Of a stretch of DNA of 64,000 bases, positions 1-64,000 are shown piece after piece. Under the pieces are notes generated by a model, which saw only the letters and a list, made by a program, of their open reading frames with translations, was not told the DNA's origin and searched no databases. The stretch spans positions 33,479,501 to 33,543,500 of the forward strand of contig JAYKYS010000001.1 of assembly GCA_036924285.1 (NCBI GenBank). Direction: 5' to 3'. The stretch is from Asterella californica. Taxonomy: Eukaryota; Streptophyta; Marchantiopsida; Marchantiales; Aytoniaceae. Every line of letters begins with the position of its first letter. Positions within the stretch are counted from its first letter, which is position 1. The translations under genes and the position numbers were made by a program.

Positions 1-176
1 CATCTAATATATCTTCCAAAAAACTTATATCTTTGGAAAGCCAGTTGTGAGCCAACCGGCTTTCGGAGACAAACGGTTGCGCGTAAACCGTTTGTCTGAT
101 AATCTTTTGTATTGTATCAGAGTTAATCTTCCTTTTTCTTTCCTGTTGTATGCATATTCTCCTTGTATGACTTCCT

Positions 177-276
177 TGCATTATCACCTCTTCCAAGTTC
201 GGAAGAGGTGATAATGCAAAAGGTATTTAATTTATGTTCTAATTTTTCTCATAGAAAAGATTAGAGCATAATTAAA
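177..276. repeat. Two-hairpin dispersed repeat, copy 1
   Basis: Two hairpins stand side by side. The first (177-218) has perfect 18-bp arms around a 6-nt loop, with CTCTTCC opposed to GGAAGAG. The second (226-276) pairs an AT-rich arm of the type TTTAATTTAT with its complement and centres on CTAA...TTAG. The same pair, in either order, recurs near 16620, 22888, 23772, 24155 and 46687. It is probably a non-autonomous foldback or MITE family; no coding capacity is seen. Confidence 0.65.
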
Positions 277-652
277 AGTCATACGTGAGCTTTTATTGCT
301 CGCAGACTCTTTTTTATGACAGAAGGAGAACTGATGTGCTTGCTCTACTTATGGATTTTTTCTTGAAAATGATAGAGGTGTGCTTTGCACAGATCAGTTA
401 TCTATATTTAAATATATTAATTTTAGTCTCTTCTAAAAATAACAATAGTCAACTCCAACAGCTTCTACACTTCATTAAATCAATTATTGTCGTTTTCTTT
501 CTCTTCATCAAAAGTACGATTTGGTTGCATATTTGCTTATTCATTTCTGTTGCAGTGAGTTGAATTTATTATTTAATTTTTTGAAAAATATATTTTTAAT
601 AGATTTTTTAATTTTTAATTTTTTAATTAACAAAATTTATATTATAATATCG

Positions 653-722
653 GAGTCGCTTCGGTCCACACTTCTTTTATGGGTTATGGGTGGACCGTAT
701 TGCAACTGTAACTCCAGTTATT
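653..722. repeat. Dispersed GTCCAC/TATGGGTT module, copy 1
   Basis: A 70-bp block contains GGTCCAC and, 20 nt on, the complementary GTGGACC flanking TATGGGTTATGG, followed by a CAACT...CTCCAG tail. Related blocks occur at 13057-13130, 23027-23100 and 24273-24342, in two cases about 100 bp from a two-hairpin repeat. It may be the other end of the same non-autonomous element. Confidence 0.5.
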
Positions 723-988
723 ATTTAACACTTATATAAGTTCTCTTAACAATGCAAAATACAAACTCGCTTAGCATTAAACTCTTTTCTGAGAACAAAA
801 CGAGAACAAAAGTTCCCAAGAGGGAGTCGAGCATCCTTATTTCACTTTTGTCTCGTGAACGATCAACGCGTTCGAGATATCTTTAATTGGTAAGTTTTCA
901 ATCGCTATAATATCTTCTGGAGACATATGCAACCGTCTATTTGTTACACGTCCCTCTGCAACAAGTATTTGTGGTATGTTGGGATCGC

Positions 989-1272
989 TGTCACATCAGT
1001 TTGGTAGCTCGGCTAGGTTGACCGAGTGCGAAGTGGCGGACCCCGATAAGACCGTTAGGGCAAGTTGGTGAGAGTGCCCACAAGGGGTATACTTCGCAGG
1101 TAGGGGCTTGGAGACCTCAGTTCTTCAAGTTGAGCCTTCAAGCTCCTGGCTATGGTGGGTAGTCTTGAGAGTGAGATCTGGATTCTCTGCGAGCACACAG
1201 AGTGGATTTGGCTCGACTGTAGTGATTGTCTAGTGCCTGTTGGCAGATGGAGTGAGTATATACATTGTTATC
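989..1272 (+). repeat. Element A terminal repeat A1 (5' end)
   Basis: This 284-bp block starts TGTCACATCAG and ends near CATTGTTATC. It matches 10884-11166 with about 98% identity. Unlike an ordinary 5' LTR it is not joined to the 108-bp B block; the internal region follows directly (ACTTGAAGAACTCGG). Element B has the same arrangement at its 5' end (46110-46401). No TGGTATCAGAGC-type initiator-tRNA primer site follows it, in contrast to element C. Confidence 0.8.
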
Positions 1273-3023
1273 ACTTGAAGAACTCGGATCGAGAGGTCTG
1301 GTTTAAGGATTTCAGGTCGCAGATTGCTATCGGTGGTATCTCCGGAGTTGGCAGATCGTAGGTATCTTCGATTTGCGGGTGCGCGCGTGCGTGGAGTGAC
1401 TTGTTTTGGTGTTGTGATCGATTGCTGTGTGTATGGGTGTCGTCTGAACCTGTTCGAGGTCGATTTGGTGGTGAGGTAGTGCGGAAACGCTGCTGAAATT
1501 TCGTGGAATGTGTTGAAGTGACCAATTTCGGGCTGAAGTGCGCATTTCGGCTGGCAGACGAAATAGTCGACAATGTCAGACCGATGTGGGCTCCTTGGAA
1601 GCGCGCTGGGAAGACGGTCCTAGTGCAGGAAGATTCACGAAGTTTGGTCGAGCCGTTTTTAAGTTATGAGAAGTCGAAATTTCTGATGACGAGTTTTGTG
1701 ACGGGTTTTAGGTCAGCAGAAGTGCGTCGGGGAGTGTCAGATTGGATTGGGTCGATAATTTTTGGATCTGAGGAGTGCAGTAGGTGCGCGCCGGGAAGAC
1801 GATTCCAATGCAACCAAAATCGTTCGATTTGGTGAAGGATCGACGAAGTTACAAGCCCGAAGAAGGTCGCAGGTTGGCCAAAATATGACGTAAATCCTGT
1901 CTGCGAGTTCCAAATTGGCTGATTTCGACAATTTGGTGCAATTCCGACCCTGAGTTGCTGTTTTGGGTGTTTTCTCGTCGTACTCGTCCTTCTTTATGGT
2001 GTTTGGCCCGGGTACTCTTCTCCAAGCGGAGCGGAGCGGAGAGTGAGCGGGAGTTGCGTGTTAGGAGACGTTTAGAGACTTCGAGGAGCAGAGGTGTGTG
2101 AGTGCGGAGGCGTGAGAGCGGAGTGAGAGAGTGCGGAGGCGGAGCCCGAGCCCGCGCCCGCCGTAAGCCAGCTTGCTGGCGTGCGTGAGAGAGGTATCCA
2201 AGTTCCAGTTGTGTGGGAAGTGTAAAACCAGTAAGTCACCCATCCCAACACTATTTCTGGACTTGGACGCTTAACTCTGTAGTCTCAACTTTGGCTGTAC
2301 CACTAGACCAATAGCTCTTAGTGTCTTACAGGGATGCGTGCAAGTACTTAGGGGCTGGTTTAAGGTAGTAGGAGACCTGCTCGCACGTTCCTAGAGGAGT
2401 GGTAAGGCGACCCCAGAGTACTAAGAGGAAGCTGCTGTTGTGGTAGTGTTTGCCTATACCGTAAAGACGCGTATGGAGGCAATTGGTGGCAGTTGTCTTA
2501 GATGAGCCCGTAGAGCTATCACGTTGATATTTTGGAGCTACTAGAGGTGTGGACGGCTAGTTAGTGACCTTAGGTGCAGGTTATGACAGTCGGTGATCAT
2601 ATATTGTGCATGTGATCATCGAAGAAGACGCGTCAGTCCGAGTGGGGCTGGGTTTCTCTTTATGTGAATGTTTGAGTGTGGAGGGTTATCGTTTGGACTT
2701 CTTGTGGTTGGAACCCCTCCATATTCTGCTTCCTGTTTGTGCGTCGCGTTTGCTTGTGTTGACGCTTGATTCCCAGAGTGAGTTCACTCTAGTGTGCTGT
2801 CAGTAGTGAGGCTGGAGTGATGATCAGTCAGACTACCTTTGTTTCTCTCACGGTGCAGTTGGAGTGACGACGAACAAACCGTGAGAGGCTGCTTGTGGTG
2901 ATGGCAGGTACAGGTTGCCCTTACCTTGACTGTCCTAGTAGGGGATAGGTGAGCTCAGTAGGAGCGAGGATAGGCAAGTTGTAGTTACGGTGGTGACGGG
3001 GATTTCGACATTCGGGTTAGAGA
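1273..3023 (+). other. Long untranslated leader of element A
   Basis: About 1.75 kb separate the A1 repeat from the first gag frame. Open frames here (for example 1503-1835) show no recognisable domain. I see no matching reading frame in the corresponding leader of element B (44578-46110), although the nucleotide sequence is clearly related. A GA/GC-rich low-complexity stretch lies at about 2025-2165, and an antisense 5S/tRNA-like segment at 2230-2312. Confidence 0.6.
2230..2312 (-). repeat. 5S rRNA-derived and tRNA-like segment, antisense in the leader
   Basis: Read on the minus strand, this holds TTAAGCGT, then 13 nt, TAGT, then 4 nt, GGATGGGTGAC. These are the words, order and exact spacing of the 3' half of plant 5S rRNA, including its internal promoter region. 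Just upstream on that strand is TTGGTCTAGTGGT, resembling a tRNA A-box region. Element B has the same segment at about 45281-45366, likewise antisense to the element. It could be an old SINE captured before A and B diverged, or a selected polymerase III promoter. Confidence 0.55.
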
Positions 3024-4016
3024 GTGTGTTCGCGAGATTCTATCACCACGGAGTTCTCGGGAGGTTCTGGTGGGGACTTCTCGGATAGTGGGTATACACG
3101 GAGTGGGGTGAGGTACCGACTATCTACACCATTGCCGTTGGTTGTTCCAGAGGACGAGTCAGACGCAGATAGTGCGTTTTCTGGTGGTGAGTCTAGTGTC
3201 ATCACATCGTTGTTGTGGGACATGGACGAGATCTATGAGGCCACAAAAGGACCTCGACGTTACTCGGCTACGGTGGGTACCATTGAGCTGGATGACTTTA
3301 TCCAGGAGTTCGACAGTTGGTGCGATCTGCAACAGATGCGGAACCCACAATTGTTCACACCTTTCATGGCGTGGAAGAGTTTGTTTCAGCACTTGGAGGG
3401 ACCGCCGATGGACGATTACCACGAGTTCAGGCGAGACTACGGTGTTGAGATTGAGTTGTGGAGACAACATTGGTCTCCCAACTACGTTTCTATCACTACT
3501 GGTGCAGTTTCGGGAGGCGTAGCACCTTCGAGGTCAGGTGCCAGTAGTAGTGGTACATCCACGGGTGGCGGAGTCTCTACTACCAGCGGTGCGTCCACTA
3601 GTAGTGGAGCAGGTGGTAGTGCGAGCGGGATACCACCAGAGTTTAACCCTGTGGTTCATTTCTTCCACTGTTTGAGGAAGAATTATCAGGGTGTGCGGAC
3701 CGACAAGTTGAAGAGTCTGCAGGAGTTCCAGCGGAAGACTGGAGAGAGCCTACGCGAGGCGTTTACTCGCATGAGGCGGTTGATCAGCGTTACTCAAGGA
3801 GTGACGGAAGCACAGGCAGTCCAGTTTTGGTATGGGATACTAGACCGGGAGCTGCGTAGGAGAGTCAGAGATGCCACTCTCCTTAGAGACACCGCTCCGA
3901 CATTGGCGGTTGTCTTTAGTTTGGCTGAGCGGATAGAGCTCAACATGGTAGAGGAGAGGGTGGTGACTGCAGGGTTCAGCAGAGACGCATCACATGGGGC
4001 GACCTCCCCACTATGA
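3024..4016 (+). pseudogene. Element A gag (capsid), interrupted
   Basis: This is a 330-codon frame. The N-terminal third is acidic and Ser/Gly-rich (VPEDESDADSAF). A low-complexity Gly/Ser/Thr linker covers residues about 155-205. A retrotransposon gag core follows, with FFHCLRKNYQG, LQEFQRKTGESLREAFTRM and LDRELRRRV. It would form the particle shell and bind RNA through the zinc knuckles encoded further on. The frame stops in a ~320-bp insertion that is absent from element B, where the same gag runs straight on toward the zinc knuckles. The start is the first ATG; element B supports coding homology from about this point (TEFSGGSG and TESSGGSG). Confidence 0.8.
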
Positions 4017-4335
4017 CACTATAGGACAAGTGCGGAGCTCTAAATATGCTTTCCAAAAGTATGTAACTTTGTTGACCATCGCTGATTGGATGCATGATGA
4101 AAAGTCATGCACAAAGATCTAAAGATGCTCCTCAAAAGACGTATTAGTGTGTTGTCGTCTTTCGATTGGATAGCGTGAAAAGTTAACACTTTACAAAAGC
4201 TAAAGTAGGAGAATCTCTTACTTTAGTAAAGTAGAACAAGTAATGTGTGTGCTATTCTTAAGTCTTAGTAGCCTTTAGAAGTTTTACTATTTTGGATTGC
4301 GCACTTACCATGAGGTAATGTAACTTAGTGAAAGA
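4008..4335. mobile_element. ~320-bp AT-rich insertion in gag (MITE-like)
   Basis: Compared with element B, in which gag sequence is continuous across this point, element A carries about 320 extra bases. The insert is much more AT-rich than the surrounding gag. It begins near CACTATGACACTATAG and ends near TAACTTAGTG, so its ends resemble weak CACTA-type inverted termini. It also contains a small hairpin around 4200-4235. No coding capacity and no convincing target duplication are seen. It shifts the gag frame, so it disables this copy unless removed. Confidence 0.55.
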
Positions 4336-6508
4336 TTCTCGAGGATCACAAGCTACGCAACAGCGAGGTGGTGGTGGTGGTGGTAAGGATCGTGCTGAGC
4401 ACTCACGATCCCATGGAGGTGCTGGAAGATCTGGTGGGCAGAAGCCCATGCCGTCCTTCTCTAGTCAGCAGCAAGCAGGTCCTTGCTGGACGTGTGATGG
4501 TCCTCATCAGCAGAAGGATTGTCCACAAAGGAGAGGTAGTTATGAGACATCTGGGACGTCTCAAGCGGTGCCTAGGCAGTGTGAGCACTGCGAGCGACCA
4601 GGTCACAGTAGTGACCGTTGTTTTGATCTCCATCCGGAGCTACGACACGGGAAGACTGATCGTGGACGAGGCGGAGGAGCTCAGGGAGGCCGTGGTGGTC
4701 GAGCTGGAGGTAGAGGTCCAGCACCTGGGAGAGGATCAGTTGGTCCACCGCCTGCTACGACGTCAGAAGCAGGTATGGCTGCTCGGATTGAGCAGTTGGA
4801 GCAGAGAATAGCTAGTATGACTATGGCTCAACGGAGATCTGGTGGAACAGAAGCTTCCACGTCTTATGGAGGAGAAGGAGGTGACTTCGACTTCATGGCT
4901 GGTGTGGCTGGTGTGGCGCAGATTGAGACATCTGCGGCAGTGACTCGAAGTGCAGTACGTATCTCTGAGCCACGAGGTGCGTCAGTGGAGTTGGATCCAC
5001 AACGCGGGGAGGCTGGTAGACAGGCCAGACTTCCTCAATCGTTCACGCTATCAGAGGCATTAAGGACCACTTCTATGGTTCCTAAACGGTCTATCGATGG
5101 TGCAGTGGAGTTGGAGACATCGACATCCAAGAGTGGGGATAATGCGAATCAACCTTCGACGTCTGTGGATGCGACGTCGAATCCGATGTTGGGGGCGGCT
5201 ACAGTAGTTTTGCGAGCCCCACTATTTTCAGCCACGGATATGAGGGCATTGGGAGTCAGCTTGGCTCCAGTGTTCCAGTTGGCAGCCACGCTCAGTGAGA
5301 GCGAGGATGTGGTTACCTCTAGTGCTGAGGTGGTTCAGCAAGAGGCGGTAGATGTGTCCATGGAATCGAAGATCAAGACAGCTACTAGTGGTACTTGGCA
5401 AGCAGCGGCTGCCAGACTAGATGAGTTATCAGCTAGGCCAGCAATTGACCGTGCTGGATTGGCACCAGGTGTGGTGTTGTTGGACAACAGAAGTGGTATC
5501 TTCTGTTTGGTGGCACCTTCAGGGAAGGTGTATCGACCACAAAAAGTGTTGTTAGACTCTGGAGCTCAACCGTTGATGTTGGGGAAGGCGGCGTGTATCG
5601 GTTTGGGTCTAAGGAAGTCCGAAGTAGAGAGATGTCCATTCCAGCTACATACATCTCTAGGGAGATCAGGAGGTACAACTCTACACATGACACGCGAGTT
5701 GCTGACTGTGAGAGTTAGACCAGATCATCCCACGGATGGTTCCATGGTGAGGGCCAAGGCTATCGTTACGGCCGCGGAGTCTTATGATGTATTGGTTGGA
5801 GGTGCTGTATTATACCCTATGGGGTTCGTGATCGACTATTGGGCGGAGACAGCATCTTACAGACCAGGTTGGCAGTCCGGTGAGAGACGAGTGAGCCGCT
5901 TACCAGTGCGGTTTAGTGCTAGAATTGAGGCAACGGAGCTTACATCAGGGACGATGGCATCCGTTGCAGGTTTCAGTTCGGTCATCACTTGGCCAGGCGA
6001 GTTGTTAGAGGGCAATGCCCATGCGGAGGATACTCCGGTCTTTGAGGAGGTGGAGGACATGCCTAGCATGTCTATGTTAGTACAATCTGCTTTGGATGTT
6101 CCACTTTGGAGTTCGAGTGGAGAGTTGCAGCAGTATGCCGATCGGTTGGTACAGCAAGCTTGGAGTGAAGCCTTTGTACCACAAGTAGAAGAACATCGGG
6201 GTGTTCCTGTTACTGGTCCTGTGACCTTAACACCGTTGGATACGACTCCCATTGCATGGCAGTATCCAAAAGAGGGTGTGTGTATGCTGGAGCTGTTTGG
6301 AGGGATCAGCATAGGTTTGGCTGCGGTATTGCAGGCAGGCATACAAGTACATCGATACTTGTATGTGGAGAGAGATGAGGTCGCAAGACGTGTCTCATTG
6401 CGTCATGTGGCGCGTTTGGTGCAGAGATATCCTGAGTTGTTGCCTATATCAGCTGTTAGAGGATACCAGCAAGCATTACCGTCAGATATTTTGCTGCTGG
6501 GGACGTAG
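4334..6508 (+). pseudogene. Element A nucleocapsid, aspartic protease and N-terminal part of DNA methyltransferase
   Basis: The frame continues gag after the insertion. Two zinc knuckles come first (CWTCDGPHQQKDC and CEHCERPGHSSDRC), then an RGG-rich linker and a long Ser/Thr-rich spacer. The retroviral-type protease has its active site at about 5549-5566 (LLDSGAQP) and a later DVLVGG...YPMG segment. From about 6275 the DNMT domain begins with methyltransferase motif I, the AdoMet-binding loop (MLELFGGISIGLA). The frame ends at TAG 6506-6508, 78 codons into the methyltransferase. Element B has a sense codon (CAA, Gln) here, so the TAG is a mutation in A. I infer that protease and methyltransferase were made as one polyprotein. 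Confidence 0.85.
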
Positions 6509-7360
6509 GATCTCACGTTTGTTGACATCATTCACTTGGTGATAGCCGGATGGCCATGTCAAGGTCACACGCGTGCTGGGAGAGGTCAGGGTTTACATGA
6601 CCCGCGATCTAGGATGTTTTGGGAGATGTTACGAATCTTACGACATCTCCAGATGCATCAGGTGGATTCTCCAGCGTACATCTTGGAGAACGTTCCTTTG
6701 TTGGGTGATGCTCGTGCACATATGATGACGAGTGTGCACCAAGTGCGGTCCTGGATCGGACCGGCAGTGGTGTTAGATGTAGCGAGAGTGGGATCTCGTG
6801 CACATCGTCCACGGTTGTGGTGGACGAACTTGTTACCAAGAGAGGTGCTCAAGCGCGCACACGATGCAGTGAGACGACCAACGCACCTCACAGTGGATGG
6901 CATCTTGGATGCAGGACGACGATCTCAAGTAGTGAGAGTCGTCGATAGGTCACCCATGGCAGTTGTGAACCTAGTGGGACAACCTATGGCAGCGTTACCC
7001 ACTTTGGTGAGCTTTCCAGCGTCACATGCTTACAGAGATGGAGGACCTGGGCTTGTGTGGGATGCTCGGTTACAACAGTTGGTGGAGTCCAATGCCGACG
7101 AGAGAGAGAGAGCGATGGGTTTCCCTACGGGTACGACTGCAATAGCTTCGGTGTCAGAGGCTTCACGTCGTCAAGTGTTGGATCAAGCAATGGACTTGAA
7201 CTGCTTGACATGGATTGTTAGTCTTGGATTGGCTGAGCAGCGTCGTATGCGATTGACGGGTGTTACTGCTCGGACACTCTTGAGCTCTTTGCCTACAGGG
7301 TCGGTGGAGGCAAAGGCTGGGGGCGAGGCACGTGGAGTTCGTCATCCTTGGACAAAATGA
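6509..7360 (+). pseudogene. Element A DNMT3-like C5-cytosine methyltransferase, catalytic part
   Basis: Same frame as the preceding segment, after the TAG. It carries motif IV with the catalytic Cys (AGWPCQGHTRAG, PCQ at 6554-6562), motif VI (ENVPLLGD), motif VIII (SRAHRPRLWWTNLLP) and the C-terminal ERERAMGFP and LDQAMDLN segments of motifs IX-X. The AHRPRLWW form resembles DNMT3 rather than DNMT1 or CMT enzymes. The domain would transfer methyl from AdoMet to C5 of cytosine. All catalytic motifs are present, so apart from the TAG upstream the enzyme looks competent. The segment ends at TGA 7358-7360, which element B shares. Confidence 0.85.
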
Positions 7361-7483
7361 GATGTCATAGGAGAGAGTGTGGAGCTTGCAGCTAGAACTG
7401 CAGAAGTTTTTCGTACAGTAGCGGTGGAGGTTGTTGGTGGTGAGCAGAAGAAAACTGCTCTAGAGGCTGCAAGATAGCAGTCA
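7358..7483 (+). promoter_or_regulatory. Two conserved in-frame stops between methyltransferase and RT, one in leaky-stop context
   Basis: The reading frame continues across TGA (7358-7360) and TAG (7475-7477) into RT without a frame change. Both stops occupy the same positions in element B (complement of 30899-30901 and 30782-30784). The TAG is followed by CAGTCA in both copies, fitting UAG-CAR-YYA, the tobamovirus-type readthrough context. Readthrough would give a fused methyltransferase-pol product. Alternatively both copies descend from one already-defective source. Confidence 0.45.
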
Positions 7484-7507
7484 ACGACTTCGTCTTCTAC
7501 CTCTAGC

Positions 7508-8382
7508 ATGGTGACAGAGGATACTTGGGAGCCAGAGATCGGACCCAAGCTTATAGGAGAGGAGAGACGAAGAGTTCAGAGATTCCTGAAGAGCTATAAG
7601 AATTGTTTTGCTTTTAGTATGAAGGATTTGGGTACCTTGAAGGGACCGGGTATACGGATCGACTTGGCTAATGACACGCCAATCTTTCGACGTCCTTACA
7701 GGTACAGTGACATGGAGAGAACCTTGATCCAGAGTAGGACTCAAGACTTGGTGGAAGCTGGGTTGGTGGAGATGTCGCATGGAGAGTATGCATCTGCCAC
7801 AGTTATGTCAGCAAAGAAGGATATGTATGGCAACTACACGGATAGGCGTATGTGTGGAGACTACCGTCTTATCAATCGGCAGACGAAGTCCGATAAGTAT
7901 GACATGCCGACACCTGAGGAGATCTTTGATGCAGTGGGGCATGTGAAGGTCTTCAGTACTTTGGATCTTCGAGCATGGTATCATCAGTTGCCGGTGAGAG
8001 AGGAAGATAAACCCAAGACAGCATTCTGGGGGATTGACTCTCACGGCAAGGATTGTTTGTATCAGTGGCGGTTCTTACCATTTGGGTTGAAGAACGCCCC
8101 TGCTGAATTCCAAAGAGTGATGGAGAGGATCCTAGCAGGATTGGATTTTGTCAGATGCTATATTGACGACATCTTAGTCTATAGTGCTACAGTGGAGGAG
8201 CACGAGAGACACTTACATGATGTGTTCGAGCGGTTGAGAGCTCATGGGTTGAAGTTACACCCTGGGAAGTGCAAGTTCTTCCAGGAGTTGGTAGAGTATC
8301 TAGGTCACACCATCTACCCAGGTGGGTTGGGTGTTCAACAGACGAAGGTCGAGGCCATTACACGTATTCCACGCCCCACAGA
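7508..8382 (+). pseudogene. Element A reverse transcriptase, 5' part
   Basis: The segment encodes the fingers and palm of a Ty3/gypsy RT. Visible motifs are SAKKDMYGN, MCGDYRLIN, FSTLDLRAWYHQL, FLPFGLKNAPAEFQR and the catalytic CYIDDILVYS (codons 8156-8185). A GHTIYPGG segment follows. The enzyme would copy element RNA into cDNA. At about 8380-8385 one base is missing compared with element B (GATGTGGTCGAG against GATGTGAGTCAAG), so the frame runs out at 8437 and the thumb region continues in another frame. The start is given at the first ATG after the shared stops; the true N-terminus is unknown. Confidence 0.85.
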
Positions 8383-10086
8383 TGTGGTCGAGTTCGAGCA
8401 TTTGTTGGTTTGGCGAACTTTTATCGTCGATACGTGAAAGGATTTAGTGCAATTGCGAAGCCATTGACCAAGCTGATGAAGGTGGACCAGGAGTGGCAGT
8501 GGGAAGATGAGCAAGAGCGAACTTTCGTGGAGCTCAAGGATAGGTTGACATCTGCTCCCATCTTGAGGAGACCCGTTAGGGGACGTCCTTTCCAACTGCA
8601 CACTGATTGGAGTATGTTGGGACTTGGAGCAGTGCTGACTCAGCATGATGATGAAAAAAAGGAGTTTGTGGTGGCGTATGTCAGTCGCTCCAACAATTCA
8701 GCGGAGGCGAGGTACAGTTCGTACGAGGAGGAGTGTTTAGCTGCAGTGTGGGCTGTTGCACACTTCCGATGTTATCTGTTTGGGAACCCCTTTACTCTCA
8801 TCACTGATCACCAGCCGCTCAAGTGGTTGATGAAGTCCGACAAGCTTACAGGGAAGTTTGCACGATGGGCTCTGATCTTACAGGAGTATGACTTCCAGGT
8901 AGTGCATAGATCGGGAGTTGCAAACCTAGATGCTGATGGGTTGAGTCGTAACCCATGCACGAGTCAACAGGATCAGACTGGGGCTCGATGGCATGACGAG
9001 GTTGATGAGGAGATAGTGCCGGGGTGGCATGCATCTGCCTTTCTTTGTGTGTTGGCCATGAACTCTAGTATGGAGGGCCAAGTCGTATCTTTCTCAAGTG
9101 AGAGAGTAGATGACGAGTCTCCAGATCCTGAGGGTGGAGATGGTGTTCCAAACCAGCGAGATATCCATGACGATGTGACCGTGATGGAGTATCTACGTAC
9201 TGGCGTGGTGGTAGACACAGTAAGTGCCAAGGAGCGAGATCGTGTCCTTCAACGAGCGAAGAGATTTCGACGAGAAGGACGACATGTACTTCGAGTGTGG
9301 GATGATGGGAGAGTACGGATAGTGTCACACCCATCCCAAAGGGCACAGTTAGTACGACATGCTCATGAGGAGTTGGGACATTTTGGAGTGAAGCGCACGC
9401 ATAGCTTACTCCAAGGACAGTATTGGTGGCGTGGTATGCACGTCGATGTGCAAAAGTTTGTTGCACGATGTGTGGTTTGTGATCGAGTACGAGCATCGTT
9501 TAATGCTCCTACTCCACAGTTACACCCCTTACCGATTATGGGGTTGGGTTACTGTTGGAGTTTGGATTTTGCGGGACCCTTACCGTTGACTGTACGTCAC
9601 CATCGATATGTGTTGGTGATGATGGAGCATTTTTCCAAGTGGATTGAGTTGGTGGCATTACCAGACAAGGCGAGTGAAGGGACAGCGTATGCATTCTTAG
9701 ATCGAGTGTTGAGTCGTTTTGGAACACCAGCTGAAGTGCTGACAGACCAAGGTACAGAGTTCCTTGGTGAGTTTCAGATCTTGTGTGATCAGGCGCTGAT
9801 TGATCATCGAACTACATCTCGAGATCATCCTGAGGCGGATGGTTTGGCGGAGAGGGTAGTTCAGACGATGAATAGAGGATTGCGTAAGTATGGCTTGCAG
9901 AAAGGCCACTTGGGAGACTGGGATGTGCAGTTACCATGGTTGGCTATGGGCTACCGTTTTAGCCGACAAGCGTCTTTGGCTTCCTTCTCACCGTATTTTC
10001 TATTATACGGTCGAGATCCAGATCTACCTTCGGCCATTCGTCGTGATTCTGCTGAGGTGCTGAACCTTGATGACCCGGATATGTGA
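8383..10086 (+). pseudogene. Element A RT thumb, RNase H and integrase
   Basis: In the frame after the deletion, the RT connection (LANFYRRYVKGFS) leads to RNase H (LHTDWSMLGLGAV, ARYSSYEEECLA and LITDHQPLKWLM, about 8598-8840). Integrase follows. It has an HHCC zinc finger (H...HEELGHFGVKRTH, then CVVCDRV) and the DDE core: Asp in SLDFAGP, Asp in LTDQGTEF and Glu in GLAERVVQ. Integrase inserts the cDNA into host DNA. The frame ends DPDM at TGA 10084-10086, immediately followed in frame by the C-terminal domain. Element B has the same TGA. Confidence 0.85.
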
Positions 10087-10602
10087 GTGAGAGCATGTTC
10101 TCAACGAGCAGAGACATTTCGGAGAGTCATGCCCATGGCTTTTGAGAATCTAGCGATTGCTCAGCATAGAGACACGTTGCGATATGCAACTATCCGAGGA
10201 GGAGGTTATCGACCATCGATTCGCAGGTTTCATCCTGGCGATTATATCTATCTGCAGCAGACTGCACCGACGACGTTGGATGTGACCGCAGGACGCACTA
10301 TTTTACGAGTGCGTGAGGTGTTACCTTCTGGAGTACTCATGTTAGAGGGCCGTGATGGTGTTGTTTGGAAGGACCATGTGCGTAATTGCGCGTCATGTCA
10401 TCTTCCCAACATCGATGGTACCGTTGACCCAAGCTTGGCAGTTGTACGAGCAGGCTTGAGGTGTATGTTGTGTGGGTCTGTTGGTGGAGCAGCCCGTATG
10501 TTGGTGTGTGATAGTTGTTCGAGAGGTTGGCACATGTCATGTTTGACTCCGCCTCTCACTGTCATTCCTATTGGACAGTGGGTTTGTCCTCGATGTATAT
10601 AG
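10087..10602 (+). CDS. Element A integrase C-terminal domain with PHD finger
   Basis: This in-frame continuation of integrase is open for 171 codons. The first part (ENLAIAQHRDT, RFHPGDYIYLQQ, VREVLPSGVLMLEGRDG) is the SH3-like/GPY-type tail typical of gypsy integrases. The last ~50 residues form a PHD finger: CMLCGSVGGAARMLVCDSC, then WHMSCLTPP, then WVCPRCI, giving a complete Cys4-His-Cys3 zinc set. PHD fingers often bind the histone H3 tail, so the role is probably to steer integration to a chromatin state, as chromodomains do in chromoviruses. It is separated from the integrase core by a TGA shared with element B, perhaps originally a Trp codon. Which histone mark is bound cannot be told from the sequence. 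Confidence 0.8.
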   Translation: MRACSQRAETFRRVMPMAFENLAIAQHRDTLRYATIRGGGYRPSIRRFHPGDYIYLQQTAPTTLDVTAGRTILRVREVLPSGVLMLEGRDGVVWKDHVRNCASCHLPNIDGTVDPSLAVVRAGLRCMLCGSVGGAARMLVCDSCSRGWHMSCLTPPLTVIPIGQWVCPRCI

Positions 10603-10764
10603 CAAAGATAGCCGATTAGATCTTTGCGTGGTATGGATTGCAGACAGGCGACTAACGATGGGGCAATGTAGCACCCGGCCTCCTGATCCTTGCACCCATG
10701 AAGGTGTATATCACGTAGTTGAGATATGAAGCTATCTGGAGTTAGAGGGACCTAACCGCCAGTT

Positions 10765-10773
10765 AGGGGGGCG
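10765..10773 (+). promoter_or_regulatory. Polypurine tract of element A
   Basis: A G-rich purine run (AGGGGGGCG) lies directly before the B1 block, as expected of the primer for plus-strand synthesis. Element B has AGGGAGGCG at the same place. Its position makes B1, not A2, the first part of the downstream repeat. Confidence 0.6.
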
Positions 10774-10881
10774 ATTGTGGTACACTTGTGTATGTGTATG
10801 ACATCGTCCATGTGTTATGTGTATGTGTGGTGTTCCTTTGACAGCGATGTATGTTGTGTAACGATGTGTATGCGCACGACA
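10774..10881 (+). repeat. Element A terminal repeat B1
   Basis: This 108-bp GT-rich block starts ATTGTGGTACACTTG and ends GCGCACGACA. It lies between the polypurine tract and A2. It is identical to B2 at 11167-11274 and absent next to A1. Confidence 0.85.
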
Positions 10882-10883
10882 GC

Positions 10884-11166
10884 TGTCACGTCAGTTTGGT
10901 AACTCGGCTAGGTTGACCGAGTGCGAAGTGGCGGACCCCGGTAAGACCGTTAGGGCAAGTTGGTGAGAGTGCCCACAAGGGGTATACTTCGCAGGTAGGG
11001 GCTTGGAGACCTCAATTCTTCAAGTTGAGCCTTCAAGCTCCTGGCTATGGTGGGTAGTCTTGAGAGTGAGATCTGGATTCTCTGCGAGCACAGAGTGGAT
11101 TTGGCTCGACTGTAGTGATTGTCTAGTGTCTGTTGGCAGGTGGAGTGAGTATATACATTGTTATCT
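10884..11166 (+). repeat. Element A terminal repeat A2
   Basis: This is the downstream copy of A1, beginning TGTCACGTCAG. It is flanked on both sides by the 108-bp B block. A2 plus B2 together form a 391-bp unit bounded by TG and CA, the size and shape of a single LTR. Confidence 0.85.
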
Positions 11167-11274
11167 ATTGTGGTACACTTGTGTATGTGTATGACATCGT
11201 CCATGTGTTATGTGTATGTGTGGTGTTCCTTTGACAGCGATGTATGTTGTGTAACGATGTGTATGCGCACGACA
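11167..11274 (+). repeat. Element A terminal repeat B2 (3' end)
   Basis: Identical in all 108 positions to B1. It ends with ACGACA at the junction with host DNA. Perfect identity suggests a recent insertion or gene conversion. Confidence 0.85.
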
Positions 11275-11555
11275 TCTTCTAGAGTCATGAATGTTGTTGT
11301 TTGCAAAAAATAAGCATGTTCGATCAACTTCAGTAATTTTTGTTTCGTATATATTATTGAGAATGTCATAAATATTATATAAAAACCCAAAATAAAATTT
11401 AATAAAAATAAAATAATTAATTATTAAATGCTAGTCATTCTCAAGACAGTGGCAACATCAACAAAAATCCCATAAGTGAAGTGCAGGTCAGGCGCTTCTA
11501 GAGGTACAAGTGCGAGGGTCTGCTGAAGTGGAAAAAAACAATTGATTCCACATAG

Positions 11556-12083
11556 TGATTTCTCACTAACCCTTCGTGTTGGAGTCTAACCCTCCTCCAA
11601 AAGTAAATGCTCTCAGCATTTATTGCTTAGAAGGGGAAGAGGAGGACACTAGCACCGCCTACGAGGGATAATTACAGCACGTGCGAATCTTGATAGACAG
11701 GAGAGAAAGTCGGACAGAAAATGTGGAAGTCGAGCCGGATTTGTTTATTACTGTGCGAGAGAGAATCTGATCATCATCCCGTGGTAGCATGGTGGTTGAA
11801 ACTTGGGAATAGGAGCGGGATGGTCATTTTGACGTCCAGTCTTAGGGTCCTTGGAGCTCTACTGTGCGACCTCCGGCTGCAGGTTTAGGGTCCATGCCTT
11901 AGAAAAAAAAAGTTCTCCTTCCAAGTTTAAGCAATAGCGGGTAGCTCTTTCGTCACACATTGGAGAGTTAATTAGGCTAGGCCTCCGTCTTCCCCCTCCT
12001 AGGCAATAAATGCTGGAAATATTACTTTTGGATGAGGGTTAAACCAGAGGCTTCGTGTAAAAAGAATTAGATGAGAAATTAAT
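11556..12083. mobile_element. Foldback (MITE-like) element 1
   Basis: The outer ~95 bp at each side are imperfect inverted copies: TAACCCTC.TCCAAAAGTAA and CAGCATTTATTGC on the left reappear complemented on the right. Between them lie about 320 bp without a coding frame. No transposase and no clear target duplication are seen. It is probably a non-autonomous DNA transposon. Confidence 0.6.
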
Positions 12084-13056
12084 GGTAAGTTTATTCTCTC
12101 TTCCATCTTCAGACGGAATAGAGTTGAATCAATAAGCGAGCAACTCATCCATCATTGCTTGTGCCAAGTGGGACAACTCAAACCGTTGGAGGCCCCTCCT
12201 AACATATGGTAGCCAAGAATACACGACGGCTATAACCAAAAATCCATTCACAGTTTCCAGGAGAGCTGATTCTGACGTGTTCTTGAATTTGGTTCATGTA
12301 GCTTCATAGCACAATATAACAACCCTAAATCCTAAATATCCAAGTTCGAAGTAAAGACTTGTCCAAACCTTAACGTTGAAAATTATCTAAATGAAACCTT
12401 TTACTTGTACATGCACTAATGAGCATGTTACTACTCACGCATTGCTTTCATCAACTCAGGATTGATTCATATATTCTATTATAGCACGTGTAAGTAATAA
12501 TAAGGGTTTTTTTTTTTTTATAAGAATTAATATAACTATTTTCCAAAAAGTGAATAAAATTTAAAAGTAAAATATTGTAATCCATATTAAAAATATTTTT
12601 AAATCACTGTCATTAGATAAATAACATATTAAAATGCTTTTTGGCCGGTACATGTTATCAACCGAATAGAACGAGTTGTCCTCTGGATATCATCCAAAGT
12701 TTTCCGGGTTTATTACACATCTGCAGATGGAAAAATAATGTAAGATTTCCTTCTAAATACCAAAAGGTTATCAAGTGTTTGTCTATGCAAGTAATCTCAT
12801 TTACAAGAAAGAAGAATGGTTATGAGAAAAGTAAAGAATTTAACAGACAGCCTCTCAACTTGGAGTTAAAAGGTCCTTAACTCCAATCCTCAAACGATTC
12901 AAGCTTAACGTGACCCCCATTATATCCTCTCTTAGAATTGTTGTTGTTGAATCTTGCTTGCTTATTAATTATTTAACCTAAAAATGTAGATAATAATTTA
13001 ATGTGTCAATTCAATTAATTCTTTTTCATATGCAGACTGCTAAACTTGTAGTCTTA

Positions 13057-13130
13057 GAGCCGCGTAAGTCCACACTCAACTTATGGGTTATGTCTGGATT
13101 TTCTCGCAACTCCAGGTCCTCCTATCACTT
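13057..13130. repeat. Dispersed GTCCAC/TATGGGTT module, copy 2
   Basis: Contains GTCCACACTC, ACTTATGGGTTATG and CTCGCAACTCCAGG in the same order as 653-722. An AT-rich run with TTTAACC lies about 80 bp upstream, as in the other copies. Confidence 0.5.
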
Positions 13131-13683
13131 AATAATTATAAATAAATTATATTTTTATAAAAATTACTATAGAATTTATTTATAATATTTATATTTTTTC
13201 AATAACAAAAATGAGCAAAAAATCTTCAAAGGTGGTTAAGCATGCTATTCGCAGTCTAATCGTGAACCAGACTATCAGTGCTAAAGGCGTTTCCTAGTAA
13301 AATATTATTATCTCGAATCTCGAAAAACTAACAAAATTATAATTGAGAAACATAACACAAGTGTGTTTCTCAACTGACACACCCTACCCATTACTGAAGA
13401 AGAAGCGGATACGGCTCGCCTAAGAGGTGGTGCAATCCCGACCTAAGTTAATTTGTTACTGACTGACGAGTTCGCAAACGCGAAAGAGCTTCGCGAACTC
13501 GTCAAGTAAAAGTTGTAGTTTAGACACGTGTTAAGGGTTGAGGGGCTGGTATGAGTCTTTACATCTTATAAGTTCTTTGCAGATTGTATATTTTAGATAC
13601 GTAGGAAACAATCATCCATCACAAGGCATGATTAAACCGTTCGATTGAATCCCCAAAGCACTTTTTTTTTTAAGGTTCACTTT

Positions 13684-14176
13684 GAGAGAACAAACAGAAA
13701 TTGAACCGTTAAGCACAAACTGCGTTTGATGGTAAACCTTTCATGTTAGAATGAAAAACCAGTGAATTAAATCAAAGACTTAAATAAAGTCTCTCCACTG
13801 GCTTTACACTAAGGAACTCAGTTCAAAGCAAACTGGTTGAGAAATCTAAAGATGCAGTTTTTTGGGTTCCTTGGAACCAAAAAATATATTCTCTTAAAAC
13901 CCGATATGGGTATAAAAGCATGAAAAGGAATCTTTTATTTTTCTCATAATGTACTTGAGTTTGAAGAAAAGATTTCTTTTGCTCCAAGCAACCTTGAAGA
14001 TTCATTTTGAATATTACTCTATGAATACTCTAATATTAAATAGTTTGTTTTGAAGTGATCACAACTTGTAAAGGTAGTGAAGAACTTTGATTTAAATCCT
14101 TATTTCATATACTATATATTCGGATGAAAAACACTAAATGCATTTGTGCTTAACGGTTATATTTCTGAGTTCTCTG
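13684..14176. mobile_element. Foldback (MITE-like) element 2
   Basis: The ends are ~42-bp imperfect inverted repeats sharing AACCGTTAAGCACAAA. Weaker pairing continues inward (TTAAATCAAAG) for another 60 bp or so. The ~490-bp unit has no coding capacity. It differs in sequence from foldback element 1. Confidence 0.55.
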
Positions 14177-16619
14177 AAGTTGGAGTTATGAGGAGATGAC
14201 ACGTGTCGCCAAGAGTGCTCGAAAAGGTACCAAGTGTTTAATGTAGAGTACACGGGGAGAAAAATATTACTTTAAAAAATATCAATATCAATATAAAAGA
14301 AAGAAAATGACTATTCCTTTGTTTGCCTTTTGTACTTTGGGTGATGAGGAATAATCTTCTTTTCTAAAAACTCCATAAACTTCTAACACTATAGATCTTA
14401 GTCACGACCAGATTGACTTAAAACAAATCACAAAATGTAAAGTTAGTGAACAACTTTAAACAGAATCTTTCTTCTTCTGACTTTATTACTGAATATAGAA
14501 TTTTATGATCAAAAGCAGTTTTAAGTTAATGGGTTTTTTCCCTGTGCTCCATTAGCTCAAAAGTCGAGAGAGACTATAGGAGTGGCAGAGCTTTATATGG
14601 GTACTTGCGGTTTGATAACAACCAACGTCGACCAGATCCGAGCACCAAAACTTTCAGTTTGCATGATTCCTGATCGTCCGATGAAATGGAAAATAACCAT
14701 ATATTATTATTTCCAGGCAAAGCAATTAATAGGAGTAGAGTCAAGGTCTTGCAAACTTTTCTCGGTCGGACTTTCAGAAATAATAGAAGGTCGAGAATCG
14801 TAACGTTGAGTCTAACATAATGTCGTTAGTTCAATAGAGAAACAGGGAAGTATGAAAGAAAAGAGTAATAAAACGAGGGACAGTGAATGCAGTGATAATG
14901 TTATTGCTCCAAACGCTCAGAGATAACAGACAAAGAGACCGCAAAAAGAGAACTATTATTTATAGAATTCGCTCTAAAAAGCTGAGTGTAAATAGGCAAA
15001 TTCAAGTTATAGAGATTAATATTCGTGCTCTATAGAACCGAATATAGATCATTCCAAATCATATTGCTACAATAAATATGTTAATTTTAACGACATGAGA
15101 TGAGATGAAGATATCTTATTTTAATTTGTAGATATCAAGAATCGAAATTGAATACTCAAGAGTACTGTACTTCGAACAACATGCAATTGGACCTTTTCCT
15201 TGGTTACAGTGGGTAACGATGGTAACCAAGGGCTCTTATCCTGACTGGCTGGTGGACCCCACTCAGCACTGAGTCAGCAGTAATCTGGACTCCTACTCTG
15301 GACTCTGGAGGAGAGCTCAACCCACGACCCCGGATTGTGTGGGCGACCGTCACGCTAAGAGCCCTCTGCGTCTAGAGAGTGAACAAACAAATCTCGCACA
15401 TCGCAAGCATTCAAATTCTTCAAGATTGTCGATATAGGTAGGAGTCCGTAGGAGCTATATGTAGCCGGAAGTCAAAGATCTTCTTTTTTTTATTCTGGAT
15501 CTATGTCTCTCGATCCAAAATACAGTGTTGAAATGAGGTTCTTGGGGTTCCAAGTGTCCGGATCATAGTCGAAGCGAAGGAGTCACCTGCCCCTGCGCTC
15601 GTTCGCAGTGTCACGGATCCCTACCTCTTCAGTACAGTAGCAGAAAAAATCCCATCTGCTCATGAGATGTTGTGGAAAGGCTTCCATGCATAATCGCTTG
15701 GAGGGTTTTTGGTTCAGTCATAAGTTTGGCCTCTTATGAGCATGGGTGAGGTCGCAAGAACCTGTAGAAGTAGGTAGCGGCAGCAACTGCGCCAGCTGGG
15801 GTTCCTGGCACCGTCGGCTTTTACCATGCGCTTTCGCGAGAGCTTGACACGTGCAACGCCCTCTCCACTGCCGGGTTGATGGGCCGCGTGACAAGCGCGA
15901 ATACTCACTGACGGTAAGTCATGCGTGCCTGCTGCCCATACTTGCTGGTAAGAAAATCTGGATGAATAAAAGAATTTTTTCTTTGTCGTTGGATGTCGAT
16001 GGATTGCTTGTGTAATCCCAGTTCAACGGTCGAAGTTGAACTTGTCTTCTAACATGAGGGAAGCAGACCGACGTGGATATAGGCGCGGCCAAGGTGCCCT
16101 CTTAGAGTCGCCAGGGAACGATCGATATCGGTCTGGGATAGTGGTTTCACAAAATACAGTCGGTCTTTCCAGAAGGAAGAATATATAATATATCCAGTCT
16201 GTTCAGAAGATTTAACCTTCTTTCAAAATAAATCCATAAAGAAAGAACAAAAAGGGTGCTACTCCTCTCCTATTCTTTGCAAGACGGGTTATTCCTAAGA
16301 GATTATTCATTAGATTATCCGGTGAAACCTTGTCCTAAATTATGGTATATGGAAGTAAGCTGAAGAGAGAAATTAGATAAGCATCCCCAATCGCCTTTGG
16401 AAACCCTTTTCTCTTTCTGTTTTCTAAAATTATTATGTAAGTGTTATGTAGACCTTCTAGACTAAGCTAATATAAAATTTTTGATTCTTTTGTAAGTGTT
16501 AAAGGTTAGTCAGACCGAGAGTTGCAAACAGATCCAAACATATCTCATAAGCAAACGCACACGCTTCTGAAACTACAAATGAGAGAATCTGGTATTAAAT
16601 ATACAATAGTTTAATATCT

Positions 16620-16690
16620 AACTCTTTTGTGAAGAAAAGTTAGCTCATGCGCATACTACCCTCTTCCATCTTCAGGTGGAAGTGAAAAAG
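16620..16690. repeat. Two-hairpin dispersed repeat, copy 2
   Basis: A CTAACTCTTTT...AAAAGTTAG hairpin is followed by CCCTCTTCCATC...GGTGGAAG. The order of the two hairpins is reversed relative to copy 1, as for an element in the opposite orientation. Confidence 0.5.
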
Positions 16691-17244
16691 CAAACAGTAA
16701 ATAAGTAAGCGTGATCAGAGAACTCACTTCACGTTACTATGAAAAATATAAAATGTTGTTTAAAAATCCAAGATTAAACTAACGCGAAGTGAAAATTAAC
16801 TTTTGCTTAAGTATTAATCATTAACCAGCCCTAGAGTTGCATGAGTTTACAATGGTAACGCATAAGCTTAATTTCCTAACTCTTCCTGCAAACAATACCA
16901 TTGACTTGAGTTTTCAAAACACAAACTATTATATTCAGACTTTGGCTTCCCAAATTCATTCTTTTGCTCTTGGAAGAGAACAAAAAAATTACATATTTTC
17001 AGATGATTTTTACATTTGAATATGCATCCCAAGCGAGGTGGAGAAGTTAGGAGCGGAAGTGACAAGCAGTAGAAAGTTACTGTCTCCAGGTAGGTATATT
17101 CAAAGACGAAAAAAAACTCATTTAGCGAGAAAAAAAATTAATTTTGGTTTCCAATGTGAATTGTATGCTACTGGAGGTCTAATGTATGCTTGCATGATGT
17201 GGATTGTATGCTGCTGGACGTCTAATATATAGTCTTTAGGCATG

Positions 17245-17290
17245 CTTATTCACCCTCTTCGAAGTTAGGAGAGTAGAAATATGCACGCAC
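17245..17290. repeat. Hairpin of the dispersed family (single)
   Basis: GCATGCTTATTCACCCTCTTC and its degenerate complement around GAAATATGCACGC form one hairpin of the family. The second hairpin is not obvious here. Confidence 0.4.
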
Positions 17291-18092
17291 CTTAATTGAT
17301 ATCTTAATCTTTTTTCTTGGAAAGGTTATGTAATACTTAAGATGTACTAATGCTTTTATTCGTTCAAAGCACCGGTGTTTACACCAGGAAAGAGATCAGT
17401 TTACGTATCTTGCTAATGGGTTTAGGACTGCGACGACTATGTGTAATCAAGTTACTAAAATGAATTATAGATTAGTAATTTAATTTTAGTATAATAAATT
17501 AGAAAAATATATCACTTGTTCTCCCCTTCTCTAAAATATATTTTTCAGAGCCAGTTGAGCATCAATCTTGTATTAATTTTCCTGATCACTATAATAAATT
17601 AATCACACATGGTTAATTTATTCCCTCTTTTTTTTTCGTGCAACCTTCCTCATGACATTTGGGATGCATATTGGGTTAAAGTTTGGAAAGAATTGGTCGT
17701 TTTTTATTGATAAATATATAAATATAAACTAAATAAAAATAAATTAAGATAATATTTTATTAATATTTAAATGATAACCAAACTGAATTTAGTGCAGATA
17801 CAGACATGAGGGCCAAGGGGACACACGCGCTTCCTGAACTATGAGTGCGAGAGCCTGGTATCACATGAATATTCATTAATGTAAACATTGATTTATTATC
17901 TAACCTGAGGTAATAAATTGAGCATGCTGCACTCTTTCATTAGCATAAATTGAGCATGCTTTGATAATGGATGACTGAAAGCTGTTAAAGAGTTTAACAT
18001 TCAGTGTTGTGTTTATAAACGATCAGATTAGGTTTGAAAGAGAACCATGGAGTTGAAAATATATCGTTTTTGGAAAAGACGGGCATATTTTA

Positions 18093-18257
18093 AAAGGGAA
18101 AAACGAATATTCGTTTCTCCTTTTATACCCAGGTTTGTGGTTTGTTTGTTTACTTTCCCTTTTGTGCCACCTATAGACGAGCATATTGTCTGTGACCTAA
18201 AGCACAAAGGGAAAAACGAATATTCATTTCTCCTTTTATACCCAGGTTTGTGGTTTA
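18093..18257. repeat. Direct repeat, 50-bp unit, 113 bp apart
   Basis: A ~50-bp sequence beginning AAAGGGAAAAACGAATATTC occurs at 18093 and again at 18206 with a single visible mismatch. Both are preceded by GCATATT. This is a recent local duplication of unknown role. Confidence 0.7.
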
Positions 18258-18299
18258 GCTGAGAGTGGAAGAATATTATAACTTCTAAAGGAGCTCGTG

Positions 18300-19708
18300 G
18301 ATGGAAGCTATATCGAGAGGTTCAGAGGATGGAAGCTATATCAAGGCCGTACTAATATGAAATCATGATTCCTACGAGAACTGGAATTTTACTTCACCAC
18401 ACGACGACAAGATCCATCGTCGAGAAGGAGACGCGCGGCCAGCCGCCAGCCGGCTGGATCGCGGGCAGGAGATGACAGTCTTGTAGTGGGCGGACCGGGA
18501 GAGAGCAGAGGAACGGAGATTTCCTAGTCGGGCTTGCTTTGGTTTCCCTGCGCACTTGCAGGAAACTAGAAGCATAGACGAGTAGGTCGTGATTCCCTGC
18601 TGCTGATGCAGCAAGTCAGTAGACTCGACGGACACTGCGAGCGTGGTTTAGGTTGACCCGTTGTGTAGATGGGGGTGGCTGTGTTCCACTTCATTGTCCG
18701 CATGGGTAGCAGTGGGCACCGTTTCTTGATTCTTTTGAAACTTGTCTCATGCTCTTCTCACGGAGAGCGAGGGTGGTGCTGTTCTAACCCTCGTTCCATC
18801 TGAGGTTGGGTTGGAGTGCGATTGCTATTTGAATTGCGCAGAGAAGTTGGCAGATGGTCGGTTGTTAGTTTTCCTCTCCTTGTTCCCCAGTTTCTCCTAC
18901 TCGGAGAGTGCAATATTGTCGAGAAAGAAAGCTGCGTTTTGCATCGTTGCTTCGGACTTGGATTAGTGCTTGTCGCTCCCTTTTCCGGAGTTGGATTGTT
19001 TCTTAGAGTTGTCATCCTGGAGGAAGCTGCCTTCTGCGCTTTTTGATCATTTTATTTAAGTGCAGCCATAAGAGCCGTTCTCATTGATATTTTGTTTGGA
19101 CTCTCGAAAGCCTCATATGGGGGAAGCCGCCTTCCGCGCTTTGTGATGATTTATTGGAGCACGATTTTATTTGAGTGCGGTGAAAAAAGAGCCATTCTGC
19201 GTGAAGTTGTGTTAGAAATCTCGAGGCCCCATTCATCGTAGAAGTTTGTAGTCATTCTGCCGGTTATTTTGTTCGTCCTCGAAACTTCCTTGTCGAGAGC
19301 TTCGCTTCTTTAGCGTGCGTGTGGATCTGTAAATGTTACGAGGAGGGAATGCAGCGGAATCTCTGTTGGACAGGCCTGCATTGCGGCGTCGAGACGACTC
19401 AAACTGGAGACTAGTCGCTTTTTTACGAGATAAGGAAGTCTGTCTTCAGGAGCTACGGTTTTCAGTCAGAAGAAAGAGTTTGCTCTTCGGCGAGTTGGCT
19501 CCGGGTAAGAGGTCTAGATTGTGTTTTGCCGGAGAGCCGCCTTGGTGAATGCTCTCGGACTTGAATGCGGCGTGAAGGAAGTTACAGTAACAATCTGGAT
19601 CTATACAGTTGATGATACATGGTGCATAAGGACATTAGCGTCCTCCGAACCTGACAGGTCCACGACATCTCAGTCTTCTTCCAGTAAATTGAGAAGCGTT
19701 CCCCGACG
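18300..19708 (+). other. Probable 5' region of the At1g01500-like gene
   Basis: This stretch is G/C-richer than the intergenic DNA before it and lies directly upstream of a host gene, so promoter and 5' UTR are likely. The open frames in it show no known domain. A degenerate ~100-bp direct repeat (GGAAGC.GCCTTC.GCGCTTT) occurs at 19022-19083 and 19121-19199. Confidence 0.4.
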
Positions 19709-20951
19709 ATGGCCGCATTTGAAGAAATCAACGGCCCCTTGCAGGGAGGCAGTGTGTTTGAAGTTCATTCGCACACTGAGAAATATGACTTCAACACAAC
19801 GACGCAAATACCTGCGTGGTTTGATGTTCGAGTCTTCTATGTTAGAGTGAGCTCCTGCCAGTCCGGGGAGGCTCCGGAGCAGCTGAGGATCCGGTACCCA
19901 CGCAGAAGTATCCATACCGCTTTGGAGGTCAATGGCGCAAGAATTGCTCCGTCGGAGGAAGCAGTTATTACTCTTCGTAGAGATAGGGTGGATTCCGACT
20001 CCTCTGAAGTTACTTACGTCAGCACTGTGAAATTTCGAACTAGCGGGATTATTTCCTTCGAAATATGTCATAAGAGAGAATCTGTTCTTCGTGGTTGCCT
20101 TGAACGATCAACGCCAACGTTGGATCCTGTCAGTTCGTATGATAGCAACACCTGCACAAGCACGCTTGCAAGAAGTGTGAAATTAGGCTGGAATATGGAG
20201 TGTACTTGCGCCGTTGGGCCTCAAGGGTGCATTTTCCTGAAAGGAAGACACGATCTTTTCACGGGTGGTCCTTCGACCATGGAGGTCTGCGTTGTGGGAC
20301 GGTACTCTGGATGCCCTGTCATCTTGACCCAAACCGTGCAGTTGACTACCCGACGGAGAGCGGTACGACGTGGGATGTTGGAAGTGATTCCTGAAGGAGA
20401 CGAAAGCGGAAAGGTACAACAAGAGCGATCTATGGCTTCACACCCTGCACAAGTAAGTCTGCTCCCCAAGTGGTTGGTGGGATATGATCTTCTAGCAGAC
20501 AATCAGTGTTCAAGAGTCACTAAATCTCCTCTACTAGCTTCAAAGGATTGGAAGCGTGCAAAGTTTCTAGCATTGGAGGACTTGCTCGAGACCGAAAGAT
20601 TTTCACCCAAGTCTCCGCTCGTTCGTTGCTTCTTGAATCATCGGATGGTTATCGCCCTTCTCTCGTAAGTCTGTCCATGTTACCTGACTCTTGTTTTACT
20701 CACAGGAAACTCGAGACATGCCCATGTACTCTGACAGCACGGACATGACAGTGGCTGGATTCGAAAAGTATTATATGGATAGCGGTGGATATGTGGAGAA
20801 TGACGATGGAGATTTATCATGGTTTAATGCTGGCGTGAGAGTAGGAGTTGGTGTGGGACTGGGTATGTGCCTCGGCGTTGGCATAGGTGTGGGCTTAATG
20901 GTTCGAACTTACCAGGCCACCACCAGATCATTGAGAAGAGGATTATTTTGA
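19709..20951 (+). CDS. Plant At1g01500-like family protein (function unknown)
   Basis: Two exons: 19709-20452 and 20706-20951, joined in phase 0 across a GTAAGT...CAG intron. The product is 329 residues, close to what I recall for the plant family. It resembles Arabidopsis At1g01500, often labelled with an erythronate-4-phosphate dehydrogenase name without good cause. Family signatures are WFDVRVFYVRVSSC, LRRDRVDSDS, the central FLKGR and GRYSGCPVILTQTV segments, and the C-terminal LSWFNAGVRVGVGVGLG run. That tail (GVGVGLGMCLGVGIGVGLMV) is a glycine-rich hydrophobic stretch that may span a membrane. It ends in a basic RSLRRGLF tail. The start is the first ATG of the frame. Biochemical role is unknown. 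Confidence 0.85.
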
Positions 20952-21716
20952 TGCAGACTCGAAGATCCTGCTGAATTGACGAGGTGGATCAAATTGTTTG
21001 GCATCTCTGTCAAATCGAATTTTGTAGATTAGTTTCACCGCCACCAGTTGTAGCTTTCGAAGGTCTGTTGGATCAGTGATGCAGCAATCAACCAGTCAGA
21101 CGACGCTAAGTGCTACGAGCTGCACTGAGAATGTCAAAGAGCTGGAATCCCCGATGAAACCGATTTTTCGGCCGGAGGGTGTAGGAAATTGTATATGCTA
21201 TTATGAGAAGTTTCCAAGTCGCAAACAGCCTGCAGCAGAAACTGGGGATTCGCCGAGCAGGGCTTTAAGGAATGCCGTGGACGGCCTAGACAGCAGAGTG
21301 TTACATAGTGATGTAAAGGATATAGTCGATTTAGCGTGCCTAAGATACGCATGGTTCAGTCATATTTTTCTTGCCAGTCACATTCACGTGATACTGTTGA
21401 TAAAAACGCAAGGGAGTTTTGTTGATTGTCAAATTCTCCCCTTATACTGTAAAGTACTTCGTAACGACTGCCATAAACAAATCTCACTAGTTTATAATGC
21501 AAATGCCGTTGGTCCTTCTCGCCTGCGTCTTATTTTACGCCTAAGTATCGAACTTGTCATAAGAAACTACTCATTGCAGTTCACGTTTTATAGCATTGGT
21601 GTAGAAACAAGTTGTGACAGAATAATCCTTAGTTTAGTTGGAAAGGAATGGAACTTTACAAGTTAATAGATCGTCCATGCATGTTCTCTGGTTTGAGTCA
21701 GTTTTGAATCTCTGAC

Positions 21717-22018
21717 CAGATCGGTGAAGTCAGATTTAAAGTATGATCTTCCAAGGACTTTTCTGCTTTTATGTTATACCCTTCGAGTAGTTAATCACTG
21801 GAGGCTGAGCAGATCAGTGAAGTCAGAGCTAAAGTAAGATCTTCCAAGCACTTTTCTGCTTTTATGTTACACCCTAGAAATAGTTGATCACTTGAGGCTG
21901 AGGTGAATATGGAGGTTGAGCAGATCAGTGGAGTCAGAGCTAAAATAAGATCTTCCAAGCACATTTCTCTTTCCTATGTTACACCCTTGAAATAGATGAT
22001 CACTTAGAGGCTGAGGTG
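21717..22018. repeat. Three tandem copies of a ~93-111-bp repeat
   Basis: Copies start at about 21717, 21810 and 21921 with CAGATC.GTG.AGTCAGA, and share AAGATCTTCCAAG and TTATGTTACACCCT. The second unit is 18 bp longer. The array lies downstream of the At1g01500-like gene. Confidence 0.7.
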
Positions 22019-22887
22019 AAGGCATGGAAGGCATGTGATTTGGTGATAACGATAAACCAGCAGGTTCAAAGATGCTTTGTTCTGCTGCGCATGCGTGGTG
22101 GTCATGGGTCATCTTGTGATGGTGGGTATCGGATGTATCAGATTGTCCGCACTTGATTAGCGACTGCTCGTCCCCTGTGCCTGATAATCAAGCTGCTTTG
22201 TGGCCTTCAAAGTTGAATTCTGAGATAAACTTTTGTTTCCGTCTTGTCACCGTGGCAGATGTGCTGTCATTCTGATTGGAAAATATGATTCAAAAATTGC
22301 AGCTCAGACGATTCCTGCTCAATGATTAGTTAACCTGTGAAGTTCTCGGGAGGCTATGTGTGAAGAAGAAATTGCACTGTAGAACTAAAATCCGTTAGGT
22401 CAGTTGTCGGTAATAAATGCCTGAACATTGTTAAGCATATACAAGCAGCATGAACGACGCATCCCCTTGTAGGTGAGGAGAGGAGCAGAAGGAACTTTGT
22501 TGTGTGATGTTGGCAGATTTTAGCCTTTTAGTTAAGGGGTGCCCTGTGGGCCCAGCTGTGCTCCTTTATGGTTGCTTGCTATGCGTGTTACCTTTGCGCT
22601 AGGGGAATGTTCGTCCCGTTCAACCCCAGCCTAGATTTTCTACTCACGCCGTAAGTTTTGTGTTGTCGATTACGATCTGCTGGCATGAAGCCATGTCACT
22701 GCTTACGTTTGCTCTGTCTTAACCGGAGTTTTGTGTGGTTCGTCTTGAGGAACCAGAAAGCGAGTGGTGAGAAGAATAAGACAGAAGGTGTACAGAAGGT
22801 GGAATCTGGAGAATGTTTTTCTCTCGGTAAACTTTCGTTTCAGTTTGTTGGATAGAATGTTTTTCGCTTTTGCTTTTTGCTTATTAT

Positions 22888-23100
22888 TTGCATTCACCCT
22901 CTTCCAAGAGGGCTGCAAGCTGAGTTTTTTTACCTAACCCTTCCGACGCGAACGGTTAGGTGATAAGTTAATCTGTGTATTAATGTAACTTTGCTTCAGT
23001 AGGCACTCACACTTGTACCCTGGAAGTGCGTGGCCCTGCACTCCACTTGTGGGTTTCTTATTGACCGTTGCGGCTGTTCCTGGCGGCGGTTATTCCAAGA
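22888..23100. repeat. Two-hairpin repeat plus module, copy 3
   Basis: Hairpin 1 is CACCCTCTTCC...AAGAGGG at about 22893-22917. Hairpin 2 is CCTAACCCTTC...GAACGGTTAGG at about 22933-22963. The CTCCACTTGTGGGTTTC module follows 80 bp later, then a 13-bp direct repeat (CGTTGCGGCTGTT) that reappears at 23120. This copy shows hairpins and module as one unit of about 210 bp. Confidence 0.55.
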
Positions 23101-23771
23101 ATTAAGTTTTGATTATTGACGTTGCGGCTGTTCCCAGCGGCGGTTGTTCTCAGAATTAAGTTTTAATTTTGATATTTGTTAAGAGTTTAGTTTAGAATTT
23201 TCATATAACATTCTTGATAAAAAAAAAAAAGTTTTCGAAGTTAATCGAGCTTTTAATTTATTCTCTCGATAAAACTTTCGTTTCAGTTTGTTGGATATCT
23301 TTTCACCATTCTAAGGAACTTCAGTAATAAAAGACTTTCATTCCCGGGGATTTTGAGCCCGAAATCCTCCCCGTATCAAGGCTGAGAATCCTGTCTTCCG
23401 GAATATACACGTACTCCACACCACATGCATTCTTTTGAGGGTGCTATACTAAACACTTCAGAAATGAAAAATGAAAAATCATTCAAGAGATGTACCTCGA
23501 TTTGAGTATAAAAGCATGAAGGAGAAATATCTCTTTTCTTCACAGTGTTCCTTCTATCTGAGAAAAACAGACGTGCTCTTTAAAGATAATATTTATATTT
23601 TAAATAGATAAAGTAATTTATTTTTGTTAATAATTTATAAATTAGTTAAACCAACAGGTGCAGAAGGAGCCAGAGTTAACTCATAAATACAAGGGGCCCC
23701 GACGTGCTTAAGAAGTTAGGAAGAAATAACTGTGGCAGCCTGCTGAGCTAAAATAATCAATTGATCATTTG

Positions 23772-23886
23772 ATTTGATTTGAATTTATTATTTAACCTTT
23801 TTGGACAGAAAGGTTACTAGGTAATAAATTCAACCGTTTATGCATATTCTCTTTCAAAACTCTAGAAGAGGTGAAATATATATATG
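23772..23886. repeat. Two-hairpin dispersed repeat, copy 4
   Basis: Hairpin 2 comes first, with arms TTGAATTTATTA and TAATAAATTCAA and an inner TAACCTTT/AAAGGTTA pair. Hairpin 1 follows (TGCATATTCTC...AGAGGTG...ATATGCA). The order is reversed relative to copy 1. Confidence 0.6.
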
Positions 23887-24154
23887 CACAGGTGTTTAGT
23901 TTTGATTCAATACATGCTAGAGTATACCAGATAGGATACTTGGAACTTAAATTTTCAATACGATCTAACATGATCCACAACTCTATGAAAGAAAATTCAT
24001 GTTGTCGCGCAGCTGTATTCATGAAGGTATATCATTTTTTAGTTGTGAATGTTCTTGAATGAGTGAATGTCGTTACGTGGTGGCTGAATATTTTTCACAA
24101 GGTTCAGCAAGTAAATTCAACTCTTCATTCTTGGCTGCAGTTAGATATGAGGAG

Positions 24155-24342
24155 GGAGGATATTCACCTCATGTACAGTGAAGTGTACATGAGATGTAAT
24201 CTATATTTTAACCGTTCTAGCAAAAAAGATTAGAATATAAATTAATGTCCATCCAGTCTCTAACTTATATCCTCAAGAACGCATCAGTCCGTTCTTCACT
24301 TATGGGTTCTCTCCGGATGAGTTGGCTATTCCGGGACTAGTT
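24155..24342. repeat. Two-hairpin repeat plus module, copy 5
   Basis: GGATATTCACCTCATGTACA pairs with TGTACATGAGATGTAATC. A CTAATCTTTTT-type hairpin (ATATTTTAACC...GATTAGAATAT) follows. The CACTTATGGGTT module sits about 60 bp further on. The spacing agrees with copy 3. Confidence 0.55.
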
Positions 24343-25041
24343 AATATATAATATTTATGAATTAATTTAATATTCTATAATAGTTTAAAATTATTTCCAT
24401 GTTTTCTAATAAGAGAAAACAGAATTCATTGTACAAGGCCGTGGGGAAGGATATTTGCTCGTGTGAAACGTTGTCTGTTGAGTTTCAACGAGTAAACTCG
24501 GTTTCTGTTTCGTGATGGAATATTGTTCTATCGATTTTAATAAGTAAGCCCAGTTTCTTTTCATGTTTTGGATTTTTTCCTGAGTTTTGAGCTTGTAGGT
24601 TCTCTTTTGTTCCCACGTTGTACACTCTTCTCTTCTCCTGAAAAATTGTATTCTAAAATAAATAATTGATTTAGCGAGGACAAGAGGATTCATAGCCAAA
24701 TGCACTTCAGCTTTCAGTAGACAATTCTAGACCCTCCCTAAGTGCTGTATTCTTCAAAAAAAAACTAAAACGTTTAAAACATTTTGGGTTCTATAAGTTA
24801 TGTACAAGGTCCATTGACATTGTTTCTTCTTCTGAAGAACTAGACTAGATTAGTTGTGAATTTTACTATGTCATTGGAAGAAACTTGTGGAGTCATTCCA
24901 TGGAGTGACAAATGATATGTTCAGTTTGTTTGGATTGAATTTGATCGCGATCTGGAAAGAATATTTTATAACTACTATAAAAGATTCAGATATAAATCTC
25001 CTTTCTCTACATGAGGTGGTGTCAATATCCAATCGCGCTTG

Positions 25042-25738
25042 AGAAGTTATATCGAACTCGAGACTTTAAACATTTTTCTCATTTGGAAAAACAATATACA
25101 TTTACCTAGTTCATGTTAAATATTTTTTTATTTAAAAGGAATCTTAAAGCAAACTCTCGATAATCGAGAGTAATTGTGATAGAGAAAGTAATAGCGCTTC
25201 AGAAGTTATAGCAAACCCGAGATCTCGAAAATCTTTTTTGTTTGGAAGAACAATATACGAGAAATATAGATATACCCAGTTCATGTTAAATACTTTTATT
25301 TAAAAAAAGACTTGAAGCAAACTCTCGATAATCAAAGTAACTCTGATAGAGAAGAGAAGCTATGTCGAACTTGTGACCTCAAAGATCCTTTTTGTTTGGT
25401 AGAATAATATAGATATACCCAGTTCACGTTAAATAAATTTTATTTAAAAAGAATCTTAAAGCAAACTCTCCATAATCGAGAGTAACAGTGATAGAGAAAA
25501 AAAATAATAGCGTCTAAGAAGTTATATCGAAACTGAGACTTTGAAAAAAAATTTCGTTTGAAAGAACAATATACATATACCCAATTCATGTTAAATCCTT
25601 TTTATTTAAAAAAAACCTTAAAGTAAACTCTCAATAATTGAGAATAACAGTGATAGAGAAACAAGTAATAGCGCAATGGGAAGTTATATCGGACTGGAGA
25701 CTTTGAAAACTTTTTTTGTTTGGAAGAACAATATACGT
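25042..25738. repeat. ~160-bp AT-rich tandem array, about 4.4 copies
   Basis: Units begin with GAAGTTATATCGAAC-like sequence at about 25042, 25201, 25354, 25517 and 25679. Each contains CAATATAC, a CCCAGTTCATGTTAAAT block and CAAACTCTCGATAATC, which is partly palindromic. Period is 153-163 bp. The copies have diverged by point changes and small indels. The length is satellite-like, but the array is short. Confidence 0.75.
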
Positions 25739-26981
25739 AGTGATGGTGAAAGAAAAAAGTTCTCATGTAGACTTACTTCGGTTTTCGTTACGAGTTTCAT
25801 CCTTTGGACTCGTTTGAGTTCCAATTGTTCATGTGTGTTTTGTGGTAGCTACATTTAGCTAAAGACTTGTAAATGGATATTGGTTGGATCGAGATTTGAC
25901 TCATGGTGATACTATTGTTAAACCTTTTTGTTAGCAAAGAGGTGCTTCTCTTGCTTTGAGCTACGCTTCGATAGTTTGATTCTAGGTTGAAATTCAGAGA
26001 CTTGCTTCAAGAGGTTGGGTGCAGATTATAGACCACTCAGGTGTATTTATCAGTTTTGTGTCTATAGAGAAAAGTGAGAGTTTATATAAAGTGAAGGGTG
26101 GTTATATCGATGAACTGACGAATGAGACACTTTATGTAGTTATCATCAACTTTAGATTATATGTTATCTAACATTAAAATATCCAATTCAATTATTTAGA
26201 CATCTATCACAAGTTAAGCTTTCAAATGCTTGTTTCTTCACATTATGCATCAACTAATACGTTTAGTACAAATATTCTAGCTTTATGTTGTGTTCAAAAT
26301 ATCTCTCCATGTTAGAAAATAAAGACTAAATACTCAAACAATTAAATCATTCTATATACTCCAGACATACTCACTATAGCAAATTCTTATAATAGTGTGA
26401 GTCATATTATTTTCACAAATTCTTCATTAATGTGAATGAGTACATAGCGTGGGTCACACTTATACATGACCATCCAAATGTAGTTCACACTAAGTGAATA
26501 GTGTAACTGACCATAGTGTAGCGTAACATTCAACAACGTAAAACACTTGTGAAATTTCCACGTACAAGCGTAACGTCACTAGCCGTCAACATAACTCAAC
26601 GGGCAACGAGCGTAATGCCAAAAACTTCCGTGAAAATATTTGCACATGCGTAAGCCACCCTGCGGGCAGTGGATTATCTTACACTTAGGTGGGACTCAGA
26701 GATTTATTTCCGTATCTGATTTATTTCCGTACAGTTTCCTTAAAGTATTCCACCCTTAGTCTGACTCAACTGCTCATAATAGGTTATGTTTTCACTCTTG
26801 TAGAAGAAATGGACGATGTTAATGTTTGTACCACGCTCTGTACCGAACACTCCTTTCCATGGAAGATGAATACCTTTGGTACGAAACTGCTCGATTCCAC
26901 TATGGTATAGATAGATATCACAAGTCCATATCTACTATTTCAGTTTTCTTAATTGTAGTGAAAACTAATTTTTATTAGTGC

Positions 26982-27089
26982 TGTCGTACACATACACATC
27001 ACTACACAACATACATCACTGTCAGAAGTACACCACACATACACATAACACATGGACGATCTCATACACATACACAAGTGTACCACAAT
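26982..27089 (-). repeat. Element B terminal repeat B2
   Basis: About 108 bp, related to B1 at 27384-27491 and to the B blocks of element A. It forms the 3' end of element B. Confidence 0.75.
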
Positions 27090-27090
27090 A

Positions 27091-27382
27091 ATAAACGATA
27101 TGTACTCACTCCACCATGCCAACGGGCACTAAACAATCACTAAAGTCGAGCCAAATCCACTCTGTGCTCGCAGAGACTCCAGATTGCACTCACAAAGACT
27201 ATCCACCATAGCTAGGAGCTTGAAGGCTCAACTCGAAGAACTAAGGCCTCCAAGCCTTACCTGTGAAGTATACCCTTAGTGGGCTCTCTCACCAACTCGC
27301 CCTAACGGCACTAACGGCCTTACCGAGATTCGTCACTCCGCACTCGGTCACCCTAGCCGAGGTGCCCAAACTGACATCACAA
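27091..27382 (-). repeat. Element B terminal repeat A2
   Basis: Downstream copy of the A block, matching 46110-46401. It is bounded on both sides by the 108-bp B block, exactly as in element A. Confidence 0.8.
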
Positions 27383-27383
27383 C

Positions 27384-27491
27384 TGTCATGCGCATACACA
27401 TCGTTACACAACATACATCACTGTCAGAGATACATCACACATACACTTAACACATGAACGATCTCATAGCCATACACAAGTGTATCACAAT
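27384..27491 (-). repeat. Element B terminal repeat B1
   Basis: First B block after the polypurine tract (AGGGAGGCG on the minus strand). It differs from B2 at about a dozen positions. Confidence 0.75.
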
Positions 27492-27657
27492 CGCCTCCCT
27501 AACTGACGGTTAGGTCCCTCTAACTCCAGATAGCTCCATATCTCAACTACGTGATATACACCTTCGTGGGTACAAGGATCAGGAGGCCGGACTTCGCCCC
27601 ATCGTTAGTCGCCTGTTTGTAATCCATACCACGCAAAGATCTAATCGGCTATCTCTG

Positions 27658-28173
27658 CTATGTACATCGAGGACAAACTCACCGTCCAGTAGGAACAACA
27701 CTGAGAGGTGGAGTCAAACATGACATGTGGCAACCTCTAGAACAACCATCACACACCAACATACGGGCTGCTCCACCAGCAGACCCACACAACATACACC
27801 TCAAGCCCGCACGTACAACTGCTAAGCTTAGATCAACGGTATCATCAATGTTGAGAAGCTGACATGGCTCGCAATTACGCACATGGTCCTTCCAAACAAC
27901 ACCATCACGGCCCTCTAACATGAGAACTCCAGAAAATAACACCTCACGCACTCGTAAAATAGTGCGTCCTACGGTCACATCCAACGTCGTCGGTGCAGTC
28001 TGCTGTAGATAGATATAATCACCAGGATGAAACTTGCGAATTGATGATCGATAACCTCCTCCTCGAAGAATCGCATATCGCAACGTGTCTATATGTTGAA
28101 CAATTGCTAGGTTCCCAAAAGCCATAGGCATAACTTTCCGAAATATCTTTGCTTGTTGAGAACATGCGTTCAC
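27658..28173 (-). pseudogene. Element B integrase tail and PHD finger, broken
   Basis: Homologous to 10087-10602 of element A. The GPY-like part (RKFHPGDYIYLQQ, VREVLFSGVLMLEGRDG) and most of the PHD finger (CMLCGSAGGAARMLVCDGC, CHMSCLTPP) can be read. The conserved Trp before the last Cys pair has become TGA (TGG to TGA), cutting off VCPRC. It follows the integrase core across the same in-frame TGA as in A. Confidence 0.8.
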
Positions 28174-28950
28174 TCACATATCCGGGTCATCAAGGTTCAG
28201 CACCTCAGCAGAATCACGACGAATGACCGAAGGTAGATCTGGATCTCGACCATACAATAGAAAATACGGTGAGAAGGAAGCCAAGGACGCTTGTCGGCTA
28301 AAACGGTAGCCCATAGTCAACCATGGTAACTGCACATCCCAGTCTCTCAAGTGGTCCTTCTGCAAGCCATACTTGCGCAATCCTCTCTTCACCGTCTGAA
28401 CTACACTCTCCGTCAAACCATCCGCCTCAGGATGATCTCGAGATGTAGTCCGATGATCAATCAGCGCTTGATCACACAAGACCTGAAACTCACCAAGGAA
28501 CTCTGTACCTTGGTTTGTCAGCACTTCAGCTGATGCTTCAAAACGACTCAGCACTCGATCTAAGAACGCATACGCCGTCCCTTCACTCACTTTGTCCGGT
28601 AATGCCACCAACTCAATCCACTTGGAGAAGTGCTCCATCATCACCAGCACATATTGATGATGACGTACAGTCAACGGTAAGGGTCCCGCAAAATCCAAAC
28701 TCCAACGGTAACCCAACCCCATAATCGGTAAGGGGTGTAATTGTGGAGTAGGAGCATTAAACGATGCTCGTACTCGATCACAAACCACATATCGTGCGAC
28801 AAACTGCTGCACATCGACGTGCATACCACGCCACCAATACTGTCCTTGGAGTAAGCTATGCATACGCTTCACTCCAAAATGTCCCAACTCCTCATGGGCA
28901 TGTTGTACTAACTGTGCCCTCTAAGATGGATGTGGCACTATCCGTACTCT
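28174..28950 (-). pseudogene. Element B integrase
   Basis: The core reads from the HHCC finger (GHFGVKRMH and YVVCDRV, where the first Cys of the pair has become Tyr) to DPDM. Asp of SLDFAGP, Asp-to-Asn change in LTNQGTEF, and GLTESVVQ with Glu retained are visible. The second catalytic Asp is therefore lost. An in-frame stop lies just upstream of the finger, where A has Gln. Confidence 0.8.
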
Positions 28951-29349
28951 CTCATTATCCCAGACTCGAAGTACATGTCGTCCTTCTCGTCGAAATCTCT
29001 TCGCTCGTTGAAAGACACGATCTTGCTCCTTGGCACTTACTGTGCCTACCACCACCCCAGTATGTAGATACTTCATTATAGTCACATCGTCATGGATATC
29101 TCGCTGGTCTGGTACACCATCTCAACTCTCAAGATATGGAGACTCATAATCTATTCTCTGACTAGAGAAAGATCCGACTTGGCCTTCCATACTATAGTTC
29201 ATGGTCAACACACAAAGAAAGACGATGCATGCCACCTTGGCACTATCTCCTCATCAACCTCGTCATGTCATCAAGCCTCAGTCTGATCTTGCTAACTCGT
29301 GCATGGGTTACGATTCAACTCATCGGGATCTAGGTTTGCAACTCCAAGT

Positions 29350-30778
29350 CTATGTATTACCTGGAACTCATACTCCTGTAAAATAAGAGCCCATCGTGCA
29401 AGCTTCCATGTAAGCTTGTCGGACTCCATCAACCACTTGAACGGCTGGTGATCAGTGATGAGAGTAAAGGGGTTCTCAAACAGATAACTTCGGAAGTGTG
29501 CAACAGCTCACACTGCAACTAAACACTCTCCCTCGTACGAACTGTACCTCGCCTCCGTCGAATTGTTGGAGCGACTGGCATACACCACCACAAACTCCTT
29601 TTTCTCATCATCATGCTGAGTCAGCACTGCTCCAAGTCCCAACATACTCCAATCAGTGTGTAGTTGGAAAGGACGCCCCCTAACGGGTCTCCTCAAGATG
29701 GGAGCAGATGTCAACCTATCCTTGAGCTCTACAAAAGCTCGCTCCTGTTCATCTCCCTACTGCCACTCCTGGTCCACCTTCATCAGCTTGATCAACGACT
29801 TCGTAATTGCACTAAATCTCTTCACGTATCGACGATAAAAGTTCGTCAAACCAACAAATGCTCGAACTTGACTCACATCTGTGAGGCGTGAGATACGTGC
29901 AATAGTCTCAACCTTCGTTTGTTGAACACGCAACCCACCTGGATAGATGGTGTGGTCCAGATACTCTACCAACTCTTGGAAGAACTTACACTTCCCAGGG
30001 TGTAACTTCAACCCATGAGCTCTCAACCGCTCGAACACATCCCGTAAGTGTCTCTCATGCTCCTCCACTGTAGCACTGTAGACTAAGATGTCGTCAATAT
30101 AACATCTGACAAAATCCAATCCTGCTAGGATTCTGTCTATCACTCTTTGGAACTCAACAGGGGCGTTCTTCAACCCAAATGATAAGAATCGCCACTAATA
30201 CAAACAATCTTTGCCGTGAAAGTCATTCACTAGAATGCTGTCTTGGACTTATTTTCTTCTCTCACCGGCAACTGATGATACCCTGCTCGAAGATCCAACG
30301 TACTGAAGACCTTCACATGCCTCATTGCATCAAAGATCTCCTCAGGTGTCGGCATGACATACTTATCGGACTTCGTCTGCCGATTGATAAGACGGTAGTC
30401 TCCACACATCCGTCTATCCGTGTAGTTGTCATACATATCCTTCTTTGCTGACATAACTGTGGCAGATGCATACTCTCCATGTGACATCTCCACCAACCCA
30501 ACCTCCAACAATTCTTGAGTCATACTCTAGATCAAGACTCTCTCCATATCACTGTATCTATAAGGACGTCGAAAGATTGGCGTGTCATTAGCCAAGTCGA
30601 TCCTTACACCAGGTCCCTTCAAGGTACCCAAATCCTTCATACTGAAGGCAAAACAATTCTTGTAGCTCTTCAGGAATCTCTGAACTCTTCATCTCTCCTC
30701 TCCTATAAGCTTGGGTCCAATCTCTGGCTCCCAAGTATCCTATGTTACCATGTTAGAGGTAGAAGACGAAGTCGTTGA
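29350..30778 (-). pseudogene. Element B reverse transcriptase and RNase H
   Basis: Fragments in several frames match element A: SAKKDMYDNYTDRRMCGDYR, FSTLDLRAGYHQL, CYIDDILVYSATV and LHTDWSMLGLGAV. B keeps the usual Gly in DLRAGYHQL where A has Trp. B also keeps the base missing from A near 8383, which shows that the frameshift in A is a private deletion. Several stops and shifts make this copy non-functional. Confidence 0.8.
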
Positions 30779-30898
30779 CTGCTATCTTGTAGCCTCTGGA
30801 GCAGTTTCCTTCTGCTCACCATCAACAACCTCCACCGCTACTGTGCGAAAAACTTCTGCAATTCTAGCTGCAAGCTCCACACTCTCTCCTACGACGTC

Positions 30899-32021
30899 TC
30901 ATGATGTCCAAGGATGACAAACTCCACGTGCCTCACCCCCAGCCTTTGTCTCCATCGACCCGGTAGGCAAAGAGCTCAAGAGTGCCCGAGCAGTAACACC
31001 CATTGATCGCATCCGACGCTGCTCAGCCGATCCAAGGCTAACAATCCATGTCAAGCAGTTCAAGTCTATTGCTTGACCCAACACTTGACGACGTGCAACC
31101 TCTAACACCGAAGCTACTGCTGTCATACCCGTAGCGAAATCCATCGCTCGCTCTCGCTCATCGGCATTGAGCTCCACCAACTGTTGTAACCGAGTATCTC
31201 ACATAAACCCAGGTCCTCCATCTCTGTAAGCATGTGACGCTGGAAAGCTCACCAACGTGGATAACGCTATCATGGGCCTTCCCACTAGGTTCACCACTGC
31301 CATGGGTGACCTATCAACGAGTCTCACTACTTGAGATCGTCGTCTTGCATCCAAGATGCTATCAACCATGAGGTGCACTGGTCGTCTCACTCCATCGTGT
31401 ACGCGCTTAAGCACATCTCTCGGTAACAAGTTCGTCCATCACAAGTGTGGACGATGTGCACGAGATCTTACTCTCGCTGCATCCAACAACACTGCCGGTC
31501 CAACCCAAGATCGCACTTGGTGCACACTCGTCATCATCTGTGTACGAGCATCACCCAACAAAGGAACGTTCTCCAAGATGTTTTCTGGAGAATCCATCAG
31601 ATGCATCTCGAGATGTCGTAAGATCCGTAACATCTCCCAGAACATCCTAGATCGCGGGTCATGTAAACCTTGACCTCTCCCAACACGCGTGTGACCTTGA
31701 TATGGTCACCCAACTATCACCAAGTGAATGGTGCCAACAAACGTGAGATCTTGCGCTCCCAGCAGCAAAATATCCGATGGTAATGCTTGCGTATTCTCTA
31801 ACGGCTGATATGAGCAACAACTCAGGATATCTCTGCACCAAACGTGTCACATGACACAATGAGATGCGTCTCGCAACCTCATCTCTCTCCACGTACAAGT
31901 ATCGCTGTACTTGTATGCTGCCTGCAATACCGCAGCCAAACTTGTGCTGATCTCTCCAAAATAGCTCCAACACACACACATCCTCCTCTGGATACTGCCA
32001 TACAATGGGAGTCATATCCAA
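30899..32021 (-). pseudogene. Element B DNMT3-like methyltransferase, catalytic site lost
   Basis: Homologous to the methyltransferase of element A, in fragments. Motif I is damaged by a frameshift (VCVLELFW then shifted). In motif IV the Trp before PCQ is TGA (complement of 31706-31708) and the catalytic Cys codon is TAT, giving PYQ (complement of 31697-31705). The ENILENVPLLGD and ERERAMDF segments remain. The codon equal to TAG 6506 of A is CAA here. It ends at the same TGA as A. Confidence 0.82.
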
Positions 32022-32078
32022 CTGTATCCAACGGTGATAAGGTCACATGGTCATTAGCAGGAACAACCCTTTGTTCCT

Positions 32079-33850
32079 CTATTGGTGGTACAAAGGCTTC
32101 ACTCCAAGCTTGCTGCACCAACCGATCAGCATATTGCTGCAACTCCCGACTCGAACTCCAGAGTGGAACATCCAAGGTAGATGGTAATAACATGGACATG
32201 CTAGGCATGTCCTCCACCTCCTCAAGACCGGAGTGTCCTCCGCATGGACATTGTCCTCTAACAACTCATCCGGCCAAGTGATGACCGAACTGAACCCTGC
32301 AACGGATGTCATCGTCCTTGGTGTAGACTCCGTCGTCCCAACTCTAGCATTGAATCGCATTGGTAAGCGGCTCATCCGTCCCTCACCGAACTGCCAAGCT
32401 GGTCTGTAAGATGCTGTCTCCTCCAATAGTCGATCACGAACCCCATAGGGTATAACACAACACCTCCAACCAATACATCATAAGACTCTGCGGCTGTAAC
32501 AATGACCTTGGCCCTCACCATGAAGCCATCCGTGGGATGATCTGGTCGAACTCTCACCATCAACATCTCGCGTGTCATGTGTAGAGCTGTACTCTGATAC
32601 CTCTAGAGATGTCTGCAACTAGAATGGACATCTCTCCACCTCGGACTTCTTCAGACCCAAACCAATACACGCCGCCTTTCCCAACATCAACGGTCTAACA
32701 AGACTTTCTGTGGTCGATACACCTTCTCTGAAGGTGTCACCAAACAGAAGATACCACTTCTCTTGTCCAACAACACCACACCTGGTGTCAAACCAGCACG
32801 GTCAATCGTCGGTCTCGCTGATAACTCATCTAACCTAGTAGTCGCCGCTTGCCAAGTACCACTAGTAGTTGTCTTGATCCTCGACTCCATGGACACGTCT
32901 ATCGTCTCTCGCTGAACCACTTCAGCACTAGAGGTAACTACATCCTCGCTCTCAGTGAACGTGGCCGCCAACTGGAACACTGGAGCCAAGTTGACTCCCA
33001 ATGCTTTCCTATCCGTGGCTGAGAATAATGAGGCTCGCAAAACTGCTATATCCGCTCTCAATATCGGATTCGACGTCGCATCTACAGACGTCGAGAGTTG
33101 ACACGCATCACCTCCACTCCTAGATGTCGATGTCTCCAACTCCACTACACCATCGATAGGCCGTTTAGGAATCATAGACGTGGTCCTCAACGCCTCTGAT
33201 AACGTGAATGACGGAGGAAGCCTGACCTATCTACCAGCCTCCTCGCGTTGTGGATCCAACTCTACTGACACACCTCGTGGCTCAGAGGCACGTACTGCAC
33301 CTCGAGTCACCGCCGCAGATGTCTCAATCTGCGTCACACCTGTCATGAAGTTGAAGTCTCCTCCGTCTCCTCCATAAGACGTGGAAGCTTCTGTTCCACC
33401 ATATCTCCGATGAGCCATAGCCATACTAGCTATCATCTGCTCCAACTTCTCAATCCGAGCAGTCATACCTGCTTCCGACGTCGTAGCAAGCGGTGGACCG
33501 ACTGGTCTTCTCTCAGGTGCTGGACCTCTACCTCCAACTTGACCACCATAGCCTCCATGAGCTCCTCTGCCTCGTCCACGATCAGCCTTTCCTTGCCGTA
33601 GCTCGGGATGGAGATCAAAACAACGGTCATTATTGTGGTCTGGTCGTCTGCAATGCTCACACTGCCTAGGCACCGCTTGAGACGTCTAAGACGTCTCATA
33701 ACTACCTCTCCTATGTGGACAGTCCTTCTGCTGATGAGGACCATCACACGTCCAACAAGGACCCGCTTGTTGCTAACTAGAGAAGGACGGCATGGACTTC
33801 TGCCCACTAGATCCTCCAACACCTCCTTGGGATCGTGACTGCTCCCCACG
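32079..33850 (-). pseudogene. Element B zinc knuckle, protease region
   Basis: Fragments carry the second zinc knuckle (CEHCRRPDHNNDRC), an RG-rich linker (GRGRGAHGGYGGQ), the Ser/Thr spacer (EDVVTSSAEVVQ), VVLLDKRSGIFCLV before the protease site, and the DVLVGGVVLYPMGFVIDYW segment after it. The frame breaks near the protease active site. The layout is collinear with 4440-6240 of element A. Confidence 0.75.
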
Positions 33851-34290
33851 ATCCTTACCACCACTACTACCACGTTGTTGCGTAGTCTGTGATCCTCGAG
33901 AAGAGGTGGTTGCTCCATGTGATGTCTCCTTGCTAAACCCAGCAACCACCACCCTCTCCTCCACCATGTTGAGCTCAATCCGCTCAGCCAGACCAAAGAC
34001 AACTGCCAACGTCGGAGCGGTATTTCTAAGGAGAGTGACATCTCTAACTCTCTTACGCAGCTCTCTGTCTAGTATCCCAAACCAAAACTGGACTGCCTGT
34101 GCTTTCGTCAATCCTTGGGTAACGCTGATCAATCGCCTCCTGCGAGTAAACGCCTCGCGTAGGCTCTCTCGAGTCTAGCGTTGGAACTCCTGCAGACTCC
34201 TCAACTTGTCGGTCCGCACACCTTGATAGTTCTTCTTCAAACAGTGGAAGAATTGAACCACAAGGTTAAACCCTGGTGGTATCCCGCTCA
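33850..34290 (-). pseudogene. Element B gag, C-terminal part
   Basis: Encodes the end of the gag core (VQFWFGILDRELRKRVRD, LAERIELNMVEERV) running on into RGSQTTQQRG without the ~320-bp insertion seen in element A. Its 5' end abuts element C at 34296. Confidence 0.8.
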
Positions 34291-34295
34291 CACTA
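34291..34295. repeat. Target site duplication of element C (left), CACTA
   Basis: CACTA at 34291-34295 is repeated at 43977-43981. Joining the two sides restores a gag sequence collinear with element A. Confidence 0.85.
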
Positions 34296-35261
34296 TGTCG
34301 CGACGCTCATTCTCAAGATCGGGAGCAGGCGCGAACAACAGAACAACAGAACCCTAGTGGACTTGTGCTAGGTTGTGAACGCTGCGAGTAGGACTTAACG
34401 GCTTGGTCAGAAAGTCGAGATCAGATGAATCCTAAGTGGTTCTCTGAACCAAGGTTGGAACCTTGGGTTAGGACTGTCGCGACCCTCATTCTCAAGATCG
34501 GGCGCAGACGCGAACAACAGAACCCAAGCGGACTTGCGTTAGGTTGTGAGCGCTGCGAGTAGGACTTAACGACTTGATCGGGAAGTCGGGATCAGAGAAA
34601 CCTTAAGTGGTTCTCTAAACCAAGGTTGGAACCTTGGGTTAGGACATAAAGGTCTATCCCAAGAGGGCCCCAGACGAACGCTGACCTAAGGGGGCGAGTC
34701 TGGGAACGGACCAAAACATGAGTCTGAGACGCAGACGAACTGTGGTTCGGACGCTGTCGTATTGTACATAGGTCTGTACAGTGAAAAGTAATGCAAAAAG
34801 ATTTTTTTCTATATTGTGTAAAGGAAGCTGCCCTGCAGCTTAACAAGCTAGGCAGGAGCTAAGCTGGGGCCATGCTTGACAAGCTGCCCCCTAGCTTGGG
34901 TTGGAATATCACCCCTGAGGGAGTCAAAAGACACCAGAATGTAAAGCTCGACGAGGAGAGCGACCTCATGCTTCTAGTTTTGACAGAAAGTGTTTTAAGC
35001 AATAGTTAGTACGAGTTTTAGGTTGTGAAATATGTGAAAGAGAGAAATCCGTCGATTCTGGCTCGAGACTCGAACTCAGAATCTGATAGCGTGGGTGTGT
35101 AGGTGTTCATGAATACTATAGTTTTGACTCCTTATTCATTAAAAACGGAGTTGTATAGAGAAGTTAGCACAGAAAAGGCTAGTAAAGACTTTACAAGAAG
35201 ATTTCCTTAGTAAAGCATATGTACAGACTGTAAAACCTTTTTGAACGGAACCAAAGGCCAT

Positions 35262-35580
35262 CCCAGTGATAGGGCGCCTGCCTAGGAGGGAAGTGTTCTC
35301 AGGATCAATCCCTCCTGGCCTCTGGTTACTATTCTGGCATGTTGGCCTCTCGGATGGGAGTCTATGTTGGGTATGCAGCCATGTCCTGTATACCTAGGGG
35401 CAGGAGACCGGTATCTCCCTTAATCGTGGGCTTCCTGGCCTAAGCCTCCGCATGCCATCCTGAATATACTATGGGAGATATCTGGTGCGCATATGGGGGG
35501 GCTGTAAGCCCTGTGGGGCAGCCTCATAAGTGTTGGGGCTTCGGCCTACATTGGATGGCTTGTAGTATATTCAGGATGGC
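35262..35580 (+). mobile_element. tRNA-derived SINE-like sequence
   Basis: 35262-35330 resembles a tRNA head. CCCAGTGATAGGGCGCCTGCC fits the D-arm/A-box region, and AGGATCAATCCC (35301-35312) fits the B-box GGTTCAANTCC. The body continues to about 35580. Within it are 18-bp perfect inverted repeats at 35454-35471 and 35563-35580. No poly-A tail or target duplication was found, so the 3' limit is uncertain. Confidence 0.5.
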
Positions 35581-35960
35581 ATCAAGATGGCATCAAGAGC
35601 ACATGAAACTTTTGCTAATTAGTTAAATAAGCATCGAGTAGGCTTGCGATGGAGAATGAGGTTATGTGAACCTTTATTAGTGTAGGGGTAGAGTTTGTAG
35701 AGACAACTGTGAAACTTGTATTAAAAAGGGGCCAACTTTGTAAATAATGCTCTGTACGCATAAGGATAGTAGGGGGGCAGCTTAAGCTAGGGCCCTGCTT
35801 GTGATAAGTGACTGCACTTATAAGGACAGCAGGGGGGCAGCTTAAGCTGGGGCCTTAACTTTTAGGTTTAATACCTGCGACGGCTGGAGATCGGGGGACA
35901 CTTTTCAAGGGAGTTTTCTGAAAGAACTGAGGCGGAAGGAGGAAAAAGGAGCAGAATTAG

Positions 35961-36170
35961 GGATTGAGGAGAGGAGACGCTGAGAAGCTTGGAGGCTGAG
36001 TGGGGATCGATTTTTCTGACAGAATTGAGTGGATTGAGGAGAGGAGACGCTGAGAAGCTTGGAGGCTGAGTGGGGGTCGATTTTTCTGACAGAATTGAGT
36101 GGATTGAGGAGAGGAGACGTTGAGAAGCTTGGAGGCTGAGTGAGGATCGATTTTTCTGACAGAATTGAGT
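35961..36170. repeat. Three tandem 70-bp units
   Basis: Units at 35961-36030, 36031-36100 and 36101-36170 are nearly identical, sharing GAGAAGCTTGGAGGCTGAG and CGATTTTTCTGACAG. The 120-codon minus-strand frame across them is a by-product of the repeat. They lie in element D. Confidence 0.9.
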
Positions 36171-37433
36171 GGAGTGAGCAGGAGAGATCGTGAGAGAGGC
36201 AGGAAAGTGTTTTGGAGACAATAACCTCATATGTTACACAGTTTTGAGGTTTGGAAGGAGTAGAATTGAACGGACAGAGGTGGTTTATTGAAAAGAGATC
36301 ATTTTTGACAAGGCTTTGGTTGTCGTAAGATCAAATTCCTTGGAATTTTCAGCTGAGAAGGACTTAAGAGAGGAGGAGAGAGATATTTTCTTAACAGTGA
36401 AGCAGTTGACGCTGAAATAAAGCTATTTCTATTCCGGAGAGACATATTTGTGTACCTGAGTGCGTGCTTGAGTGTTTGTTTTGCAATTGGTGGGCACAAG
36501 AGGATGTGTTTTGAGATTTCATCGTCTGCATCGACCTATTTTCCTTTCTGGTCATTTCTCTTTGATCTATCACAGTCAGGAGGTCCGCCCTCCCCAAGAA
36601 AGACTCTCACCACGACAACGCTGGTCGAACCACAGAGTTCTAGTCTGGGTCTGGACCACATGTTTCCGAAAAATGGTTAAGTGTTGGAGGTCCAGGGACG
36701 TTTTAGGTCGTGGACGGAGCTCCACGTAAGATCTCGAGGCGAGTGAACTATCATTGGAAAGGTCTCGTCGAGAGCTTTCTAGTGATATAACACTCCTCGA
36801 TCTGACCTCCGAGCTGAAAGTTATGGCCGAATCACAATCGGGTTGTGGTATAATTTTCAGGGATCAAAGAGGAGGGCGGGGTCGCCCTAGAAGTATATAT
36901 GAGGGGGGCTCGATGTTTGGGTGGGCCAGGACGAGTCACCCGACCCCAGGGTTCGGCGGACGGACTCTGGGGGCATGAGGTGATGGTTGGACCGGTTCCA
37001 AGGCACGTTCCGATCCAGACTTGGACGTCTGGCCTTAGGAACGATGTAAGGGCTGGGGCAAGACTAGGGAACAAGTCGGCGGGTTAGACCACCGTTCGGG
37101 ACCCTAGACCCAGACGGACATCACGGACGGTTGGGCCGCTAGGTGTGCTGGAGGCACGTTTAGGACCCTGGACTTTATGGGAAGTCCGCCCCTAGTCATC
37201 TTGTGACTTGCTCATGTTTGGGACCGACCTAGGCGGATCTAGGTCGGGACTTAGGAACTGCTAAGCTTGATGAATAGGGAGACGGTCGGGCTCCGGTCTA
37301 GACCAAACTGAGATAAGATAAGTGGTGCATGGACGCTAACGTGTGATTGTGTTTGCAGGTTAGCGGTGTAAAGTTTACGACCTACTGAGCAAGTACTTCT
37401 GCTGGTGCAACAAGGCAGAAGGTGCGCGAAAAG

Positions 37434-37446
37434 TGGTATCAGAGCC
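37434..37446 (+). promoter_or_regulatory. Primer binding site of element C (initiator tRNA-Met)
   Basis: TGGTATCAGAGCC begins two bases after the LTR end. It is complementary to the 3' end of initiator tRNA-Met, the usual primer of plant gypsy elements. Confidence 0.9.
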
Positions 37447-37771
37447 GACGCTTCGGTGAGCGAGAACTTGAGATAGCGGCTGAAGGCTGGACGCTTGAGG
37501 AGGGACGCGAGACACGGAGCGGATCAGCGTTTCTAGGTGAACACTTGGAGCGATGGCCGACGACGGACAGAGTCCAAGAGGAAGACCAAGAAACGAGGAG
37601 CGGCTAACGGGAGCAGATCGACTTGAGCTAGCCCCGAGGTACAGTCAGAGGACGACAACCGACAACCTTCGCCCCAACGTCAAGAAAGCCCAGTACCGAC
37701 TGCGGCACCAGTGGCAAGATGGAGCCTTGTCAACGGTGCCCAACGATTTAGGTGCGTGAAGTCAAGGAGCT

Positions 37772-38527
37772 TTGTATGCAGAACTCATCAAGATGATGAA
37801 GATCATGCAGGAGGGTATGACCTCCAGGAATAAACGTATCGCTGAGCTTGAGGTAAGCCAAAGAAGTTCCTCGTCTACCAGGAAGCTTTGTAAGACGAAT
37901 TTACCGATCTCATTTTCAGGTATAGGACGGGCTCGTAAGGTTAAGGATTTTTTAACTGAGTTGGACCTATACTTTGAGGCGCAACAAGCTAAGGAGTCTG
38001 ACAAAGTGAGAGCGGCGGTTACATTCTTGAAGGACCATGCGCTTCTCTGGTGGACTGCATACAGGGATGAGCATGCCTTGTCCGTCTCGGCGCTTGGTTG
38101 GAAGGGGTTCAAGGAGTTGCTCGCGAGACGATTCACGCCGGAGTATCAAAGGATTCAAGACAGTGTTGAGTTGGTGAGACTGAAGCAGACGGGGACCTTA
38201 AGCGCTTATGTGCGCGAGTTCAGTGTCAAACTAGACTCGTTCTCCAAATGGACTGAGGAGACCAAGATATGTATATTCATTGGGGGACTCAAGTCCAGCT
38301 CAGAGAAGGCTCTCTTTCGGATGCCGAAGCTACCTGAGACATGTGTCGAACTTTTGAAGCTAACGGAGCGAATTGGAGACGACGAAGTCCAGCAACAGCA
38401 ACCTTTTGAACCACGCAGCACGGACAAGTTCCAGAAGAAGAACAAGGGCTTCAAGCGACAGTGGGATGGAGGTGAGAAAGATCGGAAGGATACTTTTGCC
38501 TCGGCAGCAAAGCGGCAGCAAACATGA
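37772..38527 (+). pseudogene. Element C gag
   Basis: A 251-codon frame with a retrotransposon gag domain: FSGIGRARKVKDFLTELDLYFEAQ, LKDHALLWW, FKELLARRFTPEYQ and LSAYVREFSVK. A basic tail follows. TGA at 38525-38527 stops it, and the frame reopens directly into the zinc knuckle, so the stop is probably a mutation. The predicted start is the first ATG; the true start may lie slightly upstream. Confidence 0.85.
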
Positions 38528-38803
38528 GTAAAACCTAAGAGGCAAACACCTCAGAAGGACAATGGTGCTAAGTTTACTTGCTACAACTGTGGCGAGGCGG
38601 GTCATATTGCTAAGGGGTGTACGAAACCTAAGGTTAGTAACTGTAGCATGAATGCGTTTGTTGCAAATGACTTGTTGGAGGGTCAGATGACTGTGACCTT
38701 GAGAACCACGAAGAAGACGCCGGGATTGATGTTCTTACAAGCCAAGGTTGCTAACCGTGATATTACTTTTCTTGTGGACACAAGAACGACTCACTCTTCA
38801 TAA
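38528..38803 (+). pseudogene. Element C zinc knuckle and protease start
   Basis: In frame with gag: zinc knuckle CYNCGEAGHIAKGC (about 38580-38621), then FLVDTRTTHS where the aspartic protease site should read D-T/S-G. The Gly is Arg here. One missing base soon after shifts the frame. The protease cannot work in this copy. Confidence 0.8.
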
Positions 38804-38811
38804 GTCCAAAG

Positions 38812-40134
38812 TTGGTGAAGAAGTTGGGCTTGTCTACCTCCAAGGCAGACAAGCCTATTCAGGTGCGCTTTGCCAAGAGCAAGACGTACCAAACTTCTGA
38901 AGTGGTCTTGGACGTACGATTTGTGTGTGGGAAGTTGGAGTTCACAGAGAACTTCACGGTGTGCGAGATGGATGACATCCATGCAGTTTTGGGGAACAAT
39001 TTCTTGGACAAGTTTGAAGTGGAACTTAGGCGAAAACCTTTAAGGTTAAACGTTAGAGGTAAAAGGCAGAAGCTGGGAGTGAGGCTGATCCCGAAGGCAC
39101 GGAAAATTGACGACTTTGTAGTGAATTTGATCAAAGGTAAACAGATGGACTTCAACGACGGAGTCATGTGTTTGATGCGGGTTGCAGATTTGATGACGGG
39201 TGACACACAAGAGGAAAAATCAGGAGACGCGACTAAACTTCCGGAGGTGCTTCGTGAAGTGATTAAGGAGTTTGAGGATGTCTTGACGGATGAGTTATCT
39301 GCTGAGTTACCTCCAAGGAGGGTGGTGGATCACAAGATTGAGGTCTTGCCAGGATCAGAACCACCTTCCAAAGCCCCTTACCGACTCAATCAGGTGGAAC
39401 ACCTTGAGTTGAAAAGACAACTCGGCGAGCTATTAGCGCGGGGGTATATTCGAACCAGCAAGTCACCTTATGGAGCCTCAGTTCTCTTCGCAAAGAAAAA
39501 GGATGGGAAGTTACGACTCTGCGTAGATTATCGTGCACTCAATAAGATGACGGTGAAGAATAATTATCCCTTGCCAAGGATAGACGACCTCTTTGATAGG
39601 TTAGCGGGCACAAAGTACTTCAGCAGGATAGACTTGAAGTCAGGATATTACCAAATCCAGATAGCTAGCCCAGATGTTGAGAAGACCGCTTGTCGAACCA
39701 GATACGGATCATTTGAATTCGTGGTGATGCCATTTGGACTCTGCAACGCCCCTTCGACATTCACTACATTGATGAACACAATTTTTCGCGAGGAGATGAA
39801 TGAGTTTGTCATCGTTTACATCGACGACATCTTGATCTACTCCAAAACCTTGGAGTCGTACGCGGAGCAGCTAAGAATGGTGTTGACGAAGCTGCGGGAG
39901 CATAAGTTGTTTGCCAACATTGACAAGAGTGAGTTTGGTTTGGAGCGCATTAACTTCTTGGGACATGTCATTAGTGCAAAAGGAGTCGGCCCGGATATGC
40001 AGAAGGTGGACGCGATTGTGACTTGGGAGCCTCCGACTACAGTGAAGGGGATGCGACGATTCTTAAGATTGGCGCAGTTCTACCGCAAGTATGTGAAGGG
40101 GTTTTCAAAGATCACGAAGCCGTTGACGGACTAG
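38812..40134 (+). pseudogene. Element C protease end and reverse transcriptase
   Basis: This 440-codon frame begins within the protease (VLGNNFLDKFEVEL) and carries a full RT: LARGYIRTSKSPYG, LFAKKKDGKLRLCVDYRALN, RIDLKSGYYQI, VMPFGLCNAP and the catalytic VYIDDILIYSKT. It ends with AQFYRKYVKGFSKITKPL at TAG 40132-40134. The frame continues in phase into RNase H. Confidence 0.88.
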
Positions 40135-40632
40135 ACGGGCAAAGACGCACAGGTAAGTTGGACCAAGGAGGTGGATGATGCGTTTCAGACGATCAAAGCT
40201 ATTTTGTCAAAGACGCCAGTATTGAAGCTGCCGGAGTTCGACAAACCATTCGAGGTGCACACGGATGCGAGCGACTATGCGATTGGCGGAGTGTTGGTGC
40301 AGGATGGAAAACCTGTAGCGTACGAAAGCAAGAAGCTATCTGGGATAGAGAGTCGATGGCCGACTCACGAGAAGGAACTATTTGCGGTGGTTCATTGCTT
40401 GAGGAAATGACGGCATTACTTGGGACTTCACAAAACGCAAGTGTATACTGACAATATTTCGCTCAAGTACTTTGAGACACAAGATCGGGTGACGCCAAAG
40501 CAACTACGGTGGCATGATACCTTGGCACTCATGAACATGGAATTAATCCACAAAGCGGGAAAGGACAATGTGGTTCCTCACGCCTTGAGTCGCAAGGAGG
40601 AATATCTTCCATCGTCAACACAGATTTTGTGA
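40135..40632 (+). pseudogene. Element C RNase H
   Basis: Motifs VHTDASDYAIGGVL, WPTHEKELFAVVHCLRK and VYTDNISLKYF are in order. A TGA (40408-40410) splits the domain where related elements have Trp (LRKWRHYL), a TGG to TGA change. Another TGA ends the segment at 40630-40632. Confidence 0.85.
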
Positions 40633-40635
40633 GCT

Positions 40636-41577
40636 ATGTATCCTAAGGAGTCAGACTTGGAGAGGCGAATACGTGAAGGTTACATGAGCGATGACCAAGC
40701 GAAGGAGTACCTGGAACAACTCAAGCGAGGAGTGAAGTTGCAGAACATGCAGCTAAGACATGGTTTACTCATGTTCAAGCAAAGTCGGGTTTATGTGGGA
40801 CAAGGAAAACTTAGGACCAAGTTGTTAAGAGAATCTCACGATGCGCCCTTATCAGACCATAAAGGAGAAAAGTCCACTTTAGCAGTGATAGCTAAAAAGT
40901 TTTATTGGCCCCACATGAAAGACGACGTTGCCCACTTTGTGAAAACATGTGTAATCTGTCAAGCGAACCGCGTTTCTTATGAGAAGAAACAAGGGTTGCT
41001 TCATCCTCTGCCGATTCCAGCCAGACCTTGGGAAAGCATTAGCATGGACTTCATTACATCTCTGCCTGACTCGAACGGATACAATGCGATATTTGTGATA
41101 GTTGATCGGTTTAGCAAACTAGCGAAGTTTGCTCCGACTTTGGACACTACAACAGTGTTCACGACTTCTCGGTTGTTCCTAGATACTTGGTGGCGTTCAC
41201 ATGAATTACCCCGGAGTATTATTTCAGATAGAGACTCTAAGTTCACAAGTGCCTTTTGGAAACACTTGTTCCAAAAATTGGGGACTAAATTAAAATTTAG
41301 TACCACCTTTCATCCGGAAACAAATGGTCAAACAGAACGAGTTAACTCGGTTCTGAATCAATACTTGAGGAATTATGTGAGCGCGGACCAAAGCGATTGG
41401 GCGGAGTGGCTTAGTCTTGCGGAGTATTGCTACAATTCCACGAAGCATTCGGCAACCGGCGAATCGCCTTCCTTGCTGACTTACGGACGTGAGCCAGAAG
41501 GGCCTCTTGACTTGACTCTTGCAGGGAGTTCTACATCGGCACGACCAAGAACACGGCAAACATCAGCTGAAGAGTAG
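40636..41577 (+). pseudogene. Element C integrase
   Basis: HHCC finger (H...SDHKGEKSTLAV, CVICQANR), then the DDE core: Asp in SMDFITSLP, Asp in ISDRDSKFTS and Glu in GQTERVNSVL. HSATGESPSLLTYG closes the core. It ends at TAG 41575-41577, followed in frame by the C-terminal domain. Confidence 0.88.
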
Positions 41578-42155
41578 GTGGCGGCAATGCAGCGGCGCGA
41601 AGAACAAGTAAAGAAGAACCTCGAGAAGGCGCAGCAACGATACATGAAGCAGGTAAACAAGCATCGGCGGCAAGTGAAGTTTCAAGTGGGCGAAGAAGTA
41701 TGGTTAAGTACGAAAAACTTCACACTTTCGAAAGAAATATCGGTGAAGTTTTCATCGAAGTTCGTGAGACCTTTTGTCATTGTCAAGAATCCGCATGAAG
41801 ATGTCTATACATTAGATCTTCCTCGCGAGTGGTAGTTGCATCCAACTTTCCATGTTTCTTTATTAAAAAAATACTTCAAGGATGATTTGCGACCGGAGCG
41901 CAAACAGGTTCTTAGGCCTCAACCTGATGCGTGCAAGGCGAAGCAGAATATGAGGTGGAGTCCATTTTGCGATCTCGGCGCAAATCAAACCGGATGGAGT
42001 ACTTGGTCAAATGACGTGGTTACCATTTGAAGGAAGCAACATGGGTGCCAGAGGAAGATCTCGCACATGCGAGCGAAGTATTAGACCTCTTAAACGGCGA
42101 CAGGGACAACAAGGGCATTAGCAAGATGAGGACATCTCCTTCCAGCGAGGGGTGA
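41578..42155 (+). pseudogene. Element C integrase tail and chromodomain
   Basis: In frame after integrase comes the SH3-like tail (FQVGEEVWLSTKNF, KFVRPFVIV) and HPTFHVSLLKKY. After a frameshift, 41946-42098 encodes a chromodomain (EYEVESIL, EYLVK, RGYHLKEATWVPEEDL). The aromatic-cage Trp after EYLVK is TGA (42012-42014), again TGG to TGA. Chromodomains of chromoviruses bind methylated histone H3 and guide integration to heterochromatin. Confidence 0.82.
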
Positions 42156-42840
42156 AGAAACGACGAACCATACGAGTAGCAACTTGAGGCGATTTGGGCC
42201 GATGGACTTTGTAGCTTTGACTTGTGTTTGAAAATAAAGATTTTGTTTCTTAAAAAATTGTCTAAGTGTATTGGTAGTGCATGACTATGACTAGTTCTGA
42301 TCATATGTCTAGGATGTTGTCAAGAGGAGGAACGAAGCACACTCAAAGGAAGCGAGCTGGTTTGGATAAGCATCTAAATCAAGACTAAGTCTTGATGTCA
42401 AGACTTAGGTTTGCCGTAGCGTTGGCAAAGCAAGTATGAAATTTCATACTTGTCTTGAGGCTTGGGGTGATCTTGCTTTACGGTTTTCTAACTGCAAAGT
42501 AAACTTAGTCGCGCGTCTAAGTCAAATCAGATTGCGACCGGAAAGTGAGTTTCGGGGGACCTTATAAGTAGGTGTGAATACTTATAGTTAGCAAGTTAGA
42601 GTCTTAAGTAGAATGTTTAGAAATTGTCAACTAGTTTTGTTTAGGGTAAGCCAAAAAGGTAAGGCTTTTCCCGAGACTAGTTGGAATTTTCTAAGTGTTC
42701 TAGCGACAACTTAAGACTCAAGCCAAGAAGAGAATTGCGGGTTGACTACCAGAATGCAATTCTGACGCCAAGGGGTTGGCTATCCATTTTGAACTTGGCG
42801 TTAACTTAAAGGATCATTGTTGATGAGAGCATCAACCTCC
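42156..42840 (+). other. 3' untranslated region of element C
   Basis: About 700 bp with no coding frame of note between the chromodomain and the polypurine tract. Confidence 0.6.
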
Positions 42841-42854
42841 AAAGTGGGGGTGAG
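42841..42854 (+). promoter_or_regulatory. Polypurine tract of element C
   Basis: AAAGTGGGGGTGAG lies directly before the TG of the 3' LTR, as expected of the plus-strand primer. Confidence 0.75.
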
Positions 42855-43976
42855 TGTCGCGACCCTCATTCTCAAGATCGGACACAGACGCGAACAACAG
42901 AACCCTAGCGGACTTGCGCTAAGTTGTGAACGCTGCGAGTAGGACTTAACGGCTTGGCCGAGAAGTCGAGATCAGATGAACCCTAAGTGGTTCTCTGAAC
43001 CAAGGTTGGAACCTTGGGTTAGGACATAAGGGCCTACCCCAAGAGGACCCCGGACAAACGCTGACCTAAGAGGGCGAGTCTGGGAACGGACCAAAACATG
43101 AGTCTGAGACATAGGTCTGAGACGTGGGTCCGAGACGCAGACGGATCGTGGTTCGGACGCTGGTCCGAACCACAGGATTCTAGTCTAGATCTGGACCACA
43201 GGTTTCCAAAAAATGGCTAAGTGTTGGAGCTCCAGGGACGTTTTAGGTCGTGGACGGAGCTCCACGTAAGATCTCAAGACGAATGAGGTATCATTGGAAA
43301 GGTCCCGGTGAGAGCTTTCCAGTGATATATAACACTCCTCGATCTGACCTCCGAGCTGGAAGTTATGACCGAACCACAATCGGATTGTGGTATAATTTTC
43401 AGGGACCAAAGAGGAGGACGGGGCCGCCGATCCCCAGAAGTATATATGAGGGGGGCTCGATGCTCGAGGGCCAGGACGAGTCATCCGACCCCAGGGTTCA
43501 GCGGGCGGACTCTAGGAGCATGAGGAATGGCTGGGCCGGTTCCAAGACACGTTCCGATCCAGACTTGGACGTCTGGACTTAGGAACGATGTAAGGGCTGG
43601 AGCAAGACTAGGGAACGAGTCGGCTGGTTAGACCACCGTTCGGGAGCCTAGACCCAGACGGACATCACGGGCGGTTGGACCGTTAGGTGTGCTGGAGGTA
43701 CCGTTTAAGACCCTAGATTTTATGAGAAGTCCGTCCCAAGTCATCTTGTGACTTGCTCATGTTTGGAACCGACCTAGGCGAGTCTAGGTCGGGACTTAGG
43801 AACTACTGAGCTTGACGAATAAGGAGACGGTCCGGCTCCGGTCCGGACCAAACTGAGATAAGATAAGTGGTGCATGGACGCTAACGTGTGATTGTGTTTG
43901 CAAGTTAGCGGTGTAAAGTTTGCGACCTACTGAGTAAGAGCTTCCGCTGACGTAACAAGGCGGTAGGTGCGCGAAA
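42855..43976 (+). repeat. Element C 3' LTR
   Basis: A 1122-bp LTR starting TGTCGCGACCC and ending GTGCGCGAAA. It is not interrupted by D and serves to define the D insertion in the 5' copy. The right target duplicate CACTA follows at 43977-43981. Confidence 0.88.
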
Positions 43977-43981
43977 CACTA

Positions 43982-44577
43982 CCACTTGCTCCACTATTTG
44001 TGGACGCACTGCTGGTAGTAGGTACTCCGTCACCTGTGGATGTATCACTGCTACTGGCACCCAAACTCGTAAGTGCTACGCCTCCCGAAACTACGCCAGT
44101 AGTGATAGAAACGTAGTTGGGAGATCAATGTTGTCTCCACAACTCGATCTCAACACTGTAATCTCGCCTGAACTCATGATAATCGTCCATCAGCGGTCTC
44201 TCCAAGTGTTAGAACAAACCCTTCCACGCCATGAAAGGTGTAAACAGCTGTGGGTTCCGCATCTGCTGTAGATCGCATCAACTGTCAAACTCCTGGGTGA
44301 AGTCATCCAGCTCAATGGTACCAACTATTCTCGAGTAACATCGAGGCTCCTTCGTGACCCCATAGATCTCGTCCATGTCCCACAACAATGATGGGATGAC
44401 ACTCGACTCACCATCAGAAAATGCGCTATCTGCGTCTGACTCGTCCTCTGGAACAACCGACGACAATGGTGTAGATAGTCGGTACTTCACCCCACTCCGT
44501 GTATACCCACTGTCCGAGAAATCCTCACCAGAACCTCCCGAGGACTCCGTGATGAATCTCGATAACACACTCTCCAA
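43982..44577 (-). pseudogene. Element B gag, N-terminal part
   Basis: The acidic N-terminal segment (VVPEDESDADSAFSDGESS, LLWDMDEIYG) matches 3024-3330 of element A. The rest runs in broken frames up to the element C junction. Together with 33850-34290 it makes the full gag region. Confidence 0.8.
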
Positions 44578-46109
44578 TCAAAATGCTGAAATCTCCGTCA
44601 CCACCGTAACCATAACTTGCGTAACCCCGCTCCTACTGAGCTCACCTATCTCCTACTAGGACGGTCAAGATAAGAGCAACCTGTACCTGCCATCACCACA
44701 TGCAGCCTCTCACGGTCGGTTGATCGTCACTCAGACCGCACCGTGAGAGAAACAAAGATAGTCTGATTGGTCCGCAACTCCAACCTCACTACCGACAGCA
44801 AACTGGAGTGAACTCACTCCGAAAATCAAGCGACAACACAAACAAACGCGGCGCACAAACAGGAAGCAGAATATGGAGGGGTTCCAACCACAAGAAGTCC
44901 AAACGATAACCCTCCACACTCAAACATTCACAAAAAGAGAAACCCAACCCCATCCGAACTGACGCCTCCTCTTCGATGATCACATGCACAGTATATGATC
45001 ACCAATCGTCGTAACTGCTACTTAAGGTCACTAACTAGATGTCCACACTTCTAGTAGCTCCAAAAATATCTACGTGGTAGCTCTACTAGCTTACCCAAGA
45101 CAACTACCACCAACTGTCTCCATACGCGTCTCTACGGTATAAGCAAACACTACCACAACTATAGCTTCCCCTAATACTGTGAGGTCGCCCTACCACCCCT
45201 CTAGGAACATACGAGAAGGTCTCTTACTACCTTGAACAAGTCCATAAGTACTTGCACGCATCCCTAGAAGACACCAAGAGCTATTGGTCTAGTGGTAAAG
45301 CCAAAGCTAAGACTACAAAGTTAAGTGTTCAGGTCTAGGAATAGTGTTGGGATGGGTGACCAGCTGGTTTTACACTTCCCACACAACTGAAACTTGCATA
45401 CCTCTCTCACGCACGCCAGCAAGCTGGCTTGCGGCGGACTCGGGCTCGGGCTCCGCTCTGTCTCCGCACTCTCGCACTCCGCTCTCACGCCTCCGCACTC
45501 ACGCACCTATGCTCCTCGAAGTTGGGTAGGAGAAGAAACTCGAGCCAAACACCACAAAGAAAGATGTGTATGAAGAGGACACACCCAAAATAGCAACTCG
45601 GAGGTCAAAATTGTACTCCAAAAGATCGAAATCTGCCAAATTGGCACTCGCAGGCGAGTTTATGTCAGATTTTAGATCACCTACGACCTTCTTCAGCTTG
45701 TAACTTCTTCGATCTTTCACCAAATCGAATGATTTCTGGTGCGTTGGAATCGTCTTCTCAGCACGCACCTACTGCTCTCTTCAACCCCAGAAATTGTTGA
45801 CTCACGGCAACTCCACATCCGCCGACGCATTTCTGCCGACCTCAAATTGACACAAATCGACCACACCAACCCGTCACAGGAAATTCCAGCAGCGCTTCTG
45901 CACTACCTCACCACCAAATCGACCAAGAACAGGTTCAAACGACAGCAATCTTCACAGCGATTGATCACCCAACCAAAAAGAACCACTCCGCGCACGCGCG
46001 CACCCGAAAATTGAAGCTACCAACGATCTGCCCACTTCGGAGATACCACCGGCTCAAATCCGCGACCTGAAAGCTCTCAATCAGACCTTGCAATCTGAGT
46101 TCTTTGAGT
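44578..46109 (-). other. Leader of element B
   Basis: Counterpart of 1273-3023 in element A, without a conserved frame. It contains the antisense 5S/tRNA-like segment (45281-45366, plus strand) and the same GC-rich low-complexity stretch (about 45420-45510). Confidence 0.65.
45281..45366 (+). repeat. 5S rRNA-derived and tRNA-like segment in element B leader
   Basis: ATTGGTCTAGTGGTAAAGCC is followed by GTTAAGTGT, 13 nt, TAGT, 4 nt, GGATGGGTGACC. Spacing equals that of 5S rRNA. It is antisense to element B, as in element A. Confidence 0.55.
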
Positions 46110-46401
46110 GATAAACGATATGTACTCACTCCACCATGCCAACGGGCATTAAACAGTCACTAAAGTCGAGTCAAATCCACTCTCTGCTCTTAGAGACTCC
46201 AGATTGCACTCACAAAGACTATCCACCAGAGCTAGGAGCTTGAAAGCTCAACTCGAAGAACTAAGGCCTCCAAGCCCTACCTGCAAAGTATACCCCTAGT
46301 GAGCTCTCTCATCAACTCGTCCTAACGGCACTAACAGCCTCATCGAGATTCGTCACTCCACACTCGGTCACCCTAGTCGAGGTGCCCAAACTGACGTGAC
46401 A
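46110..46401 (-). repeat. Element B terminal repeat A1 (5' end)
   Basis: A ~292-bp A block starting TGTCACGTCAG on the minus strand and not accompanied by a B block. Host DNA follows at 46402. This repeats the arrangement of element A. Confidence 0.8.
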
Positions 46402-46686
46402 GTGATCAGAGATTTACTTGACTTTATTTCTAAAATTTTGGTAGGATTTGTTTTGAATTCACTGTTCTTAACTTTGTGTTACTTGATCGCACATCTAACT
46501 GGTAACAGCAAGTTTAATAGATTTATCGTTATGTAAAAACATTGAGCTAAGTTTAGATAAAGCAATCTGGATTGATAATCTATTATAAATATATTTAAAA
46601 TTAATTTATCTTCGTGTAAATATATTACTGATGACTAACATACATTCTTTTTTCTTGATGACATGACATTTTCGCAAAGTTTCGCT

Positions 46687-46776
46687 TGCATATTCACCTC
46701 CTTTGGAAGAGGTCAATATCCAAGAGTTTAATTTAATACTGAACCTTTTTGTAGAAAAGGTTAGGTATTAAATTAA
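46687..46776. repeat. Two-hairpin dispersed repeat, copy 6
   Basis: Hairpin 1 at 46687-46722 (TATTCACCTCC...GGAAGAGGTCAATA). Hairpin 2 at 46727-46776 has long arms (TTTAATTTAATAC and GTATTAAATTAAA) with an inner AACCTTTT/AAAAGGTT pair. Confidence 0.65.
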
Positions 46777-46927
46777 AGTATTAATGATTATAGTTTCTCA
46801 TACTTATATTTTAAAAAAACCTGATAGTCGAGTCAAGATTTATGATTTATTTCTTGTTTTTCTTATGTTTCCAAGTATGAACTAATAATTAACATTCAAA
46901 AAAAATTAATTATTTTATTCACGTAAT

Positions 46928-47183
46928 ATATATCTTTTATTTAATATTTATTTATTTCCCCGATAACATTAAACGAGCAAAAGCTTCCAGAAGTTAATCG
47001 AGAATGTATATTTGACCTACTAAACTTGCTATAGCCAAAGGTGTGATCAAGTGACATATATCTTTTATTTAATATTTATTTATTTCCCCGATAACATTAA
47101 ACGAGCAAAAGCTTCCAGAAGTTAATCGAGAATGTATATTTGACCTACTAAACTTGCTATAGCCAAAGGTGTGATCAAGTGAC
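46928..47183. repeat. Perfect 2 x 128-bp tandem duplication
   Basis: 46928-47055 and 47056-47183 appear identical at every position by eye. Each contains TTTCCCCGATAACATTAAAC and ends GTGATCAAGTGAC. The identity implies a very recent duplication, or an assembly duplication. Confidence 0.9.
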
Positions 47184-48064
47184 ACAAAGTTAAAGAGTGA
47201 AGTTCAAGAGTGAAGTTCAAGTCAAACAAAAGTATCAAGGGTGGGGTCAAGTAAATTTCTGTATTAGTGATTGGTGCCGAGTTTATACCAACGAAAACGG
47301 TACTCAGAAAGATACAAATCTTTCATATCCGACAATGCCTTGCGGCACTTCGTTCCGGAAGAATAAGTGACAATGTTAACTGCAAATAAACGGAAGAACG
47401 TATCAAAACGTGCCATGTCGGTTGTTGCGCCATAGTAGAAAACCAGTCATAGACTGGAATCAACCTCGAATTAGTAGTCCTGTTTTGGTTTGGCTTCGAG
47501 TAATTAACGGATCAGATCCTTCACAAGAAAAAGGCATGCTAGATGAGGTTACCTTGAGAGGATACAACGGGGTTCTCAAGGAAACGGCGCGTACTTGGAA
47601 GGTTTCTGTAGCTTGCTTATTCCCTGCTGATAGAAGTCGATGGGAGAAGTGGGCAATATTTCTCAAATTTCTTTGTCACATTATCCTCTCGATTGAAGTT
47701 GAGCATTTTCAAAACGTACAAATTAGGAGTGAGCTCACGCAGTGACTCACAGAGGCTTTACAGGGAAGCCTTCATTTTCGTGCCTGCTATGCTGAAGTCT
47801 GAGCTTTCTAGCGCCTATAGGCATTAAGCCTGCAAAGCTTCAAACATGTTCGCCGATTAACTTGCAGTTTCAACTTCCACTTTACCGTTTCCTCAGAGTA
47901 GTGCATATGGAATCATTTACTGTCCCCGCTGAGGAGCCCTGGTTCAGGGCTGTGTGGACATGCTGGTCGCTCTCTTCTGTACAAACCGTCTTCCAAAATT
48001 GTGTATAACTGCAGGTTCTACCACATGACGAACTCTTCCATTCAAAGATTGAACTGGTACAAAA

Positions 48065-51000
48065 TCAGCCGAGCCGGTAGGTGGTTCTCAGAGTTCTGAG
48101 CGTAGGGTGCAGTTCAGGTGAAGCTTTCATGAAGACTTCATCCCATACCTTCCCGAGATCTGCAAAGGATTATCATTTTCATGTCAATACAATCGCACTA
48201 TAACTACTTAAGTTAAGCGAAAAATGGGTCTTCAGTATGAGACCAAAGGTACTCAGTGCTACACAAGATTCTCACCTGTCTTGTCTTTGGCCGATATGAA
48301 CATAACAGTCATGCTAAATCTCCCAACCTTCGTCAAGTTCTCCAAGATTTGTACTGCAAGGCTAGCATCATCCCTGCAGGACTATATGATATTTGTGAGC
48401 TTATGAGGAAAGCGACTATTAACATTAGACCCATGGAAGAGATTCATCCTATCTGGTCCCTTACTAGACTGGCATCGTAATCTCAAGACCAGGCGAGAAA
48501 TGTCTGATGGATACGTACGGAAACAGAAGTTCAAGGCAACGCATAATCTCCACTAACACTGTTGCACCAAGAGAATCCTTAAACACTCCTGGAAGAGAAG
48601 CAGGATCCATGACCTGCAAAAGAGACAACATTGTCCATCAACATTGTATCTCTCCACACATCTCCTCATAACATGACACAAACCTCACCAACGCTCGAGC
48701 TTCCTTGTTCTTTTAGAGAGTCCCGGAAAAAGTTTCCAACTGGAGAAGAACATAACCAACCTTCATAAGTCGAGACTGGGCATCGCGATTCCCATCGAAG
48801 CCTTTCCACAAGGTTTCGAACTCATACGCCGTCCTGGGAGCGGCAAACCTGCGCACTGCTGTCATAGCAGCTGCGGCTGCCGCTCGGGCAGCGGCCTTCT
48901 GTATAGCTCCCGCGTCAACGGATTTCTTCTCAATCTTATTCTGCAGGCGGAACAATTTAAAATGGTCAGTGACAAGGACAACCAAAACATATACTGTATG
49001 AATGATAATGATCTAAAGTATTTCTAGTTTATACAGCCGAACAAATGGTTTCTTCTCTTCAAACATTTGCCAATGACTGGACTTTCTGAAGAGGTCAGAC
49101 TGTAGAAGAGGGAAAAAGCTTCAAAGAGAGAAACATGTAACAAAACAACCATATCGTAAAGAGACACCTGCTCTGATGTGTTGCCCTTCGAGTGTGGATT
49201 AGCTGTCGAAGGTCTTGGTGCCGACGTTGAATCTACTTGCGTGATGGGAACCTTTGCTTTTTCATTTGTACCAAAAGATTCCATATCTCCAGCGAGGCCG
49301 GCGTTGCCAGTTTTAGTGCTGTTACTCTTGGGCACTGCATGTTCAGGAAGCGATTTTGATGATTCCTTGACGAGAGTGGACTTGGCCGCCACCGACGCTT
49401 GTGGTGAAGTCTTGCTTTCTTTCGAAACTTCTTTCACCCTGACAGGTACCTCCACCTGTGATAGCTTGGATCCTGTGGTCTGCACGAACAAAAACAGGTT
49501 ACAAGATGAAGCAACATATTACCATAAGCTACTACTGGCGATCAGAACAACTAATGAAGTAAAGACGTGGTGGTGGAACACATCACAGAGTCGACAGCGT
49601 CACATTCTGGGATCCAGGGCGTAGACACATACTTTCTCATAGAGCTCTCTCGCTTCTACGTACTGCTTCTTCAACTCTTTGTTTTCAGGTTCCAGTCGTA
49701 GTGCAAATTCAAAGTCTGCAGGATGCGTATAAGTGAGATCCTAAATGTTCAGACGCATGCCGAACCAAAAAGGTTACTGTGGGCAAATTTCCTGCATATT
49801 CCTTGTGACAAAGCATCGATATGTCAGGGAAACATCCTGCACAAGACGTGATCAGAGAAAAGGAAAAGAAATCTACTCCGCAGAAACAGAGTCGAACCTT
49901 CAACGGCCGGTAAGAGTTTCTTGAGCTCTTTCCTCGCCGTGCCGCGGCGAGCATATGCTTTGGTATAACGATCGTCCAAAGAGATCGCCTCTGTACAATC
50001 GTCCTCTGCTTCCTGGAACCTGTCTTCATCCGTATCAACAGCAGAGAGCTGCATGAGCTCGCACTGACACACAAGTAAACACAACACCAACTAATATATA
50101 TATATATACTGTGCTTAATGCAATACTACAATGTAAGATCAAGACTGAAGCAATGAACGGATATATCTTGACAAATCCAGCATAGAGTTTAACAACCAGT
50201 GTCCTTATCTCCATATGCAAACTGAAACAATAATTCTTCGATCAAATCCATCAAACCGCGACACACTCACTTTTTAATCTTAAGTGCTGCCATGGCTCTG
50301 TTTGCATACGCAACTGCGGTTGGCTGCAAAGCTATGCTCCGTGAGTAGCAGTCTATAGCTCTAACATACTTCCCTTCTTTGAAGTAGTCATTTCCCTGGA
50401 GTAATGAAAGAAAATACTTTATTAGTTACAATTTCTTACTGTAGAATAAATACGCAGATAAAAGTTAGATATTTGGTGTAGCCTACAAACGAATCAAGAT
50501 CTGTACAGACCAGCTCTTTTTCAGAGGTTGCGGTCGGTATCCCTTCGTCATACGTAGAAAGTCGTTCAACGGTTCCTAGACCTCGACCAAAGAGCTTTCC
50601 TGGTTCCATGGCCTCAGTTCTTTCAAGAGTCTCCGGTTTGTTGGCCTTCTCTCCAGTTTTGCTCCTCTTTGACTGAGATCCACGTACAGGGGGTATTATC
50701 TTTTCCTGTATCTTCTTGGTCCTTTGGTCTCCCTCATCCTGGTCCTCTTCATCAATCTCCTTCAAAGCTGCATCCTAGTAGAAGGCCAAGGACATGAGAA
50801 TCACACTAAGTACACACTTCATTCGGTTGTAACATTAGAAGAAATGCTTTCGATATATCCATATTATGTCGTCATACAGACTAGTGACCAAGGAAAGAGA
50901 ACAGAGTGAAACTCACGACTTGCGAGAAGGAGAGAACAAAACAACAGATGGCCTATAACATCGAGTTCTAAGCCAAGACATACCGAAGAGGCATACCCCA

Positions 51001-52969
51001 AAGCAAACGAGAAAAAGAGATGGGACAAGAAAGTCCAGGTGTAGGTTCAATGACTGTGGACTGGATTTGACCTAAGCAGCAAAGCATGCGATGTGAACCC
51101 AGATCCATTACGAGCTTCGACACAACTAAACCTGGAATAGTCTGGTACCTAACAATTCTTAACGGTGGAATTCTATCAATCGATTCCTGTAGACGAATTA
51201 ATAATGTGAGCGACAGCAAATAATGGATTTCGCGTCCTGGACAGTGATCTAACCGCAAGACTTCTTCATACGCTCAGCATATGTTTACGCTCTATCCATG
51301 ACTGTTTATGGATATGCGCCATCTGATGAGACAACCACATCTAGAAATAGAAAATGGTAGATCACACACCACATCAAACTTATCCCACTTGTCTCGGAAA
51401 TAGTCATACGTGTGACTCGCAGCGATTGTACCGGGCTTGCTGACCGGGGCCTGGCTCTTTTCCTTCTTGTCACTTGCATTCACTGTACTTCGAGCATTCT
51501 TGATTTTACCCTTCCCGTTTGCTGTCACTTGGCTTCCCTTCCCTTCATCTTGGACGGTAATGGAGGGGTTCTTCCGTGGAGCGGGGATCTATTGAAAACA
51601 AGGCGTAATTAACGTCTCGGTTACGAATGAGATGCCTACTTGCTACATCATGGAAAACAACCTCCACAAATACACAGCACCGATGACACCTAGAGAAGAG
51701 CACAAAGCTAAAGTAGACAACATGACGCAACTGACTGGAATCAATTGCAACAATCAACCAAATATGTAGGTGTTCTAACGATTAACTTCTCCTACGTGAA
51801 CTTCAATTATAATCCACCGTCACAATGTCACTAGCGGCATATCTTCTTCTGAGTTCAAAACGAGACAGCGATACCGCACTTGCACGTCCTGTAAATATGC
51901 TAGGAACTACTATTCCATCTTTACTCAACAAGATAGAAAATTATCAATCACCTTCACAGGAAATGAGAAGCGATCAAACAAAGCAAAACTCACATTCGAC
52001 TAGACCTAGTCTGAAAGCTCTTACAGTAATGCAACTAGCAGTAGTAGGTGCGTTCAAGCCTTGTCTGGTGTGAACTAATAAGCAGTTGTCGGATGTTCAA
52101 ACAAAGGGTCCACGAATGATGCTACGGTGTTGTAGCGCCATTCCTTCAAGTTAGTAAACGGGACCCGTCTGCAGCAAACTAGCGACAACAGCCAAATAAC
52201 TCTACGCCTGACATTGAACAACATTCAGGTGCCATTTTACTAGGAGTACAGAGATGAAGTGTTCGTGAGGTTTACCACATCTGAGCCATTGGAGGTTGGT
52301 TGACCCTTAAGTTTCTTTTCCTTCTCCTTGACTGTGTTCTCCCAACCCTTCAGATCCTTCAAAAATTCGTGTAATTCCTGGAAACATCCTCATTCCCATC
52401 AGAGGCAGGATTAGCCTAGTAAAGCCAACACCAAACTACAAACCCGGCAGGAACAAGCTACACACTCCAGCTGCAGGGTACTTCATCAACGATAGTTACT
52501 GGAAATGCCGACGGGATGGTAATCTGGTAATCTGGTGAAGGCAGCAATCCCGGACACTGGCATATCCGTCATATATGGTAATTGAAACAAAGATCGTAGT
52601 TGCCGTAGATTACGGGTATATACAGAGGGTGAACACAAGATCGGTTGGTGCCTCAGACAGGCAATTTCAAATTTACCAGACAAGTTATCTGAAGTGTTTT
52701 TGCGTTATTGTCACTCTGGTTACATGGGAAATGTTAGATGTTCCGCTACCACTTTACCCCTTTCGGACACTTCAAGATTTACTGAACTTCAATAATGGGA
52801 TGACACAACCTCAGTATTCATTCATGCAATCAAGAAAACTGGCACACGACTGATAATAGGCAACCACTTCTGGGTGATGTCCCGTACGGCAGACCAAAAT
52901 TCCAAATTTACAAATGCAGGGTACAGGAAGTACGAGGGTGTTTTCACGAATCTGCATTTGCACATCCAT
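48065..52969 (-). CDS. RPAP3: RPAP3-like TPR co-chaperone
   Basis: Minus-strand exons read by eye: 52276-52377, 51370-51588, 50511-50774, 50271-50395, 49898-50019, 49633-49715, 49168-49479, 48761-48940, 48519-48613, 48276-48373 and 48065-48159. They join in frame (1695 nt, stop TGA). A first exon at 52934-52969 supplies a possible Met but is tentative. In order: an N-terminal ELHEFLKDLKGWE segment, DKWDKFDVDAALKE, three TPR helices (ELGNDYFKEGKYVRAIDCYS, AVAYANRAMAALK, AYARRGTARKEL), a Ser/Lys-rich linker, and a C-terminal RPAP3_C domain (PRTAYEFETLWKGF, QILENLTKVGRFSM, KVWDEVF). RPAP3 proteins link Hsp90 to the R2TP complex for assembly of RNA polymerase II, PIKKs and snoRNPs. About 565-576 residues, normal for the family. 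Confidence 0.88.
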
Positions 52970-53753
52970 GTTAGCGGATCACCGAAGCACTCTCTGCACT
53001 GCTGCTTTGCTCTTCTCTGCTGTGGTCACTCCTACGAACTGAATCAATCTCTCCGACCTGTCCGTTACTACCAACACCACCATCAGAATTGGCCTCAGAA
53101 AAGGAATAAACTGCACCTCAAAATAATTCAAAACTTTCTCGCTCACCCAAACCTTGACCTCCCAACCACTCCACCCAATTTCTCCCAGCTCCTCTTCTCA
53201 GCCTCCAGTTTCAATCATGCTTCATGAGACTACATACTGACGTTTAACGGACGATGGACCGGAGCAGCTTGTAGCCTGTCCCTCAGCGCTCTCCACCCTC
53301 AGCAGCGGATTATTGCTTCAGTTTCCTAAGCTGTCTGTGCCTGTCATCTCAATTTTGAACGTCACGACCGTCACCTGTTACACCAATCCCGTATGTTACG
53401 GATACTTGAGCTTCCGTTCTCGTAACAGTTACAGCCATTTGTTGCCTTCTGCTAGAAGTCCTTACATGAGGCGTTCCTCCTTTCATCACCTAAATGTAGA
53501 GTTATTGGTGGGTCCATCCAACTTCCACGGCGTATAGATGGTCCTGGGTTGAAGCAGAGGAATCAAGTGTACTAGGACAAGCCAGGATCCAGGGACAATC
53601 ACATAAAACCACCTCAGTTCCAAGTGGAAACACGCGACGCAATGAAATAGCAAACGGATGGAAAGACCCCATCAAGCCTTACAAGGGAAAGAAGTACCTG
53701 AAGGCCCAAGCAACTAACGTCCCGAAGGGAAGAACACCGGGGCTAAGCCCCAC

Positions 53754-53801
53754 TATCAGTAGCTCTAAGGTCGCGTATCGCCTGCCTTAGAGCTACTGAT
53801 A
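53754..53801. repeat. Perfect hairpin, 17-bp arms
   Basis: TATCAGTAGCTCTAAGG and its exact complement flank a 14-nt loop. There is no U-run terminator and no coding context. Confidence 0.75.
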
Positions 53802-53990
53802 ACACACGGGTAAGTCAAAATTTCTGTATAAAATAGGTGCGCAATTGTTCTCTTGTGAGTCTCTGTAGAGTAATGAAAACTCGCTGTCTAAAAAACATAG
53901 TCAGGGTGGAAGAGACCGCGCGGGATAGCCAGGCTTGGCTACACCCCCGTAGCAAAAAGAGAAAATGTGATACCATTGACGTCTCTCATG

Positions 53991-54236
53991 ACAAACTCTA
54001 ACAGAATCTCAAAAAAAGATGTCAAATTCTAAAGTTATCGATCGGTATATCTCCAAAGCAAGAGGATGAGACGATGTCTCACCTGCATACTCTTATACTT
54101 GTTCACTTTCGTTGATAAGCTCTGGTACAATCTCAAAAGAAGACGTTTAACTCTAAAACTATCAATTCTTATATCACCAAGGCTAAGGGGATGAAGCGAT
54201 GTCTCACCTGCATATCTTTATACTTTGATCACCTTC
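53991..54236. repeat. Two diverged ~124-bp tandem units
   Basis: Both units contain ACAATCTCAAAA-like sequence, a CTAAA.TATC block and GCGATGTCTCACCTGCATA or its variant. They start near 53991 and 54114. Confidence 0.6.
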
Positions 54237-54970
54237 GCTGCTGCTGTCACGTCTGCATGCCACCTGGAGATGAATGATCACATGTGCCGTCATTGAGTCC
54301 TGTGTCGGATCTGTGACAATCACATCTGCCACTGAGACCTGATACTACGTCATCGTGTACAAGTCAGCTCTCACTGATCCTTCCGTCTGAAAATTCTTCA
54401 TGTCATTAATCACTCTTCCGTGCTAAGACAAACACGACGTCTCTGATGACATCATGCGTAGCTATCCGCTCTCCACCGTGAGACAACGAACAAGGTTTCG
54501 AGTTCCAAGCAAGCAACAACAGCCTTGTGTCCATGCACTGGAAAGGAGAGAAAGAAAGAAGGATTCTACATTGAGGTGCACGAAGATAATAAAAAAAGCA
54601 TGCGTGCAGAAGCACCATGAACAAGCAAGAGAAATGTAAAAGAAGGACTGAAAACTAAGCTAAGTATCAAGTAGTAATTCCATTATACAACAAGATCTAA
54701 GAAAGAGACAGTCAAATTTCCGGAAAGAGTAGAGATTGTGATGAGAATACCACCGGAGGTTGCTCGGCAAAAGAACGTAACAGAGCATTAACGTGAAGTA
54801 AACGTTTATGCTCTATTGAAATCAAAATCCGTAATGATTGAAATTGTGTCTTGACGCGCAGAAGCGATCCTCTGGTGTTCTTTCATCGAAATGTGGATCA
54901 GACGATAACGAGAAAAGAAATATATCCTTTGTTGCTCGTCCATCGATTTCGAAATTCGGAAAATAAGAAA

Positions 54971-55085
54971 GAGAAGCGATTCTATGATGTATGGTGAAAG
55001 AAACGTTCTTCTAATGATGTCCACGAAATAAAGAAGAGAAGTGATTCTATGATGTTCGCTGAAAGAAGCGTTCTTCTAATGCTCA
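54971..55085. repeat. Two ~65-bp tandem units
   Basis: GAGAAG.GATTCTATGATGT and GAAAGAA.CGTTCTTCTAAT recur 65 bp apart. More degenerate relatives (AGAAGCGATC, GCTCGTCCATCGATTTC) lie on either side. Confidence 0.55.
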
Positions 55086-57750
55086 TCTGTCGACATAGCC
55101 GAAAGAAGTCTCCCTAGAAGATACTGAACAGAAGCGATCTTTTAATGCTCGTCCATCGATTTCAACGATAGAAATCACAATCGAAGATAATGATAAAATG
55201 AGATCTTCTAGTACTTGTCCATGAACGTGGATTATAATGGAAAGAAGTTATCTTCAGTTGTTCAGGTCTAACATCGACTTATCCGACGATAACAAAGATC
55301 TTTAACACCATCTATGGCTCCGAATCTATTATGATTTTTATATTCTATCTCGATTTTAAATTAAACTAAATCAGTTTCTGTTTGCTTCTTGTTCAGTTCT
55401 GTTTAAAATCACACCTGAGTTGTAAATCCGTCCTGTGAGCCTTTATGCCATTTGTTATGCTATGGGTCAGTTGTGCATTAAAATTATTGATGATTATAAT
55501 TTACTTACTTTTCTATTTTATTAAATATCATTTATTTTTCATTAGCTTAATTTATCTGTATTTATTATTTATCCTTTCAAGTCAAACAGTAACAATTCTT
55601 GTGCTAATGACAATATTATTTACCATAGTAATATATAACTTTGCGCAATTGTGCATTGCAGATTTTTATTGTGCAAATCAAATCTATGAACTTTTTTCTT
55701 TGTAAGATTTGTCTCGTTTGCGTGAAATTAAAATCTCTTAGATTCTCACGTGAATATACAATAGATTTAATAGATTTAAAGCATATACTAGAGTGGGTTA
55801 CTCTCCAGGTTGATGCATAAATACGAAAGGAAAGCAAGCAATCTCCTCTTGCTTAGGTGCTTCATTAGTGGCAAAGCGAGGAGGAATATCGTCTAACAAA
55901 ACTTGTTGGATGACTGCATGATTAAACTTTATATCTGGGGCATGTGAAGTTAAAATGTCTTCTTCTTGACCGTAGGATAACTATATTTGAAGTCGAACGA
56001 TTATTTCCACAGCAGTACCCAACAACAAGAGTGCTACTTTGTGATTGCTAAGCGCTAGTTAAATATTCTTTCAATTTGTGTTGATAAAGAAATATATTTC
56101 GTGCTATTTTCCTTAGAAGCTTGAACATCGTCTTCGAGAAATTGATTAACCATAGCGGTAAGTTTATAAAACAACGGATTTAGATTAAAGTACACTATGT
56201 ATAAAACCTCATTGACTGATGAAGCAGTTGGATTTTAAAAACCAAGAAATACAAGTAGTTGTAACGGTGATGTTACATCATGCGGATTAGAACTGCAAGT
56301 CTATCGCAGTTCATTGGTGGATAATTAAATGTTCATAGATAGGCTATCCAATCCAAGTTGATGCAACCGAATGAGAAACCAACAACTGTAGCATCTGAAG
56401 GGAAAATTCAGTTTGAGCTGAAATATAACTGAAAGAGTAAACGGAAAGTGAAGCTGAAGAAAACTGAACTGAACTCGAAATTTAAGGAAAAATGAGAAGC
56501 TATAATATGTTATAGTCTAACTAGTACCAAACCATGTTTTACTGAATAAATGCTCAGAAACTTTATTTGGATGAGTGAATACAAACTATAGCACAAAAAT
56601 GAAGGTATGCTTAGTTATCCATGAATATGATACATTGAATGAATGTATGTCAAAATAGTTTTAATGCTATGTTAAAAGGAATGAAGGAATAAATTATTTA
56701 TGGTATGTGAATAAAAAAAGAGAGATAAAAGAAATAAAAAGCAATTCTGTAAAAATATTAAATGAAACTTCAGAAAATAAAAAAGTTTGATCTCAAAGGG
56801 ATCGGAGACTTTCCTGACGGTAACGTCTATGTCCGTACATGATGGCCGTAATCTCTTGCACTTTGCGTTAGTTAAGTATGTGGTAAATTTTGAAGTAGAG
56901 TTTAAGTTTTGTTGACAACAAAGGAAGTAGATGATAACTTGAAAAATCTGGAAAAGAAGAGAATCGAAGTTATGAACGTTGTGGTTCCAAAATGTCTACC
57001 ACTGTAATTGTGTTGATTTTGTGCTTCGTTTTGGAAAGATTTAACTCGTACTGAAATTATATTTACAAGGAACTAATGATTAAATAAGTACAAGTAATAA
57101 ACGAATGACCTTTTTAAATTAATATTAATTTATTTCTAAATTCCAAAATAATAGAGAATATTTTTAATAAAAGCTTAAATCAATTAAACGGTGGTAGATA
57201 ACACGAAAGGCCGAAAGGCGGTTGTGAAAGGTTCACCCTTCTGGGTGTTGCGTGCTTTGCCATTTGGTTCTTTTTTATCCCCTTGTTATGCTTGATGGGG
57301 TCTTATTATATCCGTGTAAAATTAATTGTTATGCATTATACGTTGATTCTGAAAACCGGAAAGGATGAGGGGAATTGTTGGTCGTGTAATGTATTTTGTC
57401 TTATTAGGAGACGGTTAAGACGAAAGTAGAACAGAAGGAGTCGCAGTGAAACTCGGAAAAGAAAGAATTTAGATACGGATAAATCGCTAACGCATAGCGA
57501 CGCATCCGCTGCAAGCAGGGCTCCTTGTTATTCATCGCATCGCAGTTGTACTTTATAAGTTGCCAAGGTAATGATGGAGAGTTCACATTACATCTTCTGT
57601 GCATAATCTTGAAACCCGAGTCTACTTTGTCACGGTGGTGTTACGAACATTTTTCCAGTGGGGAAAAATTGCTGGACAAACCCCTTCGTCGAATCCATCC
57701 AGAGCCCTTTGTCGGTCTCTGTAACTAACGTCCAAAGAATTCTGGATCTC

Positions 57751-57784
57751 ATGTGAGTGCAGCCTGAATGTGAGTGCAGCCTGA
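57751..57784. repeat. 17-bp tandem duplication in the PDI upstream region
   Basis: ATGTGAGTGCAGCCTGA is present twice without a spacer, about 330 bp before the PDI start codon. It is a possible regulatory duplication; no known ER-stress element was matched. Confidence 0.7.
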
Positions 57785-58112
57785 GTCAGGGAGAATCGTT
57801 GCCCATATTGCTTGCATTTGGCGGAGTTGTGCCGCCGAGCGGTTTGTGCCGGTTGCAGCGCTGGTAGTCTGGCGGGCCATAAATCCTAGAGATGGAGGGC
57901 AATTAGCGGGGAGTTTAGCTGAACAAACGAAGTTCGGAGTTGTTGACCAAACTACGCCCAGCGAGCCACGCTTCCTGTCATGCAAATTGCAATAGCTGCT
58001 CTGCCGGCCCGTTCCGCTCCATTTGTTGGTATATTGCTAGATCTTCCGAGTGTTGGGAATTTTAGCCTCCGCCGGTGAAGAAGCAGTGGGAAGAAGTAGA
58101 GTTCCGGGCGAA

Positions 58113-61100
58113 ATGGGCCCAAACAGGAGATGGGCAGCGCTGTTGCTGGTACTCGCAGTAGCTATATTGTTCGCAGGTGTCTGCGTGCAACAATGTGAGG
58201 CATCGTCGAAGAATCATGCCGATGGAAAGGAGATTTTCAGAGAGGGGGAAAAGGAGGCGAATCAACAGCAGGCGCAGGAGGATTTGAGTTTTCTTGACGA
58301 GGAGGAAGCAGAGGAGAAGAAGAAGTTGAGAGAGGAGAAGTTGAAGACGTTACAAGAGGATGAGGAGGAGGAAGATGATGACGACGAGGAAGAGGCAGAT
58401 GATAATGAGGGCGAGGACTTTGAAGGAGATAAGCCACTCGATGACGGGTTCGGTGATGGAGGCGATGAGGAGGAGGAGGAGGAAGAAGAAGAAGGAGCGA
58501 AGGAGGTCAGTGAATTTTGTCGCCAGAATACCTTGGTCTCAGATCTGTGTCCAGATCCAGAGTTTTCATTTTAGTTTATCATCTCAGTTACCATCTTTGT
58601 AGGACTCTTCAGATGCGATTCATTATTCCTGTTCCTGTTGCAATGTTTCTTCTGTCAGAAAGTTAATGCAGCTCGGGTATGTTGATCACTCACACCATGA
58701 AGTACGAAATTTTGAGGACTTTTCTCGCCCGACGAAATAGAGCACCCGATCCGGGCGAAACCTTTGCATTGGAAGTTTGAGCTTTTGAATGGGGGTTTTG
58801 TCACGCAGATTGATGAGAAGGACGTTGTAATACTCTCACGTGATAACTTCACGGAAGTTATCGAATCAAATCACTATGTGATGGTCGAGTTTTATGCTCC
58901 TTGGTGTGGCCATTGTCAAGCGTTAGCGCCGGAGTACGCGGAGGCGGCGACAACTCTCAAGGGCACTGCTGTCCTGGCTAAAATAGATGCCACCGTAGAA
59001 GAGGAACTTGGTCAGAAGTTTGAAATTGAGGGTTATCCGACTTTGATATTTTTCATCGATGGTGTCCAGAAGCCGTACAGTGGCCAACGTCAAAAGTATG
59101 TTGCTATGATGTCTTGAGTAAATGGAATCAACTGTTTGTTTCTCACCTGCCCTGCGCTGTTGCGGATATCTCACTCCAGGATTGACGGTATATATGTTGG
59201 GGTCGCAGAGATGATATCGTGGCGTGGGTGAACAAGAAAACGGGACCAGCAGTATTCACTATAAATTCGAAGGACGATGCGGAGATTATTGTAACTCAAA
59301 AGACTACGATGGCGATTGCCTATTTCGAGGACATGAAGGTTTTTACTGAAGCCACATTTATCTTCCAGCATACAACGATAATAATTATTGATTCACACTT
59401 GAGATACTGCCACTGTCAGACTGGCCATTTTTCTGTGACTTCAAGTCCGGGGTTTGGAATAAATCTGACATGGGTTAGTGACAAGTTCTTATTCGGAATT
59501 CTGAGTTTCAGGGTGTAGAGGCTGATGCGTACGCTTCATCTGCTAGACAAGAGGATGACGTGGTATTCTATCAAACAGACAAAAGGGAGGTGGCGGACGT
59601 GTTCAACTTTTCCGTCGATGCAAAGCCACCATCCCTTGTTTTGCTCAAGCAGGAATCGGAGAAAGTATCATGGTTTGGTGAGGCTTCAGTGCTGCACTCT
59701 CTTGTTGGAACATTAGTTTGCAGTTTTCTCGTTTGACTCTGGGGTTAGGGGTTTCTACTCTTTAAGTTTGCCTTACCACGATGTATATCCTTACCTCATT
59801 CCCTTTTATGCTCAGAGAGTAAGTTTCAGACAGCGAAGCAAAAAACTTCGTGTACAGTTTCGTCCTGGTTATGCGCTTAAGTGGGCCCTGTTTGTGGCCG
59901 TGTTTGTGTGCTTCAGTGGGCCCTTCATTTCGTGGTTGAGTGTAATTGCATAGCTTCGCTATGTATCTCTGTTCGAGCATATAGGGTTTTACGCTCACTA
60001 CCAACATACAGAATTTTTAGAGAAACTTATCAGCTTGTAGATATTTCTGACTTTGTTGGGTTTTCAGATGGGTCATTCGAGCGGGATGAGCTCGTCCGCT
60101 ACGTAGCTGAGAACAAGCTTCCCCTGGTCATCACTTTCAAGAAGGAAACTTCGGCTCTGATTTTTGAGTCACCCATCAAGAGACAAGTACGTCGAACCTT
60201 TTGACCTTGTAGACATTTATGCAGTCCACTGGTCTTTTGTAATCTTGCAGAAGATGATTACAGAATGATCACACTACATCCCGTCAGAATATCTGACGGT
60301 ATGTAGTGTGATCATATAGAAGAAATAACGGTAAGGTACTTATGAGACTTGTTACGGTTGGATTTCCATCTGAATTCGGAAGCTGATTCTTGTGTACTGA
60401 AAGCTCATACCCGCAAGAGAGAAGCGCAGCATGTTCATATTCGTTCTGAATTCAAAATAGAGTGCCTGTAGCAAGTAGCCGTCATTGAGCGCTCGAAAAC
60501 TCATGAAAAAGGATGTAGCGTACAGTAGGATAGTTGGGACAGTTTTATTGGGTCTTTTGAACTCTACATGCGAGGGCTCATTATTTTCGTTAGAAGGAGA
60601 TTTGTCCACCCTTCTCGGTGACACCTAAGTATTGTAGGAACTTTAGTAGTAGAGGTGATTAGGTAGGAGTAAAGTTTACCTATCATAAGATTTGCATTAC
60701 TGTTGTTGCCAGTTTCTTCTGTTCGCTGACCAGGACGAGTTGGAAAGGGTGTCACCCGACTTCAAAGTAGTATCCAAGGCCTTCACCGGAAAGGTATGCA
60801 TGGGTCACTTGTTTCGGTCTTTCTAGGTTCACTCGCTTTTGTGACTCGTGATTTTCCATCAGACCTGATTTGGTATCTCAATCACAGTCTGGCAGTATGG
60901 AGTGATGTTTTGCTCGAAGCAGATGGTCTTTGTGCATGTAGATCTGGGAGACACTGAGCAGGCGCCGGGTATCACAGAGTTCTTCGGCATCCCTTCTGAC
61001 AAGCCAGCGGTATGATGTGGTTGCCCAGATGTATGAACCTAGGTTGATGCTATCCTACCATAGGAGCAGTGGTTGACGGTTGTGTCATATATCAATATAT

Positions 61101-63632
61101 TAAAGAATTGACCGCAACTGTGGTAGTCAAGTTAGCCAGAGTCAAACTTGGTCGCTAAGAATCGGGAGATGGTGCAGGTGATGGGCTTTGAGTCACAAGA
61201 AAATGGTCGGAAGTTCTTGATGGAGGGCGACATTAATGTTGAGAACATGAAGGTTAGTTAGTTTCAGTCGTTTTCCTTCCACCTGATGATGATCAGAGGT
61301 AACAATAATTGCGCATGGACACGTGCATCTCCTCGTTTCGTATATTCGTCAATTCCAGGTTTTCTCTTTCTCGAAAGTCTGACTTCAGCACGTTCACTGT
61401 CCTCATCATCCTCTGACATAAGAGATGACTCCTGTATGGGAGGACGACCTACGCACTGTCGGCCATCATAAAATGATTTCAGGCACTAGAACCATTCTGA
61501 ATCGAAATGAGCCGGAAAATTGTGAGCCTTGTATTTGACTTGCGTGAGACTCGTAAAAGATGAATTCCTAGACTTCGAGTTCCAGTCTCGATGAGTCTGA
61601 CTGATCAGAGATTTGATCCACTTGCCTTTCTACTGTTCAGGAGTGACATGATATTCGTCTCTCTGAGCTCTGAAATTTTGTCCCACTCACAATCGCACCC
61701 ACAATTTGGTACCGGATGCTGGACGGTTCATAGTCATGGGACTGATCTCGCTTAGCCTCGAGCAGGGCAAGCACGTGGATAGATCAAGGTTGCATTAGAT
61801 GATGCTTGTTGGAACCTTTTCGTTCTCTGTTGGCCTGGAATTGTATGTTTTGAGGGTAGCTTATGAGTGTCGTGACTACTGCAGAAATTTGCCGAAGGGT
61901 TTCTGAGCGAGCAACTCCTACCTCATCTCAAATCGGCCCCGATTCCCGAAACGGTAAGTTCTCACAATGGTGGAAGCCTTGCAATTCTTCAGTGTGATGT
62001 TCATGTTGATAAGGAGTAAGATATTAATGATGTGGACGAACTTCATGTTACTGAACTAGATAATGACTTTTCTCGCAGAACGATGAGCCCGTGAAGATTG
62101 TGGTGGGCAAGAACTTGGATGGAATTGTTCTCGACGAATCAACAGACTGCTTTCTCGAGGTTTGTTACCGGCCGTTTGCAAACTTTGCAGTGCATGGTTC
62201 AGTAATACAGATTCCGGAAGATACATGTGCGCCAGAGTAGTGATGTATGTGAGATCCGCATAGATTGATAGACAGAGGACCGCGGCGTGGCATTGCTACT
62301 CAAGTATGAGGATTCTTGATAACTTGTTTAAACATAACCAAGAGGGCAGTCTGGAAAACTCACATCATGTCGCCCTTGTCAACGGCGTCTTCGCATCTGA
62401 GGGCGACTTCCACCTGTAAGTGGATTGTCGGATAACCCATGTTTAACGGAACCTCTAGTTGCGGTTAACACTGTCTCTTTTGGATGTAAATGGTGATCCA
62501 CAGAATAGCCGCCCCTATCGATTCTGAAACTACCTATCGCTGATCCAGTAACTTTGTCTACATCTGTATCAACTTACATATTTGGAGAATTATCGTGTAT
62601 CTGCAGATATATGCGCCCTGGTGTGGACACTGTCAGGCATTGGATCCCACTTGGACAAAGTTAGCCAAGCGTCTTGCATCCGTGAAGTCTATAGTTATTG
62701 CGAAAATGGATGGCACTACCAATGAACATGCTCGTGCTAAGGTGAGAGTTTGCGTCGAATTAGCGGGTTCCGTCAAGCCAATGTGGATGTCAGAATTTTT
62801 GGTCAATCTCTCTTTATTCCAGTCGATCTCACGATGATCTATTGCTCGTATTCTTACAGCCAGATGGCTACCCAACACTACTCTTCTTCCCAGCCGGCAA
62901 GAAGAGTTTTGATCCGGTAAGTAACTGCTCTGCTCTGAACATCGTTGATAGGCAGCAAATAAACATGGTAACTAACAAAGCACGAGAGAATGCAAATGAA
63001 GAAATACGTATCGAAACTAGCTCGTATTTTTCCGGTCGACTACGCCGTCTCAAAATTCTAGAGAAGTGCTGTACCTCGAGCAGGACAAGTTGAATATTTT
63101 AGATTGTTGCGTGAACATTGAGTTGAGCGTGAACGTGGTCCACATTTACTCAATGGACTAAAGGCATGACGAGAACTGTATTCTGAAGAGACTATTTCCT
63201 CTGCTTCTCGAGCAGATCACATACGACGGAGACAGGACACTGAAGGAGTTCGTGAAGTTTCTGAAGAAAGAGGCTGCGATTCCATTTACAGTTCCAAAGA
63301 GACCAACTGCCGCACGTCCAGAAGATGGTACCACGACTGTAGAAGCTACGGAACCTGTTACCGCCGCAACAGACGCTGTTGAGCCTGGAAGCGAGGAGGA
63401 GTCAGTCGATGAAGGTAAAGCGTCAGGAATTGGACTTGATAGCACCTTACTGTCAACTACAGAACCCGATACTACTGAGGAGCCTGTCAGGGATTCTGAC
63501 ATCACAGAATCAGGAAATAGTGGATCCAAGAGTACTGAAGAGTCGGACACCGAATCTAGCACCACCAGCATCCCGGAAAAGATTCGGTCGGTGGTGAATG
63601 ACGCTCCAAAATTGATCAAAGATGAGCTATGA
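58113..63632 (+). CDS. PDIL1: Protein disulfide isomerase, PDIL1-type, ER-retained
   Basis: Thirteen exons: 58113-58505, 58809-59095, 59209-59338, 59512-59677, 60068-60186, 60713-60793, 60923-61009, 61178-61252, 61885-61953, 62079-62159, 62607-62741, 62860-62916 and 63216-63632. All introns are GT-AG and phases agree (2097 nt, 698 residues). A signal peptide ([19 protein letters not shown]) is followed by a very acidic segment (residues ~75-130). Domain a has CGHC at 164-167, then b and b', and domain a' has CGHC at 502-505. A Thr/Ser/Glu-rich tail (~590-690) ends in KDEL. It forms and shuffles disulfides in the ER. The acidic N-terminus with DLSFLDEEE matches plant PDIL1-3/1-4. The tail is longer than in most relatives. 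An in-frame ATG 63 bp upstream is less likely, because it would bury the signal peptide. Confidence 0.92.
60265..60315. repeat. Near-perfect 24-bp-arm hairpin in PDI intron 5
   Basis: ATGATCACACTACAT plus CCGTCAGA, a 3-nt loop, and the complement with one mismatch. It is AT-flanked and may be a tiny foldback element or a folding structure in the intron. Confidence 0.8.
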
Positions 63633-64000
63633 GGTGCCATCAGCCTCTGATACAAAATTAGCCTAGAGGGGGATCCAACGTTCAGGTGTTAAATTTCAGT
63701 CTGGGTCCGTATACGTTCAAGGGCGGGGTCCTGAGGTTGTGAGAGATGAAACAGGCAATTTTTCTTAGTCTCCGTCTCTCTCTTCTGTCTGAGAGTTAAG
63801 GTGTAACATAATTATTTCCCACTGCCAATACACGGGGGAGTTGGCACCTTGAAAATTGGAAAAAGCCGTGCTTTATCTTCACCTTCTTCGCTGGTAGAAA
63901 CATTTTTGTGCGATGAATGAGGGCTTCTTAGTCCGAGCATCAGTATCCTCCCGATACACAAGAATTACTTCAGCTAACCTGCACCCCTTTCCCTGGAAGG
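63633..64000. other. 3' flank of the PDI gene
   Basis: Downstream of the KDEL stop. It probably includes the 3' UTR. No other gene is visible before the window ends. Confidence 0.5.

Follow-up and report, generated by a model that had tools for sequence, protein, structure and literature searches.

Does a single retrotransposon carry both a cytosine methyltransferase and a PHD finger, and what could it do with the two? The question was raised by the window, a 64,000-nucleotide stretch of Asterella californica DNA in which a sequence-only reading had placed such an element at 4334-10602. This interval lies within the element but covers only part of it, the element ends being at 989 and 11274. 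As listed below, the window contains a decayed gypsy-type element of 10.3 kb with the domain order GAG, protease (PR), DNMT3-like methyltransferase (DNMT), RT, RNase H (RH), integrase (IN), GPY, and PHD, and a second copy on the opposite strand.

989..1277, plus strand: 5' terminal repeat A1, starting with TGTC
1278..3221, plus strand: long 5' leader
3222..4007, plus strand: first part of GAG, from the domain map of homologues, with the start at 3222 inferred from the N-terminus of the Marchantia homologue P0001
4008-4336: insertion breaking GAG in the window copy
4337..6250, plus strand: remainder of GAG, including CCHC-like knuckles near 4580, then the aspartic protease, whose DSG is near 5555
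6260..7300, plus strand: DNMT3-like cytosine-5 methyltransferase (LELFGG 6287, PCQ 6542, ENV 6671, AHRPRLWW 6794)
7475..7483, plus strand: ORF1/ORF2 boundary TAG CAG TCA, with the Type I readthrough motif UAG CAR YYA
7478..10083, plus strand: ORF2 with RT, RNase H, H2C2, and rve integrase
10087..10461, plus strand: GPY-type integrase C-terminal domain, named from the domain map, limits approximate
10462..10602, plus strand: C4HC3 PHD finger, closing ORF2
10775..10881, plus strand: repeat B1, finishing in GACA
10884..11167, plus strand: repeat A2; the B1/A2 junction is GACA-GC-TGTC
11168..11274, plus strand: 3' terminal repeat B2, finishing in GACA
26981..34294, minus strand: second copy, more decayed (PHD ~27664-27798; B repeats 26981-27089 and 27383-27491)

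The translated segments were searched with Pfam, as the sequence-only reading had proposed, and DNA_methylase, RVT_1, rve, and PHD were all found. In the window frames at 6509-10599, the matches were, in order, DNA_methylase (E 9e-9), RVT_1, RNase H, H2C2, rve, and PHD (E 3.7e-11); the order RT-RNase H-integrase with H2C2 and rve is that of Ty3/gypsy elements. The N-terminal part of the DNMT (LELFGG at 6287) was located in the frame preceding 6509. The window copy is interrupted by in-frame stops at 6506-6508 (within the DNMT), 7358-7360 (after the DNMT), and 10084-10086 and by a frame change near 8380 in ORF2, and a search of its flanks for a 4-bp duplication gave no match between the two sides. 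The same order was observed in a well-preserved copy, L027, as two long frames, GAG-PR-DNMT and RT-RH-IN-GPY-PHD. The zf-CCHC match was weak in L027 (0.81), and the protease (PF13650) was found by Pfam in the homologues P0028 and P0031. In the minus-strand copy, DNMT, RT, IN, and PHD were still recognisable, and GAG residues 1-195 were unmatched within the compared stretch.

We examined the abundance of the family in the genome. A 36-mer of the DNMT matched 1537 places, and the reversed control pattern matched 0, so the DNMT matches are not due to chance. The identical PHD was encoded at no fewer than 147 genome places, and among the matches listed, ORF2 frames of 1036-1041 aa were present at 34 of 150 PHD places. 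With the minus-strand copy confirmed, these numbers bear out the claim that the family is established with two diverged copies in the window. Twenty copies, picked by their DNMT, were fetched. The PHD segment was kept in 18 of them, and in the other two (L010 and L013) the 3' end of the element lay outside the fetched stretch. Intact genomic copies lacking either domain, named in advance as a refutation, were not encountered among the fetched copies. The ends of the element, TGTC..GACA, are of the integrase type (TG..CA), and an exact 4-bp target duplication was detected in 14 of the 16 copies with both ends. Repeats A1 and A2 were identical in 5 of 15 copies. Both counts omit L009 (A1 not found), L010 and L013 (no 3' end), and L025 (A1 motif in another fetched piece), and L020, which has no A2, enters the duplication count only. 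These results indicate that the family is very abundant and that its integration is recent. The repeats are split (A1 ... B1-A2-B2) and two full direct LTRs are absent; the term gypsy-type therefore applies to the proteins alone, and the element does not count as a canonical LTR retrotransposon. By eye, no primer-binding site stood out, and no common integration target was seen in the flanks of 18 copies, one pair excepted.

Furthermore, DNMT and PHD occurred together in 40 of 43 informative relatives, in two domain orders. In Type II elements, the DNMT is located between RNase H and integrase. Some relatives have a PHD without a DNMT, and Closterium and Tetraselmis proteins have a DNMT without a detected PHD, indicating that the pair is separable and not obligatory. 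The RT tree comprised 104 rows, namely 102 of 175 proteins, which passed the length filters, L027, and one other window element. The pair is common to many diverse relatives and is no private accident. Since the window copy is broken, with an insertion inside GAG, one could suppose that DNMT and PHD were brought together by chance nesting or assembly and do not belong to one element. However, the copy and relative counts given above refute this, as do the pairs within 12 kb: among the matches listed, at least 30 had the DNMT upstream on the same strand, versus none with the DNMT downstream and one on opposite strands. We give this explanation practically no credence, and the claim that a single element carries both domains stands.

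The methyltransferase had been described as DNMT3-like, and DNMT3A was indeed its top PDB hit, both in the sequence comparison and in the fold comparison (TM 0.61/0.80). The DNMT3 catalytic motifs, which we take to be motifs I, IV (PCQ), VI (ENV), and VIII, are present in order. The catalytic Cys was found in 100% of the 66 DNMT sequences having a residue at that position, and the Glu of ENV in 97% of 69. Pfam listed neither of the regulatory domains PWWP and ADD in ORF1 of L027. Pooled dN/dS values were 0.18 for the DNMT and 0.09 for RT (20 copies) and 0.11 for IN (19 copies); the first value indicates purifying selection on the methyltransferase. A tree was built from 69 DNMT sequences (68 homologues with ≥250 aligned residues and L027) and two outgroups. 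Host Dnmt3 and human DNMT3A joined between two groups, on long branches and with only these two outgroups, a topology that may reflect either one or two captures. The enzyme part was also present in annotated Marchantia and Sphagnum proteins. In a separate scan of viral contigs, the DNMT profile hit 27 loci, with 27-46% agreement in the best-matching segment.

The DNMT does lie between protease and RT, as the sequence-only reading stated, but a stop that places it on the Gag side, with RT-IN-PHD beyond, had been overlooked. The DNMT shares the Gag-PR frame upstream of this single in-frame stop, and ORF2 is open directly 3' of it in the same frame. The boundary UAG CAG UCA was conserved in 20 of 20 copies and in the window copy, and a diverged element, L091, had UAG CAA UCA. 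In both elements, the stop context matches exactly the Type I readthrough motif UAG CAR YYA, as given in passages of PMC2754532 and PMC11166343. This is the motif of tobamovirus Type I readthrough; here, the readthrough is putative and would lie between Gag-PR-DNMT and RT-IN-PHD. Synonymous variation was 0.007 in the last ~50 codons 5' of the UAG and 0.000 in the last ten, compared with about 0.06 away from it. We infer that putative UAG readthrough joins Gag-PR-DNMT to RT-IN-PHD. Alternatively, ORF2 could be expressed without readthrough, via splicing, reinitiation, or a subgenomic RNA. The RNA stem that follows the UAG is weak (z -1.1 in L027 and -0.4 in the window, not significant; -2.5 in L091), which is compatible with this, and we do not count it in favour of readthrough. 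Relatives without any stop also exist: in P0031, P0072, and P0106, a single open frame spans DNMT and RT, so the Gag-side placement of the DNMT is not general. However, the exact motif in two diverged elements, with ORF2 open at once in the same frame, and the low synonymous change ahead of the stop make this alternative quite improbable.

Under readthrough, most ribosomes would halt at the UAG and yield abundant Gag-PR-DNMT, and a minority would continue to Gag-PR-DNMT-RT-IN-PHD. We propose that the methyltransferase would, being part of the abundant product, be packaged at the Gag level, and that within the particle it would methylate the new double-stranded cDNA ahead of integration. The substrate of the enzyme could instead be RNA, or the enzyme could target the host genome in trans, in a counter-silencing or self-limiting role. 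The text of de Mendoza et al. 2018 (PMC5890265) considers self-limitation and, for the LINE type, methylation of RNA, and decay among our copies was rich in C-to-T changes whatever the context (415 of 594 private changes). By contrast, the enzyme folds like DNMT3A, which acts on DNA, the position in the Gag frame in the present type points to the particle, and in Type II elements the enzyme is placed within the replication polyprotein. We consider action on RNA or in trans unlikely and prefer methylation of the cDNA. Per site, C-to-T changes ranked CHG > CG > CHH, a pattern consistent with silencing by the host and no demonstration of CG-specific self-methylation.

As for the PHD finger, the C4HC3 ligands and the conserved Trp were present across 91 PHDs including L027. 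The first seven zinc ligands were Cys or His in 90-91 of the 91, the eighth was C in 82 and H in 9, and a Gly two residues ahead of the zinc-binding His was found in 81. The dN/dS of the PHD was 0.29 (18 copies), a figure underlain by few changes, and the comparison with the window copy, based on 2 synonymous and 6 other changes, gave 0.93. By sequence and fold, this PHD matched the histone-reading PHDs of CHD4, DPF2, KDM5B, BAZ2A, and UHRF1. PHDs that read H3K4me3 carry an aromatic cage. Inspection by eye found no aromatic residues at the expected cage places in the L027 PHD, and an H3K4me3-type PHD was rejected on this basis. Because the cage is missing and the likeness is to readers of the unmodified H3 tail, we replaced the earlier proposal that the finger reads a histone mark with the view that it probably senses unmodified H3. 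Tethered to the integrase, the PHD would bind nucleosomes whose H3 tail is unmodified, and would steer or stabilise integration there. Chromoviruses, the chromodomain Ty3/gypsy elements, also have a chromatin-reader-type domain after the integrase. Pfam listed no chromodomain in ORF2 of L027; a PHD finger stands in its place, and a DNMT is carried in addition. The finger might also serve as a purely structural zinc-binding unit at the end of the integrase and play no part in histone binding, given that it directly follows the GPY domain and that four Closterium DNMT proteins end, in their gene models, 23-30 residues past GPY with the PHD absent, so that it is perhaps dispensable there. The likeness to histone-reading PHDs by sequence and fold and the C4HC3 core kept across deep divergence argue against this possibility, which we regard as doubtful but deserving of some weight.

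The nearest named matches of the host plant are liverworts. Among known systems, the element comes closest to KnitGypsy-Dnmt3 from Klebsormidium nitens (de Mendoza et al. 2018, PMC5890265), to which it is related without being the same type. According to the main text of that paper, the two have in common the LTR Gypsy domain set, a DNMT3-type enzyme, and DIRS-like repeats, and Ka/Ks is below 0.2 in KnitGypsy-Dnmt3, as is the dN/dS of our DNMT. They differ in that the DNMT of KnitGypsy-Dnmt3 is in the Pol ORF, whereas here a conserved leaky-type stop separates it from RT-IN-PHD and leaves it with Gag. In the text of PMC5890265, no readthrough is reported, and a word search of the main text, figures excluded, did not find "PHD". 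The K. nitens protein P0112 (DNMT-RT-RH-IN) was 47% identical to ORF2 over 90%; it ends before the PHD position and is thus silent on a PHD in KnitGypsy-Dnmt3. P0093, the neighbour of P0112 in the RT tree, and P0119, another K. nitens protein, have a PHD. As stated in the same text, no methylation was obtained in yeast with the KnitGypsy DNMT, a result the authors call inconclusive, and SymbioDIRS-Dnmt3 enzymes methylate CG in yeast. SymbioDIRS-Dnmt3 and SymbioLINE-Dnmt of dinoflagellates are likewise retroelements with a captured DNMT (PMC5890265). DIRS elements use a tyrosine recombinase (PMC5890265), whereas the present element encodes an rve integrase and is flanked by 4-bp target duplications, and the general Pfam scan of the two long frames of L027 gave the rve integrase and listed no recombinase. 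DNMT3 in LTR Copia and DIRS elements is mentioned in PMC12344493, citing the 2018 paper, and a word search of PMC9033089 did not find "PHD". Passages of PMC4120745 describe PHD fingers in ORF1 of CR1/L2 LINEs, with a targeting role proposed for LINEs, and those of PMC2836005 a PHD finger in a Ginger1 transposase; these fingers are transposon-borne like ours but belong to other element classes, with no DNMT mentioned in these passages. No report of elements with both DNMT and PHD was found in titles and abstract openings of mostly non-subscription literature. Capture of a DNMT is itself known; what is new here is a DNMT in the Gag frame ahead of a conserved leaky-type stop and tied to a PHD.

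Taken as a whole, this is a gypsy-type family with a captured DNMT3-type enzyme and an integrase PHD, and we consider it somewhat probable that the DNMT acts at the Gag level and that the PHD steers integration. In DNMT3, the ADD domain is the sensor of unmodified H3. A more speculative reading, which we offer only tentatively, is that a DNMT3-like machine has been rebuilt in two parts, a catalytic domain at the Gag level and an unmodified-H3 sensor on the integrase that takes the ADD role in trans. It would deliver pre-methylated cDNA to chromatin without H3K4 methylation, by means of an ancient pair widespread in green plants and algae. If this two-part reading is true, new copies would resemble resident silent DNA. 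The isolated domains are open to assay, and the family suggests a model, itself amenable to testing, for cDNA methylation and chromatin choice by an element.

Pfam profiles matched the translated frames of the window in the consecutive order DNA_methylase, RVT_1, RNase H, H2C2, rve, and PHD. The proposal of the sequence-only reading that a DNA methyltransferase and a PHD finger share one gypsy-type element was borne out, with RT and integrase lying between them and the pair kept in 18 of 20 fetched copies. The coordinates first assigned, 4334..10602, fall inside the element but cover only its middle part, since direct repeats place its limits at 989 (start of A1) and 11274 (end of the B1-A2-B2 block). 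This copy contains several breaks. A second copy, also anticipated, lies on the other strand, and three further features were observed.

about 34294-26981, minus strand: second copy of the element
37760-41577: another gypsy-like element, with frames resembling GAG, RT, and integrase and no DNMT or PHD noticed by eye
58041-59117: exons resembling, by eye, a host protein disulfide isomerase gene
21712-21897: tandem pair of 93-base units, 86% alike

We searched the genome (516.7 Mb, 773 contigs) with PF00145 and scored the best 123 of 1250 candidates, most of which we take to be copies of this element. Besides element DNMTs, the host has related genes of its own: motif order suggests a Dnmt3 gene of the host at locus L001 and a rearranged DRM gene at L002. 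Twenty copies were fetched from 28 places with open frames of at least 1000 residues, a set biased towards intactness. Eight had an ORF1 of 1368-1371 residues, a single stop, and a same-frame ORF2 of 1041 residues; L024 had ORFs of 1371 and 1038 residues, and in the remaining 11 one or both ORFs were shorter or broken. In the well-preserved copy L027, ORF1 contains GAG, CCHC-like knuckles, protease, and DNMT, and ORF2 contains RT, RNase H, integrase, GPY, and PHD (GAG, protease, and GPY by homologue comparison). A search for copies lacking one domain found the PHD segment in 18 of the 20 DNMT-bearing copies; for the other two (L010 and L013), the fetched stretch did not include the element 3′ end. 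In a second sample of 10 more plus-strand places from the PF00145 search, a whole or partial PHD occurred at or near the expected place in six. Of these, one PHD carried a stop, another had its last Cys replaced, and a third was truncated where the fetched stretch ends. Two other places landed in a different part of the element, and the last two had no element sequence at that position.

That the family is established was confirmed by a 36-base DNMT motif, which occurred 1537 times (768 + 769) with up to three mismatches, vs 0 genome occurrences of its reversed control. With a 48-residue PHD query, 150 places were scored as the best of 2472 candidates; at least 147 were identical, and at least 34 lay inside open frames of 1036-1041 residues. 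Of the 31 PHD places listed for contigs C1 and C2, 22 had the exact DNMT 36-mer upstream in the same orientation and <15 kb away, at a spacing of 3662-3808 bases in 20 and ~11.4-11.8 kb in two. Among the other nine, three had a PF00145 match ~4 kb upstream and six had none listed.

The sequence TAG CAG TCA was found at the ORF1/ORF2 boundary in all 20 fetched copies and in the window. Passages of two papers give the Type I readthrough motif as UAG CAR YYA (PMC2754532; PMC11166343), with readthrough in plants of 32% for TMV and 11% for BNYVV (PMC2754532). The diverged element L091 (tail 66% identical) has PR-DNMT, TAG CAA TCA, and a same-frame RT-RH-IN-GPY-PHD of 1047 residues; its contig is filed in a cyanobacterial genome bin, and we take it to be a eukaryotic contaminant. 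Ahead of the stop, synonymous variation over ~50 codons was 0.007 and 0.000, vs ~0.06 elsewhere, and amino-acid change persists there (dN/dS 3.35 across the final 60 codons). The low synonymous change at L027 5338-5487, the last ~50 codons of ORF1, suggests a possible nucleotide-level signal before the UAG. Pooled dN/dS values, which are descriptive because copy pairs are not independent, were 0.23 for GAG, 0.20 for PR, 0.18 for DNMT, and 0.09 for RT (20 copies each); 0.15 for RNase H and 0.11 for IN (19 each); and 0.20 for GPY and 0.29, from few changes, for PHD (18 each).

The termini are TGTC...GACA, and exact 4-bp target duplications flank 14 of the 16 copies with both ends mapped, those of L011 and L014 being off by one base. 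A1 was compared with A2 in 15 copies, and in five the two matched exactly across 294 bases. The repeats are split (A1 ... B1-A2-B2) although the element has an rve-type integrase; a legend in de Mendoza et al. (2018; PMC5890265) likewise assigns DIRS-like repeats and Gypsy domains to the Klebsormidium nitens element KnitGypsy-Dnmt3. The B1/A2 junction, GACA-GC-TGTC (window 10775-11274), resembles a circle junction. L020 consists of A1-internal-B alone with a perfect 4-bp duplication, an arrangement for which recombination between B repeats could be an alternative source.

The DNMT query gave 49 relatives, the PHD-tail query added 9, and the ORF2 query added a further 117 (best 120 of 1468 matches used), making 175 proteins in all. 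Profiles, partly circular as they were made from the same protein families, detected DNMT in 84, PHD in 92, and both in 40. Among 43 proteins that have both DNMT and GPY and extend ≥50 residues past GPY, 40 had a PHD; without the eight found solely via the PHD-tail search, the figure was 32 of 35. Of the 49 DNMT-query matches, 16 reach GPY, and every one of these has a PHD. The exceptions were P0085, whose tail looks by eye like a degenerate PHD, and two proteins labelled Tetstr1, presumably from Tetraselmis. In Closterium, four proteins with DNMT (P0125, P0135, P0168, and P0173) end 23-30 residues past GPY without a PHD. PHD without DNMT, with the DNMT region visible, was found in P0051, P0110, P0113, P0154, L094, and L095. 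In P0154, a gypsy-like protein, the PHD match lies between RNase H and integrase, not after integrase. P0037 (1560-1881), P0034, P0141, and others have an extra C-terminal segment that, with its DPWAGTG- and TSPWF-like motifs, is similar to an adenine-type methyltransferase; in P0037 it matched Pfam MethyltransfD12 at 0.16 only, and T[ST]PW[FY] occurred in 6/175 proteins.

An RT tree was built by the "quick" method and rooted at the midpoint; among its 104 rows some branches are long, and 29 forks stayed open. All 25 rows with DNMT between RNase H and integrase belong to one 30-row group (SH-aLRT 99), and all 20 with DNMT before RT are among the other 72 (fork support 87). Given these differing positions, DNMT probably either changed place or was acquired on two occasions; PHD, which comes after GPY in both orders, is probably older than their split. 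Hosts named among the relatives listed were Marchantia polymorpha, Sphagnum fallax, Calypogeia fissa, Riccia sorocarpa, K. nitens, and Closterium. The parts recovered from Calypogeia and Riccia, partial proteins only, were without DNMT or PHD; Marchantia and Sphagnum proteins have DNMT and stop short of the PHD position. A passage of PMC6338049 states that land plants such as tracheophytes lack transposon-encoded DNA methylases; in bryophytes, annotated proteins of Marchantia and Sphagnum include DNMTs of retrotransposon type.

C-to-T or G-to-A accounted for 415/594 private changes in 19 copies, at per-site rates of 0.118 in CG, 0.154 in CHG, and 0.090 in CHH vs 0.025 for A/T transitions (no background control). 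The two window copies gave the same context order (261/356 changes). The pattern fits methylation of resident copies, with the host as the probable source, in every plant context, and says nothing on self-methylation.

The best PDB match of the DNMT by sequence was DNMT3A (6.5e-11, 2.6e-11), with a TM of 0.61/0.80 for its AlphaFold2 model (mean pLDDT 73.7; <50 at 113-120, most of 241-276, and the ends). All 66 sequences that have a residue at the catalytic position keep the Cys, and of 69 sequences 97% keep the ENV Glu and 96% the ENV Asn. Sequence neighbours of the PHD were CHD4, DPF2, KMT2C, KDM5B, and PHF12. Its model (mean pLDDT 80.1, pTM 0.44) gave low-rmsd fold matches to DPF2/3, BHC80, and BAZ2A, with UHRF1, ATXR5, and KDM5B PHD1 near; the top-ranked matches (PHF1 and UHRF1 TTD-PHD) were set aside at rmsd >11 Å. 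Unmodified H3 is named in the titles of several matched structure entries, and we take the PHDs matched by fold to be readers of the unmodified H3 tail. The element is real, abundant, and recently inserted and belongs to a deep family, in which DNMT would be carried in the particle and the integrase would sense H3.
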